From contig NZ_JAVIZX010000001.1 in the NCBI RefSeq assembly GCF_031453675.1, forward strand, positions 3,060,001 to 3,124,000: a stretch of 64,000 nucleotides of DNA. The letters run 5' to 3'. The notes under the pieces were generated by a model. It did not search any database, was not told where the DNA came from, and saw only the letters and a program-made list of their open reading frames with translations. Source of the DNA: Paracidovorax wautersii (GTDB lineage Bacteria; Pseudomonadota; Gammaproteobacteria; Burkholderiales; Burkholderiaceae_C). This document shows, in pieces, positions 1 to 64,000 of this stretch; position 1 is the stretch's first letter, and each line of letters opens with the position of its first letter. A program made the position numbers and the translations under genes.

Positions 1-953
1 GGCTGGACACCTTTCCCAAGGAGCCCAGCACCGTGTTCTACGTTGGCAGCAATGCGCCCGATGACCTCACCGCCGTGCGCCGCCACCTGCTGACGGCGTT
101 GCCGCGGCTGCCCATCGCGGGCGAGTACATCCACCGCACGGCCTACGACATCGGCGAACGGTACGGCAAGGACACCTTCCTGCTGATCGACCGCTTTGGC
201 ACGGCGCGTGTGCCGGCCGCATTCGCGCTCAAGAGCCGCATCGACGGCTTCTTCGAGCGCTTCGGACTGCGGGGGGTGACGGACCGCGTCATCCAGGGCC
301 TGACCCATCTGCTGCCCAGCCACCTGCCGCCGCGCATGCTGCAGATGCGTGAGCGCTACGAGCACCACCTGCTGGTGCGGGTGTCCAACGACACGGCAGA
401 CGCCACGCGCGATTTCCTGGCGCAGCACTTCGGCCCCAGCAGCACCGGCGGATTCTTCGAGTGCGATGCGGAGGAAGGGCGCAAGGCGTTCCTGCACCGC
501 TTCGCCATCGCGGGCGCCGCCATCCGCTACCGCGAGGCGCACCGCGCCAGCGTGGAAGACATCGTGGCGCTGGACGTGGCCTTGCGGCGCAATGACCGCG
601 ATTGGGTCGAACAGCTGCCGGCGGACGTCGAGGGCGATGTCATCCACAAGCTTTATTACGGGCATTTCTTCTGCCACGTGTTCCACCAGGACTACATCGT
701 GAAGAAGGGCGTGGACCCGCTGGCGATGGAGCACCGCATGTGGGCGCTGCTGGATGCGCGGCGGGCGGAGTACCCGGCCGAGCACAACGTGGGCCACCTG
801 TACGTGGCCAAGCCGGCGCTTGCCGGCTTCTACCGCGAGCTGGACCCCACCAACACGTTCAACCCGGGGATCGGGCACACCTCCCGCCTGCAGGGCTGGG
901 AGGCCTGCTGCGACGCGCCGGCCGCATGGCCCAAGGGCTATTCGGAACCGTGA
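1..953 (+). CDS. dld: Quinone-dependent D-lactate dehydrogenase, C-terminal part
   Basis: This is the C-terminal half of the FAD-containing, membrane-associated respiratory D-lactate dehydrogenase, which oxidises D-lactate to pyruvate and passes electrons to quinone. The reading frame is open from base 3, so the start lies outside the window. The visible part has the runs LDTFPKEPS, PSHLPPRM, FLHRFAIAGAAIRY, HKLYYGHFFCHVFHQDYIVKKG and YPAEHNVGHLY, which match the membrane-binding C-terminal domain of E. coli Dld closely. It ends at a TGA at 951-953 and converges with the Fur-family gene on the other strand. Confidence 0.93.
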   Translation, partial: LDTFPKEPSTVFYVGSNAPDDLTAVRRHLLTALPRLPIAGEYIHRTAYDIGERYGKDTFLLIDRFGTARVPAAFALKSRIDGFFERFGLRGVTDRVIQGLTHLLPSHLPPRMLQMRERYEHHLLVRVSNDTADATRDFLAQHFGPSSTGGFFECDAEEGRKAFLHRFAIAGAAIRYREAHRASVEDIVALDVALRRNDRDWVEQLPADVEGDVIHKLYYGHFFCHVFHQDYIVKKGVDPLAMEHRMWALLDARRAEYPAEHNVGHLYVAKPALAGFYRELDPTNTFNPGIGHTSRLQGWEACCDAPAAWPKGYSEP

Positions 954-1013
954 ACGGAAGAGAAGGTGTCGTGGGCCGCCGGGCCCGCGGCGCGCGAGCT
1001 GGCCGACGACGGG

Positions 1014-1430
1014 TCAGCGCGCTGTGCGCGGCGCGCCGTACGCCGTGACCACGTAGGTGGACAGGTCGAAGCCTTGCTCGGCCGCGATGGCGACCAGGCG
1101 TTCCTGGATCAGCGGGTCGTGGAATTCGCGCACCTCGCCCGTCACCGTGCACACCAGGTGGCCGTGGTGTTCCTCGCCGTCGTTCAGTTCGTACACGGCC
1201 TTCTGGTGCCCGAGCATGCTCTTCTTGAGCAGGCCGGTCTGCTCGAACTGCGCCAGCACGCGGTACACGGTGGCCAGGCCCAGGTCGATGTGGCGGTCCA
1301 TCAGGTGGCGGTAGACGTCTTCCGCGGCCAGGTGGCGTTCGTCGCTGGTGCGGAACACTTCCAGCACTTTCAGGCGGGGCAGGGTGGCCTTCAGGCCGGC
1401 GCTCTGCAGGTCGGGCGGCGGAGGGGACAT
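1014..1430 (-). CDS. Fur-family transcriptional regulator (paralogue without the Cys pair)
   Basis: This is a 138-residue metal-responsive repressor of the Fur family. The N-terminal winged helix is clear (GLKATLPRLKVLEVF, then HLAAEDVYRHL and LGLATVYRVLAQFEQTGLL), followed by the dimerisation domain with EEHHGHLVC. The structural CxxC that normally follows (HLVCxxC) reads CTVTG, and there is no second Cys pair near the C-terminus, so the structural zinc site is missing. It may therefore be a specialised paralogue rather than the housekeeping Fur. I chose the ATG at 1430; an in-frame TTG at 1442 adds four residues. A candidate sRNA or leader element lies directly upstream. Confidence 0.85.
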   Translation of the reverse strand: MSPPPPDLQSAGLKATLPRLKVLEVFRTSDERHLAAEDVYRHLMDRHIDLGLATVYRVLAQFEQTGLLKKSMLGHQKAVYELNDGEEHHGHLVCTVTGEVREFHDPLIQERLVAIAAEQGFDLSTYVVTAYGAPRTAR

Positions 1431-1471
1431 GGCGTACGGCAAGGGGATGGGGTCTGACGCCGGTTCATCGC

Positions 1472-1603
1472 AAAAAAAGCCTGGCTACGCGAGCACGCCC
1501 GTTGGCTGGCAAAAACGACCCTTCGGACTATGGCAGTCCTGGAGTCGCCCCACGATGAAACTGGTCGGCGGTGACCGGGGACTGGGCGCCCTGGTCAGCG
1601 ATT
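1472..1603 (-). ncRNA. Candidate Fur-controlled small RNA with a conserved structured element
   Basis: A minus-strand promoter (TTGATA at 1634-1639, 18-bp spacer, TACACT at 1610-1615) overlapping a Fur box would start a transcript near 1603. No ORF follows. The transcript carries an element at 1479-1562 that recurs at 11005-11092, and ends in seven T residues (1472-1478). In the element an outer stem (CGACTC with GGGTCG, using one G-U pair that exists only on the minus strand) encloses an inner hairpin GGACT/AGTCC. It could instead be a leader of the Fur-family gene that starts 42 bases downstream. The terminator stem is weak, so the 3' end is uncertain. Confidence 0.5.
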
Positions 1604-1609
1604 GACGGC

Positions 1610-1645
1610 AGTGTAGCATTGAATGAGAATGGTTATCAATACAAT
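1610..1645. promoter_or_regulatory. Fur box with divergent promoters
   Basis: The 15-mer at 1624-1638 (TGAGAAT, G, GTTATCA) matches the 7-1-7 Fur consensus TGATAAT-N-ATTATCA with one mismatch in each arm. Leftward it covers the -35 of the candidate sRNA promoter. Rightward, TACAAT at 1640-1645 could serve as the -10 for the DUF2325 gene, with TTGAAT at 1619-1624 as a -35 at a short 15-bp spacing. Binding of Fur-Fe would block both directions. Confidence 0.7.
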
Positions 1646-1730
1646 AGGTAAAAATTTGGGATGAGGCGTGCTGCCCCGCAGGGGCTCACGCAGCGCTTCA
1701 CCCTGTTTCCATCGCCCACAAGGAGCGCGC

Positions 1731-2528
1731 ATGACAACCCCCCCTTTCGAGCACCTGCTGGATGAACACCGGGCGCTGCTGGCGCACTACGGGCGGGCCC
1801 AACTGCGCTGCACCCAGTTGGTGACGGCGCAGGCGCACGCCATCGCGCAGATGCAGGCCGAGATCATCCGTCTGCGGGCGCAGGTGGTGGTGCGGGAGAC
1901 CGCGCTGGCCTGGGAGCGTGAAGACCGAGCGGCCTTGCTGGCCCAGTTGCCGGGGTTGCCGCGCCGCCGGGTGCTGGCACGGCAGGTGGAAGGGCTGGCC
2001 GCGCGCATCCATGACCTGGCCCGCGATGTGCTGCACTGGCAGTGGCGTGCCGGCGCCCGTCCGCTGCCGCTGCCAGCGTCGTCCGCGCCATCGGGCGTGC
2101 AGCCCGCTGCCGCTGTGCCGGACGGTGCTGCCCCGGCTGCCGCGGTGGACCGGCCCGATGCCACGGCCCCGCGCTCCGTGCTGTGCATCGCGCAGGACGC
2201 GTCCGGGGCGCTGGTGACGCAGCGCATGGTCGAAAGCGCCGAAGGCCTGGTGACGGCGCAGGCGGCGGCGGACGCCGCGATCGTGGCCGCTGAGGACGGA
2301 CACGCAGCGCTGGAAGCCAGCCTGGTTGCCGCCGACCTGGTCATCTGCCAGACCGGCTGCGTGGGGCACAACGCCTACTGGCGCGTGGAGGACCATTGCC
2401 GGCGTACAGGCAAGCCCTGCGTGCTGGTGGACCAGCCGCAGGTCGTGCACGTGCTGCGCGGCCAGCACAGCGCGCACGTCCCGCACGGCGTGCTGCTGGC
2501 GGAAGCGGCTGCCCCGGCCGGACGTTGA
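1731..2528 (+). CDS. DUF2325 domain-containing protein
   Basis: This is a 265-residue cytoplasmic protein of unknown function. The N-terminal half is helical, with long Ala/Arg/Leu runs (about residues 15-110). A Pro/Ala linker follows, and the last ~90 residues are the DUF2325 domain with its typical ending VICQTGCVGHNAYW...CRRTGKPCVLVDQP. The start is the ATG at 1731, behind an AAGGAG at 1719-1724. The next upstream candidate, at 1668, has no ribosome site. The Fur box about 95 bases upstream suggests expression when iron is low. Conserved Cys residues in the domain could bind metal, but that is inference. Confidence 0.8.
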   Translation: MTTPPFEHLLDEHRALLAHYGRAQLRCTQLVTAQAHAIAQMQAEIIRLRAQVVVRETALAWEREDRAALLAQLPGLPRRRVLARQVEGLAARIHDLARDVLHWQWRAGARPLPLPASSAPSGVQPAAAVPDGAAPAAAVDRPDATAPRSVLCIAQDASGALVTQRMVESAEGLVTAQAAADAAIVAAEDGHAALEASLVAADLVICQTGCVGHNAYWRVEDHCRRTGKPCVLVDQPQVVHVLRGQHSAHVPHGVLLAEAAAPAGR

Positions 2529-2550
2529 GCGGCTCCGCTGCCGGCCTCTT

Positions 2551-2620
2551 TATTTTGCTATAAAATTAATAGCTGATTGCGCTTGTGGAATAAGCGCCAG
2601 AGGCCAAAAAGGCTTGAATT
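2551..2620. repeat. Short dispersed repeat (Comamonadaceae type)
   Basis: One member of a family seen about ten times in this window. It has TAATAGCTG, then GCGCTTGT...ATAAGCGC as an imperfect hairpin, then CAGAGGCCAAAAAGG. It lies between the convergent DUF2325 and putA genes and may act as a terminator for either. Confidence 0.6.
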
Positions 2621-2628
2621 CTTAAGCC

Positions 2629-5600
2629 TCAAGCCATGGTCATCAGGCTGGCGTTGCCGCCTGCCGCGGCCGTGTTCACGCTCAGCGCGCGCTCGATCAC
2701 CAGCCGCTCCAGCGGGATGTCCGTGGCGCCCGGGGCCAGGCCGGTGACGCCGACGATGGCGCCAGGGCGCTGCGCCACAGCCGCGCACACGCGGCGCAGG
2801 GAATCGGCATCGCCATGGTGGAGCACGGCGTCCAGCGCCACCGCGCCGTCCTGCCAGTCGCTCACCAGGGCGATGCGCTCCTGCACCGTTGCTGGCAGCT
2901 GCCCGCGCAGCGCGGCGGCTTCGTGCTGCGGCCACACGGCCGTCCCACCGACCGCCAAGATGGCCGCCAGCTGGGCCAGCCGGTCGCCGTCCGATGCGGC
3001 CAGGCACAGGGTGCGGGCGCGGGGCGCCAGCGTGTACTGGTTGCGTTCCCCAGTGGGGCCTGGCAGCGTGGCCGACAGCCCGGCCACGCTGGACTGGCCC
3101 AGCGCGGCGCAGGCGGCGACCAGCGCCGTGCGGCCGCCCGCGTGGGCCCATTCGGCCAGCGCGTGCAGCGTCGGCTGCAGCGCGGTGCGGGCCTGCGCGT
3201 CGGGCGCGACAGTGGCGGTGCTGGCGATGGCCGCCTGCGCCGCGCCGGCCGGGTGCTGCGACAGCAGGCGCAGCAGGTAGAGCGGTCCGCCCGCCTTGGG
3301 GCCTGTGCCCGACAGGCCTTCTCCGCCGAAGGGCTGAACGCCCACCACGGCGCCCACCATGTTGCGGTTCACGTACACGTTGCCGGCATGGGCGCGCTGC
3401 ACCACGCGCTCCACCGTCTCGTCGATGCGCGTGTGCAAGCCCTGAGTGAGGCCGTAGCCGGTGGCGTTGATCTGGTCGAGCAGCGCGTCCATGCGCTCGC
3501 GGGCATAGCGCACCACGTGCAGCACGGGGCCAAACACCTCGCGCTGCAACTCGGCGATGCTGTTCAGCTCGATGAGCGTGGGTGCCACGAAGGTGCCGGC
3601 TGCCGCTACCTCGCCCGCCACGCCTTGCTGGAACACGCGGCGGCCCTGCGCGCGCAGGGCGCTGATGTGCTGCTCGATGCCAGCACGAGCCTCCTCGTCG
3701 ATCACCGGGCCCACGTCCACGGCCAGCGCACCCGGGTTGCCCACGTGCAGCTCGGCCATGGCGCCCTGGAGCATGGCGATCACGCGGTCGGCCGCGTCCT
3801 CCTGCACGCACAGCACGCGCAGGGCGGAGCAGCGCTGGCCTGCGCTGTCGAAGGCCGAGGCCACCACGTCCACCACCACCTGCTCCACCAGCGCGGAAGA
3901 GTCCACGATCATCGCGTTCTGGCCGCCGGTCTCGGCGATCAGCGGGATCGGCCGGCCGTTCGCATCCAGGCGCCCGGCCACGCTGCGCTGGAGCAGGCGC
4001 GCAACGTCGGTGGAGCCTGTGAACATCACGCCCATCACCCGCGCGTCGCCCACCAGGCGCGCGCCCACGGTCTCGCCCCGGCCCGGCAGCAGCTGCACGG
4101 CACCGGCCGGCACGCCGGCCTGGTGCAGCAGGCGCACGGCCTCGGCGGCCACCAGGGGCGTTTGCTCGGCGGGCTTGGCCAGCACCGTGTTGCCGGCCGC
4201 CAGCGCGGCGGCCACCTGGCCCAGGAAGATCGCCAGCGGAAAGTTCCAGGGGCTGATGCACACCACCGGGCCCAGCGGCCGGTGCGTGGCGTTGTCGAAG
4301 TGCTCGGCCGTCTGCACCGCGTAGTAGCGCAGAAAGTCCACCGCCTCGCGCACCTCGGCGATGGCGTTGGCGGCGGTCTTGCCGGCCTCGCGCATCAGCA
4401 GGCCGAGCAGCGGCACGGTGCTGTCCTCCAGCAGGTCGGCCGCGCGGCGCAGCGCGGCGGCGCGCTCGGCGGGCGCCACGCCAGACCAGGCCGGCAGTGC
4501 GGACTGCGCGGCCTGCAGCGCGGTGTCCACATCGGCCTCGGCCGCTTCCTGCACCTGGCCGACCACGGCGGCGTGCTGCGCCGGGTTGCGCACGGCCGTG
4601 GTGGCTCCGCCGGCAACGGGCCCGTCGATGATCGGCGCGGCATGCCACTGCTGGCCCGCGCTGGCGGCCAGGGCCGCGTCGAGCGTGCGCAGCACGTCTT
4701 CGCTGGACAGGTCCAGCCCGGCCGAGTTGGCGCGGCGCGGGCCGTAGAGCTGGCGCGGCAGCGGAATGCGCGGGTGGGGCAGGGCGGCCCGGCCTTCGGC
4801 GGCGGTGTCCGCGTCCACCGTGGCCACCGGGTTGCCGACAAGCGCTTCCAGCGGCAGGGTGGCATCGGCCACGCGGTTCACGAATGAGGTGTTGGCGCCG
4901 TTTTCCAGCAGCCGGCGCACCAGGTAGGCGAGCAGCGTCTCGTGCGTGCCCACGGGGGCGTAGATGCGGCAGGGCCGGCCCAGCTTGCCGGCCGCCAGTG
5001 GGCCCACGACCTGCTCGTACAGCGGCTCGCCCATGCCGTGCAGGCACTGGAACTCGTACTGCCCGGGCTGGTAGGTGGCGGGGTCTGCCAGCTGGTAGAT
5101 GGTGGCCAGCGTCTGCGCGTTGTGCGTGGCGAACTGCGGGTACACGGCCTCGGGCGCGGCCAGCAGCTTGCGCGCGCAGGCGATGTACGACACATCGGTG
5201 TGCGACTTGCGCGTGTAGACGGGGTAGTCGGCCAAGCCGTCGACCTGGGCGCGCTTGATCTCGCTGTCCCAATAGGCACCCTTGACCAGGCGGACCATCA
5301 GCCGGTGGCCGCTGCGGCGGGCCAGGTCGACACAAAAGTCGATCACAAAGGGGCAGCGCTTCTGGTAGGCCTGGATCACGAAGCCGATGCCGTTCCAGCC
5401 CGCCAGCGACGGTGCATGGCACAGCCGCTCCAGCAGGTCGAGCGACAGCTCCAGCCGGTCGGCCTCTTCGGCGTCGATGTTCAGGCCGATGTCGTAGCCG
5501 CGGGCCAGTTCCACCAGCTGCAGCACGACGGGGTAGAGCTCGTCCATCACGCGCGCGTGCTGGGCGCGGCTGTAGCGCGGGTGCAGGGCCGACAGCTTGA

Positions 5601-6381
5601 TGGAGATGCCCGGGCCTTCGTACACGCCGCGGCCGTTGGAGGCCTTGCCGATGGCGTGGATGGCGTCCACGTACGACTGCATGTAGCGCGCGGCGTCCTG
5701 GGCGGTAAGGGCGGCCTCGCCCAGCATGTCGTACGAATAGCGAAAGCCCTGGGCTTCCAGCGGCCTGGCATTGGCGAGCGCCTGGGCGATGGTCTCGCCG
5801 GTCACGAACTGCTCGCCCATCATGCGCATGGCCATGTCCACGCCCTTGCGGATCAGCGGCTCGCCGCCCTTGGCGGTGAGCTTGCGCAGCGCGGCGCTCA
5901 GGCCGCGCTCGCTGTGCGTGGCCACCAGCTTGCCCGTGAGCAGCAGGCCCCAGGTCGCAGCGTTGACGAAAAGCGAGGGGCTCTTGCCCAGGTGCGGCTC
6001 CCAGTCGCCGGTGCTGATCTTGTCGCGGATCAGCGCATCGCGCGTGGCGGCATCGGGAATGCGCAGCAGCGCCTCGGCCAGGCACATCAGCGCCACGCCC
6101 TCCTGCGACGACAGCGCGAACTCCTGCAGCAGGCCCTGCACGATGCCGGCGCGTCCGCCGGCCGCCTTGCGGTGGCGCAGCGTGTCGGCCAGGCGCAGGG
6201 CCAGGGCCTGGATGTCGGCTCCCACGCTGTGCGGCACGCGGGCCAGGTGCAGCAGCGGTGCCAGCGCTTCGGGCTCGGGCCGGCGGTAGGCCGCCGTGAT
6301 GGCATGGCGCAGCGGGTGGTTGTCCGCGCCGCGGTGCGCGAATGACGGGGCGGCTGCAGTGTGGGCGGTGGCGATGGTCAT
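2629..6381 (-). CDS. putA: Bifunctional proline dehydrogenase / L-glutamate gamma-semialdehyde dehydrogenase PutA
   Basis: This 1250-residue enzyme oxidises proline to glutamate in two steps. The FAD-dependent proline dehydrogenase barrel occupies about residues 90-490 (KLSALHPRYSRAQ, RLVKGAYWDSEIKRAQ near 370, CLHGMGEPLYE). The NAD-dependent aldehyde dehydrogenase occupies about 560-1030, with AETGGQNAMIV and the catalytic Cys in SAGQRCSALR near residue 848. A further ~200 residues form the C-terminal domain of long PutA proteins. The ribbon-helix-helix DNA-binding domain of trifunctional PutA is absent, so regulation is probably by the divergent Lrp-type gene. The start is the ATG at 6381. 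Confidence 0.95.
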   Translation of the reverse strand: MTIATAHTAAAPSFAHRGADNHPLRHAITAAYRRPEPEALAPLLHLARVPHSVGADIQALALRLADTLRHRKAAGGRAGIVQGLLQEFALSSQEGVALMCLAEALLRIPDAATRDALIRDKISTGDWEPHLGKSPSLFVNAATWGLLLTGKLVATHSERGLSAALRKLTAKGGEPLIRKGVDMAMRMMGEQFVTGETIAQALANARPLEAQGFRYSYDMLGEAALTAQDAARYMQSYVDAIHAIGKASNGRGVYEGPGISIKLSALHPRYSRAQHARVMDELYPVVLQLVELARGYDIGLNIDAEEADRLELSLDLLERLCHAPSLAGWNGIGFVIQAYQKRCPFVIDFCVDLARRSGHRLMVRLVKGAYWDSEIKRAQVDGLADYPVYTRKSHTDVSYIACARKLLAAPEAVYPQFATHNAQTLATIYQLADPATYQPGQYEFQCLHGMGEPLYEQVVGPLAAGKLGRPCRIYAPVGTHETLLAYLVRRLLENGANTSFVNRVADATLPLEALVGNPVATVDADTAAEGRAALPHPRIPLPRQLYGPRRANSAGLDLSSEDVLRTLDAALAASAGQQWHAAPIIDGPVAGGATTAVRNPAQHAAVVGQVQEAAEADVDTALQAAQSALPAWSGVAPAERAAALRRAADLLEDSTVPLLGLLMREAGKTAANAIAEVREAVDFLRYYAVQTAEHFDNATHRPLGPVVCISPWNFPLAIFLGQVAAALAAGNTVLAKPAEQTPLVAAEAVRLLHQAGVPAGAVQLLPGRGETVGARLVGDARVMGVMFTGSTDVARLLQRSVAGRLDANGRPIPLIAETGGQNAMIVDSSALVEQVVVDVVASAFDSAGQRCSALRVLCVQEDAADRVIAMLQGAMAELHVGNPGALAVDVGPVIDEEARAGIEQHISALRAQGRRVFQQGVAGEVAAAGTFVAPTLIELNSIAELQREVFGPVLHVVRYARERMDALLDQINATGYGLTQGLHTRIDETVERVVQRAHAGNVYVNRNMVGAVVGVQPFGGEGLSGTGPKAGGPLYLLRLLSQHPAGAAQAAIASTATVAPDAQARTALQPTLHALAEWAHAGGRTALVAACAALGQSSVAGLSATLPGPTGERNQYTLAPRARTLCLAASDGDRLAQLAAILAVGGTAVWPQHEAAALRGQLPATVQERIALVSDWQDGAVALDAVLHHGDADSLRRVCAAVAQRPGAIVGVTGLAPGATDIPLERLVIERALSVNTAAAGGNASLMTMA

Positions 6382-6514
6382 AGACGTAATGGAGGCGGGG
6401 CGGGGCGTCGGCGGATCCGATGACGGGACGGGATGATGATTGGCGCCATCATCTGGCGAATCTGATCGAATAAATGTTCGAAAATAAAGCCATTCGCCTC
6501 ATAAAAATCTATCC

Positions 6515-6991
6515 ATGGCCATTGAGCAAAACGATCTGGACCGCATCGACCGCAAGATCCTGAAGATCCTGCAGGAAGACGGGCGCATCGCCAACCTGAA
6601 GCTGGCCGAGAGCGTTGCCCTGTCGCCCACCGCGGTGCTGGCCCGGGTGCAGCGGCTGACGCGTGACGGCTACATCCTGGGCTACGAGGCGCGGCTCAAC
6701 CCGCTGAAGCTGGGCGCGGGCATGCTGGTGTTCGTCGAAGTGCTGCTCGACCGCACCACGCCCAATGTGTTCGATGAGTTCAAGGCGGCGGTGCAGGTGC
6801 ACCCGGCCATCATGGAATGCCACATGGTGGCGGGCGGCTTCGACTACCTGCTCAAGACCCGCAGCGCCGATATGACGGCCTACCGCGAGTTCGCCGGCAA
6901 CGTCCTCTGGCAACTGCCCGGCGTGCGCGAGACGCGCACCTACGCGGTGATGGAAGAGGTCAAGCATTCCACCCACCTGCATCTGGGCTGA
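6515..6991 (+). CDS. Lrp/AsnC-family transcriptional regulator next to putA
   Basis: This is a 158-residue Lrp-type regulator: a helix-turn-helix at residues ~7-60 (LDRIDRKILKILQEDGRIANLKLAE, then SPTAVLARVQRL) and a RAM/effector domain with HMVAGGFDYLLK. It is divergent from putA across a 133-bp gap that holds an AT-rich patch (about 6460-6500) suitable for its operator. By analogy with PutR-type Lrp proteins of other proteobacteria it probably activates putA when proline is present. That role is inferred from position only. Confidence 0.88.
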   Translation: MAIEQNDLDRIDRKILKILQEDGRIANLKLAESVALSPTAVLARVQRLTRDGYILGYEARLNPLKLGAGMLVFVEVLLDRTTPNVFDEFKAAVQVHPAIMECHMVAGGFDYLLKTRSADMTAYREFAGNVLWQLPGVRETRTYAVMEEVKHSTHLHLG

Positions 6992-7078
6992 CGCAGCCCC
7001 GGGGCCATCGCCGGCTGGAGCCGGTCCGGCTTCTCCGCAATAATGCCCTGCACATTTTCAGAAACGAGGACACACACC

Positions 7079-7384
7079 ATGCAACCAGCCATCCGCTACG
7101 CCGCCGCGGCCCTGCTGGCGGGCCTGGCCAGCCAGGGCGCGTCGGCCGCCTGCTACCAGGTCTATGGCGCCGACCAGCAGCTCGTCTACCGCTCGACCGT
7201 CCCGCCGGTCGACATGGCGCCCCAGCTGCACCAGACCGTGCCCCAGGTCGTGCCCGGCGGCACCATGGTGTTCACGCTGGACAACAACGGCTGCGAGTTG
7301 GAAATCAACCGCCTGCCCACCGCGGCCACCGGCAGCGGCTACGGCGGCTTCGTGCAGCGCCCGCCGCGCGCCGACCGGGGCTGA
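7079..7384 (+). CDS. Small secreted hypothetical protein
   Basis: This is a 101-residue protein that I do not recognise. An N-terminal signal peptide (about residues 1-22, AAALLAGLASQGASA) is followed by a mature domain with two Cys residues (CYQVYGADQQLVYRS and NNGCELEINRL) that could form a disulfide in the periplasm. The start at 7079 is chosen because the signal peptide begins there and GAGGA lies upstream; an upstream ATG at 7043 would spoil the signal. Confidence 0.65.
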   Translation: MQPAIRYAAAALLAGLASQGASAACYQVYGADQQLVYRSTVPPVDMAPQLHQTVPQVVPGGTMVFTLDNNGCELEINRLPTAATGSGYGGFVQRPPRADRG

Positions 7385-7476
7385 GGCGGGCTCCCTCGCT
7401 CTGAGACAATCGTGGGGTATGAGCGACCCCACAGAACAATCCTCCCCCAACGATCTCCCCCCCGGCTGGCTCGACA

Positions 7477-8856
7477 GTGACGTCCATGGACATGGACGCC
7501 CAGGGCGTGGCCCGCAAGCCCGATGGCAAGGTCGTCTTCATCGACGGCGCTCTCACCTTCGAGATCGTCAGCGCCAACACCCACCGCAAGAAGAACAACT
7601 GGGAGCAGGCCAGCCTCACGGCCATCCACCGCGAATCGCCCCAGCGCGTACGCCCGGGCTGTCCGCACTTCGGCCTGCACGGCGGCGCCTGTGGCGGCTG
7701 CAAGATGCAGCATCTGCATGTGGGCGCGCAGGTCGCCGCCAAACAGCGCGTGCTGGAAGACAACCTCTGGCACCTGGGCAAGGTCAAGCCCGAGACGGTG
7801 ATGCGCCCCATCGAAGGGCCGGCCTGGGGCTACCGCTACCGTGCCCGCCTGGCCGTGCGCCACGTCATCAAGAAGGGCACGGTGCTGGTGGGGTTCCACG
7901 AGCGCAAGAGTCGCTACATCGCCGACATGGGCGTGTGCCCCGTGCTGCCGCCGCATGTGAGCGCCATGCTCATGCCGCTGCGGGCCCTGATCGCGTCCAT
8001 GGACGCGCGCGACACCTGCCCGCAGATCGAGCTGGCCTGCGGTGACGACGTCACGGCCCTGGTGCTGCGCCACCTGGAGCCGCTGTCGGACGGTGACCTT
8101 GCCAAGCTGCGCGCCTTTGCCGCGGAGCACGGCGTGCAATGGTGGCTGCAGGCCAAGGGGCCGGACACCGTGCGGCTTCTGGACGAAGGCGGCCCGCAGC
8201 TGTCTTACGCGCTGCCCGATTTCGGCATCGTCATGCCCTTCAAGCCGACCGACTTCACGCAGGTCAACCCGCACATCAACCGGGTACTGGTCAGCAAGGC
8301 GCTGCGCCTGCTGGGCGCCGGCAAGGACGAGCGCGTGATCGACTGGTTCTGCGGCCTGGGCAACTTCACGCTGCCCATCGCCACCCAGGCCCGCGAGGTG
8401 CTGGGCATCGAGGGCAGCGAGGCGCTGGTGGCCCGTTCACGTGAAAACTATGTGTCCAATCAGGCTCTGGCGCCCGCTGGTCAATCGCTTGCAGCTACAT
8501 CTTTCGTAGCGCGCAACCTGTTCGAGATGACGCCCGAGATGCTGGTCGCCGACGGCGTGGCCGACAAGTGGCTGGTCGACCCGCCGCGCGAGGGCGCCTT
8601 CGCCCTGGCCAAGGCCCTCGCCGATATCCACCAGGCCCGCATCGGCGCCGAGGACGCGCCGCCCCTGCCGGCCGCAGCCGAGGGCTGGACGCCGCCCCAG
8701 CGTATCGTCTACGTCAGCTGCAACCCCGCCACGCTGGCGCGCGACGCCGGGCTGCTGGTGCACCAGGCCGGCTACCGCTGCGTGGCGGCGGGCGTGGTCA
8801 ACATGTTCCCGCACACGGCGCACGTGGAAAGCATGGCGGTGTTCGAACGCGCCTGA
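7477..8856 (+). CDS. rlmD: 23S rRNA (uracil-1939-C5)-methyltransferase RlmD
   Basis: This enzyme methylates U1939 of 23S rRNA using S-adenosylmethionine and carries a [4Fe-4S] cluster. Cluster Cys residues are visible at about 62, 72, 75 and 154 ([19 protein letters not shown]). The SAM site is [14 protein letters not shown], and the catalytic Cys is in [10 protein letters not shown] near residue 415. The 5' end looks frameshifted: an ATG at 7419 opens a frame reading [19 protein letters not shown], and one extra A at 7476 separates it from [13 protein letters not shown]. Without that base the protein would be 19 residues longer. A dispersed repeat is embedded near residues 323-342. Confidence 0.9.
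8441..8500. repeat. Dispersed repeat inserted in frame within rlmD
   Basis: The stretch reads, on the minus strand, TGTAGCTGCAAGCG...GGCGCCAGAGCC. It matches the family core AGCTGcc-gGCGCTtg...GCGCCAGAGGCC. It encodes the residues [16 protein letters not shown] between two conserved RlmD blocks and keeps the frame open. Confidence 0.5.
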
Positions 8857-8890
8857 TCGGTTGACGCTCCTGCGCACCGCGCAAGCAAAA

Positions 8891-8917
8891 GCCACGCTCC
8901 AGGAGCGTGGCTTTTTT
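8891..8917 (+). terminator. Intrinsic terminator after rlmD
   Basis: GCCACGCTCC and GGAGCGTGGC form a 10-bp stem with almost no loop, followed by six T residues. It lies 35 bases after the rlmD stop. Confidence 0.85.
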
Positions 8918-8960
8918 CATGGAGAGGGTCGTAGAGGAAAAAGGGCCTCGGGAGTTGCCC

Positions 8961-9022
8961 GAAAGCCATATAGGGATGAAATATGCCCCTGGCCCTTATT
9001 TAAAAAGCGCAGGCAGCTATCA
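8961..9022. repeat. Dispersed repeat, degenerate copy
   Basis: A degenerate member of the family: CCCCTGGCCCTTATTT followed by AAAGCGCAGGCAGCTATCAAT. It fills most of the gap between rlmD and the convergent lipoprotein gene. Confidence 0.45.
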
Positions 9023-9050
9023 ATAAGTGAGCGTGTGCGCTGGGTGGCCG

Positions 9051-9425
9051 TCAGCTGCGGTTGCGGTCGGCGCCGGGCTCGCGGGTTTCGGTCTCGATCT
9101 CGTCGGAGCGGCGGGGGGCGGCCGGCTTCTCGACCTTGCCCAGGACGGACGGCGTGCCCTCGATCTTGTTCTCGCGCATGTACTGATCCATCTCCTTCCA
9201 GCCGGCGAAGACCTGGGCCTTGTTGGCCTTGGGGTTCAGCGTGAAGCAGTCCTCCAGCCCGCGCAGCGCGTGCCGGCAGGCGCCGCCCACGGCCTTGGCC
9301 TCGGCTTCGCGCTGGGTGACGCGCGGGTCGGGCCCGAGGCCGGGGATCTCGCAGCCGGCGAGCAGCAGCACGGCCAGCGAGGCCGCGGTCCAGCGCGAGG
9401 AGGGGAGGTGGAGAGAGGCGGGCAT
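9051..9425 (-). CDS. Small hypothetical lipoprotein
   Basis: This is a 124-residue protein of unknown function. A signal with lipobox LLLAGC (Cys about residue 25) indicates a membrane-anchored lipoprotein. The mature part has two further Cys residues (GACRHALRGLEDCF) and a charged, probably disordered tail rich in Glu/Arg. It lies alone between convergent rlmD and the yccA gene upstream of it. No family is recognised. Confidence 0.6.
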   Translation of the reverse strand: MPASLHLPSSRWTAASLAVLLLAGCEIPGLGPDPRVTQREAEAKAVGGACRHALRGLEDCFTLNPKANKAQVFAGWKEMDQYMRENKIEGTPSVLGKVEKPAAPRRSDEIETETREPGADRNRS

Positions 9426-9484
9426 GTCTCCTGATTATCGGCACGCCCTGCCGGGGGTTGAGGAGCAAGTGCGGCCCCGGGCGC

Positions 9485-9510
9485 AAAAAAAGGCCTCCGG
9501 AGAGGCCTTT
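9485..9510 (-). terminator. Intrinsic terminator after the yccA-like gene
   Basis: AAAGGCCT and AGGCCTTT form an inverted repeat, with a run of seven T residues on the minus strand. It lies 25 bases past the stop of the Bax-inhibitor-family gene. Confidence 0.8.
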
Positions 9511-9534
9511 CGAAGAGCGGGTGGCTGCCGCGCG

Positions 9535-10227
9535 TCAGTCGCGCTCGCCGCCCATGATGCCCAGCAGCGCCAGCAGGCTCTGGAACACGTTGAAGATGTC
9601 CAGGTACAGGGCCAGCGTGGCACTGATGTAGTTGGTTTCGCCGCCGTCCAGGATCTGCTTCAGGTCGTACAGCATGTAGGCGCTGAAGATGCCGATGGCA
9701 GCCACCGAGATGGCCATCATGCCGGCGGACGAGCCCACGAACACGTTGATGATGGCGCCCACCATGAGCACCATCGCGCCCACGAACAGCCACTTGCCCA
9801 TGCCCGACAGGTCACGCTTGATGACGCTGGCCAGGCTGGCCATCACGAAGAACACGCCTGCCGTGCCGGCGAAGGCCGTCATGATCAGGTCGGCGCCGTT
9901 CTTGAAGCCCAGCACCATGCCGATCAGGCGCGACAGCATCAGGCCCATGAAGAACGTGAAGGCCAGCAGCACCGGCACGCCGGCGGCGGAGTTCTTGGTC
10001 TTCTCGATCGCGAACATGAAACCGAACGCGCCGCCCAGGAATACGATCAGGCCCACGCCACCGCGCAGCGACTGCGTGATGCCCGTGGAAACGCCGATCC
10101 AGGCACCCAGCACCGTGGGCAGCAGGCTCAGCGCCAGAAGCCAGTAGGTGTTGCGCAGCACCTTGTGGCGTTGCTCCTGCGAAATGCCGTAGCCCGCGGA
10201 GCCATAGTTGGTGACTTCGGTGTTCAT
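9535..10227 (-). CDS. Bax inhibitor-1/YccA family inner membrane protein
   Basis: This is a 230-residue protein with about seven hydrophobic segments and a short cytoplasmic N-terminus (MNTEVTNYGSAGYGISQEQRHKVLRN, interrupted here only by my numbering). The ending YMLYDLKQILDGGETNY...LALYLDIFNVF is typical of the TMBIM/BI-1 family. In E. coli, YccA is a substrate and modulator of the FtsH protease, whose gene is also in this window at 35.5 kb. Its start ATG at 10227 has AAGGAGAGAT just upstream. Confidence 0.88.
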   Translation of the reverse strand: MNTEVTNYGSAGYGISQEQRHKVLRNTYWLLALSLLPTVLGAWIGVSTGITQSLRGGVGLIVFLGGAFGFMFAIEKTKNSAAGVPVLLAFTFFMGLMLSRLIGMVLGFKNGADLIMTAFAGTAGVFFVMASLASVIKRDLSGMGKWLFVGAMVLMVGAIINVFVGSSAGMMAISVAAIGIFSAYMLYDLKQILDGGETNYISATLALYLDIFNVFQSLLALLGIMGGERD

Positions 10228-10474
10228 CTTGTATCTCTCCTTGGTTCGCCTGCACAGCGCAGACGATCAAATTCTAGGTGGTGGCCCCAAGGCCCCGTTG
10301 CAATACCCTCCCGCACTCCCGTACTTTTAGGATGCAATCTTTTGACCCGGCCGCCGGCCCACCGCCGGGTGGTTGCCAGTATGCTCGAAGCGCGCTTCCG
10401 CCGGGGCTCTGCGCCCCGTCCCGTCCGCCGGGGCATCACCCCCTTCTTTTCCTCTTCCCATCCGTTTCCACACC

Positions 10475-10882
10475 ATGAAGACCAAGCCCGTAATCGAACT
10501 GTCCGACGTCAAGAAGATCGCCGCCGCCGCCGAAGCCGAAGCGCTGCAGAACCAGTGGGCGGTGACCATCGCCATCGTGGACGACGGCGGGCACCTGCTG
10601 TGGCTGCAGCGCCTGGACGGCGCGGCCGCCACGTCGGCCGGCATCGCCCCGGCCAAGGCCCACACGGCTGCGCTGGCCCGCCGCGAGAGCAAGGCCTTCG
10701 AGGACATCATCAACAACGGCCGCACGGCCTTCCTGACCGCCCCCGGCATCGAAGGCCTGCTCGAAGGCGGCGTGCCGATCATGAAGGACGGCCAATGCCT
10801 GGGCGCCGTGGGCGTCAGCGGCGTGAAGTCCACCGAAGACGCGCAGATCGCCCGCGCCGGCATCGCTGCTCTCGGTCTCTGA
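10475..10882 (+). CDS. GlcG/HbpS family protein (DUF336)
   Basis: This is a 135-residue protein of the GlcG/HbpS family, whose members include haem-binding secreted proteins and glc-operon accessories. Visible motifs are AVTIAIVDDGGHLLWLQR, AKAHTAALARRESKAF, GGVPIMKDGQCLGAVGVSG and EDAQIARAGIAAL. There is no signal peptide from the ATG at 10475. An earlier in-frame start at 10373 would add a low-complexity tail and is not supported. It stands as a single gene with a terminator behind it. The function is unknown. Confidence 0.78.
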   Translation: MKTKPVIELSDVKKIAAAAEAEALQNQWAVTIAIVDDGGHLLWLQRLDGAAATSAGIAPAKAHTAALARRESKAFEDIINNGRTAFLTAPGIEGLLEGGVPIMKDGQCLGAVGVSGVKSTEDAQIARAGIAALGL

Positions 10883-10945
10883 TCTGCAGGCTCGCCAGCA
10901 GCCGCTGGCGGAGCCGCGCCCCGTTCTCGGTGATGGGGGGCGCAA

Positions 10946-10976
10946 TAAAAAAACCGGCCTCGAGGGCCGGTTTTTT
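10946..10976. terminator. Bidirectional intrinsic terminator
   Basis: AAAACCGGCC and GGCCGGTTTT form a stem around CTCGAG, flanked by A-runs on one side and T-runs on the other. It can end both the glcG-like transcript (plus) and the hemP transcript (minus). Confidence 0.85.
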
Positions 10977-11004
10977 ATGGGTGTTGTGACAGCGTGGAAA
11001 AAGC

Positions 11005-11092
11005 GCCTGGCTACGCGAGCATGCCCGTTGGCTGGCCAATACGACCCGTGTGGCTGGACGGAGCCAGCCAGGAGTCGCCCCACGATGAAACT
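11005..11092 (-). ncRNA. Structured RNA element in the hemP 3' UTR
   Basis: This is the second copy of the element at 1479-1562. On the minus strand it begins within the hemP stop codon (AGTTTCATCG), keeps the outer stem CGACTC/GGGTCG, and ends in the conserved GCTCGCGTAGCCAGGC followed by a T-run. The inner hairpin is different in sequence (7-bp TGGCTGG/CCAGCCA at 11051-11057 and 11064-11070) but again pairs. It could be a 3' UTR-derived sRNA or a stability element. Confidence 0.5.
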
Positions 11093-11310
11093 CATTTGGT
11101 CAGGATCAGCTTTCCGAGCTTGGTCGCCTGCAGGCGGTAGACCGAGCCGTTGTGGAAGATGGATACGGTCTTCTGCCCCTGCAGCAACGACTTGCTGTCC
11201 ACGGTGGCGGCAGGCGAGCCGTCCCGACCCTGGAGGCCTGCGGCTTGGCCGTCGAACGACGAGGCGCCCAGGAACGATGCGGAAGGGTTGGCGGTCAGTG
11301 TGGCTTGCAT
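11092..11310 (-). CDS. hemP: Hemin uptake protein HemP/HmuP
   Basis: This is a small 72-residue protein of the HemP family, associated with haem utilisation and its control. The recognisable part is the C-terminus: TVDSKSLLQGQKTVSIFHNG, then YRLQATKLGKLILTK. The N-terminal ~35 residues are variable. GGAGAG lies 5 bases before the ATG at 11310. It is last in the minus-strand iron block after exbD but has its own Fur box, so it can be transcribed separately. Confidence 0.85.
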   Translation of the reverse strand: MQATLTANPSASFLGASSFDGQAAGLQGRDGSPAATVDSKSLLQGQKTVSIFHNGSVYRLQATKLGKLILTK

Positions 11311-11341
11311 GAGAACTCTCCGTGCTTTGCGATTTGATTAA

Positions 11342-11356
11342 TGATAACCATTCGCA
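11342..11356 (-). promoter_or_regulatory. Fur box upstream of hemP
   Basis: TGATAAC, C, ATTCGCA matches the 7-1-7 Fur consensus at 12 of 14 arm positions. It lies 32 bases before the hemP start, in the only AT-rich gap between exbD and hemP, and implies repression by Fur when iron is plentiful. Confidence 0.7.
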
Positions 11357-11400
11357 ATTGATCGTCAAGGAGGCGCTGGTCTTTTTTTGTAAGAACGATC

Positions 11401-11808
11401 TCACTGCGGATCGGTCACGAACCCGATCTTGCGCACGCCGGCGCGCTGCGCGGCCGACATGGCCTGTGCCACGCGCTCGTAGCGCACTTCCTTGTCGCCG
11501 CGGATGTGCAGATCCGGCTGCGGGTCCTTGACAGCTTCGGCCTTCAGGCGCGGTTCCAGTTCCTCGTCGGTGATGGTGGTCTCGTTCCAGTGGTACTTGC
11601 CATCGGCGGTGACCGACAGGCGGATGGTTTCCGGCTTGATGTCCTCGCGTTGGTTCGAAGCCTTGGGCAGGTCCACGGGCACGGCATGCTTCATCACGGG
11701 CACGGTGATGATGAAGATGATGAGCAGCACCAGCATGACGTCCACCAGGGGCGTCATGTTGATCTCGTTCATCACCTCATCGGCGTCGTCTTGCGTTCCG
11801 AATGCCAT
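11401..11808 (-). CDS. exbD: Biopolymer transport protein ExbD
   Basis: This is a 135-residue subunit of the proton-driven TonB-ExbB-ExbD motor. A short cytoplasmic N-terminus with the signature EINMTPLVDVMLVLLIIFI (the transmembrane Asp is in PLVDVML) is followed by one membrane helix and a periplasmic domain ending RAGVRKIGFVTDP. It lies 6 bases after exbB and is clearly co-transcribed with it. Confidence 0.95.
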   Translation of the reverse strand: MAFGTQDDADEVMNEINMTPLVDVMLVLLIIFIITVPVMKHAVPVDLPKASNQREDIKPETIRLSVTADGKYHWNETTITDEELEPRLKAEAVKDPQPDLHIRGDKEVRYERVAQAMSAAQRAGVRKIGFVTDPQ

Positions 11809-11814
11809 GGCGCA

Positions 11815-12528
11815 TCAACCCTTCTTGATCGGCAGACCCTTGCTCTCGCCGGGCGCGCTCACGCGGGCACCGGTCACGAAATAGGCATGCAGGTCGTGCG
11901 CAAAGCTGTTGAGGTTGTTCAGAATGGACTTGTTGCCGCGCACCAGCGCGTTGTAGCCCAGCACGGCGGGGATGGCCACGGCCAGGCCCAGGGCCGTCAT
12001 GATCAGCGCCTCGCCGATGGGGCCGGCCACCTTGTCGATGGTCGACTGGCCCGACGTGCCGATGGCCACCAGGGCGTGGTAGATGCCCCACACGGTGCCG
12101 AACAGGCCGATGAACGGGGCCGTCGAGCCTACCGAGGCCAGGATGGCCAGGCCGGATTGCAGGCGGGCCGTGAACTCGTCGATGGAGTTGCGCAGGCTGC
12201 GGGTCACCCAGTCGCTCACATCCAGGCTGTCGTGCAGGTGGGCCTTGGTGTTGCGGTGGTGGGCCGTGGCTTCCCGGCCTTCCAGTGCCAGATGGCGGAA
12301 GGGGTTCTGCGGATCCTGGCCGAGCTTGTTCATGCCGGCGGCGAAGTCTTCGCTGTGCCAGAAGTCACGCGCCGCACGGGCGTGCTTCTTGAACTTCACG
12401 ATGTCCAGGGCCTTGATGAGGATGACGATCCACGACGCCAGCGACATGCCGAGCAGCAGCACGGCCACGGCCCGGGTCACAAAGTCGCCTTGAATCCAGA
12501 CGTTGGCGATGCCGAAATGCGATTCCAT
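11815..12528 (-). CDS. exbB: MotA/TolQ/ExbB proton channel family protein ExbB
   Basis: This is the 237-residue channel subunit of the TonB motor. It has a membrane helix at residues ~15-40, a cytoplasmic loop, and two further helices around ASVGSTAPFIGLFGTVWG and IGEALIMTALGLAVAIPAVLGYN, the core ExbB/TolQ signature. The ATG at 12528 is 15 bases after the tonB stop. Gene order tonB-exbB-exbD fits the iron-uptake role. Confidence 0.95.
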   Translation of the reverse strand: MESHFGIANVWIQGDFVTRAVAVLLLGMSLASWIVILIKALDIVKFKKHARAARDFWHSEDFAAGMNKLGQDPQNPFRHLALEGREATAHHRNTKAHLHDSLDVSDWVTRSLRNSIDEFTARLQSGLAILASVGSTAPFIGLFGTVWGIYHALVAIGTSGQSTIDKVAGPIGEALIMTALGLAVAIPAVLGYNALVRGNKSILNNLNSFAHDLHAYFVTGARVSAPGESKGLPIKKG

Positions 12529-12543
12529 GAAAACTCCTGAAAA

Positions 12544-13236
12544 TTATTCGAGAACAAAATTGACGGGGACCAGGTTCCACATGGTCTCGGGGACACCGTT
12601 GCGCTTGCCGGGCACGAAGCGCCAGCGCATCACGGCGTCCTGCGCCTGGCGGTCCAGCCGTTCGAAGCCGCTGGACTTGTTGATTTCCACCTTCTGAGGC
12701 AGGCCGTCCGTGCCGATCAACACGCGCAGCACGACCTTGCCCTGCTCACCCAACCGCTTGCTGATGGCGGGGTACGTAGGCTTGGGGTTGTTCAGATAGG
12801 CGGCATCGCTCGAGGGCAATTCGATCTTGGGCGGCGCTGGCGGTGCCGGGGGGGCAGGCGCGGGCGCCGGGGGGGCTGCCGGGGCCTCGATGGGCGGCGC
12901 TGGCGGCTGGGGTTCTACGATGCCCGTCGGGGCATTCGGCGCAGGCGCGGGCGAGGGGACGGCCACCGGCATCGGCGCAGGGCGGGGCGCTGCCTTGGGG
13001 GGCGCGGGCTTCGGCGGCGGCGGGGGAGCCGGCTTGGGCGGGGGAGGGGCCGGCGGCGCGGGTGGCGCGATGAATTCGCTGAGCACCTCCGCCGGCACGA
13101 TGACTTCGGCCGCACGGCGCAGCAGGCCCGACTGCAGCGCCCACAGCGCCGCCACATGCAGTACCACCACGGAGCCCGCGATCACGGCGTTGCGGCTCAA
13201 GCCCCCGGAGGAGCCATATCGATCAAACTGGGACAT
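12544..13236 (-). CDS. tonB: Energy transducer TonB
   Basis: This protein couples the ExbBD motor to outer-membrane siderophore and haem receptors. It has an N-terminal anchor (SRNAVIAGSVVVLHVAALWAL), a long Pro/Ala/Lys periplasmic spacer (about residues 55-145) and the C-terminal TonB domain (YPAISKRLGEQGKVVLRVLI, then GFERLDRQAQDAVMRWRFVPG). I place the start at the ATG at 13236 (MSQFDRYGSSG). An earlier GTG at 13266 lies inside a dispersed repeat that ends at the ATG, and no clear ribosome site precedes either. Confidence 0.92.
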   Translation of the reverse strand: MSQFDRYGSSGGLSRNAVIAGSVVVLHVAALWALQSGLLRRAAEVIVPAEVLSEFIAPPAPPAPPPPKPAPPPPPKPAPPKAAPRPAPMPVAVPSPAPAPNAPTGIVEPQPPAPPIEAPAAPPAPAPAPPAPPAPPKIELPSSDAAYLNNPKPTYPAISKRLGEQGKVVLRVLIGTDGLPQKVEINKSSGFERLDRQAQDAVMRWRFVPGKRNGVPETMWNLVPVNFVLE

Positions 13237-13290
13237 AAAAGTGATAGCTGCCGGCGCTGTATCCACAAGCGCCAGAGGCCAAAAAGAGCA
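13236..13290. repeat. Dispersed repeat abutting the tonB start
   Basis: Reading plus strand: TGATAGCTGCCGGCGC, then CAAGCGCCAGAGGCCAAAAAG. It is one of the best-conserved copies in the window. It occupies the whole leader just before the tonB start codon. Confidence 0.65.
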
Positions 13291-13293
13291 ATA

Positions 13294-13368
13294 TTACTTA
13301 CGGAGGATCCACCAGACGGATCCCACGACGAGGATCAGGCTGCCAGCGAGCGTTGAGAGCAATTCCAT
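13294..13368 (-). CDS. Possible 24-residue single-helix membrane peptide
   Basis: A 24-codon frame starts at the ATG at 13368, inside the 3' end of bfd, and stops at TAA before the tonB repeat. The peptide is MELLSTLAG, then SLILVVGSVWWIL, then RK: one membrane helix with a basic end. AGGA lies 9 bases upstream, within bfd. The +1 overlap with bfd suggests coupled translation. There is no recognised family and it may be chance. Confidence 0.4.
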   Translation of the reverse strand: MELLSTLAGSLILVVGSVWWILRK

Positions 13369-13607
13369 GCTTTGCTTTCCTGAATGGAGTTGGCAAGCTG
13401 GATCGTCTGCGTGGCGGCTTCCTTGTGCAGGGCCGCGACAGGGTGGGACGAACTGCACTGGGCCACGACGTCGCGTGCGCAGCTTTCGCAGCGCCCGCAT
13501 TGGGTGGCCACGCCCAATTCGAACTGGATCTCGTCAAAGCTCATCCCCGCATGCGCGTGGCGTGCGATCTCGCGATCAGAAATCCGGCGGCATACACAGA
13601 CGATCAT
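13335..13607 (-). CDS. bfd: Bacterioferritin-associated ferredoxin
   Basis: This is a 90-residue [2Fe-2S] protein that reduces and mobilises iron from bacterioferritin. The Cys ligands are C4 and C6 (MIVCVCRRISDREI), C37 and C40 (TQCGRC), with C43 close by. The tail beyond residue ~60 is longer than in E. coli Bfd. It is first in the iron block and is preceded by a near-ideal sigma70 promoter inside a Fur box, which agrees with iron-starvation induction of bfd in other bacteria. Confidence 0.9.
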   Translation of the reverse strand: MIVCVCRRISDREIARHAHAGMSFDEIQFELGVATQCGRCESCARDVVAQCSSSHPVAALHKEAATQTIQLANSIQESKAWNCSQRSLAA

Positions 13608-13647
13608 GGGAGCGGGCAGTGGTGGCTGGCTGGTGAATGATATAGGA

Positions 13648-13677
13648 ATTATAAATGCGAATTCATCGCATTATCAA
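13648..13677 (-). promoter_or_regulatory. bfd-tonB promoter with Fur box
   Basis: On the minus strand TTGATA (13672-13677) and TATAAT (13648-13653) are 18 bases apart. The spacer and -35 hold GATAATGCGATGAATTCGC (13657-13675), which matches about 12 of 19 positions of the Fur consensus. It includes the palindrome ATGCGA-N5-TCGCAT. Confidence 0.7.
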
Positions 13678-13750
13678 TCGTTCCATATCTCTGTGTAAGC
13701 AGGCGTTGATCGTGGTCAGCCGGAATCGGGGTAGCGGGGGGCATCAGCCC

Positions 13751-13781
13751 AAAAAAAAGCCGGCACACTGTGCCGGCTTTT
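13751..13781. terminator. Bidirectional intrinsic terminator
   Basis: AAAGCCGGCACA and TGCCGGCTTT form a strong stem, with a run of eight T residues on the minus strand. It ends the SWIB-domain gene. Confidence 0.85.
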
Positions 13782-13802
13782 GGGGGCCCGGAGGGCGCTC
13801 TA

Positions 13803-14111
13803 TTACTTGACGTGCTTGCCGATCAGGCCAGCCATCTCGAACATCGAGACCTGGGGCTTGCCGAACACTTCCTTTAGCTTGGCGTCGGCATTGATCATGC
13901 GCTTGTTGGATGCGTCCTGCAGGTTGTTGGCCTTGATGTAGACCCACAGCTTGCTGATGATTTCAGTGCGTGGCAGAGGCGTGGAGCCGACCACGGCAGC
14001 CAGAGCGGGGCTGGGGGTCAGTGCCTTCATGAAGGCAGCGTTGGGCGTGCGCTTCTTTGCGGGTGCTGCTGCCTTGGCGTCAGCGGCCGGGGCCTTCTTT
14101 GCAGTTGCCAT
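13803..14111 (-). CDS. SWIB/MDM2 domain-containing protein
   Basis: This is a 102-residue basic protein. After an Ala/Lys-rich N-terminus (about 30 residues, histone-H1-like) comes a SWIB fold: FMKALTPSPALAAVVGSTPLPRTE, then LWVYIKANNLQD, then KLKEVFGKPQVSMFEMAGLI. Bacterial SWIB proteins are thought to bind DNA or chromatin, but their role is not settled. The start at 14111 (MATAKK) has AGGA upstream; the ATG-less extension to 14147 is not supported. Confidence 0.82.
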   Translation of the reverse strand: MATAKKAPAADAKAAAPAKKRTPNAAFMKALTPSPALAAVVGSTPLPRTEIISKLWVYIKANNLQDASNKRMINADAKLKEVFGKPQVSMFEMAGLIGKHVK

Positions 14112-14353
14112 GTTGGGTTTTCCTTGTTGGGGAGTGAAATACGTCACCAGCGAAAACCTGCTTCTCCACTGGCTCCGGCGATGCTACTGGGAAAAAAACG
14201 CGTTTCCAAGGGAGAAAGGGGTTTTTTTGCCTCGATTTGTTGCGGCAGTGCCCCGCCCTTCTGCAGGGTGGACGGGGCTTTTGTGCTATCGAAGTCGTAC
14301 CGCCCCGGCCGCGCCGGGCGCGGAAAACCAGGACGCAGACGCCAACGCCCGCC

Positions 14354-15286
14354 TCAGCGGCGGCCCCGCGCGAGCAGGATCAGCAACACGGCCGCCAGGA
14401 TGACCGCGCACGCAAGCCATTCCCCGCGGGTGACCGATTCGCCCGCCAGGGCGCTGCCCAGCAGCAGCGCGATCAGCGGATTCACGAAGGCATAGCTGGA
14501 AGCCAGCGGTGCGCTGGCATGCGCCAGCAGGGACATATAGGCACTGAAAGCGACCAACGACCCCAGTACCACCAGATACAGCCAGGCTGCGATGGCGGCG
14601 GGCTGCGGCGGCCACTGCGGGCGCTCGCCAAGCGCGAAGGACACCACCATGAGCAGCGTGCCACCGCACAGCATCTCACTGGCGAAGCCGCTGGCGCCGG
14701 GCGCCAGCGCAAAGCGGGTGGTCGACAGCACCGATCCCAGGGACCAGGCCGCCGTTGCCGCAAGGATGCAGGCGACGCTTGCGGGCGATGCGGCGAAGCT
14801 GGCGCCGCGCATCAACAGCAGCACCCCGCCCAAGCCGAGCGCCATGCCGATCAACTCCCCCCGGGAAGGCCTGCGGCCCCACAGCAGGCCCCAGCCGCAG
14901 ATCATCATCGGTACCACGGCAATGCAGGCCGCGATGAGTCCGGAACTGATGTGGATGCTAGCCGTGGCGGTCAGTCCCATCCCGACTCCGAGCATCAGGC
15001 CGCCGATCAGCAGCGCGTGCAGCCACTGCCGGCCGCTGGGCCAGGGCGGTAGCGTCCCTCGGCTGCCTGAAGCGCGACATCTGCGCCAGGCGACCCAGCC
15101 CATCAGCAGGCCACCCGCCACCAGGAAGCGGGTGCCCATCTGGAAGAAGGGCGGAAAGCTCGTCAGAGCGACGCGGATGGCCAGATAGGTGGAGCCCCAG
15201 ACCACGTAACAGGCAAGCAGTGCCGCCCAGAGCATGGGAGCGAGGCGCGGAGCGCGCGCCGACAGCAAAAAGGAAGAGGAAGGCAT
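14354..15286 (-). CDS. EamA/DMT family exporter, YedA-like
   Basis: This is a 310-residue inner-membrane protein with about ten membrane helices in two EamA repeats (first repeat YVVWGSTYLAIRVAL; second repeat AWSLGSVLSTTRFAL). SYAFVNPLIALLLGSALAGE near the C-terminus resembles E. coli YedA. The probable role is export of a metabolite or amino acid. It is divergent from an Lrp-type regulator, an arrangement often seen for amino-acid exporters. I chose the ATG at 15286 (MPSSSFLL). Confidence 0.82.
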   Translation of the reverse strand: MPSSSFLLSARAPRLAPMLWAALLACYVVWGSTYLAIRVALTSFPPFFQMGTRFLVAGGLLMGWVAWRRCRASGSRGTLPPWPSGRQWLHALLIGGLMLGVGMGLTATASIHISSGLIAACIAVVPMMICGWGLLWGRRPSRGELIGMALGLGGVLLLMRGASFAASPASVACILAATAAWSLGSVLSTTRFALAPGASGFASEMLCGGTLLMVVSFALGERPQWPPQPAAIAAWLYLVVLGSLVAFSAYMSLLAHASAPLASSYAFVNPLIALLLGSALAGESVTRGEWLACAVILAAVLLILLARGRR

Positions 15287-15380
15287 GGGGCAGGATCCTA
15301 TCGGCGGGCACCCCTTTGTTCCATGGCACAACCAAGGTAATGGGCCGGTTGTACCGTGGTTTTGATGGTCAAATAAGTTG

Positions 15381-15872
15381 ATGGCAGAAATCTATGAAAT
15401 GGATTCCCACGATGGCTGTATCTTGGCCGAACTGCAGGCAGATGGGCGTCTATCCATGGCAGAGCTGGGCCGTCGCGTGCACCTGAGCCAACCCGCGGTG
15501 ACCGAGCGCGTGCGCAAGCTCGAAGCCGCCGGGGTGATCCAGGGCTATGGCGCGCGCGTGGATTACGCCCGGCTGGGCTACGGTATCCGGGCCATCATTC
15601 GGGTGGGGCGGGCCGAATACGCCCGGTTGGTGCACTTGATAGAGAACACGCCAGAGGTGGTCAATGCCTACAACGTGACCGGCGATGACAGCTGGGTGCT
15701 GGAGATCGTCGTGATCGACGTGAGCCACCTGGATGCGGTGGTGACGGGCTTCTGCCTGTTGGCGCAGACGTCGACCTGCATCGTGCTGAACGTCCCGCGC
15801 GAACACGCGGTGGTCCTGCCCGCCCGGCGTGACAGCATCCGTCCTCCTATCCGCAAGGTCACCGGCCGGTGA
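15381..15872 (+). CDS. Lrp/AsnC-family transcriptional regulator
   Basis: This is a 163-residue Lrp-type regulator: a helix-turn-helix (CILAELQADGRLSMAELGRRV, shortened here) and an effector-binding domain with VVNAYNVTGDDSWVLEIV. It is divergent from the YedA-like exporter (gap 94 bp), and a second EamA exporter converges from the other side, so it may control one or both. A TTG one codon upstream (15378) and an ATG at 15399 are alternative starts. Confidence 0.86.
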   Translation: MAEIYEMDSHDGCILAELQADGRLSMAELGRRVHLSQPAVTERVRKLEAAGVIQGYGARVDYARLGYGIRAIIRVGRAEYARLVHLIENTPEVVNAYNVTGDDSWVLEIVVIDVSHLDAVVTGFCLLAQTSTCIVLNVPREHAVVLPARRDSIRPPIRKVTGR

Positions 15873-15913
15873 GCCAAGACCCGTCCGGCCGCGAAGGCTG
15901 GGCGATGCGGAAG

Positions 15914-16870
15914 TCAGCCTGGCCGCGCCGTCTTCCGCCCTACCCGCAGTGCGGCACGTGAAGGAAACGTGGCCAGCACGACGCTGGCCAGGGCGATGGC
16001 GAACGCCAGCAGCTGCATGGCCGTGAACCGCTCGCCCAGCACCAGCACTCCGACGAGTGCGGCACTCACCGGCAGTAGCACCGTGAACACGCCTCCTTGG
16101 GCCGCGGGGACGGCCTTTAGGCCGGTCATCCAAAGCCAGACAGTCCACATGCACGCTGCCAGCGCGTAGAACACCAGCAGCGCCCAGGTGCCGGGCGAGA
16201 CGGCGGAGAAGTCGAAACTCCAGGCGAAGTACAGGCCCAGCGGCGTCGCGATGGCGAAGCCCCACAGATTGATCAGCGAGGTGATGCGCTTGGGGCCCAG
16301 CGTACCGGTGAGCTTCTTGCCGATGACGGAGTAGGCTGCCTCGCAAAGGGAGGCGGCCAGCAGCAGAAGGTGGCCCAGCCATTGCAGGTTCCCAGCGGCC
16401 GCAGTCTGTGTGCCGGCTGTGTGCGCCGCACTGCCAGTGTTCGACAGCGAAAACAGCGCGATGCCGATCGCGGCACAGCCCACGGCGACCCAGGTGCGGG
16501 GCGCCACGCGCTCGTGCAGGAACAGCCAGCTCATGACCGCCACGGCGGCGGGGATGGCCGCCATGATCACGCCGGCCGATGTAGCGCTGGTCAGGCTCAC
16601 CCCATAGATCATGCAGACCGTGAACAGGAAGTTGCCCAGGAAGGAGTGCAGGAACAGCAGGGCCTGCGTGCGTGGAGTCAGAGGGGGCTCGTCGACCGGC
16701 TTGCGGAGCCAGTGCAGCATGGCGATTCCGCCGATGCCGAAGCGCAGCCACGCCAGAAGGAACACGGGGAAAGCCGCCGCCAGCGGCTTGGAGAGTGCGA
16801 CGTAGCTGCCGACCAGCGACATGCTCAGAGCGAGGCACACATAGGCAACGGGGCGGCTGGGCGGGTTCAC
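15914..16870 (-). CDS. EamA/DMT family transporter
   Basis: This is a 318-residue protein with ten predicted membrane helices in two EamA halves (SLVGSYVALSKPLAAAFPVF; FLFTVCMIYGVSLTSATSAG; MTGLKAVPAAQGGVFTVLLP). The C-terminal tail is basic and cytoplasmic. The substrate is unknown. It belongs to a different branch from the YedA-like gene nearby, so the two are not a recent duplication. Confidence 0.82.
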   Translation of the reverse strand: MNPPSRPVAYVCLALSMSLVGSYVALSKPLAAAFPVFLLAWLRFGIGGIAMLHWLRKPVDEPPLTPRTQALLFLHSFLGNFLFTVCMIYGVSLTSATSAGVIMAAIPAAVAVMSWLFLHERVAPRTWVAVGCAAIGIALFSLSNTGSAAHTAGTQTAAAGNLQWLGHLLLLAASLCEAAYSVIGKKLTGTLGPKRITSLINLWGFAIATPLGLYFAWSFDFSAVSPGTWALLVFYALAACMWTVWLWMTGLKAVPAAQGGVFTVLLPVSAALVGVLVLGERFTAMQLLAFAIALASVVLATFPSRAALRVGRKTARPG

Positions 16871-16903
16871 TAGACTGTGGGTGCTTGCAATGGAGCGTAC
16901 ATC

Positions 16904-17344
16904 ATGCCCGAGGATTTCTCCGACAACGACCGCCGGGCAACGCCAGCGCGCTACGTTTTTGTATACGGCACGTTGCGGCGTGGCTGCAGCAACGACATCA
17001 CCCGGCTGTCGCCACCCCCGCGGTGGGTGGGTGAGGCGGAATTGCCGGGCGTGCTTTACACCCTCGGCGCCTACCCTGGAATGCGGCTAGAGGGGCACGC
17101 AGCAGGTGACCGCCCCGTGCGGGGAGAGGTCTACGCCATCGACCCTGCGCTGGAGCATGTATTGGATGGAATCGAGGGACTGGTTCCCGGCGCCGCACCC
17201 CAGGATGACGATGAGTACTCTAAAAGAGAGGTGCGTGTGCGCGTTGCCGGGCAGATGCTGTCCTGTTTGATGTACGAGGTTCATCCGCGTTGTGCTTTAC
17301 CGGCTGCGCGGCTGGATCACGGCAACTGGCGCGAATGCAAGTGA
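16904..17344 (+). CDS. Gamma-glutamylcyclotransferase-like (GGCT/AIG2) protein
   Basis: This is a 146-residue protein of the gamma-glutamylcyclotransferase-like fold. The signature is YVFVYGTLRRGCSND near the N-terminus, then GEAELPGVLYTLGAYPGM and GEVYAIDPALEHVLDGIEG. The Glu in the last motif is in the position of the catalytic acid of the family. The natural substrate is unknown. The ATG at 16904 is preferred over an in-frame GTG at 16877. The next 250 bases are markedly AT-rich compared with the surroundings and belong to the aceA promoter region. Confidence 0.78.
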   Translation: MPEDFSDNDRRATPARYVFVYGTLRRGCSNDITRLSPPPRWVGEAELPGVLYTLGAYPGMRLEGHAAGDRPVRGEVYAIDPALEHVLDGIEGLVPGAAPQDDDEYSKREVRVRVAGQMLSCLMYEVHPRCALPAARLDHGNWRECK

Positions 17345-17488
17345 ATCAATTTTGCTTTGTGAAAATTGAATTTCATATTGCGGATTTTTTGATTGATGCA
17401 ATGCGAGAAAATTTCTTAGGATGAGATAAAAGATTTCTTTATGTGGCAATCGATGCGTAATGTATTGATTTTATTGGGTTAATTTTTA

Positions 17489-17532
17489 TTCTTGTATAAG
17501 ACATAAGAGGTTGCGCGGGTCTTATAGAAGAC
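17489..17532. promoter_or_regulatory. Paired palindromes upstream of aceA
   Basis: Two near-identical palindromes, TTCTTGTATAAGAC (17489-17502) and GTCTTATAGAAGAC (17519-17532), share the form TCTT-N4-AAGAC with centres exactly 30 bp apart, so they lie on the same face of the helix. They sit 65-100 bases before aceA and look like a dimer-of-dimers operator. The regulator is not identified. Confidence 0.6.
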
Positions 17533-17546
17533 CTAAAGTTGATTCC

Positions 17547-17566
17547 AAGGACAAGGCATTGTCCCT
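17547..17566 (+). promoter_or_regulatory. Hairpin in the aceA leader
   Basis: GGACAA-GGCA-TTGTCC is a perfect 6-bp inverted repeat with a 4-base loop, about 30 bases before the aceA start. It could be an mRNA 5' hairpin or a further operator. Confidence 0.4.
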
Positions 17567-17595
17567 TCCTTCTCAACTAGCCCATGGAGTTCCAC

Positions 17596-18927
17596 ATGCC
17601 CGAATCGCTCAATGCCCAGCTCAGCCGTGACCAACAGATTGCCGCCTTGGAGAACGACTGGGCCCACAACCCCCGCTGGAAGGGGCTCAAGCGCGGCTAC
17701 TCCGCTGCCGACGTGGTGCGCCTGAGGGGCAGCCTGCAGCCGGAATACACGCTGGCCCGCCGTGGTGCGGAGAAGCTCTGGGACAAGATCAATGGCGGTG
17801 CCAAGAAAGGCTACGTGAATGCCTTTGGCGCCATCTCCGCTGGCCAAGCCATGCAGCAGGCCAAGGCTGGCTTGGAAGCGGTGTATCTGTCGGGTTGGCA
17901 GGTCGCAGCCGACGGCAATTCGTCCGAGACCATGTACCCCGACCAGTCGCTGTACGCCTATGACTCGGTGCCGACCATGGTTCGCCGCATCAACAACACC
18001 TTCAAGCGTGCCGACGAGATCCAGTGGGGCCGTGGCATCAATCCTGGCGACAAGGAATTCATCGACTATTTCCTGCCCATCGTCGCCGATGCGGAGGCCG
18101 GCTTCGGCGGCGTGCTGAATGCCTTCGAACTGATGAAGAACATGATCGCCGCGGGCGCTGCCGGCGTGCACTTCGAAGACCAACTGGCTGCCGTGAAGAA
18201 GTGCGGCCACATGGGCGGCAAGGTGCTGGTTCCCACCCATGAGGCTGTCGAGAAGCTGATCGCAGCCCGTTTTGCGGCGGACACCATGGGCGTGCCTACC
18301 ATCATCCTGGCGCGTACCGACGCAGAGGCCGCCAACCTCATCACGTCCGACCACGATGCGAATGACAAGCCGTTCCTGACCGGCGAGCGGACCCAGGAAG
18401 GCTTCTACCGCGTGAAGAACGGCCTGGAGCAGGCCATCAGCCGCGGCGTTGCCTATGCGCCGTATGCCGATCTTGTGTGGTGCGAAACCGGTACGCCCGA
18501 CCTGGGCTTTGCCCGCGAGTTCGCCGAGGCCGTGCATGCCGCATCCCCCGGCAAGTTGTTGTCGTACAACTGCTCGCCTTCCTTCAACTGGAAGAAGAAC
18601 CTGGACGACAAGACCATCGCCCGCTTCCAGGATGAGCTGTCCGCACTGGGCTACAAGTACCAGTTCATCACGTTGGCGGGCATCCATATCAACTGGTACA
18701 ACACCTTCCAGTTCGCCCATGCATACGCTCGCGGCGAAGGCATGAAGCACTACGTGGAGCAGGTGCAGCAGCCCGAGTTCGAGGCGCGCGAGAAGGGCTA
18801 CACCTTCGTGTCGCACCAGCAGGAAGTGGGCGCAGGTTACTTCGACGACGTGACCACGGTGATCCAGGGCGGTTCCTCCAGCGTGAAGGCGCTGACGGGC
18901 TCCACCGAGGAAGAGCAGTTCCACTGA
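17596..18927 (+). CDS. aceA: Isocitrate lyase
   Basis: This is a 443-residue glyoxylate-cycle enzyme that splits isocitrate into glyoxylate and succinate, needed for growth on acetate or fatty acids. It is collinear with E. coli AceA. It has the active-site loop KKCGHMGGK with the catalytic Cys, [20 protein letters not shown] and [13 protein letters not shown]. The ATG at 17596 has GGAG six bases upstream; the ATG at 17584 carries that ribosome site inside its own codons. No malate synthase gene is beside it. It is a single-gene unit with a terminator. Confidence 0.96.
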
Positions 18928-18952
18928 TCCGCTTGCAGGGTTGATGCGCTGA

Positions 18953-18980
18953 AGCCCGGGCCGAGTGCCCGGGCTTTTTT
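18953..18980 (+). terminator. Intrinsic terminator after aceA
   Basis: AGCCCGGG and CCCGGGCT form the stem around GCCGAGTG or a shorter loop, followed by six T residues, 26 bases after the stop. Confidence 0.88.
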
Positions 18981-19020
18981 ATGGCCGTGCGCGAAAGCCG
19001 AGTGCGACAGTCCGGTGCGG

Positions 19021-19026
19021 TAAAAT
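19021..19026 (+). promoter_or_regulatory. -10 box of the thrS operon promoter
   Basis: TAAAAT matches five of six consensus bases and would start transcription near 19033, just before the leader peptide. No good -35 is visible at the expected distance. Confidence 0.5.
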
Positions 19027-19061
19027 GCCTCCATCACTCACAAACAAGGGCGAGAAAGGCA

Positions 19062-19112
19062 ATGCTGGTTATGACACCGCGAACTACGACGGAGATTTCC
19101 ACCGGCCGCTGA
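19062..19112 (+). CDS. thrS leader peptide (16 residues, Thr-rich)
   Basis: ATG at 19062 opens MLVMTPRTTTEISTGR and a TGA stop. Five of 16 codons are Thr (19074 ACA, 19083 ACT, 19086 ACG, 19089 ACG, 19101 ACC), three of them in a row. AAAGG lies just upstream. Its position between the promoter and a terminator, with thrS downstream, is what a charged-tRNA-Thr sensor needs. It differs from the longer open frame that crosses the same region and runs to 19219. Confidence 0.7.
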   Translation: MLVMTPRTTTEISTGR

Positions 19113-19189
19113 GGCTGGATGTTCGCGCCTGCACGACACTTGCACCTTCCTTCCAAAAGCGCGGACCTCGTTCCGCGCTTTTTGCTTTT
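19078..19189 (+). promoter_or_regulatory. Ribosome-mediated transcription attenuator of thrS
   Basis: Four segments pair in alternatives. Segment 1 CGCGAAC (19078-19084, beside the Thr codons) pairs perfectly with segment 2 GTTCGCG (19121-19127). Segment 2, shifted one base (TTCGCGC, 19122-19128), pairs with segment 3 GCGCGGA (19159-19165). Segment 3 (AGCGCGGA, 19158-19165) pairs with segment 4 TCCGCGCT (19172-19179), which is followed by TTTTTGCTTTT: an intrinsic terminator. A ribosome stalled on Thr codons would cover segment 1, free segment 2 to form the 2:3 antiterminator, and let transcription enter thrS. Confidence 0.7.
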
Positions 19190-19240
19190 CGGGCATCGGG
19201 CGCATCGTTTACCGATTGATTGACGAACAGGATTTTTCGA

Positions 19241-21160
19241 ATGATTCAGATCACGCTTCCGGACAACTCCCGCCGCGAATATCCAGGCCCTGTATCCGTG
19301 GCCGACGTGGCGCGCTCCATCGGTCCGGGGCTGGCCAAGATGACCGTGGCCGGCAAGGTCGACGGCAAGCTCGTGGATGCCAGCGACCTCATTGACCACG
19401 ATGCCCGCCTGCAGATCATCACACCGCGCGATGCCGAGGGCGTGGAGATCATTCGCCACTCGTGCGCCCACTTGGTAGGCCATGCCGTGAAGCAGTTGTA
19501 CCCCGGTGCCAAGATGGTCATCGGCCCGGTGATCGAAGAAGGCTTCTATTACGACATCGCGTTCGAACGCCCGTTCACGCCCGAGGACATCGCCGCTATC
19601 GAGCAGCGCATGAAGGAGCTGATCGCACAGGACTACGACGTCATCAAGAAGATGACGCCGCGCGCGGAGGTCATCGACGTGTTCAAGGCGCGTGGCGAAG
19701 AGTACAAGCTGCGCCTGATCGATGACATGCCGGACGAAACCGCCATGGGCCTGTACTACCACCAGGAATACGTCGACATGTGCCGGGGCCCGCACGTGCC
19801 GAACACCCGTTTCCTGAAGGCGTTCAAGCTCACGCGCGTGTCGGGAGCCTACTGGCGAGGCGATGCCAAGAACGAGCAGTTGCAGCGTGTGTACGGCACG
19901 GCCTGGGCCGACAAGAAGGATCTGGATGCGTATATCCAGCGCATTGAAGAAGCGGAAAAGCGCGACCACCGCAAGCTGGGCCGCGAGCTCGACCTGTTCC
20001 ACATCGACGAGCACTCGCCCGGCACGGTGTTCTGGCACCCCAAGGGCTGGACGATCTGGCAAGGCGTGGAGCAGTACATGCGCCAGGTCTACCGCGACAA
20101 CGGCTATCAGGAAGTGAAGGGTCCGCAGATCCTCGACAAGCACCTGTGGGAGAAGACGGGCCACTGGGACAAGTACCGCGAGAACATGTTCACGACGGAG
20201 AGCGAGAAGCACGACTACGCGCTCAAGCCCATGAACTGCCCTGGCCACATCCTGATCTTCAACCAGGGCGTGAAGAGCTACCGCGACCTGCCGCTGCGCT
20301 TCGGCGAGTTCGGCCAGTGCCACCGCAACGAGCCCACGGGTGGGCTGCACGGCATCATGCGCGTGCGCGCCTTCACGCAGGACGATGGCCACATCTTCTG
20401 CACCGAAGACCAGATCCAGCAGGAGTGCATCAACTTCACGACGCTGCTGCAGAAGGTCTACAAGGATTTCGGCTTCACCGACATCATCTACAAGGTGGCC
20501 ACGCGGCCTGAAAAGCGCATCGGTTCCGAAGAAAGCTGGGACAAGGCCGAGAACGCGCTGATCGAAAGTCTGAAGGCCTCGGGCTGCGAATACCAGATCG
20601 CCGTGGGCGATGGCGCTTTCTACGGTCCCAAGCTGGAGTACACCTTGCGCGACGCGATCGGCCGTCACTGGCAGTGCGGCACGATCCAGGTCGATCCGTC
20701 GATGCCGGAGCGCCTGGGCGCAGAGTACGTGGGCGAAGACGGCGCGCGCCACCGTCCCATCGTGCTGCACCGCGCGATCGTGGGCAGCCTAGAGCGATTC
20801 ATCGGTATCCTGATCGAGCAGCACGCCGGCGCGCTGCCGACATGGCTCGCGCCAGTGCAGGTGGCGGTGCTCAATATCACGGGCGCGCAGGACGACTACT
20901 GTCGCGAAATTGCTGCAAAGCTCCAAAAAGCGCTGCCGAATCAAGACCTTAGGGTGGTGACCGATCTGCGCAACGAAAAGATTACGTATAAAATACGCGA
21001 GCATTCGTTGCAAAAGCTGCCTTACATCCTCGTCGCAGGCGAGAAAGAAAAGGCTGCTGGTGCCGTCGCAGTGCGCGCCCGGGGCAATCGAGACCTCGGT
21101 GTGATGTCCTTCGAAGCGTTCGTCGCGCTCATCGCCCAGGACATCGCTTCTAAAGCTTGA
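19241..21160 (+). CDS. thrS: Threonine-tRNA ligase
   Basis: This 639-residue class II synthetase charges tRNA-Thr. The order is: TGS domain (~1-62), editing domain ([29 protein letters not shown]), catalytic core with motif 2 ([19 protein letters not shown]) and zinc ligands (MNCPGH; DDGHIFC), motif 3 ([19 protein letters not shown]), and the anticodon-binding domain. The ATG at 19241 is chosen (MIQITLPD). It heads the thrS-infC-rpmI-rplT-pheS-pheT-ihfA-merR order, and the Thr-codon attenuator upstream could set expression of the whole run. Confidence 0.97.
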
Positions 21161-21244
21161 ACCGTGTCGGAAACTGCTTTAGCCCGCGTGGATTGTGCGG
21201 AGTCTGCTACTTTGTTTGTAGCTTTTTGTTGAAGGAATAGAGCC

Positions 21245-21862
21245 ATCGCTACTGAATTTCGTGATCGTCGCCAGCGCGAGGAGCGCAAGCACCGCCTGAA
21301 CCGTGAAATCATGGCCCCCGAGGTTCGCCTCTCCGGCCCTGACAACGAGCCTTTGGGCGTCGTAAGCCTCATGGAAGCCCTCCGCATGGCGGGCGAGCTG
21401 GATGTGGACCTGGTGGAGATTGCCGCCACGGCCAACCCTCCCGTGTGCCGCCTGATGGACTATGGCAAGTTCAAGTACCAGGAACAGAAGCGCGCGGCCG
21501 AGGCCAAGGCCAAGCAGACGGTCATCGAGATCAAGGAGGTCAAGTTCCGTCCCGGTACGGACGATGGCGACTACAACATCAAGATGCGCAATATCCGCCG
21601 CTTCCTGGCGGACGGTGACAAGTGCAAGATCACGCTGCGTTTCCGCGGCCGTGAAATCACTCACCAGCAGCTGGGCCTGGACCTGCTGAACCGCATTCGT
21701 GACGAGTTGGGTGACAGCATCCTGATCGAGCAGTTCCCCAAGCTGGAAGGGCGCCAGATGATCATGATGATCGCGCCCAGCCGCAAGAAGCCGGCGCCGG
21801 CCAAGCCGGCCGATGGCGGTGCTGCAGCCCCGGCTGCGGCTCCCGCCGGGCAGGCCAGCTGA
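21245..21862 (+). CDS. infC: Translation initiation factor IF-3 (AUC start)
   Basis: IF-3 binds the 30S subunit, checks the start codon and prevents early joining of 50S. The conserved N-terminus ([18 protein letters not shown]) lies upstream of the first ATG (21311), and the only sensible start is ATC at 21245, with AAGGA 8 bases before it. That gives 205 residues. Rare AUU/AUC starts are known for infC and allow IF-3 to repress its own translation. Domains: N-domain with [15 protein letters not shown], linker, and C-domain with [12 protein letters not shown]. The tail is Ala/Pro-rich. Confidence 0.95.
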
Positions 21863-21887
21863 GGCAAGAGGGTTTCAAGAGATGTGG

Positions 21888-22009
21888 GTTGCGCCGGCCT
21901 TCGGGCGGGCGTAACGCAACAGGTGGTGCTTTGCACTGCCGTACAGCCGGCGCGAGCTGGCTGAAAAAAGTGGCTCGGGGCCAACAAGTTTGCAGATCGG
22001 TCTGCAAAC
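21888..22009 (+). promoter_or_regulatory. Structured leader of rpmI-rplT
   Basis: Two clear hairpins lie in the 179-base gap before rpmI. One is GTTGCG...CGCAAC (21888-21893 with 21915-21920), enclosing a GC-rich inner stem. The other is a perfect 9-bp stem GTTTGCAGA-TCGG-TCTGCAAAC (21988-22009). In E. coli the L20 protein represses rpmI through a leader structure, and this may be the counterpart, but no sequence match is claimed. Confidence 0.45.
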
Positions 22010-22041
22010 GCCTCACGAGCACAACGAAAAGGAGCATTCAC

Positions 22042-22245
22042 ATGCCCAAAATGAAGACCAAGAGCAGCGCGAAGAAACGTTTCCGCGTTCGTCCCGGTGG
22101 CACCGTCAAGCGCGGTCAAGCCTTCAAGCGTCACATCTTGACGAAGAAGACCACCAAGAACAAGCGCCATCTGCGTGGTGCGGTTGCTGTGCACGAGACC
22201 AACATGGGCTCGATCGCACAAATGCTGCCCGGCATGGGCGTTTAA
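22042..22245 (+). CDS. rpmI: 50S ribosomal protein L35
   Basis: This is a 67-residue, strongly basic ribosomal protein ([20 protein letters not shown]...[15 protein letters not shown]). AAAAGGAG lies 7 bases before the ATG. It is 26 bases ahead of rplT and co-transcribed with it. Confidence 0.96.
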
Positions 22246-22270
22246 TTAACGACGAACAAGGAGTACTCAC

Positions 22271-22630
22271 ATGCCTCGCGTCAAACGTGGTGTAACGGCC
22301 CGTGCCCGTCACAAGAAAGTTCTGGCCCTCTCCAAGGGTTTCCGTGGTCGCCGCGGTAATGTCTTCCGCATCGCCAAACAGGCGGTAATGAAGGCTGGGC
22401 AATATGCCTACCGTGATCGCCGCACCAAGAAGCGCGTGTTCCGCCAACTGTGGATCGCCCGTATCAACGCCGCTGCACGTGAACTGGGCCTGACCTACAG
22501 CCAGTTCGCCAACGGCCTGAAGAAGGCTTCCATCGAGATCGACCGCAAGATGCTGGCCGACCTCGCGGTGCACGACAAGGCTGCTTTCGGCAGCATCGTG
22601 GAACAAGTCAAGGCCAAGCTGGCTGCTTGA
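22271..22630 (+). CDS. rplT: 50S ribosomal protein L20
   Basis: This is a 119-residue 23S rRNA-binding assembly protein ([18 protein letters not shown], then [31 protein letters not shown] in segments). Length and sequence are standard for the family. In E. coli it is also the translational repressor of its own operon. A ribosome site AAGGAG lies 10 bases upstream. Confidence 0.97.
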
Positions 22631-22644
22631 GTTCACGGTCGGCG

Positions 22645-22720
22645 GCTATGAGTTTCATAGCTGCCAGCGCTTAAACAACAAGGGCTAGGGCTTGAAAAGG
22701 CGCTAGCCCTTGTTTATTTT
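22645..22720 (+). repeat. Dispersed repeat with 12-bp hairpin before pheS
   Basis: The copy contains TCATAGCTGCCAGCGC and then a perfect 12-bp stem AACAAGGGCTAG / CTAGCCCTTGTT (22677-22688, 22703-22714) followed by TATTTT. It can act as a partial terminator between rplT and pheS. Confidence 0.6.
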
Positions 22721-22731
22721 CAAGAGTCGAT

Positions 22732-23784
22732 ATGAACGAGTTGGATGCTCTGGTCCAGAGCGCGCAGCAGCTGTTTGCGCAGACCGCCACCCCCGCTGAT
22801 CTGGAAAACGCCAAGGCACAGTTCCTGGGCAAGTCGGGGCGCCTCACCGAGCTCATGAAGGGCATGGCGCAGCTGTCGGTGGAAGAGAAGAAGTCGCGCG
22901 GCGCTGCCATCAACGTGGCCAAGCAGGCGATCGAGGCGGCCCTCACGGCGCGCCGCCAGGCGCTGGCCGATGCCGAACTGCAGCTCCAGCTCAAGGCCGA
23001 GGCGCTCGACGTGACGCTGCCGGGCCGCCAGCGCGGGCAGGGCGGCCTGCATCCGGTGTCGCTGACACTGGAGCGCATCGAGTCCATCTTCGGCTCCATG
23101 GGTTTCGACGTGGCCGAGGGCCCCGAGATCGAGACCGACTGGTTCAACTTCACCGCGCTGAACACGCCGGAAGACCATCCCGCGCGCTCGATGCACGACA
23201 CCTTCTATGTGGAAGGCGGCACGCCCGAGGCGCCCAACCTGCTGCGCACGCACACCAGCCCGATGCAGGTGCGCCATGCCGTGCAGCACGTCAAGAAATA
23301 CCGCCATCTGCTGGACGCCGGCCAGTCCATGCCCGAGATCCGCGTGATCGCGCCCGGCCGCACCTACCGCGTGGACAGCGATGCCACCCATTCGCCGATG
23401 TTCCACCAGTGCGAAGGCCTGTGGATCGGTGAGAACGTGAGCTTCAAGGACCTGAAGGTCGTCTTCACCGACTTTTGCCGTACCTTCTTCGAAAGCGATG
23501 ACCTGGTGCTGCGCTTCCGTCCGAGCTTCTTCCCGTTCACCGAGCCCAGCGCCGAAGTGGACATCCAGTTCCAGGCGGGCCCGCTGGCCGGCCGCTGGCT
23601 GGAAGTGGCCGGCTCCGGCCAGGTGCACCCGAACGTGGTGCGCAACATGGGCTTGGACCCCGAGAAGTACATCGGCTTCGCCTTCGGCATGGGGCCCGAC
23701 CGCCTGACCATGCTGCGCTACGGCGTGAACGACCTGCGCCTGTTCTTCGACGGCGATATCCGCTTCCTGTCGCAGTTCCAGTAA
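22732..23784 (+). CDS. pheS: Phenylalanine-tRNA ligase alpha subunit
   Basis: This is the 350-residue catalytic subunit of the alpha2-beta2 enzyme. It has an N-terminal coiled-coil arm (~1-90), then the class II core: [19 protein letters not shown], motif 2 region [11 protein letters not shown] and [21 protein letters not shown] (in segments), and motif 3 [18 protein letters not shown]. The start ATG is at 22732. It is paired with pheT downstream across a repeat-filled gap of 166 bases. Confidence 0.97.
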
Positions 23785-23789
23785 TCCCA

Positions 23790-23880
23790 TAAAAAGTGAG
23801 CTGCCGGCGCTTGTCCAATAAGGAATTCAAAGTGTTTTCATATGGAAAACCAGCAATGACAAGCGCAGGTAGCTATCTTT
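23790..23880. repeat. Dispersed repeat with terminal inverted repeats between pheS and pheT
   Basis: This copy looks like a miniature element. AGCTGCCGGCGCTTGTC at one end faces GACAAGCGCAGGTAGCT at the other, with about 45 bases of unrelated, AT-richer sequence between. It separates two genes that are normally close together. Confidence 0.6.
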
Positions 23881-23950
23881 TTTTTGTTTCTCCGTTCCGT
23901 CGGCCGGCGCCCGTGTCCGCACCGAAGAACGCCACCAAGACTGAGTGACC

Positions 23951-26395
23951 ATGCAATTTCCTGAATCCTGGCTGCGCGAGTTCTGCAATCCGCCGCTCTC
24001 CACCGCCGAGCTGGCCGAAACGCTGACCATGGCCGGCCTCGAGGTCGAAGAACTGGAAGCCGTGGCCCCGCCGTTCACCAAGATCGTCGTCGGCGAGATC
24101 AAGGAAGCCGTTCAGCACCCGAATGCCGACCGCCTGCGCGTGTGCCAGGTCGATGCGGGGCAGGGCGCCTTGCTCAACATCGTCTGCGGCGCGCCAAACG
24201 CCCGCGTGGGCATCAAGGTGCCGTGCGCGCTGGTCGGTGCCGAGCTGCCGCCGGGCGAGGATGGCAAGCCTTTCCTGATCAAGGTCGGCAAGCTGCGCGG
24301 CGTGGAAAGCCAGGGCATGCTGTGCTCCGCGCGCGAGCTGAAGCTGTCCGAGGAAAACGCCGGCCTGCTGGAGCTGCCCCTGGATGCGCCCGTGGGCCAG
24401 GACATCCGCCAGTACCTGAACCTGGACGACACGCTGTTCACGCTCAAGCTCACGCCCAACCTGGCGCACTGCCTGAGCGTCTACGGCGTGGCGCGCGAAG
24501 TGGCGGCGCTGACCGGTGCGCCGCTGAAGGCGCCCAGCTTTCCCGCCGTGCCCGTGGTCCATGCGGACGTGCTGCCCGTGAAGGTGCTGGACAGCGACCT
24601 GTGCGGCCGCTTCTCCGGCCGCATCGTGCGCAACGTGAACACGCTGGCCAAGACCCCGCAGTGGATGGTCGACCGCCTGGCGCGCTGCGGGCAGCGCAGC
24701 GTGTCGCCGCTGGTGGACATCTCCAACTACGTGATGTTCGAGCTGGGCCGTCCGTCGCACATCTTCGATCTGGACAAGATCCACGGCGGGCTGGAAGTGC
24801 GCTGGGCGCGCGAGGGCGAGACGCTCAAGCTGCTCAGCGGCAGCACCGTCACGCTCGATGCCAAGGTGGGCGTGATCGCCGACGGGCAGGCCGTGGAATC
24901 GCTGGCCGGCATCATGGGCGGCGACGCCACGGCCGTGTCCGACGACACGCGCCACATCTACATCGAGGCCGCCTTCTGGTGGCCCAAGGCCGTGGCCGGC
25001 CGTTCGCGCCGCTACAACTTCTCCACCGACGCCGGCCACCGCTTCGAGCGCGGCGTGGACCCGCAACTGACCGTGGAGCACATTGAGCGCATCACGCAGC
25101 TGGTGCTGAACATCTGCGGCACGCCCGAGACGGTCTGCGGCCCCATAGACGACCAGCAGCCGGCGATGCCGGCGCCGGCACCCGTCACGCTGCGCGTCGC
25201 CCGTGCGGCCAAGGTCATCGGCATGCCGCTGACGCAGGCGCAGTGCACCGATGCGCTGGTGCGCCTGGGCCTGCCCGTCACGCAGGGCGAGGGCAGCGTC
25301 ACCGTGGTGCCGCCGTCCTATCGTTTCGACCTGACCATCGAAGAGGACCTGATCGAGGAAGTCGCGCGCATGGTGGGCTACAACCAGCTGCCCACCACCA
25401 AGCCGCTGGCGCCGATCAGCCCGAAGCTGCGCGCCGAGAACCGCCGCAGCCCGTTCGCCGTGCGCCGTGCGCTGGCGGGCCTGGGCTATCAGGAGACCAT
25501 CAACTTCAGCTTCGTCGAAGAGAGCTGGGAGCGCGAGCTGGCCGGCAACACTGACCCGATTCGCCTGCTGAATCCCATCGCCAGCCAGTTGAGCGTCATG
25601 CGCTCGTCGCTGATCGGTTCGCTGCTGCAGGTGGTGAAGTTCAACCTCGACCGCAAGGCGCCGCGCGTGCGCGTGTTCGAGCTGGGCCGCGTCTTCCTGC
25701 GCGACGCCGCCGTGCAGAACACGGACACCACCGTGCAGGGCTTCCATCAGCCGATGCGCGTGGCGGGCATCGCCTGCGGCAGTGCTGACGCGCTGCAGTG
25801 GGGCTGTAAGGACGCGGGCGTCGATTTCTTCGACGTCAAGGGCGATGTGGAGGCGCTGCTGGCGCCGCGCCGCGCCACGTTCGAGCCGGCTGCACACCCT
25901 GCGATGCATCCGGGCCGCTGCGCGCGGGTTCTGGTGGACGGCGCGCCGGTCGGCTTCGTCGGCGAACTGCATCCGCAGTGGCGCCAGGGCTGGGACCTGC
26001 CGCAGGTGCCGGTGCTCTTCGAGCTGGAGTTGGACGCCGTGCTGCAGCGCGATGTGCCGAACTTCCGCGCCGTGGGCAAGCAGCAAGCGGTAGAGCGCGA
26101 CGTCGCCATCGTGGTGGCCGAGCGGGTGACGCATGCAGAGGTGCAGGCGGCCATTGCCGCCGCGGTGCCGGCCACGACTCTACGCTCCGCCGTGTTGTTC
26201 GATGTGTACCGTCCCAAGCCCGCGAAGGGCGGCGAGGCGGCTCCGACGGTCGGCCTGGCTGCGGGCGAGAAAAGCCTGGCGGTGCGCCTGACGTTGGCCC
26301 GCGACGATGCCCCACTCGCCGAGGGCGAAATCGACGCCGCCATGCAGGCCGTGGTGCAACAATTGGGCGAGCGCCTGGGCGCACGCCTGCGTTGA
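23951..26395 (+). CDS. pheT: Phenylalanine-tRNA ligase beta subunit
   Basis: This is the 814-residue beta subunit. Domains in order: N-terminal and tRNA-binding (EMAP-like) domain ~1-150 ([22 protein letters not shown] in part), B3/B4 editing domain with [10 protein letters not shown] and [14 protein letters not shown]5 domain, core-like fold ([20 protein letters not shown]), and the C-terminal anticodon-binding FDX-ACB domain ([12 protein letters not shown]). The ATG at 23951 is used; a GTG two codons earlier is possible. It ends 10 bases before ihfA. Confidence 0.96.
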
Positions 26396-26405
26396 AGGGA
26401 TGGCA

Positions 26406-26753
26406 ATGTTGAACGAGGAACGCGAAATGGTGGAATTTGCGGTCGAAAGCCTGGAGACGCCTGCACTGACCAAGGCGCAGCTGGCCGATCTGCTGTTCGA
26501 CCAGATCGGCCTGAACAAGCGCGAGTCCAAGGACATGATCGACGCGTTCTTCGACCTCATCTCGCAGAGCCTGGTCGAGGGCAAGGATGTGAAACTGTCG
26601 GGCTTCGGCAATTTCCAGATCCGCACCAAGGCGCCGCGGCCCGGGCGCAATCCGCGCACGGGCGAGGCGATTCCGATCGAGGCGCGCCGCGTCGTCACCT
26701 TCCACGCGAGCAGCAAGCTCAAGGAACAGATCCAGGGCGAGCCCAAGGCCTGA
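26406..26753 (+). CDS. ihfA: Integration host factor subunit alpha
   Basis: This nucleoid protein bends DNA at specific sites as a heterodimer with IhfB. It carries [22 protein letters not shown] and the HU/IHF signature [18 protein letters not shown]. The position just after pheT is conserved in proteobacteria. From the ATG at 26406 (AAGGGA upstream) it has 115 residues; a start at 26430 ([10 protein letters not shown]) also has a ribosome site, GAGGAA, and is closer to the usual length. Confidence 0.95.
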
Positions 26754-26858
26754 TGTGCCTGCGCCTGCCCGCGTGCTCGCCTCGGGAGTACGTCCTGATG
26801 GCACGAGCCGGCCGGCTGCGTTAGGCTAGAAGGCTTCTTCGCCCCCACCCGCGTCCCA

Positions 26859-27296
26859 ATGAACTCCCCGTTGCCCGCCATTCCAGCCAAGCGCTACTTC
26901 ACCATCGGTGAGGTGGCGGAGCTGTGCGGCGTGAAGCCGCACGTCCTGCGCTACTGGGAGCAGGAGTTCACCCAGCTGCGGCCCATGAAAAGGCGCGGCA
27001 ACCGGCGCTACTACCAGCACCACGAAGTGCTCATGATCCGGCGCATCCGCGACCTGCTGTACGACCAGGGGTTCACGATCAGCGGTGCGCGCAACCGCCT
27101 GCAGGAGCTCGCACACGCGGGCAAGGGACATGGCCTGGCCCTGGACGCCGAGTTGGAGGAAGAAGAGGGCGGCGATGGCCACATGCCTGCGACCGGCGAT
27201 GAGGCGCTGCGTGTGATGGCGACCCCCGCAATGCTGGACGCGCAGGGCGTTCGCCGTGAATTGATCGAAATTCGCGAACTTCTTTCTTTGGGCTGA
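26859..27296 (+). CDS. MerR-family transcriptional regulator
   Basis: This is a 145-residue regulator with an N-terminal MerR winged helix (YFTIGEVAELCGVKPHVLRY, then RRGNRRYYQHHEVLMIRRIR). The C-terminal part is acidic and short and has no Cys metal site. It resembles the MerR gene that often follows ihfA in Gram-negative genomes. Its target is unknown. The gap from ihfA is 105 bases. Confidence 0.86.
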   Translation: MNSPLPAIPAKRYFTIGEVAELCGVKPHVLRYWEQEFTQLRPMKRRGNRRYYQHHEVLMIRRIRDLLYDQGFTISGARNRLQELAHAGKGHGLALDAELEEEEGGDGHMPATGDEALRVMATPAMLDAQGVRRELIEIRELLSLG

Positions 27297-27323
27297 TTTT
27301 TCGCTATATACTCTAAGTCTTGT

Positions 27324-27400
27324 CGGCGTGTAGCGCAGCCTGGTAGCGCACTTGCATGGGGTGCAAGGGGTCGCGAGTTCGAATCCCGCCACGCCGACCA
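27324..27400 (+). tRNA. tRNA-Pro (anticodon GGG)
   Basis: It is a 77-base cloverleaf. The acceptor CGGCGTG (27324-27330) pairs with CACGCCG (27390-27396), followed by A and an encoded CCA. The D arm is GCGC...GCGC. The anticodon stem CTTGC/GCAAG holds loop ATGGGGT with anticodon GGG. The T loop is TTCGAAT. It reads CCC and CCU codons. Confidence 0.96.
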
Positions 27401-27409
27401 TCGATGTGA

Positions 27410-27440
27410 AAACCCAGCTTCTTCGGAGGCTGGGTTTTTT
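27410..27440 (+). terminator. Intrinsic terminator after tRNA-Pro
   Basis: AAACCCAGC and GCTGGGTTT form a 9-bp stem followed by T residues, 10 bases past the tRNA. Confidence 0.88.
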
Positions 27441-27507
27441 ACTTTCCGGCCTGCTCTGGGCTCCGGGTTTACACGGACGACGGCAAGCAGGCATGGCTGT
27501 GTCCGGC

Positions 27508-27513
27508 TATAAT
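27508..27513 (+). promoter_or_regulatory. carAB promoter, -10 box
   Basis: A perfect TATAAT lies 124 bases before the carA start. The region 17 bases upstream has no good -35. The resulting leader of ~115 bases contains GC-rich inverted repeats around 27594-27617 (CCCGCGGG; CTACCGGGCGACCCG). Confidence 0.5.
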
Positions 27514-27636
27514 CGGGGGCTTTCCCGCAAACAGTCGCCCGGCCGCACCCAAAGCAATCCCTCACAAGCAGCAGTCCTCAGGAAGTCGAGCCTTCCCGCG
27601 GGCTACCGGGCGACCCGTAACCATTCGGAGAACCCA

Positions 27637-28799
27637 GTGCTCTTGTCTCTACAGGGATCCTTCCCGCCCGCCATCCTGGCGCTCGCAGACGGCACGGTCT
27701 TTATCGGCAACTCGATCGGTGCCACCGGCACCACCGTCGGCGAAGTGGTGTTCAACACCGCCATCACCGGCTACCAGGAAATCCTCACCGACCCCAGCTA
27801 CTGCCAGCAGATCGTCACCCTGACGTATCCGCACATCGGCAACTACGGGATCAACGCCGAGGACATCGAGGCCGACAAGGTCCACGCCGCCGGCCTCATC
27901 ATCAAAGACCTGCCCCTGCTGGCCAGCAACTTCCGCAGCAGCGAGACGCTGTCGCAGTACCTCGTGCGCGAAAGCACGGTGGCCATCGCCAACATCGACA
28001 CCCGCAAGCTGACGCGCCTGCTGCGCGACAAGGGTGCGCAGAACGGCGCCATCGTGGGTCTGGCCGCAGGCGAGCAGGTCACGCAGGCACGCGTCGATGA
28101 AGCCCTGGCGGCGGCCAAGGCTGCGCCGAGCATGAAGGGCCTGGACCTCGCCAAGGTCGTGAGCACGCCGACCTCCTACGTCTGGGACCAGACCGAGTGG
28201 AAGCTGGGCGAAGGCTACGGCCGGCAGACCGCGCCGCGCTTCCATGTGGTGGCGTACGACTACGGCGTGAAGAAGAACATCCTGCGCATGCTGGCCGAGC
28301 GTGGCTGCAAGCTCACCGTGGTGCCCGCGCAGACGCCGGCCGCCGAGGTGCTGGCCATGAACCCTGACGGGGTGTTCCTGTCCAACGGCCCCGGAGACCC
28401 GGCGCCCTGCGACTACGCGATCGAGGCCACGCGCCAGATCATCGACGCCGGCGTGCCCACCTTTGGTATCTGCCTGGGCCACCAGATCATGGCCCTGGCT
28501 AGCGGCGCCCAAACCTTCAAGATGGACAACAGCCACCACGGCGCCAACCATCCCGTGAAGGACCTGGACAACGGCCGCGTCAGCATCACCAGCCAAAACC
28601 ACGGCTTTGCCGTGGAGGCCGAGACGCTGCCCGCCACGCTGCGCCCCACGCACACCAGCCTGTTCGACGGCACGCTGCAGGGCCTGGAGCGCACCGACCA
28701 GCCGGCCTTCTGCTTCCAGGGCCACCCGGAAGCCTCGCCCGGCCCGCATGACATCGCCTACCTGTTTGACCGCTTCACCGCGCTGATGGAGAAGAAGTA

Positions 28800-28800
<1 letters not shown>
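27637..28800 (+). CDS. carA: Carbamoyl-phosphate synthase small subunit
   Basis: This is the 387-residue glutaminase subunit that feeds ammonia to CarB for arginine and pyrimidine synthesis. The N-terminal CPSase small-chain domain ([20 protein letters not shown] in part; [16 protein letters not shown]) precedes a class I amidotransferase domain with nucleophile Cys in [11 protein letters not shown] and the His/Glu pair in [11 protein letters not shown]. The start is the GTG at 27637, with GGAG six bases upstream; the frame stays open further upstream, but no conserved sequence lies there. Confidence 0.96.
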
Positions 28801-32069
<3,269 letters not shown>

Positions 32070-32139
32070 AGCTCCGGGCGGGGCCGGCTGTCCGAGTCGG
32101 GCAGCGGGTCTTCGCCGCAGAGCGCCGTGGCAAACGCGG

Positions 32140-32193
32140 CATAATCAGAACCGAATGAGACCGCCGCGCGGCAACGCGCGGCGGTTTGCTTTT
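32140..32193 (+). terminator. Promoter-proximal hairpin before greA
   Basis: An 11-bp stem, ACCGCCGCGCG / CGCGCGGCGGT with GCAA loop (32160-32185), is followed by TTGCTTTT. It may simply end the carAB transcript. However, CATAAT at 32140-32145 looks like a -10, and a transcript starting near 32152 would meet this terminator within its first 40 bases, well before greA. Confidence 0.65.
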
Positions 32194-32288
32194 GGGGCGT
32201 CGCCAAGGCTGTTTGCTTCAGGCAGGCCGGCGCGCAAAGGGAGGCCGCACCGCGGGTGCGGCACTGAATTGAACGTGGAGACTGATCA

Positions 32289-32765
32289 ATGGCCACCATT
32301 CCGATTACCAAGCGCGGTGCTGAAAAGCTCAAGGAAGAGCTGCACCGCCTCAAGACCGTGGAGCGTCCCGCCGTGATCAATGCGATCGCGGAAGCGCGCG
32401 CGCAGGGCGATCTCAGCGAAAACGCCGAGTACGAGGCTGCCAAGGACCGCCAGGGCTTCATCGAAGGCCGCATCCAGGAAGTCGAAGGCAAGCTGTCGGC
32501 GGCGCAGGTCATCGACCCGGCGACGCTGGACGCGGGCGGCCGCGTGGTGTTCGGCGCCACCGTCGAGCTGGAAGACGAGGACAGCGGCGACACGGTCAAG
32601 TACCAGATCGTCGGCGAGGACGAGGCCGACCTCAAGCTCGGCCTGGTGAATGTATCGAGCCCCATCGCGCGCGCCCTGATCGGCAAGGAAGAGGGCGATA
32701 CCGCCGAGGTGCAGGCGCCCGGCGGCGTGCGCCGCTACGAAGTGGTGGCCGTCAGCTACCTCTGA
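32289..32765 (+). CDS. greA: Transcription elongation factor GreA
   Basis: This 158-residue factor rescues backtracked RNA polymerase by stimulating transcript cleavage. The N-terminal coiled coil has the acidic tip [16 protein letters not shown] (Asp and Glu of the tip present), and the C-terminal FKBP-like domain has [24 protein letters not shown] lies upstream of the ATG. The position after carAB is common in betaproteobacteria. Confidence 0.96.
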
Positions 32766-32773
32766 GCTGGTTC

Positions 32774-33190
32774 ATGGACGCCCTGCGAGACCGCCTTCCC
32801 GCCCTGGCGGCTGCGCTGTGGTGGGGCAGCCTGTCGGCGATCGGCTTCGTGGCCGTGCCGCTGCTGTTCCGGCACCTGGCATCGCCAGCGGCGGCAGGGC
32901 AGATGGCGGCGCAGTTGTTCGAGGCGCAGACTTACATTTCGATAGCATGCTGCGCTTGCCTGTTCTTGCTTTCAAAGCGAAAACATAGCGAAAAGGAAGA
33001 ACCATGGGCGCAAGCTGCTATGGTTTTCTTGATCGGCGGCCTGTTGGCGGCGCTGCTGCTGCAGTACGGCGCGGCGCCCCGCATCGTGGCGCGGCAGAAC
33101 CTGGCGCTCTGGCACGGTGTCGGCAGCGTTCTGTATGCGGCGCAGTGGCTGTGCGCGCTGGCCGTGCTGTGGCGCACGGTGCGGCAATGA
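32774..33190 (+). CDS. DUF4149 domain-containing membrane protein
   Basis: This is a 138-residue protein with four hydrophobic helices (LAAALWWGSLSAIGFVAVPLL; ...MVFLIGGLLAALLLQYG; VGSVLYAAQWLCALAVLW). It follows greA by 8 bases and is probably in the same transcript. Residues ~55-77 (SIACCACLFLLSKRKHSEK) are encoded by an embedded dispersed repeat, so the second helix and its loop may be partly repeat-derived. The function is unknown. Confidence 0.75.
   Translation: MDALRDRLPALAAALWWGSLSAIGFVAVPLLFRHLASPAAAGQMAAQLFEAQTYISIACCACLFLLSKRKHSEKEEPWAQAAMVFLIGGLLAALLLQYGAAPRIVARQNLALWHGVGSVLYAAQWLCALAVLWRTVRQ
32936..33000. repeat. Dispersed repeat inserted in frame in the DUF4149 gene
   Basis: TTTCGATAGCATGCTGCGCTTG and the following TTGCTTTCAAAGCGAAAA follow the family pattern (GATAGCT-N-GCGCTTG...). 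The reading frame is kept across the insertion. Confidence 0.5.
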
Positions 33191-33295
33191 CGCCTGGCTT
33201 GCGGCGGCACAGCGGCCTGCCATCGGCGGTGCGGCACAAGGTGCTCCCCGGCCCGATGTGACCCGACGCGCGCGTCTCAATGCGCGACGCACATC

Positions 33296-33326
33296 AAAAA
33301 AGCCCCGGCATGCCGGGGCTTTTTTC
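33296..33326. terminator. Bidirectional intrinsic terminator
   Basis: AAAAAAGCCCCGGCA and TGCCGGGGCTTTTTT form a perfect palindrome. It serves greA-DUF4149 from the left and the yhbY-glycosyltransferase pair from the right. Confidence 0.9.
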
Positions 33327-33332
33327 TTTCCA

Positions 33333-34077
33333 TTACTCGTGCCAGTGGTCGGCCACCCAGGTGGCCGGTTCGATGTGGCGGAAGCGCCGGTTGCGGCGTC
33401 CGGCCAGGGCATCGGGCGGATTGCACTCGCCGTGGAAGATCACGACGCGAGCGCCTGGCGGCACCACGGGCGGCTTCCAGTAGTTGGTGGGCCAGGGCGG
33501 AATGCTGTGGTACTTGAAGCTCGGGCACCAATCGTCCGGCCAGTAGCCCAGCTTGCCCTGGCGGTGCAGAAAGTCCGAGAGGTAGGCCTGCTCGTTGCGG
33601 AAGCGGCCGCGGATCTCTTCGAAGTGCGTACGGAAATATTCCAGGACGTCTGGATGGGCGCCCAGCTCGAAGCGGTAGACCGATGAGTTGCCGGTGATGC
33701 GCCACGGCCGCTTGTAGTCGTGGATGATGAGGAACTCGCCCGGCCGGGTGAAGAAGTCGTCCAGGCTGCCGGTCACCACCACGTCCACGTCCAGGAACAG
33801 GGCCGTGCCGCGCAGCCCGTGCAGATCCGCGCTGAAGGTGGCCAGCTTGGTCCAGCCGCGTTCCGGAATGCCTGCGGGCAGGTCCAGGGGCGGAATGGGG
33901 AGGCAGCTCACTTCCTGGCGGATGCCTGTGGCGTCATCGGTCAGGCAGACGAAATGGAAATCGCCGCTCAGATGGCGGGCGCACCATGGCGTACAGCCGG
34001 TTGACGTATTCCGGGCCGTACTTCGTGCCCCACTTCATGCAGATCACATGGCGCGCGGGCGCGCTGGCGGTCGCCAT
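33333..34077 (-). pseudogene. Glycosyltransferase-like gene with a 1-nt frameshift
   Basis: The intact C-terminal frame (192 codons) has a nucleotide-sugar-type motif FLDVDVVVTGSLDDFF and ends ATWVADHWHE. The N-terminal frame starts at the ATG at 34077 ([21 protein letters not shown]) and runs to about 33980, where an extra G in the run 33977-33979 breaks it. Removing it joins RLYAMVR to RHLSGDFHFVCLTDDATG and gives ~247 residues. Its ATG overlaps the yhbY stop (TGATG). It is either a sequencing error or a recent pseudogene. The acceptor and donor are unknown. Confidence 0.7.
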
Positions 34078-34550
34078 CAGTCGGCCTGGCGCTTCTTGAC
34101 GGACTTCTGCTTGGGCTTGGCGCGCTTGATCTGGCCGCCGGCGGTAAGCCGCTGGTTGCCCAGCACGCGCAGCTGCTTGACCTCGGGCCGCTGGCCGCCG
34201 CGCTTGCTGAATTTCAGGATCTTCACATCGCGCGGGCCGGGCATGCGGTCCTCATCCACGGCCTTGACCTTGGCCGGCTGGGGGCGCCACAGCACAAGCA
34301 GCTTGCCGATGTGCTGGATGGGGGCCGCGTTGAGCTGGTCTGCGAGCTGCTGGTACATCTGCTCGCGCGCGGCGCGGTCGTCGCCGAACACCCGCACCTT
34401 GATGAGGCCGTGCGCGTTGAGGGCGGCATCGATCTCCTTCTGCACGGCAGGGGTGAGACCGTCGCCGCCAATCAGGACGACGGGGTCCAGGTGGTGGGCA
34501 TTGGCGCGGTGTTCCCGGCGCTCTGCGGGAGTCAATTGAATTTGGGGCAT
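34077..34550 (-). CDS. yhbY: YhbY-family RNA-binding protein (CRM domain)
   Basis: This is a 157-residue protein with an N-terminal CRM/YhbY domain ([51 protein letters not shown]), which binds pre-50S ribosomal particles in E. coli. A ~65-residue basic tail ([13 protein letters not shown] at the end) extends it beyond the usual ~97 residues. It is divergent from rlmE, another 50S assembly gene, which is the usual arrangement. Confidence 0.9.
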
Positions 34551-34628
34551 GGGCCGTATTATCTCAAGTGCCGGGGCCTGCCCGCTGGCGTGCCGTGGCG
34601 GCCTAAACACTGGGACAATCGGGCCCAC

Positions 34629-35306
34629 ATGAAAAGCAGCACTCAAAGCACCGCCCCCAAGGAAAAGAAGGGCAAGAAGGTCAACAAGGCGTGGCTGCAC
34701 GAACACGTCAACGATCCGTACGTGAAGCAGGCGCAGAAGGATGGCTTCCGGGCCCGGGCGGCCTACAAGCTCAAGGAGATCGACGAGCAGCTCGGCCTGA
34801 TCCGGCCCGGCCACATCGTGGTCGACCTGGGGTCCGCCCCGGGCGCGTGGAGCCAGTACGTGCGGCGCCGGCTGTCGCCCGACGGGGCGGCGGCGGGTGC
34901 ACTCAACGGCACCATCATTTCACTGGACATCCTGCCGATGGAGCCCATAGAAGGCGTGGTATTCATCCAGGGAGACTTCCGAGAAGACAGCGTGCTCGCC
35001 CAGCTGCAGGAGACGGTGCAGGGCCGTCCGGTCGATGTGGTGGTCTCCGACATGGCTCCCAACCTGTCGGGCATCGCCTCGGCGGACGCCGCCCGCATCG
35101 CCCATTTGATCGAACTGGCCGTAGACTTTGCCCGCAACCACCTCAAGCCCGAAGGCGCTCTGGTGGTCAAGCTCTTCCATGGCAGCGGCTACGCGGAACT
35201 GGTGCAACTGTTCAAAGACACCTTCCGAGTGGTCAAGACCGTCAAGCCCAAAGCCTCGCGCGACAAATCAGCCGAGACCTTTCTGGTGGGCCTGGGGCTG
35301 AAATAA
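34629..35306 (+). CDS. rlmE: 23S rRNA (uridine-2552-2'-O)-methyltransferase RlmE (FtsJ)
   Basis: This heat-shock methyltransferase modifies U2552 in the A-loop during late 50S assembly. Conserved parts are [14 protein letters not shown] (first catalytic Lys), [13 protein letters not shown] (SAM site), [11 protein letters not shown] (catalytic Asp) and [11 protein letters not shown] (second Lys). The ATG at 34629 gives 225 residues, with a basic start. It is followed by ftsH, the classical ftsJ-ftsH order. Confidence 0.96.
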
Positions 35307-35477
35307 AGCCGTCATTTCCTGTCAGCCGGCGCCGCGTTCCTGCCGTTGACCATGGCCCTTGCTGGGGTAAATGGCAGCGTCGGCAGGGTTGAAACGCCTA
35401 AAATGTGCCTCAACTGCGGCAGAACGTCTCCATGACGCGTTCGTGGCCGTTGTCTCTTTCTGTTTCTGGAGTTCCGC

Positions 35478-37397
35478 TTGAACAATCAGTGGTTTTCAAA
35501 AATCGCCGTGTGGCTGGTCATCGCCATGGTGCTGTTTACGGTGTTCAAACAATTTGACACCCGAGCAGGCGCTGGCGCTGGCGCCGTGGGCTATTCGGAA
35601 TTCTTGGAAGAAGTGCGCAGCAACCGCATCAAGAGCGCGACCATCCAGGAAGGGCAGGGCGGCACCGAGATCGTCGCGGTCACCAACGATGACCGCAAAA
35701 TCCGCACGACCGCTACCTACCTGGACCGCGGCCTGGTGGGCGACCTGATCAACAACAACGTCAAGTTCGACGTCAAGCCGCGTGAAGAAGGCTCGCTGCT
35801 GATGACGCTGCTCGTCAGCTGGGGCCCGATGCTTCTGCTCATCGGGGTGTGGGTGTACTTCATGCGCCAGATGCAGGGTGGCGGCAAGGGCGGCGCCTTC
35901 AGCTTCGGCAAGAGCAAGGCGCGCCTGCTCGACGAGAACAGCAACAACGTCACCTTCGCGGATGTCGCAGGCTGTGACGAAGCCAAGGAAGAGGTCAAGG
36001 AAGTCGTGGACTTCCTGAAGGACCCGCAGAAATTCCAGAAGCTGGGTGGCCGCATCCCGCGTGGTCTGCTGCTGGTCGGCCCTCCGGGTACCGGTAAGAC
36101 GCTTCTGGCGAAGTCCATCGCCGGCGAAGCCAAGGTGCCGTTCTTCAGCATCTCCGGCTCCGACTTCGTGGAAATGTTCGTTGGCGTGGGCGCATCCCGC
36201 GTCCGCGACATGTTCGAGAACGCCAAGAAGAACGCTCCCTGCATCATCTTCATCGATGAAATCGACGCCGTGGGCCGCCAGCGTGGCGCTGGCCTGGGCG
36301 GTGGCAACGACGAGCGCGAGCAGACCCTCAACCAGATGCTGGTGGAGATGGACGGCTTCGAGACCAATCTCGGCGTGATCGTGGTGGCTGCCACCAATCG
36401 GCCCGACATCCTGGACGCGGCCCTGCTGCGCCCCGGCCGTTTCGACCGCCAGGTCTACGTGACGCTGCCCGACATCCGTGGCCGCGAACAGATCCTGACG
36501 GTGCACATGCGCAAGATCCCGGTGGGCCAGGACGTGAACCCCAGCGTCATCGCCCGCGGCACGCCCGGCATGTCCGGTGCTGACCTGGCCAACCTGTGCA
36601 ACGAGGCTGCCCTGATGGCTGCGCGCCGCAATGCGCGCACGGTCGAAATGCAGGACTTCGAGAAGGCCAAGGACAAGATCATCATGGGCCCCGAGCGCAA
36701 GAGCATGGTCATGCCCGAGGAAGAGCGCCGCAACACCGCGTACCACGAAGCCGGCCACGCCCTCATCGGCAAGCTGCTGCCCAAGTGCGATCCGGTGCAC
36801 AAGGTCACCATCATCCCGCGTGGCCGTGCGCTGGGCGTGACGATGAGCCTGCCTGAGAAGGACCGGTACAGCTACGACCGCGAGTACATGCTGAACCAGA
36901 TCAGCATGCTGTTCGGTGGCCGTATCGCCGAGGAAGTGTTCATGAACCAGATGACCACGGGTGCGTCGAACGACTTCGAGCGTGCGACCAACCTGGCGCG
37001 CGACATGGTAATGAAGTACGGCATGAGCGAGGCCCTGGGCCCCATGGTTTACGCCGAGAACGAAGGCGAAGTGTTCCTGGGCCGCTCGGTCACCAAGACC
37101 ACCAACATGAGCGAGCAGACGATGCAGAAGGTGGACGACGAAGTGCGCCGCATCATCGACGAGCAGTACTCGCTGGCTCGCCGCCTTATCGAGGAAAACC
37201 AGGACAAGATGCACGCCATGGCGAAGGCCATGCTGGACTGGGAAACCATCGATGCCGAGCAACTGGACGACATCATGGCCGGCAAGCCGCCCCGTCCGCC
37301 CAAGGACTGGACGCCGCGCACACCTTCGTCGGGTGGTGACAATTCGGGCGGCGGCACGCCGGCGGTCGCGACGGATCCGGCCCCCACGGCCGCCTGA
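35478..37397 (+). CDS. ftsH: ATP-dependent zinc metalloprotease FtsH
   Basis: This is the 639-residue membrane-bound AAA+ protease for misfolded membrane proteins and short-lived regulators. There are two N-terminal membrane helices (~6-24 and ~104-126) around a periplasmic domain. The AAA module has Walker A GPPGTGKT (~201) and Walker [16 protein letters not shown]. The zinc site HEAGH is near residue 423. The start codon is TTG at 35478, six bases after GGAG. The Gly/Pro/Thr-rich tail is typical of beta-proteobacteria. Confidence 0.97.
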
Positions 37398-37414
37398 GGC
37401 GGTTTGATCCGCCA

Positions 37415-37445
37415 CAAAAACGGAGCCCTGCGGCTCCGTTTTTTC
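37415..37445 (+). terminator. Intrinsic terminator after ftsH
   Basis: ACGGAGCC-CTGC-GGCTCCGT plus six T residues. folP and glmM follow, so it may be only partly efficient or folP may have its own promoter. Confidence 0.85.
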
Positions 37446-37539
37446 ATTGGGGCCGACGGCGCGGGCTTCTCCACGAAGGGGCCGGATGCCCATGGCCCTT
37501 GCTCCCATCCTTTTGTTTATCCGTTCACGCGCTGAAACC

Positions 37540-38364
37540 ATGTTGTGGCAGACCTCCCGTTTCCAGATCGATCTCAGCCGCCCTGTGGTCATGGGCATCG
37601 TCAACGCCACGCCGGACTCGTTTTCCGATGGCGGAAGGCACGCCGATCCGGCAGCGGCGTTGGCGCACTGCGAGCGCCTGGTCGCCGAGGGGGCGGGGAT
37701 TCTGGATATCGGCGGCGAGTCCACCCGCCCCGGTAGCCCGGCGGTCGGTCTGGAAGAGGAATTGGCGCGTGTCCTGCCGGTCGTGAAAGAAGCCGTCCGG
37801 CTCGGCGTTCCAGTGTCCGTGGATACCTATAAACCTGAGGTGATGCAGGCGGCGCTGGATGCCGGGGCGGACATCATCAACGACGTGTGGGCGCTGCGGC
37901 AGCCGGGCGCAGCCGACGTGGTGGCCGCCCATGCGCGCTGCGGGATCTGCCTGATGCACATGCACCGCGATCCACAGACCATGCAGACTGCGCCCATGGA
38001 GGGCGATGTGGTCGCTGAAGTGCTCACGTTCCTGAGGCGCGAGGCTGCGGGCCTGGAGGCGCGCGGCGTGCGTGCGGACCGGATCGTGCTGGATGCGGGC
38101 ATCGGCTTCGGCAAGACGGTGGAGCAGAACTTCGCGCTGCTCGCACGCCAGGACGAACTGATGGCAGCGGGCGACCACGCTTGGCTGGCCGGATGGTCCC
38201 GCAAGTCGTCACTGGGTGCCGTGACCGGCCTGCCGGTGGATCAGCGCCTCGGCGCGAGCGTGGCAGCCGCCGTGCTGGCCGTTGAGCGCGGCGCGCGCAT
38301 CGTGCGTGTGCACGACGTGCGGGACACCGTGGCGGCGCTGCAGGTCTGGGGCGCCGCGCAGTAG
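37540..38364 (+). CDS. folP: Dihydropteroate synthase
   Basis: This 274-residue TIM-barrel enzyme of folate synthesis joins p-aminobenzoate to the pterin pyrophosphate and is the sulfonamide target. Signatures are [55 protein letters not shown] and [13 protein letters not shown]. The ATG at 37540 gives the right N-terminus; longer frames upstream lack conservation. ftsH-folP-glmM is a conserved order. Confidence 0.95.
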
Positions 38365-38420
38365 GCCCGTCCCGAGGCACAATCACCCTCAACATAACGA
38401 TAGAGAGAGGACATAACGAC

Positions 38421-39755
38421 ATGGCACGCAAGTACTTTGGCACCGACGGAATCCGCGGCACCGTCGGGCAACCGCCCATCACCCCGGACTTCGTCCTGCG
38501 CTTGGCCCATGCCGTCGGTCGCGTGCTGCGCGAGAAGGAGCCCCGCCCCACGGTGCTGATCGGCAAAGACACGCGGATCTCGGGCTACATGCTCGAGAGT
38601 GCCCTGGAATCCGGGTTCAACTCCGCCGGCGTCGACGTCGTGCTGCTCGGCCCGCTGCCCACGCCTGGCGTGGCCTACCTGACGCGGGCGCAGCGGGCCA
38701 GCCTCGGCGTGGTCATCAGTGCCAGCCACAACGCCTATCCCGACAACGGGATCAAGTTCTTCAGTGCCAACGGCACCAAGCTGTCCGACGAATGGGAGCT
38801 GGCGGTCGAGGCCGCGCTCGACCAGCCGCCCGTGTGGGCGGACTCGGCCTCGCTGGGCAAGACGCGGCGCCTGGACGATGCTGCGGGCCGCTACATCGAG
38901 TTCTGCAAGAGCACCTTCGGCCAGGACCTGTCTCTGCGCGGCCTGCGCATCGTGGTGGATGCCGCGCACGGGGCGGCGTACCACATCGCGCCCAAGGTAT
39001 TCCATGAACTGGGGGCCGAGGTGCTGGCCATCGGGTGCTCGCCCGACGGGCTCAACATCAACCACGAGGTGGGCGCCACGCACCCCGACGCGCTGGTGCG
39101 CGCCGTACGCGCCAACCATGCGCACTACGGTGTGGCACTGGACGGCGATGCGGACCGCCTGCAGATGGTGGATGCGGCCGGCCGCCTCTACAACGGCGAC
39201 GAACTGCTGTATCTGCTGGCGGCCGACCGTCTGGCCCGGGGCGACATCGTCCCCGGCGTCGTGGGCACGCTCATGACCAACATGGCGGTGGAGCTGGCTC
39301 TGCAGGAGCGTGGCGTGCAGTTCGTGCGGGCCAAGGTGGGCGACCGCTATGTGCTGGAAGAACTGGCGCGCCATGGCTGGCTGCTGGGCGGCGAGGGTTC
39401 CGGCCACCTGCTGGCATTGGACCGCCACACCACCGGCGACGGCCTCATCAGCGCGCTGCAGGTGCTGCAGGCCTGCGTGCGCAGTGGCCGCACGCTGCCC
39501 GCCATGCTGGAGCCGATCCGCCTGTTTCCGCAGGTGCTGCTCAATGTGCGCCTGGCGCCGGGGCAGGACTGGAAGACCAACGCCGCGCTGGCGCAGGCCA
39601 CGCAGGCCGTGGAGGCTGAACTGGCAGGCAGCGGCCGGGTCCTCATCCGTGCGAGCGGGACGGAGCCGCTGCTGCGCGTGATGGTGGAGGCGCGGGATGC
39701 CGACCAGGCCAACCGCTGCGCACAGCGCCTGGCCGACGCGGCAAAGGCAGGATGA
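38421..39755 (+). CDS. glmM: Phosphoglucosamine mutase
   Basis: This 444-residue enzyme makes glucosamine-1-phosphate for UDP-GlcNAc and hence cell wall synthesis. The phosphoserine loop is [18 protein letters not shown] (Ser ~102), the metal site is [11 protein letters not shown] (~241), the sugar loop is GGEGSGHLL, and the phosphate-binding loop is [15 protein letters not shown]. Its TGA overlaps the ATG of the next gene. Confidence 0.96.
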
Positions 39756-40264
39756 GCGCCATGGTGGAAATACGTGTTGTCGACTACGCGAATCCGCGCG
39801 AGGCGCAGGCCCTGGCGGATCTGCTGGATGCCTACGCCCGCGACCCGGCAGGCGGTGGCGAGCCGCTGTCTCCAGACGTCAAGGCCGGCTTGGCGCAGGC
39901 CCTGGCGGGGCGTCAGGGCGCGTTCAGCGTGATCGCCTGGGTGCCGGCCGCGGAGGACGGCGGCGAGGCGCAGGCCGTAGGCCTCGTCAACTGCCTGGAA
40001 GGATTCTCGACCTTCGCCTGCCGTACGCTGATCAATGTGCACGATGTGGCGGTGCTGCCGGCATGGCGGGGCCGCCGCATCACGCAGCAGATGTTCGCGG
40101 CCGTGGAGCGCATCGCGCGTGAACGCGGTGCCTGCAAGCTCACGCTGGAGGTGCTGCAGGGCAATGCGCCGGCGGTGCGGGCTTACGAACGCGAGGGTTT
40201 CGCCGGCTACACCCTGGACCCGGCGATGGGGCAGGCCCAGCTGATGCAGAAATGGCTGGACTGA
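39752..40264 (+). CDS. GNAT-family N-acetyltransferase
   Basis: This is a 170-residue acetyltransferase. The core has [21 protein letters not shown] (motif A with the acetyl-CoA pyrophosphate loop, RGRRIT) and [25 protein letters not shown] (motif B). The substrate is unknown. It overlaps glmM by four bases (ATGA), so translation is coupled. An in-frame ATG at 39761 is an alternative start. Confidence 0.85.
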
Positions 40265-40340
40265 TGGTACCCGCGCTGCAGGGCGATGTGCGAGTACGGA
40301 TGTCGGAAAGCCGACCCGCCCGCTGCCTGACGCAGGCTAT

Positions 40341-40405
40341 CTCTTCTTTTGCTATTAATTGAATAGCTGAAAGCCCAGGCGGGGAAAGCGTTTCTGCCTT
40401 TTTTG
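40341..40405. repeat. Dispersed repeat, degenerate copy
   Basis: GCTATTAATTGAATAGCTG (a small hairpin) followed by AAAGCCCAGGCGGGGAAAGCG and TGCCTTTTTTGG. It lies in the gap between the acetyltransferase and the convergent GGDEF/EAL gene and may help to terminate both. Confidence 0.45.
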
Positions 40406-40466
40406 GTGTCTATGGACCGACCGCGTGCGCCAGCGATGCGCCAGCGGGCCGACGGGGCATATCACA

Positions 40467-42707
40467 TCAGCGCAGTGCCTCCGGCGCACTGCTTCGCCGC
40501 AGCAGGAGCTCGATCTGGTCGGCCGATTGCGGCGGGCTGAAGTGGTAGCCCTGGGCTTCGCCGCAGCCTTGCTCGCGCAGGAACTGCAGCTGCGCTGCGG
40601 TCTCCACGCCTTCTGCGGTGGTCTGCAGCCCCAGCGCCTGGGCCATGCGGATGATGGCGCTGACGATGGCGCGGTCGTTGCTGTCGTGTTCCAGGTCCCG
40701 CACGAAGGACTGGTCGATCTTCAGCTTGTACAGGTGGAAGTGCTTGAGCTGGCTCAGTGACGAGTAGCCCGTGCCGAAGTCGTCCATCGACAGATGCACG
40801 CCCAGCGCCCGCAGCTGCTGCATGGTGGACATCGCCGCCCGCGGATCGGCCACGGCCACCCCTTCGGTAAGCTCCAGTTCCAGCGCGTCGGGCGGCAGCT
40901 GGGCCTCGGCCAGCAGGCGGTTGACCAGTTCCGGCAGCTGCGGCTGGTGGAACTGGATGGCCGACAGGTTCACAGCCACCTTCACATGCTGCAGGCCTTG
41001 CGCGCGCCAGGCCTGCAGCTGTGCCAGCGCCGTGCGCAGCACCCATTCGCCGATCTGCAGGATCTGCCCGCTGTCCTCGGCGATGGGAATGAATTCGGCC
41101 GGGGAGATGGTGCCCAGCTCGGGATGGTTCCAGCGCAGCAGGGCTTCCACGCTGCGAACGGCGCCCGTGGCGATCGTGACCTGCGGCTGGTAGTGCAGGT
41201 ACAGCTGGTTGCGCTCCAGCGCGCGGCGCAGCGCATTTTCGAGCTGCAGCGCGCGCACGGACTGGGCTTGCATCTCGGGCGTGAAGAAGCGGAACGTATT
41301 GCGGCCATCGCGCTTTGCGCGGTACATGGCCGTGTCGGCCGACTGGGTCAGCGTTTCGAAGTCGACGCCATCCTGCGGAAAGAGCGCGATGCCCATCGAG
41401 GGCGCCATCGTCAGCTCGTGGTGGCCTATCTGGTGGGCACCCGCGCGGCTTCCTGCAGCTTGCCTGCCACGCGCGCAGCGCCGTGGGCGTTGGCTCCGGG
41501 CAGCAGCAGCACGAATTCGTCCCCACCCAGGCGCGACACGGTGTCACGCTCGCGCACGATGGCGCGCAGCCGCTGGGCGATCTGCACCAGCAGCTCATCG
41601 CCCACCCGGTGGCCCAGGGAGTCGTTCACATGCTTGAAGTGGTCCAGGTCGACGAACATCACGGCCAGCGGTGTATCGCTCTCCTGCGCCAGGCGGATGG
41701 CCTGCTGGCTGCGCTCGGCCAGCAGGCTGCGGTTGGGCAGGCCCGTCAGTGCGTCGTAGTGGGCCAGCCAGTAGATGCGTTCCTGGTCGTGCTTGCGGTC
41801 GTTGATCTCGCGGTGCAGGCTGTCCACGGTTTCCCGCAACTCGCGCGTGCGGTCGCGCACCTGCTGCTCAAGCTCCCCATGCACTTTCGCCAGCAGTGCC
41901 TGGGCGTGGCGCTGCGCGCTCACGTCCATGGCGATCCAGATCGATCCACCGTGGGCATTGGCCGCATCGATGGCCTTGCTGCGGATCTCGCAGACGATGG
42001 GTTGGCCCTGCTTGTTGCGCAGCGTGAGCTCGCCCTCGAAGACGCGGCCCTGCGCCAGCGGCGCATAGCAGCGGCGGCCGGCTTCCTCCCAGTCAGCATC
42101 GGTCATGTACCACTGCCGTGCGGGCATGCCGACCAGCTCGCCCGGCCCATAGCCCAGCATCTGCTCGAAGTGCCGGTTGCACCGGGTGAGGTGGCGCTCC
42201 TTCATGAACACGATGCCCACCATGGCGTGATCGAAGAGCACCTGCTTCTCATGCAGGGCGCGGTTGAGCTGGGCCTGGGCGTGCTTCTGCTCCTCGATGT
42301 CGTCGACGATCCAGATGGAGCCTTCGGAAGTGTCGGCCGGGTTGATCAGGCGGCCGGTGAGGTGCCCCCAGAACAGGCGCCCGTTGCAGCGCCGCATCTG
42401 CCGTTCTTCCCGGTACGTCTGTCCCTGTGACAGCACGGGGAACGCCGCCCGGCCCAGCGCACGGTAGTCCTCGCGGTCCGGGGTAGAGGCTGGCGCTGCT
42501 GCGGCCGACCGCATCCTCGGGGGAGCGGTAGCCGAAGATCTCCGCATAGCGCTGGTTGCAGCGCACCACCACCCGGTGGCGGATGAAGACGATGCCGACG
42601 CCTGCGCTGTCGAGCAGCGTCTGCTGTTCCCGCAGGATGCGCTCCAGGGTGTTCCCGGAGGATGTCTCGGGCTGCGGCAGCTCGAGCACACCGTTCAAAG
42701 GTGACAT
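40467..42707 (-). pseudogene. PAS-PAS-GGDEF-EAL cyclic-di-GMP protein with two 1-nt frameshifts
   Basis: Read together, three frames make one ~745-residue sensor protein: MSPLNGVLELPQ..., PAS 1 (LLDSAGVGIVFIRHR), PAS 2 (LFDHAMVGIVFMKERHLTRC), a coiled linker, GGDEF (LTGLPNRSLLAER; LGGDEFVLLLPG), then EAL (SVEALLRWNHP; DDFGTGYSSLSQLKHF). An extra G in 42480-42483 and a missing G at 41435-41437 break the frame. Both catalytic motifs are intact, so if the indels are sequencing errors this would be a dual cyclase/phosphodiesterase. There is no membrane segment. An ATG at 42707 is the likely start. Confidence 0.8.
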
Positions 42708-42874
42708 GGGTGGGGGTAGGGCAGGCCCGGGGCGAGGAATGCGGAGTGGGCCTATGTGTACCAAATTGTAGCAGTGGGTGTGGCTTGGCGCTGGTGGCGC
42801 CGCAGGTATCCAAGGCCATTCCCCTCATCGGGAGGGACCGATGGCCGAGAGGGCCCGGGCACGCAGCGAATGGC

Positions 42875-42914
42875 GCGTCATCGTCCGGTCATGGCACGGA
42901 CATGGGCCGGTCAT
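42875..42914 (+). promoter_or_regulatory. Array of four Pho-box-like 7-mers upstream of the olsB-like gene
   Basis: GCGTCAT, CGGTCAT, CGGACAT and CGGTCAT follow each other with exact 4-base spacers, an 11-bp period. This is the architecture of PhoB sites (CTGTCAT-N4-CTGTCAT). They lie 103 bases before the OlsB-like start. The other parts of the 309-base gap show nothing I recognise. Confidence 0.55.
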
Positions 42915-43016
42915 GGTGCACGCGCACAGTCACTGCAGCGGGAGCACCGCAAGCCGCCACATCCGGTGGCACGTTGCGGCCCGCGTAGTCCGCAGTCCTT
43001 TGCAAGGAGAGCCTGA

Positions 43017-43853
43017 ATGAACGATCTGCCCAGCCCGACCATGCCGTTGAGCCCATCCCATCTGCCCAGGGGGTCACTTCACCGCCCTGGCAGCGCGGGT
43101 GGTGTGGAAGTCTCTGCGCAGGCGCGCGGCGGGGTGGACGTCGCGTGGGCGCGGCACCAGGACGAAATCCGCGAGGCACAGCGACTGAGGTACTCGGTCT
43201 TTGCCGCCGAGATGGGCGCCCGGCTGAACACGCCGGTGGCCGGCCACGACGTGGACCTGTTCGATGACTATTGTGAGCATCTGCTGGTCCGCGACTCAGA
43301 CACCCGACAGGTCATTGGCACCTACCGGGTCCTGACGCCGGCCCAGGCCCGCCGCGTGGGCAGCACCTACAGCGACACCGAGTTCGATCTCACCCGCCTG
43401 CGCAGCCTGCGCGAGCGCATGGTGGAACTGGGCCGCAGCTGCGTTCACCCGGACCACCGCCATGGTGGCGTGATCCTGGCCCTGTGGGGCGCCCTGGCCG
43501 ACTTCATGGTCCGCAACCAGTTGGACACCATGATCGGCTGCGCCAGCATCCCCATGCTGCACAACGGCATGGTCAGCGGCGATGCGGCGGCCAGCATCTG
43601 GCAGCAGCTGCGCCAGACCCATCTGGCACCGATCGACTACCACGTCCGTCCGCGGCTGCCGCTGCCCGTGGAGCAGCTCGACGGCTCCCTGCCCATCGAG
43701 CCGCCCGCCCTCATCAAGGGCTATCTGCGCCTGGGCGCCAAAGTGCTGGGCGCGCCGGCGTGGGACCCGGACTTCAATACCGCCGACCTGCCCATGCTGA
43801 TGCGCCTGCACGATCTGCCGCTGCGCTACCGCAAGCACTTTCTGGGCAATTGA
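43017..43853 (+). CDS. olsB: OlsB-like GNAT N-acyltransferase (ornithine lipid synthesis)
   Basis: This is a 278-residue acyltransferase. After a ~35-residue variable start, the family pattern is clear: EIREAQRLRYSVFAAEMGA, DYCEHLLVRDSDTRQVIGTY in part, TEFDLTRLR and VELGRSCVHPDHRHGGVI. OlsB moves a 3-hydroxyacyl chain from acyl carrier protein to ornithine, the first step to phosphorus-free ornithine lipids. AGGAGA lies upstream of the ATG. The Pho-box array and the ppk1 neighbour support induction by phosphate starvation. I see no olsA beside it. Confidence 0.75.
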   Translation: MNDLPSPTMPLSPSHLPRGSLHRPGSAGGVEVSAQARGGVDVAWARHQDEIREAQRLRYSVFAAEMGARLNTPVAGHDVDLFDDYCEHLLVRDSDTRQVIGTYRVLTPAQARRVGSTYSDTEFDLTRLRSLRERMVELGRSCVHPDHRHGGVILALWGALADFMVRNQLDTMIGCASIPMLHNGMVSGDAAASIWQQLRQTHLAPIDYHVRPRLPLPVEQLDGSLPIEPPALIKGYLRLGAKVLGAPAWDPDFNTADLPMLMRLHDLPLRYRKHFLGN

Positions 43854-43947
43854 ACGCGCCACGCGCCATCTGAAAGCAAAACGCTGTCCCGCGCGTGGTG
43901 GGCGAACCGTCCGGGCCGGCTTCACCTCCTGTGACGGAAACAAGTCG

Positions 43948-43965
43948 GTGTCATCAAGGTGTCAT
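43948..43965 (+). promoter_or_regulatory. Pho box of ppk1
   Basis: GTGTCAT-CAAG-GTGTCAT fits the 7-4-7 PhoB consensus with one mismatch per half. A third GTGTCAA follows at 43971. A candidate -10 (CAATAC at 43975-43980) lies 10 bases downstream, so PhoB would replace the -35. Confidence 0.75.
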
Positions 43966-44020
43966 GTTGGGTGTCAATACTGAAACCGTCTCCGCTACCG
44001 CTACCGCTCCTGCGCCTCCC

Positions 44021-46234
44021 ATGCCCGCGTTTTCCGCTGCCGAACCGGTCCCGCCGCTCCTGCTCGCCACCGACCCGCCGGAGCAGGGCCGTGGCCTGCT
44101 ACATGCAGCCGCAGTAGCCCCGACCGTGCCCTTCCTGGACCGGGACCACAGCATCCTGGCGTTCAACGAGCGCGTGTTCGACTGGGCGGCGCGCACCGAT
44201 GTGCCGCTGCTGGAGCGGCTGCGCTATCTGTGCATCGTCTCGTCCAACCTGGACGAGTTCTTCGAGGTGCGGGCCGCCGCGCACCTGACGGCTGCTCAGA
44301 GCGGTGATACCAAGGGCGTCTACAGCGTGGCCTCGTTCGAGGCGCTGGCCGCCAAGGCGCACGCGCTGGTGGCGCGGCAGTACGCGCTCTACAACGAATC
44401 GCTGGTGCCGGCCTTCGCGCAGCACGGCATCCGCATCGTCTCGCACGGCGAGCGCAACGGCGCGCAGCGCCGCTGGGTGCGCGACTACTTCCTGCGCGAG
44501 GTGCGCCCGCTGCTCATCCCGGTGGGGCTCGATCCGGCGCACCCGTTTCCGCAGGTGGCCAACAAGTCGCTCAACTTCATCGTGCGCCTGCGGGGCGACG
44601 GCGCCTTCGGCCGCGAGAACGAGATCGCCATCGTGAAGGTGCCGCGCATCCTGCCGCGCGTGTTGCGGCTGCCGGCGCAGGTGGCGCCCACGGGGGCGCA
44701 GTTCGTCAGCCTGTCGAGCATCGTGCGCGCCCACCTGGCCGACCTGTTCCCGGGGCGCGAGGTGTCCGAGTTCTCGCAGTTCCGCGTCACGCGCCATTCC
44801 GATCTGGCCGTGGACGAGGAAGACGTGCGCAACCTGCGCACCGCCCTGCGCCAGGGCCTGCAGCACCGCCATTACGGCCAGGCCGTGCGGCTGGAGGTGT
44901 CGGCGGGGTGCTCGCGCTTCCTGTCGGATTTTCTGCAGTCGCAGTTCGGCCTGCCGGCCGCCGCGCTGTACCGTGTGCATGGCCCCGTCAACCTGGTGCG
45001 GCTGTCGCAGCTGGTCGACCTGGTCAACGACCCGGCGCTGATGTTCCCGCCCCACCGGCCGGCCTGGCCGCTGCAGATGCCTGCCGGCGGTGGATCGATC
45101 CTGGCGCAGATGCGCCACCGCGACGTGCTGATCCACCAGCCGTTCGAGAGCTTCGACGGCGTGCTGGCTTTCCTGCGCGAGGCGGTGAACGACCCGCAGG
45201 TGCTGGTCATCAAGCAGACCATCTACCGCACCGGTTCCGACTCCGAGATGATGGAACTGCTGCGCGAGGCCGTGCGCCGCGGCAAGGAAGTCATGGCCGT
45301 GGTGGAACTCAAGGCCCGCTTCGACGAAGAGGCCAACATCAACTGGGCCGAAGCGCTGGAGTCCATCGGCGCGCAGGTCGTCTACGGCGTGGTGGGGCTC
45401 AAGACCCACGCCAAGATGCTGCTGGTGACGCGGCGCGAAGGCCGCACGCTGCGCCGCTATGGCCACCTGTCCACCGGCAACTACAACCCGCGCACGGCGC
45501 GCCTGTACACCGACCTGAGCTACCTCACCGCGGACGAGCGCGTCATGGCCGACATGGACGCGGTCTTCGACCACCTGGCCAGCCAGAACCAGCTGCCGCG
45601 GCTCAAGCGCCTGATCCTGGCACCCTTCCAATTGCAGCAGGCCATGATCGAGCGCATCGACGCGGTGGGCCTGGCCGCCGAGCGCGGCGAGGACGCGCGC
45701 ATCGTCGCCAAGATGAACGCGCTGACCGACGAGGCCCTGATGCATGCGCTGGTGCGCGCCGGGCAGCGTGGCGCCCGCATCGACCTCATCGTGCGCGGCG
45801 CCTGCATGCTCCGCGCGCAGGTGCCGGGCGTGACGGACAACATCCGCGTGCGCTCGGTGATCGGGCGCTTTCTGGAGCACACGCGGGTCTTCTACTTTCG
45901 CAGCGGCGCGGCCGAAGACCTGTACCTGTCGAGCGCCGACTGGATGAACCGCAACATGCTGCGCCGCGTGGAGCTGGCCTGGCCGGTCACCGATCCCAAG
46001 CTGCGCCAGCGCATCATCGACGAATGCCTGGTCGCCTACCTGCACGACGATCGCGACGCCTGGACGTTGCAGCCCGATGGCCGCTACCAGCGCGCGCCGC
46101 GGCCCCTGGACGGCCTGGGCGCGCAGCAGGCGCTGTCGGCACGGTATGCGCCGGCGCCTCCATCGGGTTCTGCGCCTGCGGGCCGCAGCGGTCACCCCGT
46201 TGCCGGAGGCGCACACCAGGGCGGGCCGGCATGA
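44021..46234 (+). CDS. ppk1: Polyphosphate kinase 1
   Basis: This membrane-associated enzyme polymerises the gamma phosphate of ATP into polyphosphate through a phosphohistidine. Conserved parts are LAFNERVFDWAARTDVPLLERLRYL in part, SSNLDEFFEVR, IKQTIYRTGSDS, KTHAKMLLVTRRE (catalytic His ~463) and GHLSTGNYNPRTARLYTD. I start at the ATG at 44021 (737 residues). The frame is open back to 43895, but the ATG at 43964 lies inside the Pho box and the conserved sequence begins only after 44121. It overlaps sixA by four bases. Confidence 0.95.
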   Translation: MPAFSAAEPVPPLLLATDPPEQGRGLLHAAAVAPTVPFLDRDHSILAFNERVFDWAARTDVPLLERLRYLCIVSSNLDEFFEVRAAAHLTAAQSGDTKGVYSVASFEALAAKAHALVARQYALYNESLVPAFAQHGIRIVSHGERNGAQRRWVRDYFLREVRPLLIPVGLDPAHPFPQVANKSLNFIVRLRGDGAFGRENEIAIVKVPRILPRVLRLPAQVAPTGAQFVSLSSIVRAHLADLFPGREVSEFSQFRVTRHSDLAVDEEDVRNLRTALRQGLQHRHYGQAVRLEVSAGCSRFLSDFLQSQFGLPAAALYRVHGPVNLVRLSQLVDLVNDPALMFPPHRPAWPLQMPAGGGSILAQMRHRDVLIHQPFESFDGVLAFLREAVNDPQVLVIKQTIYRTGSDSEMMELLREAVRRGKEVMAVVELKARFDEEANINWAEALESIGAQVVYGVVGLKTHAKMLLVTRREGRTLRRYGHLSTGNYNPRTARLYTDLSYLTADERVMADMDAVFDHLASQNQLPRLKRLILAPFQLQQAMIERIDAVGLAAERGEDARIVAKMNALTDEALMHALVRAGQRGARIDLIVRGACMLRAQVPGVTDNIRVRSVIGRFLEHTRVFYFRSGAAEDLYLSSADWMNRNMLRRVELAWPVTDPKLRQRIIDECLVAYLHDDRDAWTLQPDGRYQRAPRPLDGLGAQQALSARYAPAPPSGSAPAGRSGHPVAGGAHQGGPA

Positions 46235-46695
46235 TGGACCTCATTTTGTGGCGCCACGCCGAAGCCGAAGACCCTGCCGACGGGGCCGAGGACCTGGAGC
46301 GCGCCCTGACCGGGCGGGGCGAGAAGCAGGCGGCGCGCATGGCCGCCTGGCTGGACCGGCAACTGCCCGACGGCCTGCGCGTGCTGGCCAGCCCGGCACG
46401 CCGCACCGAGCAGACCGCCCAGGCCCTGGGCCGCAAGTACAAGCTGCGCGCCGAGCTGCTGCCCGGCGGCACGCCGGCCGATCTGCTGGAACTGGCGCAG
46501 TGGCCCAAGGCGCGCGGCGCGGTCTTGGTGGTGGGCCACCAGCCCCTGCTCGGGCAGACCGTGGCCCAGCTGATGGGCCTGCAGGCGCCGGACTGCGCTA
46601 TCCGCAAGGGGGCCGTGTGGTGGCTGCGCCAGCGCCAGCGGCAGGACGTCAGCGAGACCGTGCTGCTGACGGTGCAGTCGCCGGAACTGCTCTAG
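46231..46695 (+). CDS. sixA: Phosphohistidine phosphatase SixA
   Basis: This is a 154-residue histidine-phosphatase-superfamily protein. The RHG-type motif is LILWRHAEAED with the nucleophile His near residue 8; LASPARRTEQTAQAL and VLVVGHQPLLGQTV supply the other catalytic residues. In E. coli SixA acts on phosphohistidine of a phosphotransfer protein. Here it is translationally coupled to ppk1 (ATGA overlap). Confidence 0.9.
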   Translation: MMDLILWRHAEAEDPADGAEDLERALTGRGEKQAARMAAWLDRQLPDGLRVLASPARRTEQTAQALGRKYKLRAELLPGGTPADLLELAQWPKARGAVLVVGHQPLLGQTVAQLMGLQAPDCAIRKGAVWWLRQRQRQDVSETVLLTVQSPELL

Positions 46696-46798
46696 CCACT
46701 ATCAAAACCAGAGCGCCTGGCGCTTGATGGGCAAGCGATCCAATGCTATAGGGCTTGGAAATCATTGCTCAGCAAGCGCAGGCAGCTCTCTTTTTTGA
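46696..46798. repeat. Dispersed repeat, long copy
   Basis: CTATCAAAACCAGAGCGC, CTGGCGCTTGATGGGCAAGCG, a middle part with CAATGCTATAGGG, then CAGCAAGCGCAGGCAGCTCTC. It fills the whole gap between the convergent sixA and the Ala/Lys-rich protein gene. Confidence 0.6.
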
Positions 46799-47422
46799 TT
46801 ACTTGCGCGGCGCCTTCGCGGACTTGGCGGCCTTGGCGGGCTGCGCCGCCTTGGCCGTCTTGGCGGCGGCAGCCGGTGCCGCGCTGGCGACGTCCGCCTT
46901 CGGGCGCCCCGTCTTGATGGACGGTACGGCTTGCAGCGCCTTCGCCAGGGCGCCATCGTCCAGGCTGGCCAGCAGCTTCAGGCCGGCGCGCAGCAGCTCG
47001 CTCTTCTTGGCCGTCTGGCCGATCTGGCCGGTGCGCTGCTTGAGCACCTCGATGGCTGCGTACTCGTCCTTCGGAATCGTGAAGCTGTCACGCACCAGCT
47101 TCGGCTTCTTGGCCTTGGCTTCCTTGGGGGCGGGCGCTGCAGCGGGGGCGGCGGCTTTGGCAGGCTTCGCAGCGGCGGCAACACCGGCCGGGGCGGGCTT
47201 GGCCGGGGTGGCTGCCTTGGCGGACACAGGCGATTTGCCCGATGCCTTGGCCGGTGCTTTGGTGGGCGCGGTGCGGACGGCAGGCTTTGAGGTTACGGCA
47301 GCGGCCGTCTTGGCCGGGGCCGCCGGAGCGGGCGCGGCGGCCGGGGCGGGTGCCGCAGCAGCCAACGGGGCGGTGGCGGGAGCGGCGGAGGAGGGCGTGG
47401 GCGAGTTGCGGGTAGCGGACAT
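46799..47422 (-). CDS. Ala/Pro/Lys-rich protein with a conserved core, possible DNA-binding protein
   Basis: This is a 207-residue protein. About 100 N-terminal residues are low-complexity Ala/Pro/Lys repeats ([20 protein letters not shown]) like histone-H1-type tails. A compact conserved core follows (LVRDSFTIPKDEYAAIEVLK; KKSELLRAGLKLLASLDD), whose beta-strand-then-two-helices layout looks like a ribbon-helix-helix fold. A second Ala/Lys tail ends it. The ATG at 47422 lies just downstream of a perfect 27-bp palindrome. The function is not known; a nucleoid or autoregulatory role is inference. Confidence 0.65.
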   Translation of the reverse strand: MSATRNSPTPSSAAPATAPLAAAAPAPAAAPAPAAPAKTAAAVTSKPAVRTAPTKAPAKASGKSPVSAKAATPAKPAPAGVAAAAKPAKAAAPAAAPAPKEAKAKKPKLVRDSFTIPKDEYAAIEVLKQRTGQIGQTAKKSELLRAGLKLLASLDDGALAKALQAVPSIKTGRPKADVASAAPAAAAKTAKAAQPAKAAKSAKAPRK

Positions 47423-47437
47423 GGCGTGGTTGGAAGT

Positions 47438-47464
47438 AAACGGTATAAACAGTTTATACCGTTT
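47438..47464. promoter_or_regulatory. Perfect 27-bp palindrome (operator candidate)
   Basis: Arms AAACGGTATAAAC and GTTTATACCGTTT surround a single A. It lies 16 bases before the Ala/Lys-rich protein start and 12 bases after the ppx stop. It has no T-tract, so it is not a normal terminator. GGTATAAAC also offers -10-like sequence, so a bound repressor would block it. Confidence 0.6.
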
Positions 47465-47475
47465 GACTTCGCGCG

Positions 47476-48954
47476 TCACGGCAGCTCGGCCGCGAACTCC
47501 CAGGGCGTCTTCTGCCAGGCCACGCTCTCTTCGCGCAGCAGATGCGCCGACTGGGGGTAGCTGGCTGCCCAGCCGGGCCGCGTGCTGATGGTGCAGCGCT
47601 GGCCCTGCAGGCGCAGCTGCAGGCCTTCCACGTCCGGCGCGCGGCGCGCGTGGCACAGCGCCACGGCCACGCGAAAGCACATCAGCTGCAGGGCGAAGGT
47701 CGGGTCGTCCAGGCCGGCCTCGAGCTTGCGCACCTTGCCGCGGTGGCCCAGCACCAGTTGGCTCAGGCGGTGCAGTTCGGGCAGGGCGAAGCCGGCGGCG
47801 TCGGTGTGGTCGAGGATGTAGGCGCCGTGGCGGTGGTAATCGCTGTGGGATATGCGGCAGCCCACCTCGTGCAGGCGGGCCGCCCAGTCCAGCTTGCGCG
47901 ACGCGCGTTCGCTGCCGGCCGGCGCGGCCTGCTCAAACAGCGCGCAGGCCAGGCGGGCGACGCGCTCGGCATGCTCCGTATCCACCGCAAAGCGCTGCAT
48001 CAGGCCGCGCACTGTGGCTGAACGCAGATCGGTGCCGGGCCGCTCGCGGTCCAGCAGGTCGTACAGAGCGCCCTGGCGCAGGGCGCCCTGGGCGACCTGC
48101 ATGCGGTCGATCTCCAGCAGGTCGAAGACGGCGCGCAGCACGCTCACGCCGCCGCCGATCACGGGGCGGCGGTCTTCCTTGAGGCCCTCCATGCGCACGC
48201 GGTCGGCACTGCGGGCGCGCAGCAGCATCTCGTGCAGCGCATCCAGGCCCTCGCGCGTGATCACGCCCGGCGGGCCGCCCAGCGCCTCCAGGATGTCGCC
48301 CACGGCGCCCGCGGTGCCGGAGGAGCCGTAGGCCACGTCCCAGGCGTCGCGGCGGTAGGTGCCCAGAGCTTCATCGAGCACCGCCTTGGCGGCGATCTCT
48401 GCGGCCTGGAAGGCCTGGGGCGTGAACAGCCCTTCGGCGAAATAGCGGCTCGACCAGGCCACGCTGCCCACGCGGAACGAGGCGACGGCGTGCGGCGTGA
48501 ACTGCTGGCCGAGGATGATCTCGGTGGAGCGGCCGCCGATGTCCACCACCAGGCGGCGCTCGTCGGATTGCGGCAGCAGGTGGGCCACCCCTTGGTAGAT
48601 CAGGCGGGCCTCTTCGGGGCCGGAGACGATGTCGATCGGATAGCCCAGGATCTCGCTGCCGCGCTGGGTGAACTCGTCGCGGTTGCGCGCCTCGCGCAGG
48701 GTCTGGGTAGCGACGGCACGCACGTGGCCGCGCGGAAAGCCGGCCAGCCGCTCCGCGAAGCGCGCCAGGCAGTCCCAGCCGCGCTGCATGGCGGCGGCGC
48801 TGAGGTTGCGGTTCTCGTCCAGGCCGGCGCCCTGGCGGACGGTTTCCTTCAGGTATTCGACGCGTTGGATGTGGCCGTGCTCGAAGCGGCCGATTTCCAG
48901 GCGGAAGCTGTTGGATCCCAGATCCACAGCCGCGAGCAGTGTTCCATCTTGCAT
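47476..48954 (-). CDS. ppx: Exopolyphosphatase (Ppx/GppA family)
   Basis: This is a 492-residue enzyme that removes terminal phosphate from polyphosphate (or pppGpp). It has the actin-like fold: LLAAVDLGSNSFRLEIGRF, RAVATQTLREARNRDEF, SGPEEARLIYQGVA, VVDIGGRSTEIILG and YGSSGTAGAVGDILEA, with a C-terminal HD-like helical domain (RLHEVGCRISHSDYHRHGAYI). The ATG at 48954 (MQDGTLL) is chosen. Opposite orientation but near ppk1, it is the degrading partner of the polyphosphate pair. A MITE-like element occupies its upstream region. Confidence 0.93.
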   Translation of the reverse strand: MQDGTLLAAVDLGSNSFRLEIGRFEHGHIQRVEYLKETVRQGAGLDENRNLSAAAMQRGWDCLARFAERLAGFPRGHVRAVATQTLREARNRDEFTQRGSEILGYPIDIVSGPEEARLIYQGVAHLLPQSDERRLVVDIGGRSTEIILGQQFTPHAVASFRVGSVAWSSRYFAEGLFTPQAFQAAEIAAKAVLDEALGTYRRDAWDVAYGSSGTAGAVGDILEALGGPPGVITREGLDALHEMLLRARSADRVRMEGLKEDRRPVIGGGVSVLRAVFDLLEIDRMQVAQGALRQGALYDLLDRERPGTDLRSATVRGLMQRFAVDTEHAERVARLACALFEQAAPAGSERASRKLDWAARLHEVGCRISHSDYHRHGAYILDHTDAAGFALPELHRLSQLVLGHRGKVRKLEAGLDDPTFALQLMCFRVAVALCHARRAPDVEGLQLRLQGQRCTISTRPGWAASYPQSAHLLREESVAWQKTPWEFAAELP

Positions 48955-49040
48955 TGTTGTGCGCGGTCGGGCGCGCTGGTTTTCTGGCGGGGCAGCATAG
49001 CATCTGCGCCGCGCTGCCGGCCGTGCGATGACGGCCTTAG

Positions 49041-49319
49041 AGCCTGTTGACGATCTCACAGGGGACCGCGTTGGAGCGCAATCGGAATGAGTGGATGCCT
49101 CGGATGCGCCGCATGGGCTTGTGCCCATGCAAGCAGCCGGGGCGTCAAGGCGTCTTTCCTGTGGCCCGATTTCGCTCCAACCCTTCGGGCCGCGGTCTTT
49201 GCGGGCGGTCTGCGGCGTTGCGACGCTGGTGGATAGCGGGGGCTATCCACTGCGCACCGCGCCTTGCATCCCCTCCCGCAAAGGCCGCTGCGCGACCCCT
49301 GGAAGATCGTGAACAGGCT
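49041..49319. mobile_element. MITE-like element with nested inverted repeats and 5-bp target duplication
   Basis: The ends, AGCCTGTT-G-ACGATCT and AGATCGT-G-AACAGGCT, are near-perfect terminal inverted repeats (24 bp with CAGGGG/CCCCTG). CTTAG flanks both sides (49036-49040 and 49320-49324), as a target duplication. Inside are further inverted repeats: TTGGAGCGCAATCGG (49071-49085) with CCGATTTCGCTCCAA (49166-49180), and GTGGATAGC/GCTATCCAC. It has no transposase frame, so it would move in trans. Confidence 0.7.
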
Positions 49320-49320
49320 C

Positions 49321-50475
49321 TTAGCCCACGATGCGGCCATGGGCGCTCAGCATGGTCTGCGTGACGGGCGGAGTGACCAGCCGGCCGTCCTGGTAGCCCA
49401 CGCTGAACCCGCCCACCTGCACGGTGGGGCGCTGGCGCAGGGCCGCCAGCACGCTGGCGCGGGTGAGTGGGCCGCTTACGCCCGCCAGCACCTCGGCGGT
49501 GTAGCGCGCGGCGATGAAGCCGGCCAGGCCCAGCGGCGAGGGGGGCTCGTCATACAGCCGGGCCAGCGCATCGCGGTAGGCGCGCACCACCGGCAACCCG
49601 GCCGTGACCGCCGGCACGGCCTGGGTGGCGATCACCGAGACGCCGCGTGGCACGCCGCCCAGCTGCGCCAGCACCTGCAGGTTCACATCCGCCAGTGCGA
49701 TGACGTAGCACTGCCCGCCGGCGGGCAGCTGCAGCTGCCGCACGAAGCCGTGCAGCTCGGGGGTGCCGCCGATGAACAGCAGCAGCGCGTCCGGCGGCGG
49801 GCGCCCTGCGGTCTGGCCCGGGGCAGAGCTGGGCTGCGCGATGGTTCGCACCTGCAGCCGGAGCGCCGCGGCCGCCTGCGCCACGGAGGGCTGGAGCTGC
49901 TGCGCCAGCCGGCTGTCTGCGAACAGCACGGACAGGCGCTGCACGCCGATGTTCGCCAGCGACTTCAGTGCATGCGCGATCTGCGCCTGGTAGTCCGGAA
50001 ACACGCGGAACACGGTGTCGGTGCAGTCCGCGTACTGGCGCAGCAGCCAGGGCGCGATCTGGGCCAGCGGCGCGCCTGTGGACGGCAGGGCGGCAATGGC
50101 CGCGGCCGCATCGTCGGCCACGCAGCCCGACAGTGCCAGGCAGGCGCTGTCCGCCCCGGCCGCTTGGACGGCCGTGCGCAGGGTGGCTGGGCTGCCGTCG
50201 GTTTCGAACACCAGGTGCTGCACCGGGCGGCCCTTGATGCCGCCGCGGGCGTTCACCTCCTGCCACGCGGCGCGCGAGCCGGTGAGGAAATCGCGTCCCA
50301 CGTCCTGGTGGGCGGCCGACATGTCCGCGATCTGGGCCACGGCCAGCGTGCGCGGGGCATCGCCCTGGGCCCCGGCCGGCAAAGCCGCCCCGGCGCCGAG
50401 CGCGCCGGCGCACCCCAACCATTGCCTGCGGCTGAGGCCGCGGACGGCCGGAGGGTGAGGGCGGCTGTCTGCCAT
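49321..50475 (-). CDS. Branched-chain amino acid type ABC transporter substrate-binding protein
   Basis: This is a 384-residue periplasmic protein of the type 1 (LivJ-like) fold. A twin-arginine signal begins it (LSRRQWLGCAGALGAGAALP), then TLAVAQIADMSAAHQDVGRD, NARGGIKGRPVQHLVFETDG and later DVNLQVLAQLGG. No permease or ATPase genes are beside it, so it is an orphan binding protein with unknown ligand. Its TAA stop lies in the target duplication of the adjacent MITE-like element, so the insertion may have slightly changed its 3' end. Confidence 0.8.
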   Translation of the reverse strand: MADSRPHPPAVRGLSRRQWLGCAGALGAGAALPAGAQGDAPRTLAVAQIADMSAAHQDVGRDFLTGSRAAWQEVNARGGIKGRPVQHLVFETDGSPATLRTAVQAAGADSACLALSGCVADDAAAAIAALPSTGAPLAQIAPWLLRQYADCTDTVFRVFPDYQAQIAHALKSLANIGVQRLSVLFADSRLAQQLQPSVAQAAAALRLQVRTIAQPSSAPGQTAGRPPPDALLLFIGGTPELHGFVRQLQLPAGGQCYVIALADVNLQVLAQLGGVPRGVSVIATQAVPAVTAGLPVVRAYRDALARLYDEPPSPLGLAGFIAARYTAEVLAGVSGPLTRASVLAALRQRPTVQVGGFSVGYQDGRLVTPPVTQTMLSAHGRIVG

Positions 50476-50520
50476 CGGATGGGTCTTGGGGCGGTGGTAA
50501 GCGGCTTCTGCAGCAGTGGC

Positions 50521-51009
50521 TTACTTCTTAGGCGGCATCAGCACGCGGTCGATCACGTGCATTACGCCGTTGCTGGCGCGCAGGTCGGCCTGCTCCACCA
50601 TGGCGTCTTCCACCGTCACGAAGGTGCCGGCGCGGGACACGGCCACATTGGCGCCCTGCAAGGTCTTCAGATTGCCGGCCTTCAGGTCGGCGGCGGCCAG
50701 GGCGCCGGGCACGATGTGGTAGCTCAGCACGGCCTTGAGCTGCGCCTTGTCGGCCTTGAGAGCGGCCAGGGTCTTGGCGGGCACCGCCTGGAAGGCCGCG
50801 TCCGAGGGGGCGAATACGGTGTAAGGGGCGGCGCCCTCCAACGTGCCGGCCAGGCCGGCTTCCGCGACCAGTTGCTGGAAGGTGCTCAGACCCTTGGTAT
50901 CAGCGACCGTGCCGCTCAGGGTGCGGGAGGTCGGCGCGCTGGCGCAGGCGCCCAGCAGGGCGGCCGTGGCCAGGATGAGGACGGATTGAAGGGCATTGCG
51001 GCGGAACAT
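50521..51009 (-). CDS. Fasciclin-domain lipoprotein
   Basis: This is a 162-residue protein: a signal with lipobox LLGACAS (Cys ~22), then one fasciclin domain (GLSTFQQLVAEAGLAGTLEG, YTVFAPSDAAFQAVP, LSYHIVPGALAA, ASNGVMHVIDRVLMP). Such domains mediate adhesion or protein contact at the cell surface. It is divergent from pstS and shares the gap containing the Pho box, but whether it is phosphate-regulated is not clear. Confidence 0.88.
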   Translation of the reverse strand: MFRRNALQSVLILATAALLGACASAPTSRTLSGTVADTKGLSTFQQLVAEAGLAGTLEGAAPYTVFAPSDAAFQAVPAKTLAALKADKAQLKAVLSYHIVPGALAAADLKAGNLKTLQGANVAVSRAGTFVTVEDAMVEQADLRASNGVMHVIDRVLMPPKK

Positions 51010-51152
51010 GGACGAATCTCCCGAGGGGTTGTGATGGGCCGATCCCCGGCGGGCCGCGGATCGGTGGCGGGAATCTACGCAGCCTCTGCGACAGCCCTGT
51101 GACACTTTTGTGGCGCTGCACCGCGGGCGGCGCCTGTGACATGCCGGGATGA

Positions 51153-51170
51153 CTGTCACGACGATGTCAT
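51153..51170 (+). promoter_or_regulatory. Pho box of the pst operon
   Basis: CTGTCAC-GACG-ATGTCAT matches the 7-4-7 PhoB site with one mismatch in each half. TAGAGT at 51181-51186 lies 10 bases further and could be the -10. pstS begins 53 bases downstream of the box. Confidence 0.8.
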
Positions 51171-51223
51171 AAACGCCACCTAGAGTCGCCCTCATTGATT
51201 TTTCCCAACCAAGAGGTCTCTTC

Positions 51224-52264
51224 ATGAAACTGTCTGCGATTCGTGTCCTGGTGTCTGGTGTCGTCGCTGCGGGTGCCTTCTCCAGCGCCTGGGCGCAACA
51301 GGAAGCCACCGGCGCCGGCGCCAGCTTCCCGGCTCCCCTGTACTCCAAGTGGGCTGCCGACTACAACAAGGCCACGGGCGTGAAGATCAACTACCAGTCC
51401 GTGGGCTCCGGCGCCGGCCTGCGCCAGATCGAAGCCAAGACGGTGGACTTCGGCGCTTCCGACGCCCCCCTGAAGGACGACGAGCTGACCAAGAAGGGCC
51501 TGGTGCAGTTCCCCACCGTCATCGGCGGCATCGTGCCCGTGGTCAACATCAAGGGCATCGCTCCCGGTCAGATGAAGCTCAACGGCCAGGTGCTGGGCGA
51601 CATCTACCTGGGCAAGATCACCAAGTGGAACGACGACGCCATCAAGGCGCTGAACCCTGGCGTGAACCTGCCCGACGCTGCCATCGCCCCGGTGCGCCGC
51701 GCCGACGGTTCGGGCACCACGTTCGGCTTCACCAACTACCTGAGCAAGGTGAATGCCGAGTGGAAGTCCAAGGTCGGCGAAGGCACGGCCGTGAACTGGC
51801 CCACCGGCGCGGGCGGCAAGGGCAACGAGGGCGTGGCCGCCTTCGTGGGCCGTCTGCCCAACTCCATCGGCTATGTCGAGTACGCCTACGTCAAGCAGAA
51901 CAAGCTGACCTACACCCAGCTGCAAAACAGCGCCGGCAGCTTCGTGTCGCCTGACGATGGCACCTTCAAGGCGGCTGCCGCCGGCGCCGACTGGGCCAAG
52001 AGCTTCTACCAGATCCTGACCAACCAGCCCGGCAAGGATGCCTGGCCCATCACCTCGGCCACCTTCATCCTGATGCAGAAGTCGCAGGACAAGCCGGCGC
52101 AGGCCGCCACCGCCCTGAAGTTCTTCGAATGGGCCTACAAGTCGGGTGACAAGACCGCTGCCGATCTGGACTACGTGCCCATGCCCGACAGCGTCAAGAA
52201 CGTGATCCTGAAGTCGTGGGACGACATCAGGGACACTTCGGGCAAGGCGATTGCCCTGAAGTAA
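51224..52264 (+). CDS. pstS: Phosphate ABC transporter substrate-binding protein PstS
   Basis: This is the 346-residue periplasmic phosphate receptor. A Sec signal (residues 1-25, AAGAFSSAWA) precedes the mature start TGAGASFPAPLYSKWAADYN. Phosphate ligands lie in GSGAGLRQIEA, FGASDAPL and RADGSGTTFGFTNYL. It is the first gene of the complete pstSCAB-phoU-phoBR run and sits behind a Pho box. Confidence 0.97.
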   Translation: MKLSAIRVLVSGVVAAGAFSSAWAQQEATGAGASFPAPLYSKWAADYNKATGVKINYQSVGSGAGLRQIEAKTVDFGASDAPLKDDELTKKGLVQFPTVIGGIVPVVNIKGIAPGQMKLNGQVLGDIYLGKITKWNDDAIKALNPGVNLPDAAIAPVRRADGSGTTFGFTNYLSKVNAEWKSKVGEGTAVNWPTGAGGKGNEGVAAFVGRLPNSIGYVEYAYVKQNKLTYTQLQNSAGSFVSPDDGTFKAAAAGADWAKSFYQILTNQPGKDAWPITSATFILMQKSQDKPAQAATALKFFEWAYKSGDKTAADLDYVPMPDSVKNVILKSWDDIRDTSGKAIALK

Positions 52265-52327
52265 AAACCGGGGGCGGCCCGCGCAGGCGGGCTGCCCCTT
52301 TCGCTCAACCATCGAAGGCCCACCGAC

Positions 52328-53353
52328 GTGTCCTCAACGTTGCCCGTCCGCCCCGCGCCGTCCCTGGACGCCGCGCCGGGCATTCCCCGTACCACCCCTC
52401 CGCCACGCTCTCCCATGATTTCCGGTGTCATCGCTGACCGCATCTTCGGCTGGCTGGCGCGTGGCGCCGCGCTGCTGACGCTGGCGCTGCTGCTGGGCAT
52501 CCTGGCCTCGCTGGTGGTCGGCGCCTGGCCTTCGATCACACAGTACGGCCTGGGCTTCCTGACGAGCAGCGTCTGGGACCCCGTCCAGAACGAGTACGGC
52601 GGCCTGGTGATGATCTACGGCACGCTGGCCACCTCCATCATCGCGCTGCTGATCGCCGTGCCGGTCAGTTTCGGCATCGCCCTGTTCCTGACCGAACTGT
52701 CGCCCGCGTGGCTCAAGCGCCCCCTGGGCACGGCCATCGAACTGCTGGCCGCCGTGCCTTCCATCGTGTACGGCATGTGGGGCCTGATGGTGTTCGGCCC
52801 CATCCTCGCCACCTACGTCCAGCAGCCGCTGCAGTCGCTCTTCGCGGGCGTGCCGGTGCTGGGCGCCTTCGTGTCCGGCCCGCCGGTCGGCATCGGCATT
52901 CTGGCGGCCGGCATCATCCTGGCCATCATGATCATTCCGTTCATCGCTGCGGTGATGCGCGATGTGTTCGAGGTCACGCCGGCCCTGCTCAAGGAGTCGG
53001 CCTACGGCCTGGGCTCCACCACCTGGGAGGTGGTCTGGAAGGTCGTGCTGCCCTACACCAAGACCGGCGTGCTCGGCGGTGTCATGCTCGGCCTGGGCCG
53101 TGCGCTGGGCGAGACCATGGCCGTCACCTTCGTCATCGGCAACATGAACCAGCTCAGCTCGCTGTCGATCTTCGACGCGGCCAACAGCATCACCTCGGCA
53201 CTGGCCAACGAGTTCGCCGAAGCCGGCGAGGGCCTGCACCAGGCCTCGCTGATCTACCTGGGCCTGGTCCTGTTCTTCATCACCTTCGTGGTCCTGGCGC
53301 TGTCCAAGGTCCTGTTGTCGCGCCTCAAGAAGGGCGAGGGAGCCCGCGCATGA
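52328..53353 (+). CDS. pstC: Phosphate ABC transporter permease PstC
   Basis: This is a 341-residue permease subunit with six membrane helices; the signature EAA loop is [21 protein letters not shown]. The start at GTG 52328 gives a Pro-rich 29-residue extension; the ATG at 52415 would start directly before the first helix. It overlaps pstA (ATGA). Confidence 0.95.
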
Positions 53354-54234
53354 GCAGCACGTCGCAAAAACTCATCTCCGCGGCCGAACTGGCTCAGGTG
53401 CGCCAGGCGCGCTACGCGGGTCGCAAGCGGGTGAACCAGATCGCACTCACGCTGTCGCTGGCCGCCATGGCCTTCGGCGTGTTCTGGCTGATCTGGATCC
53501 TGTGGGAAACCGTCCGCCTGGGCGTGGGCGGACTGAGCCTGGCCCTGTTCACGGAGATGACACCGCCGCCCAACGAGGCGGGCGGCATCTCCAATGCTAT
53601 CTACGGCTCCTTCGTGATGGTGCTGCTGGCCACTTTCGTCGGCACGCCCGTCGGCATCATGGCCGGCGTCTACCTGGCGGAATACGACCCCCGTGGCTGG
53701 CTGGCTTCCACCACCCGCTTCGTCAACGACATCCTGCTGTCGGCGCCCAGCATCGTCATCGGCCTGTTCGTGTACGCGGTGGTGGTGGCGCGCTTCAAGA
53801 GCTTCTCGGCCTACGCCGGCGTGCTGGCCCTGGCGCTGATCGTGATTCCGGTGGTGATCCGCACCACCGAGAACATGCTCACGCTGGTGCCCGCCAGCCT
53901 GCGCGAAGCGGCCTATGCCCTGGGCACGCCCAAGTGGAAGGTCATCACCCTGGTCACGCTGCGCGCTGCCCGCGCCGGTGTCATCACCGGGGTGCTGCTG
54001 GCCGTGGCCCGCATCGCCGGCGAGACCGCGCCGCTGCTGTTCACCGCGCTGAACAACCAGTTCTGGAACTCCGACCTGTCCAAGCCCATGGCCAGCCTGC
54101 CGGTCACGATCTTCAAGTTCGCCATGAGCCCGTATGAGAACTGGCAGCAGCTGGCCTGGGCCGGCGTGTTCCTCATCACCGTGGCGGTGCTCGGCCTCAA
54201 CATCCTGGCCCGCGTGCTGACGCGCCAGAAGTAA
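53350..54234 (+). CDS. pstA: Phosphate ABC transporter permease PstA
   Basis: This is the 294-residue second permease of the Pst transporter, with six membrane helices and the EAA loop [20 protein letters not shown]. The cytoplasmic N-terminus is ~40 residues. The ATG at 53350 overlaps the pstC stop by four bases, and pstB follows after 21 bases. Confidence 0.96.
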
Positions 54235-54255
54235 GCTTTTCTCCAGGGAAACCAC

Positions 54256-55038
54256 ATGCCCCTTCACAAGACGACCTCGCCCGCCGCGTCCAAGATCACG
54301 GTGCGCGACCTGAACTTCTACTATGGCAAGTTCCACGCCCTCAAGGGCATCAACCTCGACATTCCCGAGAAGAAGGTCACCGCCTTCATCGGTCCGTCGG
54401 GCTGCGGCAAGTCGACGCTGCTGCGCACCTTCAACCGCATGTTCGAGCTGTACCCCGAGCAGCGCGCCGAAGGCCAGATCGTGCTGGACGGCGAGAACCT
54501 GCTGACCAGCAAGCAGGACGTGGCGCTCATCCGCGCCAAGGTCGGCATGGTGTTCCAGAAGCCCACGCCGTTCCCCATGTCCATCTACGACAACATCGCC
54601 TTCGGCGTGAAGCTGTTCGAGAGCCTGAGCGCGACCGACATGGACGACCGGGTGGAATGGGCCCTGCGCAAGGCCGCGCTGTGGAACGAGGTGAAGGACA
54701 AGCTCAACCAGAGCGGTTCCGGCCTCTCCGGCGGGCAGCAGCAACGGCTGTGCATCGCCCGCGGCATCGCCATCAAGCCCGAGGTGCTGCTGCTGGACGA
54801 GCCCTGCTCGGCGCTGGACCCGATCTCCACCGCCAAGGTGGAAGAGCTGATCGCCGAGCTGAAGAACGACTACACGGTGGTCATCGTCACCCACAACATG
54901 CAGCAGGCTGCGCGTTGCAGCGACTACACCGCCTACATGTACCTGGGCGATCTGGTCGAGTTCGGCGAGACCGAGCAGATGTTCTTCAAGCCGCAGCGCA
55001 AGGAAACCGAAGACTACATCACCGGCCGTTTCGGCTGA
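54256..55038 (+). CDS. pstB: Phosphate ABC transporter ATP-binding protein PstB
   Basis: This is the 260-residue ATPase of the Pst transporter. It has Walker [13 protein letters not shown]-loop [16 protein letters not shown], signature [15 protein letters not shown] and Walker [13 protein letters not shown]. It also takes part in phosphate signalling with PhoU and PhoR. Confidence 0.97.
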
Positions 55039-55052
55039 CAGGAGACGCGGCA

Positions 55053-55754
55053 ATGCCAGAAAAACACCTTTCCTCCCAGTTCGACAGCGAACTCAACAGC
55101 ATCTCGGCCCGCGTGATGGAACTCGGCGGCCTCGTCGAGTCGCAGATCCGCCAGGCCATCTACGCGCTGTCGCAGTTCAGCGTCGAAGCGGCTGCCCAGG
55201 TCGAGGCCATCGAGCTGCGCGTGAACGCGATGGAAGTGGAGATCGACCACGAGCTGTCGTCCATCATCGCCCGGCGTCAGCCCACGGCACGCGACCTGCG
55301 CCTGCTCATCGCTTTCAGCAAGGCCACGGCCAACCTCGAGCGCATGGGCGACGAGGCTACCAAGATGGCGCGCATGGTCAAGTCCATCATCGAGAGCGGT
55401 TCGGCGCGCTCGCTGCCCACCAACGACCTGCGGGTGGCGGCCGATCTGGCCTCCGGCCTGCTGCGCAAGGCGCTGGACGCCTTCGCCCGGCTGGACACCA
55501 AGGGCGCTGTGTCCATCCTCAAGGAGGACGACCTGATCGACAAGGAGTTCGACGGTTTCGTGCGCAAGCTCATCACCTACATGATGGAAGACCCGCGTAC
55601 CATCTCCTCCAGCCTGGACCTGCTCTTCCTGGCCAAGGCCATCGAGCGGATCGGCGACCATTCCAAGAACGTAGCCGAACTGATCATCTATCTCGTCAAG
55701 GGCAAGGATGTGCGGCATACGACGCTCGACGAGATCGAATCGGCCGTGCTCTGA
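55053..55754 (+). CDS. phoU: Phosphate signalling regulator PhoU
   Basis: This is a 233-residue all-helical protein of two PhoU repeats (MELGGLVESQIRQAIYALSQ; LLFLAKAIERIGDHSKNVAE). It links the Pst transporter to PhoR and keeps the Pho regulon off when phosphate is plentiful. AGGAGA lies before the ATG at 55053. Confidence 0.96.
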   Translation: MPEKHLSSQFDSELNSISARVMELGGLVESQIRQAIYALSQFSVEAAAQVEAIELRVNAMEVEIDHELSSIIARRQPTARDLRLLIAFSKATANLERMGDEATKMARMVKSIIESGSARSLPTNDLRVAADLASGLLRKALDAFARLDTKGAVSILKEDDLIDKEFDGFVRKLITYMMEDPRTISSSLDLLFLAKAIERIGDHSKNVAELIIYLVKGKDVRHTTLDEIESAVL

Positions 55755-55769
55755 AAGGCGGTGGACTGA

Positions 55770-56477
55770 ATGAAGAAGCTACCCCGTGTGCTGATCGTCG
55801 AGGACGAGTCGGCGATTGCCGAACTCATCGCCGTCAATCTGCGCCACAACGGTTTCCAGCCGATCTGGTCCGAGGACGGCGAGTCGGCCCAGCGCGAGCT
55901 GGATGCCGTGCTGCCCGACGTGATCCTGCTCGACTGGATGCTGCCCGGCCAGAGCGGCCTGCAGCTGGCGCGCAAATGGCGTGCCGACAGCCGCACCAAG
56001 CCTATTCCCATCCTCATGCTCACCGCCCGCGGCGATGAGCCCGACAAGGTGGCGGGCCTGGACGCGGGCGCCGATGACTACATCACCAAGCCGTTCTCCA
56101 CGCAGGAGCTGCTGGCGCGCATCCGCGCCGTGCTGCGCCGCCGCGCGCCCGAGCAGGTGAGCGACAGCGTCACCATCGGCGACCTGGTGCTGGATGCCGC
56201 CACGTACCGCGTGACCTTCCAGGGCCAGCAGCTCAAGGTCGGCCCGACCGAGTTCAAGCTGCTGCACTTTCTGATGAAGCATTCCGAGCGCGTGCACAGC
56301 CGCGCGCAGTTGCTGGACAAGGTGTGGGGCGACCACGTCTTCATCGAAGAGCGCACGGTGGACGTGCATGTGAAACGCCTGCGCGAAGCACTGGGCGTGG
56401 CCGGCGCCATGGTGGAAACCGTGCGCGGCGCGGGCTACCGGCTCACGGCGCAGCCGCAGGCGCTGATGCGCGCTTGA
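55770..56477 (+). CDS. phoB: Phosphate regulon response regulator PhoB
   Basis: This is a 235-residue OmpR-type regulator. The receiver domain has the acidic pocket VEDESA, the phosphorylated Asp in LLDWMLPG (~54) and TKPFSTQELLARI. The DNA-binding winged helix has VGPTEFKLLHFLMKHSERVHSR and EERTVDVHVKRLREALG. It should bind the Pho boxes found before pstS, ppk1 and perhaps the olsB-like gene. phoR does not follow directly; 339 bases of repeats intervene. Confidence 0.97.
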   Translation: MKKLPRVLIVEDESAIAELIAVNLRHNGFQPIWSEDGESAQRELDAVLPDVILLDWMLPGQSGLQLARKWRADSRTKPIPILMLTARGDEPDKVAGLDAGADDYITKPFSTQELLARIRAVLRRRAPEQVSDSVTIGDLVLDAATYRVTFQGQQLKVGPTEFKLLHFLMKHSERVHSRAQLLDKVWGDHVFIEERTVDVHVKRLREALGVAGAMVETVRGAGYRLTAQPQALMRA

Positions 56478-56486
56478 GCCGGCGCA

Positions 56487-56615
56487 CAACCCCCTGAGCG
56501 GCTGCGCCGCTTCCCCCTTCTCTCGGCTTCGCCGGGAAGGGGGACGACGCCGGTGGCCGGGCAAAGCCCGTTCCACGGCGTCTGCTGGTCTGGCCTGCTC
56601 CGCGGCCTTTTGATG
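56487..56615. repeat. REP-like block of three hairpins between phoB and phoR
   Basis: Three inverted repeats follow one another: AGCGGC-TGC-GCCGCT, then CCCCCTTC...GAAGGGGG, then GACGCCG...CGGCGTC enclosing GGGCAAAGCCC. This resembles extragenic repeats I associate with Comamonadaceae chromosomes. It could end or attenuate transcription after phoB. Confidence 0.55.
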
Positions 56616-56704
56616 GGTGACGGGGTGCCTGTTCTGACTGCGGCGCCCCGGCGCAAAATGGGGGCTCGATCTTGGGATGACCACCCGCAAGATTGACGCT
56701 CCGT

Positions 56705-56767
56705 CTACCGTCTACCGTCTACCGTCTACCGTCTACCGTCTACCGTCTACCGTCTACCGTCTACCGA
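56705..56767 (+). repeat. Heptanucleotide tandem repeat (CTACCGT) x 8 plus partial
   Basis: Eight exact copies of CTACCGT (56705-56760) are followed by CTACCG. It lies 50 bases before the phoR start. Because 7 is not a multiple of 3, each copy gained or lost shifts the frame; the repeat has no stop codon in any forward frame. Confidence 0.9.
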
Positions 56768-56816
56768 TGACTCTTGCTGCAAGGCGTCAGGCCTTACTCC
56801 TCACATCACTGCATCC

Positions 56817-58187
56817 ATGTTCTGGCGATTCGTTTTCTTTCTGGCCTGCCAACTGACGGGCGGTGTGCTGGGGTGGTGGCAGGGCGGGGCCTGGGGCGCC
56901 GCCATCGGTGCGGCGGTGGGCGCGTGGGTCTGTTTCGTGTGGGACCTGTGGCGCGGCGGCCGGGTGCTGGCGTGGCTGCGCCATGGGGAGCTGCAGCGCG
57001 CGCCGTCGCTACGCGGCATGTGGGGCGAGGCGGCCGACCGGGCGCGGCGTCTGCTGCGCCAGCGGGAGCTGGATCTGCAGCGCAGCGAACGCCGCCTGCA
57101 GGAGATCCTGGAGGCACTGCAGGCGTCGCCCAACGGCGTCGTGCTGCTGGACGGCGATGGCCGCATCGAGTGGTGCAACCAGGTGGCGGCCAGCCATTTC
57201 GGCATCGACACCGGGCGCGACCAGATGCAGTCCATCGGCAACCTGGTGCGCGACCCGGACTTCAGCGCCTACTACGCCGGCGGCGATTTCTCGCACGACG
57301 TGGTGCTCCAGGGGCGCGAGAGCAAGCTGTCGCGGCCCGTGCGCATTTCCGTGCACCTGCACCCGTATGGCGACGGCCGCAAGCTGCTGCTGTCGCGCGA
57401 CGTGACGGCGCTGGAGCAGGCGGACGCCATGCGGCGCGATTTCGTGGCCAACGTCTCGCACGAAATCCGCACGCCGCTGACGGTGCTGGTCGGCTTCGTC
57501 GAGACGCTGCAGACGCTGCCCCTCACCAAGGACGAGCAGGACCGCTACCTGGGCATGATGTCGCAGCAGGCGGCGCGCATGCAGAACGTGGTGCAGGACC
57601 TGCTCACGCTGTCCCGGCTGGAGGGCAGCCCGCCGCCCGGCATGAACGAGTGGGTGCCGGTCGAGGCCTTGCTGCGCCGCTGCGAGGAAGAGGCGCGCGG
57701 CCTGTCGGCGATGCTGGTGCAGGACCCGGGGCGGCAGCACGACATCGCCTTCCCGCCGCCCGAGGCCCTGCGCGCGGCCGGCCAGGTGGCCGGGGTGGTG
57801 CCCGAACTGCAGAGCGTGCTGTCCAACCTGGTCAACAACGCCGTGCGCTACACGCCGCCCGGCGGCCGCATCACGGTGGAATGGCTGCCTCTGGAGGACG
57901 GCGGCGCGCGCTTTTCCGTGCGCGATACCGGGCCGGGCATCGAGGCGGTGCACATCCCGCGCCTGACGGAGCGCTTCTACCGCGTCGACCGCAGCCGCTC
58001 GCGCGAGACGGGCGGCACCGGGCTGGGCCTGGCGATCGTCAAGCACGCGGTGCAGCGCCACGGAGCCACGTTGCACATCACCAGCACGGTGGGCCGGGGC
58101 TCCGTCTTCTCGGTCATCTTTCCCGCACAGCGTGTGCAGCGGCCGGCAGCGATCCCGGCGCCCGCAGCGGTGGCCACCGCCGCCTGA
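56817..58187 (+). CDS. phoR: Phosphate regulon sensor histidine kinase PhoR
   Basis: This is a 456-residue membrane kinase that phosphorylates PhoB under phosphate limitation. It has an N-terminal membrane region (FWRFVFFLACQLTGGVLGWW and a second helix to ~45), a PAS domain (~95-200, SPNGVVLLDGDGRIEWCN), HisKA with the phospho-His in NVSHEIRTPLTVLVGF (~212), and HATPase_c with NLVNNAVRYTPPGG, RDTGPGIEAVHI and GGTGLGLAIVKH. No clear ribosome site precedes the ATG at 56817. Confidence 0.95.
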   Translation: MFWRFVFFLACQLTGGVLGWWQGGAWGAAIGAAVGAWVCFVWDLWRGGRVLAWLRHGELQRAPSLRGMWGEAADRARRLLRQRELDLQRSERRLQEILEALQASPNGVVLLDGDGRIEWCNQVAASHFGIDTGRDQMQSIGNLVRDPDFSAYYAGGDFSHDVVLQGRESKLSRPVRISVHLHPYGDGRKLLLSRDVTALEQADAMRRDFVANVSHEIRTPLTVLVGFVETLQTLPLTKDEQDRYLGMMSQQAARMQNVVQDLLTLSRLEGSPPPGMNEWVPVEALLRRCEEEARGLSAMLVQDPGRQHDIAFPPPEALRAAGQVAGVVPELQSVLSNLVNNAVRYTPPGGRITVEWLPLEDGGARFSVRDTGPGIEAVHIPRLTERFYRVDRSRSRETGGTGLGLAIVKHAVQRHGATLHITSTVGRGSVFSVIFPAQRVQRPAAIPAPAAVATAA

Positions 58188-58261
58188 AGCCGCCGAGCCA
58201 CCGCTGGCGATGCGGCGGCGTGCGGTGCCGACCGGCCATCGCGGTGCTTTGGATTTGGAGT

Positions 58262-58318
58262 GTTTTAGGCCTCTAGCGCTTGCTGGATAAGCGCAATCAG
58301 CTATAGTATTGGTAGCTA
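58262..58318. repeat. Dispersed repeat touching the MATE gene stop
   Basis: TTTTAGGCCTCTAGCGCTTG, CTGGATAAGCGCAATCAGCTAT, then AGTATTGGTAGCTAAT. The last bases supply the TAG stop codon of the MATE transporter gene (58316-58318), which suggests insertion at the 3' end of that gene. Confidence 0.6.
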
Positions 58319-59686
58319 ATGTGTCGGCCCGGCGGCAGGCACAGGCCGGCGGCGCAACACCCGCAGCAGCATCCCGCTGAATGCCGCCGCCGTCACGGCC
58401 AGGGCGATTGCGCTGGCGGCCCAGAACGCGGCAGGCGAGCCGGTCGGCCCCCAGCCGGCCAGCCCGCGGTAGGCCAGCAGATAGCCGCCCGCCAGGCCGC
58501 CGCCCCACAGCAGCACGCAGTACACGACCAGCGGCGCCAGGGTGATGCCGTAGCTGCGCAGCACGAAGATGCACAGCGTCTGCAATGCGTCCGCCACGTG
58601 GTAGCCGGCCACCCACAGCAGCAGCGCCGCAGTCAGTGCCACTACCTCTGCGCTGCTCGAATACAGCCCCGCCAGCGGCGCGCGTCCCAGCAGCAGGAGC
58701 AGCGCCAGCGCCAGACCCAGCCCTGCCGCCAGGCGCAGGCCCATCCATGCCACGGCGCGCGCCTGGGCCTCGTCGCCCGCGCCGCGCCAGTAGCTCACGC
58801 GCGCGCTGGTCGCGATGGCCAGCGACAGCGGCACCATGTAGAGCACGGCCGTGAGGTTGGAGGCGATCTGGTGCGCAGCCGAGGCCAGCGTGCCCTGGCG
58901 GGCGATGAACAGCGCCATCAGCGTGAACGATGTCACCTCCACCAGAATCGACAGTGCGGCGGGCACGCCCAGCCGGGCGAAGCGCCCGATCTGCGCCGGA
59001 TCGGGCCGCTCCAGGGGCCGCCACAGGTCCAGCGGCCGGTACATGGTTTGCGTGCGCAGCATGCCGATCGCCAGGGCCAGCAGGCTGGCATTCACGGCCA
59101 GGGTCGCCCAGGCGCAGCCCACCACACCCTGCGGCGCCAGTCCGGCGCCGCCGAAGGTGAACCAGATCGACAGCGGCACCTTGATGGCCAGCGAGCCCAC
59201 CTGCAGCCAGGTCACCAGCTGCGGCCGGCCCAGCGCCTGGTTCAGCGTGCTGTAGATGCGGAACAGCAGCGCCGGTGGCAGCGCGAAGGCGACGATGGCC
59301 AGGTAGCGCTCCACATCGCCGCGCAGCGCCTGGGGCACCTCGGTCCAGCGCAGGATCGCCCCGGGCGACAGCAGCACCGCCATGCCTGCGACGGAAGCCA
59401 GCGCCCACAGGTACAGCGACTGGCGCACGCTGGCGCCGATGGCCGACTGCGCGCGCGCGCCGTGCTGCTCCGCCCACACGGGCAGCAGCGCCTGCAGCAG
59501 GCCCATCAGCGCCACATACACGCTGATGAAGATGGCCGCGCCGATCGAAAGGGCCGCCAACGCCTCTTCGGAGTGGCGGCCGGCGACGATGGTGTCTGCC
59601 ACCCCGAACGCCATCACGGCAAGCTGGCCTGCCAGCACCGTCGCCCCGTGGCGCAGGACGATGGAGCGCTCCGACGTCGCGGTCAC
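58316..59686 (-). CDS. MATE family efflux transporter
   Basis: This is a 456-residue protein with twelve membrane helices in two halves. The first has AVMAFGVADTIVAGRHSEEALAAL in part; the second has LGVPAALSILVEVTSFTLMALF and AAHQIASNLTAVLYMVPLSL, the usual NorM/MATE positions. It should export cationic drugs or metabolites in exchange for Na+ or H+. The start is the GTG at 59686, overlapping the TGA of the upstream gene (GTGA), so the two are translationally coupled. Confidence 0.9.
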   Translation of the reverse strand: MTATSERSIVLRHGATVLAGQLAVMAFGVADTIVAGRHSEEALAALSIGAAIFISVYVALMGLLQALLPVWAEQHGARAQSAIGASVRQSLYLWALASVAGMAVLLSPGAILRWTEVPQALRGDVERYLAIVAFALPPALLFRIYSTLNQALGRPQLVTWLQVGSLAIKVPLSIWFTFGGAGLAPQGVVGCAWATLAVNASLLALAIGMLRTQTMYRPLDLWRPLERPDPAQIGRFARLGVPAALSILVEVTSFTLMALFIARQGTLASAAHQIASNLTAVLYMVPLSLAIATSARVSYWRGAGDEAQARAVAWMGLRLAAGLGLALALLLLLGRAPLAGLYSSSAEVVALTAALLLWVAGYHVADALQTLCIFVLRSYGITLAPLVVYCVLLWGGGLAGGYLLAYRGLAGWGPTGSPAAFWAASAIALAVTAAAFSGMLLRVLRRRPVPAAGPTH

Positions 59687-61383
59687 TGGGCGGGCGGCTT
59701 CGTGCGGCGCAGCACCAGCAGCCGGTCGTTCTTGTCGGTCGGCCGCAGGATGTCGGCCACCTGCTTCCATTCCTTGCGGGGCAGCACGGTGAACACCGGC
59801 GGCTGGACGGTCGCATCCGCCACCAGCCAGCGGCAGGCTTCCGATCTTTGGCCAGGGGCCACGTCCAGGCCCGCCTGGTACTGCAGCGCGGCGATCTGCG
59901 CGCGGCTCAGGCCGTAGGTGCCCACGCAGCCGGCATCCGGGCCGATCGTCTGCGCCACCATGCGCATCTGCGGGCCGTAGCTGCGGCCGTAGTCCAGCAG
60001 CGGCAGCCACAGCGTCATCAGCATCACCCAGCCCAGCACGGCGCCGCCGGCCGGCAGCACCAGGCTCTTCCAGATGGCGGCGCGGTTGCGCGACGCACGC
60101 CACCAGACCAGTGCGCACCAGGCCACGGTGGCGGCCAGGGCCACCACGAAGGCCAGCAGCGAGAACGACGGCACGAAGCCCGGCGCCAGCTTGGCCACGT
60201 TGGCAGCAGGCTTGGCCGGCACGCCCGTGTGCACCGAGAGCCAGATCACCCAGATGGTGATGGCCGACACGCTGAAGAACAGCAGCGTGAACCAGTCGAT
60301 CAATGCCGAGATGCTGCGCCGCAGCGTGGGCAGCGCGAAGGCCGCAAGGATCGCCAGCGCCGGCAGTCCCAGCAGCAGCGCACGGTCGGCGGGCTGGGTG
60401 GTCAGCGTGGCGGTGACCGCGACCCCGGCAAACCACAGCGGCAGCAGCAGATGGCGATGCAATTCGCGGCTCACGATCTGGCGGCGCCAGCGCCAGAGCG
60501 TCCACAGCGCCAGCGGCCACGTGGGCCACGAGAACCACAGCAGCAGGCGCGCCAGGCTCTGCCATTCCTTGGCCCCTTCCGCATCCACGATGCGCCAGCG
60601 CCAGAGGTCCAGCTTCCACGCCAGCAGCGCCGACAGGAGCGTGAGCGCCACCAGCGCGGCAGCCCAGGGCGTGCGGTTGCGTGGGGTATCCGAGGCAGAC
60701 CACTGCACCAGCGCCGCGCCGCCCAGGCCCAGCAGCACGGCCAGGGCCGGCGCGCAGCTCAGCACCATGCCGAACAGCCCGGCGGCGGCCGCAGCGATGG
60801 GCGCTGCCGTGCGGTAGGGCAGCGCCGCTGCCGCGAAGAAGACCAGGGTGCTGCAGGTCAACTGGGTCACGTAGCTCGTGATCTCGTGCGAGAACTGGGC
60901 CAGTCCCAGGCTGGCGATCAGGGCCAGCAGGCCCGCGTCGGCCATGGCGCGGGCATAGTCGGTGGGCCGCGCCTCGCCGCCGAAGGCAAACGCCACGGGC
61001 TGCGCGCCCGGGCTGCGGGCAAGGTAGTAGGCCGCATACCACGTGGCCACCAGCGTGATCACCAGCATGGCCATGAAGGGCAGGCGGCTGGCCATCTCGG
61101 GCGACAGCATCGGCGAGAAGACTTTCAGCGACCACGCGCCCAGCCAGTAGGGCAGCAGGCCTTCGGTGTCGGGCGGCTGGCCGCCCAGCAGCGGCGCCAT
61201 CCACGGCGTGCGGCCCAGGGCCAGTTCCTGCATGTAGCCGAAGGCCGATACATCGGCGTTCTTCCAGGGGTCGCGGCCGACGAAGCCGGGAACGACATAG
61301 GCGATGCACAGCAGCAGCAGCGCCCAGCGCGGCAGCGTGCGCACGGCGCTCTGGGGCACGATGGCAGGGGTAGGGTGGATCAC
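59683..61383 (-). CDS. ArnT/PMT-like membrane glycosyltransferase
   Basis: This is a ~566-residue protein with about 12 membrane helices and a C-terminal soluble domain (~480-566, ending LLVLRRTKPPAQ). Near the N-terminus GFVGRDPWKNADVSAFGYMQ holds the Asp of the first periplasmic loop, as in ArnT and protein mannosyltransferases, which use lipid-linked sugars. The acceptor is unknown; lipid A or a glycan is possible. The start is uncertain: GTG at 61383 (MIHPTPAIVPQ) is preferred over a longer frame from 61449. Confidence 0.75.
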   Translation of the reverse strand: MIHPTPAIVPQSAVRTLPRWALLLLCIAYVVPGFVGRDPWKNADVSAFGYMQELALGRTPWMAPLLGGQPPDTEGLLPYWLGAWSLKVFSPMLSPEMASRLPFMAMLVITLVATWYAAYYLARSPGAQPVAFAFGGEARPTDYARAMADAGLLALIASLGLAQFSHEITSYVTQLTCSTLVFFAAAALPYRTAAPIAAAAAGLFGMVLSCAPALAVLLGLGGAALVQWSASDTPRNRTPWAAALVALTLLSALLAWKLDLWRWRIVDAEGAKEWQSLARLLLWFSWPTWPLALWTLWRWRRQIVSRELHRHLLLPLWFAGVAVTATLTTQPADRALLLGLPALAILAAFALPTLRRSISALIDWFTLLFFSVSAITIWVIWLSVHTGVPAKPAANVAKLAPGFVPSFSLLAFVVALAATVAWCALVWWRASRNRAAIWKSLVLPAGGAVLGWVMLMTLWLPLLDYGRSYGPQMRMVAQTIGPDAGCVGTYGLSRAQIAALQYQAGLDVAPGQRSEACRWLVADATVQPPVFTVLPRKEWKQVADILRPTDKNDRLLVLRRTKPPAQ

Positions 61384-61459
61384 GACGGGTTCAGTTACCG
61401 GAACGAGGAGAGGCGGGCACGCGAGGCCCGCGCCCGAGGATAGCGGCAAAGCGCAAACA

Positions 61460-61495
61460 AAAAAGGCAGCGCGGGTAACCGGGCTGCCTTTTTGG
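61460..61495 (-). terminator. Intrinsic terminator after rpmE2
   Basis: AAAAGGCAGC and GCTGCCTTTTT form the stem. On the minus strand it ends in a T-run, 93 bases after the L31 stop. Confidence 0.8.
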
Positions 61496-61587
61496 AAAGC
61501 GGTGGAAATCTGCGCGGCGTGGCCGCTGCTGCGTAGCGCTGCAGGCGCGGGCCTGCGCAGATGCCAGGGCGCTTTCTTCGCGCTGCT

Positions 61588-61842
61588 TTACTTCGCTGCG
61601 GTCTTGCCGAAACGGTTGCGGAAGCGCTCCACGCGGCCACCCATGTTGTCCACGGACTTTTGCGTGCCCGTGTAGAAGGGGTGCGATTCGGAGGAGGTGT
61701 CCAGCTTGAACAGCGGGTATTCCTTGCCTTCGAAGGTTTCGGTTTCCTTCGTGTTCACGCACGAACGCGTCACAAACTTGAAGCCGTTGGACAGGTCCGC
61801 GAACAGCACTTCGCGGTAGTTGGGGTGAATGCCTTCTTTCAT
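61588..61842 (-). CDS. rpmE2: 50S ribosomal protein L31 type B
   Basis: This is an 84-residue L31 of the non-zinc type: [20 protein letters not shown], then [24 protein letters not shown], without the CxxC pairs of zinc-binding L31. In many bacteria this form replaces the zinc form under zinc limitation through Zur; here it may be the only copy. AAGGAAG precedes the ATG, and GATAAT at 61915-61920 (minus strand) fits a -10. Confidence 0.94.
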
Positions 61843-61960
61843 GATCTTCCTTAAGTTCAGCTGCGGGAGCCGCGCCAGCCAGTCTGGCGTACTTTCCGCA
61901 AGAAAAAGCCCGCCATTATCGCATGGCAGGCTGTCTTGGCAATAACTTCGGCAGGGCGGG

Positions 61961-63223
61961 TCAGCCGCCGCGGCGCATGGCCTCGAAGAAATCGTTGTTG
62001 GTCTTGGTCTCGCGCATCTTCTTGATCATGAGTTCCATCGACTCGATCTCGTCCATGTTGTACATGAACTGGCGCAGGATGCGGGTCTTCTGCAGGATCT
62101 CGGGCGCCAGCAGCAGTTCCTCGCGGCGCGTTCCGCTCTTGTTCAGCTCGATGGCCGGGAACACGCGCTTCTCATACAGGCGGCGGCTCAGGTGCACTTC
62201 GCAGTTGCCGGTGCCCTTGAACTCTTCGAAGATCACTTCGTCCATGCGGCTGCCGGTGTCGACCAGGGCCGTGGCGATGATCGTCAGCGAACCGCCTTCC
62301 TCGACCTTGCGTGCAGCGCCGAAGAAGCGCTTGGGGCGCTGCAGCGCGGCAGCGTCCACGCCGCCCGAGAGCACCTTGCCGCTGGAGGGCACGACGTTGT
62401 TGTACGCGCGGGCCAGGCGGGTGATCGAGTCCAGCAGGATCACCACGTCCTTCTTGAGTTCGACCAGACGCTTGGCGCGCTCGATGACCATCTCGGCCAC
62501 GTGCACGTGGCGGGCGGCGGGCTCGTCGAAGGTGGAGGCGATGATTTCGCCCTTCACCGAGCGCTGCATTTCCGTCACTTCTTCAGGGCGCTCGTCCACC
62601 AGCAGCACCATCAGGTGCACGTCGGGGTTGTTGGCCGTGATGGCGTGGGCGATGTGCTGCATCATCACCGTCTTGCCGCTCTTGGGCGGTGCGACCACCA
62701 GGGCACGCTGGCCGCGGCCGATGGGCGAGACGATGTCGATGATGCGGCCGGTGATGTTCTCTTCGCCCTTGATGTCGCGCTCGAGCTTCATCTGCTCCTT
62801 CGGGAAGAGCGGCGTCAGGTTCTCGAACATGACCTTGTGCTTGTTCTGCTCCGGCGGGCCGCCGTTGACGGCGTCCAGCTTGGTCAGCGCAAAGTAGCGC
62901 TCGCCGTCCTTGGGCGTGCGCACTTCGCCTTCGATCATGTCGCCAGTGTGCAGGTTGAAGCGGCGGACCTGGCTGGGCGAGATGTAGATGTCGTCCGTGC
63001 TCGCGGTGTAGCTCGTGTCGGGGCTGCGCAGGAAGCCGAAGCCGTCGGGCAGGATTTCGAGCACGCCGTCGGCGAACACCTGTTCCCCGGCCTTGGCGCG
63101 CTTCTTGATGATCGCGAACATCAGCTCCTGCTTGCGCATGCGGCCCGTGTTTTCGATCTCAAGCTCTTCGGCCTGCTTGAGGACTTCAGACACGTGCAGT
63201 GCCTTGAGTTCGTTTAAGTGCAT
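61961..63223 (-). CDS. rho: Transcription termination factor Rho
   Basis: This is the 420-residue hexameric RNA helicase for Rho-dependent termination. It has an N-terminal helix bundle ([18 protein letters not shown]), a cold-shock-like RNA-binding domain ([19 protein letters not shown]), Walker [14 protein letters not shown], Walker [17 protein letters not shown], and the Q/R loops around [26 protein letters not shown] lies 8 bases before the ATG. A 130-base leader precedes it, with a possible hairpin CCAGCC...GGCTGG (63331-63356 region). Confidence 0.97.
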
Positions 63224-63360
63224 GGAGTGACTCCTTGACGGAGTGGAATTTGAAAATTCAGGGGGGAGGTTGCGTGCCGTGCGGTGCGTTGGGGTGCACA
63301 CCTGGGCAGACCTGGATCTGAAACCAGCCGCCTATGCATGCGGGCTGGTGATCGACGCAG

Positions 63361-63366
63361 ATTATG
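63361..63366 (-). promoter_or_regulatory. -10 box of the rho promoter
   Basis: On the minus strand the sequence reads CTGTCATAATCTGCG, with CATAAT as -10. It is in the only AT-rich part of the 306-base gap between trxA and rho. No clear -35 is seen. Confidence 0.4.
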
Positions 63367-63483
63367 ACAGGAAAAAAATCAGGAGCATCTAGCGCTGGTG
63401 CGGGCTGCGCAGCTCAAGCGTAGGAGCGGAGCGGGCCGGTGAAGCGGGGCGCAGGCGCACAAGGCGCACCAGAAACGAGGTGT

Positions 63484-63521
63484 GGAGCAGGGCGCGGACG
63501 GCTCCAGCCGCGCCATGCTCC
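63484..63521 (-). other. Strong hairpin after trxA
   Basis: GGAGCA...TGCTCC with inner GGCGCGG/CCGCGCC forms a stable stem-loop directly after the trxA stop. There is no T-tract. It could protect the trxA mRNA end or be a site for Rho-dependent termination. Confidence 0.5.
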
Positions 63522-63529
63522 CTCGCGGA

Positions 63530-63862
63530 TCAGGCCAGTTGCTGGTCGATGAAGGCCGTGAGCTGGGCCTTGCTCATGGCGCCCACCTTGGTGGCGGCCA
63601 GTTCACCGTTCTTGAACAGCATCAGCGTGGGAATGCCGCGGATGCCATACTTGGCCGGGATCTCGCGGTTCTCGTCCACGTTCATCTTGGCTACCGTCAG
63701 CTTGCCTTCGTAGGTGCCTGCGACTTCGTCCAGGATGGGGGCGATCATCTTGCAAGGGCCGCACCACTCGGCCCAGTAATCCACCAGCACCGCGCTGCTG
63801 GACTGGAGCACATCGGCTTCAAAGCTGGCGTCGGAGAGATGTTTGATGAGTTCGCTTGCCAT
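63530..63862 (-). CDS. trxA: Thioredoxin 1
   Basis: This is a 110-residue thiol-disulfide oxidoreductase with the active site WAEWCGPCK (Cys ~34 and ~37), the cis-Pro in [14 protein letters not shown] and [15 protein letters not shown]. The ATG at 63862 (MASELIKHL) is chosen, and AAGGAAAG lies upstream. trxA just upstream of rho is the same order as in E. coli. Confidence 0.96.
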
Positions 63863-64000
63863 GGCGCTTTCCTTGGGTTGTGCAAGTGGGAAGGTGGGGT
63901 ACGTGGGTACGTATAAAGTCCAGGGCATTGTGACAGAAACCGATTCCCCGCTTCCCGTTATGGATGCGCCCTGCGCCGCTATGACAGTCATAGCGAAAAA

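Follow-up and report, generated by a model that had tools for sequence, protein, structure and literature searches.

A probable threonine-codon attenuator preceding thrS in the Burkholderiales

In Escherichia coli, attenuators with leader peptides control amino-acid operons and pheST (thrL, trpL, hisL and pheM), and thrS is regulated through an operator, an anticodon-mimic hairpin that is bound by threonyl-tRNA synthetase (ThrRS), which blocks translation with no leader peptide involved. The attenuation of amino-acid and aminoacyl-tRNA operons is reportedly treated by Lopatovskaya, Seliverstov and Lyubetsky (2010), who could already list the case described here; in searches of the open PMC literature, no leader-peptide attenuator of a Burkholderiales thrS was recognised. 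Judging from the available portion of the respective reports, a leader peptide upstream of thrS is not new in itself: a Thr-containing one has been proposed for thrL-thrS of Streptomyces lividans (PMC8079986), so that a preliminary description of the present locus, which called such control of thrS an unfamiliar mechanism, was too strong on this point. The accessible parts of other papers on synthetase genes deal with cysS of Rhodobacterales, where ribosome-mediated attenuation was proposed from the conserved codons of an upstream ORF (motif uORFC-8-2; PMC8632094), with trpS and leuS in Streptomyces (PMC1262725), and with hisS in bacilli (PMC2965389), the main text of the last containing no 'thrS'.

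The thrS leader, its threonine codons and its distribution

The window, that is, the whole stretch of 64,000 nucleotides of Paracidovorax wautersii DNA that was analysed, carries a short Thr-rich ORF and a terminator-like hairpin between aceA and thrS, with the following features.

17584-18927: aceA, isocitrate lyase, the upstream neighbour of thrS
18951-18976: hairpin 3′ of aceA, followed by a run of T's, read from the sequence
19021-19026, plus strand: TAAAAT, probable -10 box of the leader promoter, read by eye
19071-19112, plus strand: leader ORF of 13 codons, MTPRTTTEISTGR and stop, with its conserved start ATG at 19071 (sequence and family comparison)
19078-19084, plus strand: segment 1, CGCGAAC, in leader codons 3-5
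19121-19129, plus strand: segment 2, GTTCGCGCC, partner of segment 1 or of segment 3
19155-19189, plus strand: intrinsic terminator-like hairpin (19155-19182) with a T-rich tail
19158-19166, plus strand: segment 3, AGCGCGGAC, partner of segment 2 (predicted antiterminator) or of segment 4 (predicted terminator)
19171-19179, plus strand: segment 4, TTCCGCGCT
19241-21160, plus strand: thrS, threonyl-tRNA synthetase, the predicted target gene, with its ATG at 19241 (TIGR00418 above cut-off; start kept in relatives)

The aceA-thrS interval thus holds, in this order, the aceA hairpin with its T-run, the -10 box, the short ORF and the terminator-like hairpin. Boxes resembling TAAAAT are found at a comparable place in relatives, and a promoter scan of the region did not call the leader promoter. 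The gene order from thrS onwards is infC, rpmI, rplT, pheS, pheT and ihfA, with rpmI between infC and rplT detected in relatives too when a frame-correct copy served as the query. As side observations, infC can be read in frame 5′ of its first ATG (21311) as far as an ATC at 21245 that is preceded by GAAGGAA (window 21245-21310), rare start codons of such a kind being common in IF3 genes, and a weak hairpin with a T-run lies between thrS and infC (window 21206-21222), where matches are about as frequent as expected by chance (8 against a mean of 7.3).

The preliminary description had proposed as the leader a 16-codon ORF at 19062-19112 with five Thr codons, three of them consecutive. This ORF (MLVMTPRTTTEISTGR and stop) is present and in frame with the shorter one, and its Thr-rich character is conserved; its start is not, since 22 of the 110 family leaders have ATG at the position of 19062, against 109 at that of 19071, and 19062 was discarded as the start. 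A block, GAGAAAGG, lies no more than 30 nt 5′ of the leader start in 87/110 and is presumably the ribosome binding site.

The comparison was based on 198 thrS upstream regions whose orientation was checked. The 126 family loci came from 109 of the 120 family genomes, with 15 further loci from the same genus and 2 others; eleven family genomes were left out, namely three with no credible thrS (G036, G076, G120), six with partial thrS matches only (G055, G085, G111, G116, G139, G142; for several of them an N-terminal thrS piece lies on another contig), one at a contig end (G071) and one with a full-length thrS (G129). The non-family sample comprised 72 of 156 genomes and covered each of the 50 family codes except f41, the non-Burkholderiales sample 29 of 55 genomes, and the thrS tree 126 of 138 loci.

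An MTPR-type leader start precedes thrS in 110 of the 126 family loci and is absent from 16, and the expectation that a short Thr-rich ORF would be conserved there, with synonymous change at its Thr codons, is borne out. Codon 6 specifies Thr in 86/110 leaders, with all four Thr codons in use (non-Thr in 24/110), and codons 7-11 do so in 17-48 per cent; in 15/110 leaders, parsed or not, departures from Thr affect codon 6 as well as others. The most telling control is the reading frame: across codons 6-11, ACN occurs at 244 of 660 positions in frame, against 6/660 and 15/660 in the other two frames, and on the thrS tree of 126 tips Thr occupies codon 6 in 93 of 112 leaders despite at least 43 changes of that codon. 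The persistence of Thr through so many codon changes, together with the enrichment in a single frame, therefore points to selection for threonine and not for a fixed string of bases, and the ORF has the appearance of a translated reading frame rich in regulatory codons and kept by selection. Codons 1-4 are near-invariant even at synonymous sites (ATG in 109, ACA in 108, CCG in 110 and CGA in 106 of the 110 leaders), the near-invariance of codons 1-5 being partly built in, because the same motif served to find these sequences. The ACA CCG CGA of codons 2-4 (window 19071-19085 and relatives) is more constant than the 1:2 pairing described below requires. Past residue 5, the peptide is variable apart from its Thr richness.

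Beyond the family sample, the exact 18-mer of the leader start, GGTTATGACACCGCGAAC, was scanned against one genome per species in 84,980 species and gave at least 119 stretches. Among the matches listed (80 of these), thrS lies directly downstream in 79 of the 79 testable loci, the remaining stretch being too short, at a distance of 123-306 nt from the leader ATG; the hosts among the matches listed include Burkholderia, Paraburkholderia, Cupriavidus, Massilia, Janthinobacterium, Collimonas, Comamonas, Acidovorax, Variovorax and Rhodoferax. A motif-free count, which took any ATG ORF that has at least three Thr in codons 2-14 and precedes a terminator-like hairpin, scored 93 of 124 loci with a hairpin in the window's family (2.4 expected), 17/56 in other families of Burkholderiales (0.8 expected; 39/56 negative) and 1/14 in the non-Burkholderiales set (0.2 expected). 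Outside the window's family but within the order, a frequent place of the leader is between a tRNA gene, tRNA-Val according to our reading of its anticodon, and thrS, and the peptides start differently (MFRTCTTTWC, MSFRTTTTGTLNLG, MRPPTT...). In six family loci with no leader (L051, L061, L070, L071, L099, L110), the hairpin is retained close behind a -10-like box, as read by eye.

Exclusive pairings, predicted switch and alternative explanations

The pairing of segments 1 and 2, CGCGAAC at 19078-19084 with GTTCGCG at 19121-19127, is found as first described, and so is that of segments 3 and 4, AGCGCGGA at 19158-19165 with TCCGCGCT at 19172-19179, whose 8 bp and following T-run belong to the hairpin 19155-19182. 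The pairing of segments 2 and 3, GTTCGCGC at 19121-19128 with GCGCGGAC at 19159-19166, is present with the single G-U that had been noted, and at 8 bp it is one pair longer than the 7 bp originally given. Folding of the leader RNA gives -54 kcal/mol, with z = -2.76 against 200 dinucleotide shuffles. Taken alone, the hairpin 19155-19182 does not exceed the shuffle expectation (1 against a mean of 0.9 in the 901-base surroundings), and it is significant because it is conserved, not by single-sequence statistics: a terminator-like hairpin was found in 110/110 leader-bearing family loci, so that a predicted intrinsic terminator follows the leader and precedes the first gene. Another hairpin, across the leader stop codon, seemed conserved in the window's genus and was rejected, as across the family it reaches a score of at least 11 in 55/110 loci against a shuffled fraction of 0.48.

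With Thr-codon conservation, the pairings and the terminator-like hairpin all recurring in relatives, the comparison supports the preliminary reading of the region as a ribosome-mediated attenuator, and we put at roughly 0.87 the probability that the leader is a classical ribosome-mediated transcription attenuator that senses the charging of Thr-tRNA and controls thrS. Most likely, it would raise synthetase production when charged threonine tRNA is short. When Thr-tRNA is scarce, a ribosome would stall at the Thr codons (codons 5-7) and cover segment 1, the 2:3 antiterminator would form and block 3:4, and RNA polymerase would continue into thrS. With ample Thr-tRNA, the ribosome would proceed to the stop codon at 19110-19112 and hinder segment 2, so that 3:4 could form and transcription would stop near 19185; the same outcome is predicted when there is no translation and 1:2 forms.

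The compensatory changes anticipated for these stems are seen in 3:4 and, with modest phylogenetic support, in 2:3. Among sequences with the column in the stem, one 3:4 column reads A-T 30, C-G 27, T-A 10, T-G 2 and G-C 1, with two non-pairs; the same segment 3 base faces segment 2 as T-A in 32 and G-C in 32 of 100 parsed leaders, the commonest break being T-C (14). The 2:3 pairing is retained in 70/96, against 42.0 +/- 4.5 and a maximum of 58 when the segment 3 bases are reshuffled, a control that ignores kinship. Native 2:3 partners bind at -11.82 kcal/mol and exchanged ones at -11.54, a difference equalled by 38 of 10000 permutations; in a second, partly overlapping set the values are -10.57 and -10.18, equalled by 0 of 5000. 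On the tree, supported branches provide seven independent pairs with different segment 3 bases, and segment 2 changed concordantly in 3-5 of them and oppositely in 0 (p 0.0625-0.25), which favours covariation by its direction only. Against dinucleotide-shuffled spacers, the signal is moderate, with a mean z of -1.00 for 1:2 and -1.08 for 2:3 and values below -1.64 in 38/110 and 30/110, respectively. Segments 1 and 3 have overlapping targets in 89/110 relatives, as an exclusive switch needs. Taken together, these tests give the antiterminator support that is real, not overwhelming, and the 2:3 covariation detectable in the sequences is real but phylogenetically modest.

In the ribosome models, in which only the RNA left free by the ribosome was folded and a ribosome at the stop codon was set to cover 13 nt downstream, segment 3 is mostly paired in 105/110 leaders with the ribosome at codon 7 (mean 0.77, shuffled control 0.68) and in 35/110 in the bare RNA (mean 0.42; window 0.24), so that the modelled behaviour is as expected in 105/110 for the stalled state and in 75/110 for the bare state. 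With the ribosome at the stop codon, the models give no clean release of segment 3 (mean 0.62; window 0.71), with a clear drop in 31/110 (a fraction of 0.28 against 0.21 in shuffled sequences) and a clear rise in 5/110; kinetics or the true ribosome footprint may explain the missing release.

Of the other explanations, an improbable one is that the stalled ribosome acts with no 2:3 antiterminator at all, through thrS translation, Rho access or mRNA stability, as the modest phylogenetic covariation of 2:3 and the leaderless hairpins near the presumed mRNA 5′ end of some species would allow; the advantage of native over swapped pairing, the overlapping targets of segments 1 and 3 and the T-run behind the hairpin nevertheless argue for the antiterminator. 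Marginally less probable still, the hairpin might merely terminate transcription from upstream (from aceA or, in other families, from a tRNA gene), the Thr-rich ORF being incidental. The chance-level frequency of the hairpin by itself in the surrounding sequence and its occurrence in some family loci with no leader agree with such a role, but aceA already has its own hairpin and T-run at 18951-18976, the Thr enrichment is confined to one frame, and thrS follows the motif in all testable loci among the matches listed. A functional or arrest peptide (MTPRT...) as the product of the leader, with Thr richness as a by-product, is very hard to credit. The constancy of codons 1-5 at synonymous sites, beyond the needs of segment 1, speaks for it and is partly due to the motif search; against it, only Thr richness is kept beyond residue 5, and other families have other starts. 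Equally implausible is a T-box or an E. coli-type ThrRS-binding operator, both of them known controls of thrS, as the leader has no Rfam match up to E = 1 and hairpins with a CGU anticodon-mimic loop are not above chance at leader-bearing loci (3/110 against 3.7 expected).

The Rfam search of window positions 15000-29000 up to E = 1, T-box models included, gave nothing that overlaps the leader; weak SorX and anti-hemB matches fall on the aceA hairpin, outside the leader, and were rejected. Seven related loci, scanned over their full length to E = 0.1, gave only tRNA and sub-threshold HPnc0260. The HPnc0260 matches (L021 1288-1408, L178 108-262, L198 244-405) fall below the gathering score and, in three loci with a tRNA gene, cover the tRNA and the leader on the other strand from thrS. 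They were set aside because the firm portion of the single match aligned, that in L021, corresponds to the 3′ half of the tRNA in reverse.

Outgroup loci, a possible transfer of thrS and the downstream genes

In the non-Burkholderiales Gammaproteobacteria, 9 of 29 loci carry a hairpin with a CGU loop before the thrS start (0.6 expected), and 4 more have a GGU or UGU loop; the CGU loop resembles the anticodon loop of tRNA-Thr. In E. coli K-12, GTGATCTTTCGTGTGGGTCACC ends 20 nt 5′ of the thrS ATG, and this hairpin we take to be the ThrRS operator. Anticodon-mimic hairpins like the K-12 operator were observed in L322, L324, L325, L330, L332, L341 and others.

One genome of another order (G304; locus L348, G304:C31:17779-25800) has at 4001-5902 a thrS that is 70 per cent identical to the window's, whereas identity is 48-64 per cent for its infC, rpmI, rplT and part of pheS; in a Burkholderia locus (L205), the corresponding values are 60 per cent (thrS) and 60-81 per cent (the same four neighbours). 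A Thr-rich ORF, MSTTTAQR, precedes a hairpin upstream of the G304 thrS, and the gene was probably acquired together with its own attenuator. In Cupriavidus metallidurans, the available part of the published start-site data places a mapped thrS start at the RNA gene Rmet_R0015, which fits transcription entering upstream of the leader, and gives infC, rpmI and ihfA a separate mapped start each, which weakens the idea that the whole cluster is coupled (PMC9045368). It is a tentative and rather doubtful proposal that, in the ancestry of Burkholderiales, a leader attenuator responsive to tRNA charging replaced an E. coli-type ThrRS operator in the control of thrS, that this sensor can move with its gene, as in the otherwise foreign operon of G304, and that, with thrS at the head of the cluster, read-through adjusts infC, L35/L20, pheST and ihfA as well to the supply of threonine where strong internal promoters are absent.

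Comparison with known attenuators

On the evidence of the sequences, a Thr-codon attenuator on thrS is very likely real and widespread in Burkholderiales, with a classical mechanism. It would represent a regulatory element of wide occurrence before a translation gene in many Burkholderiales, one that the searched copy of Rfam does not contain; it would make an evolutionary switch testable, with one gene under two unrelated sensors of threonyl-tRNA supply in related groups; and the leader could serve as a natural reporter of threonyl-tRNA charging or ThrRS inhibition in such bacteria. The E. coli thrS operator shares with it the target gene and the response to threonyl-tRNA supply or ThrRS level. 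The uORFC-8-2 motif, in the available part of its description, shares a tRNA synthetase target and differs in its cysteine codons, in its gene, cysS, and in belonging to another class (PMC8632094). The thrL of S. lividans, as given in the accessible portion of that report, is MKRVRPFLETTPGFVPAR, with two Thr, a leaderless start and no uridine-rich run behind its hairpin (PMC8079986), in contrast to the Thr runs and the hairpin with a T-run of the Burkholderiales leader. The predicted architecture is that of thrL, trpL, hisL and pheM of E. coli, with three mutually exclusive pairings and a predicted intrinsic terminator behind a short ORF in which the regulatory codon abounds, and with a first downstream gene that uses the same amino acid; it differs from them in its target, thrS, in its occurrence in Burkholderiales, and in a peptide and segments that are unrelated in sequence (no Rfam match).
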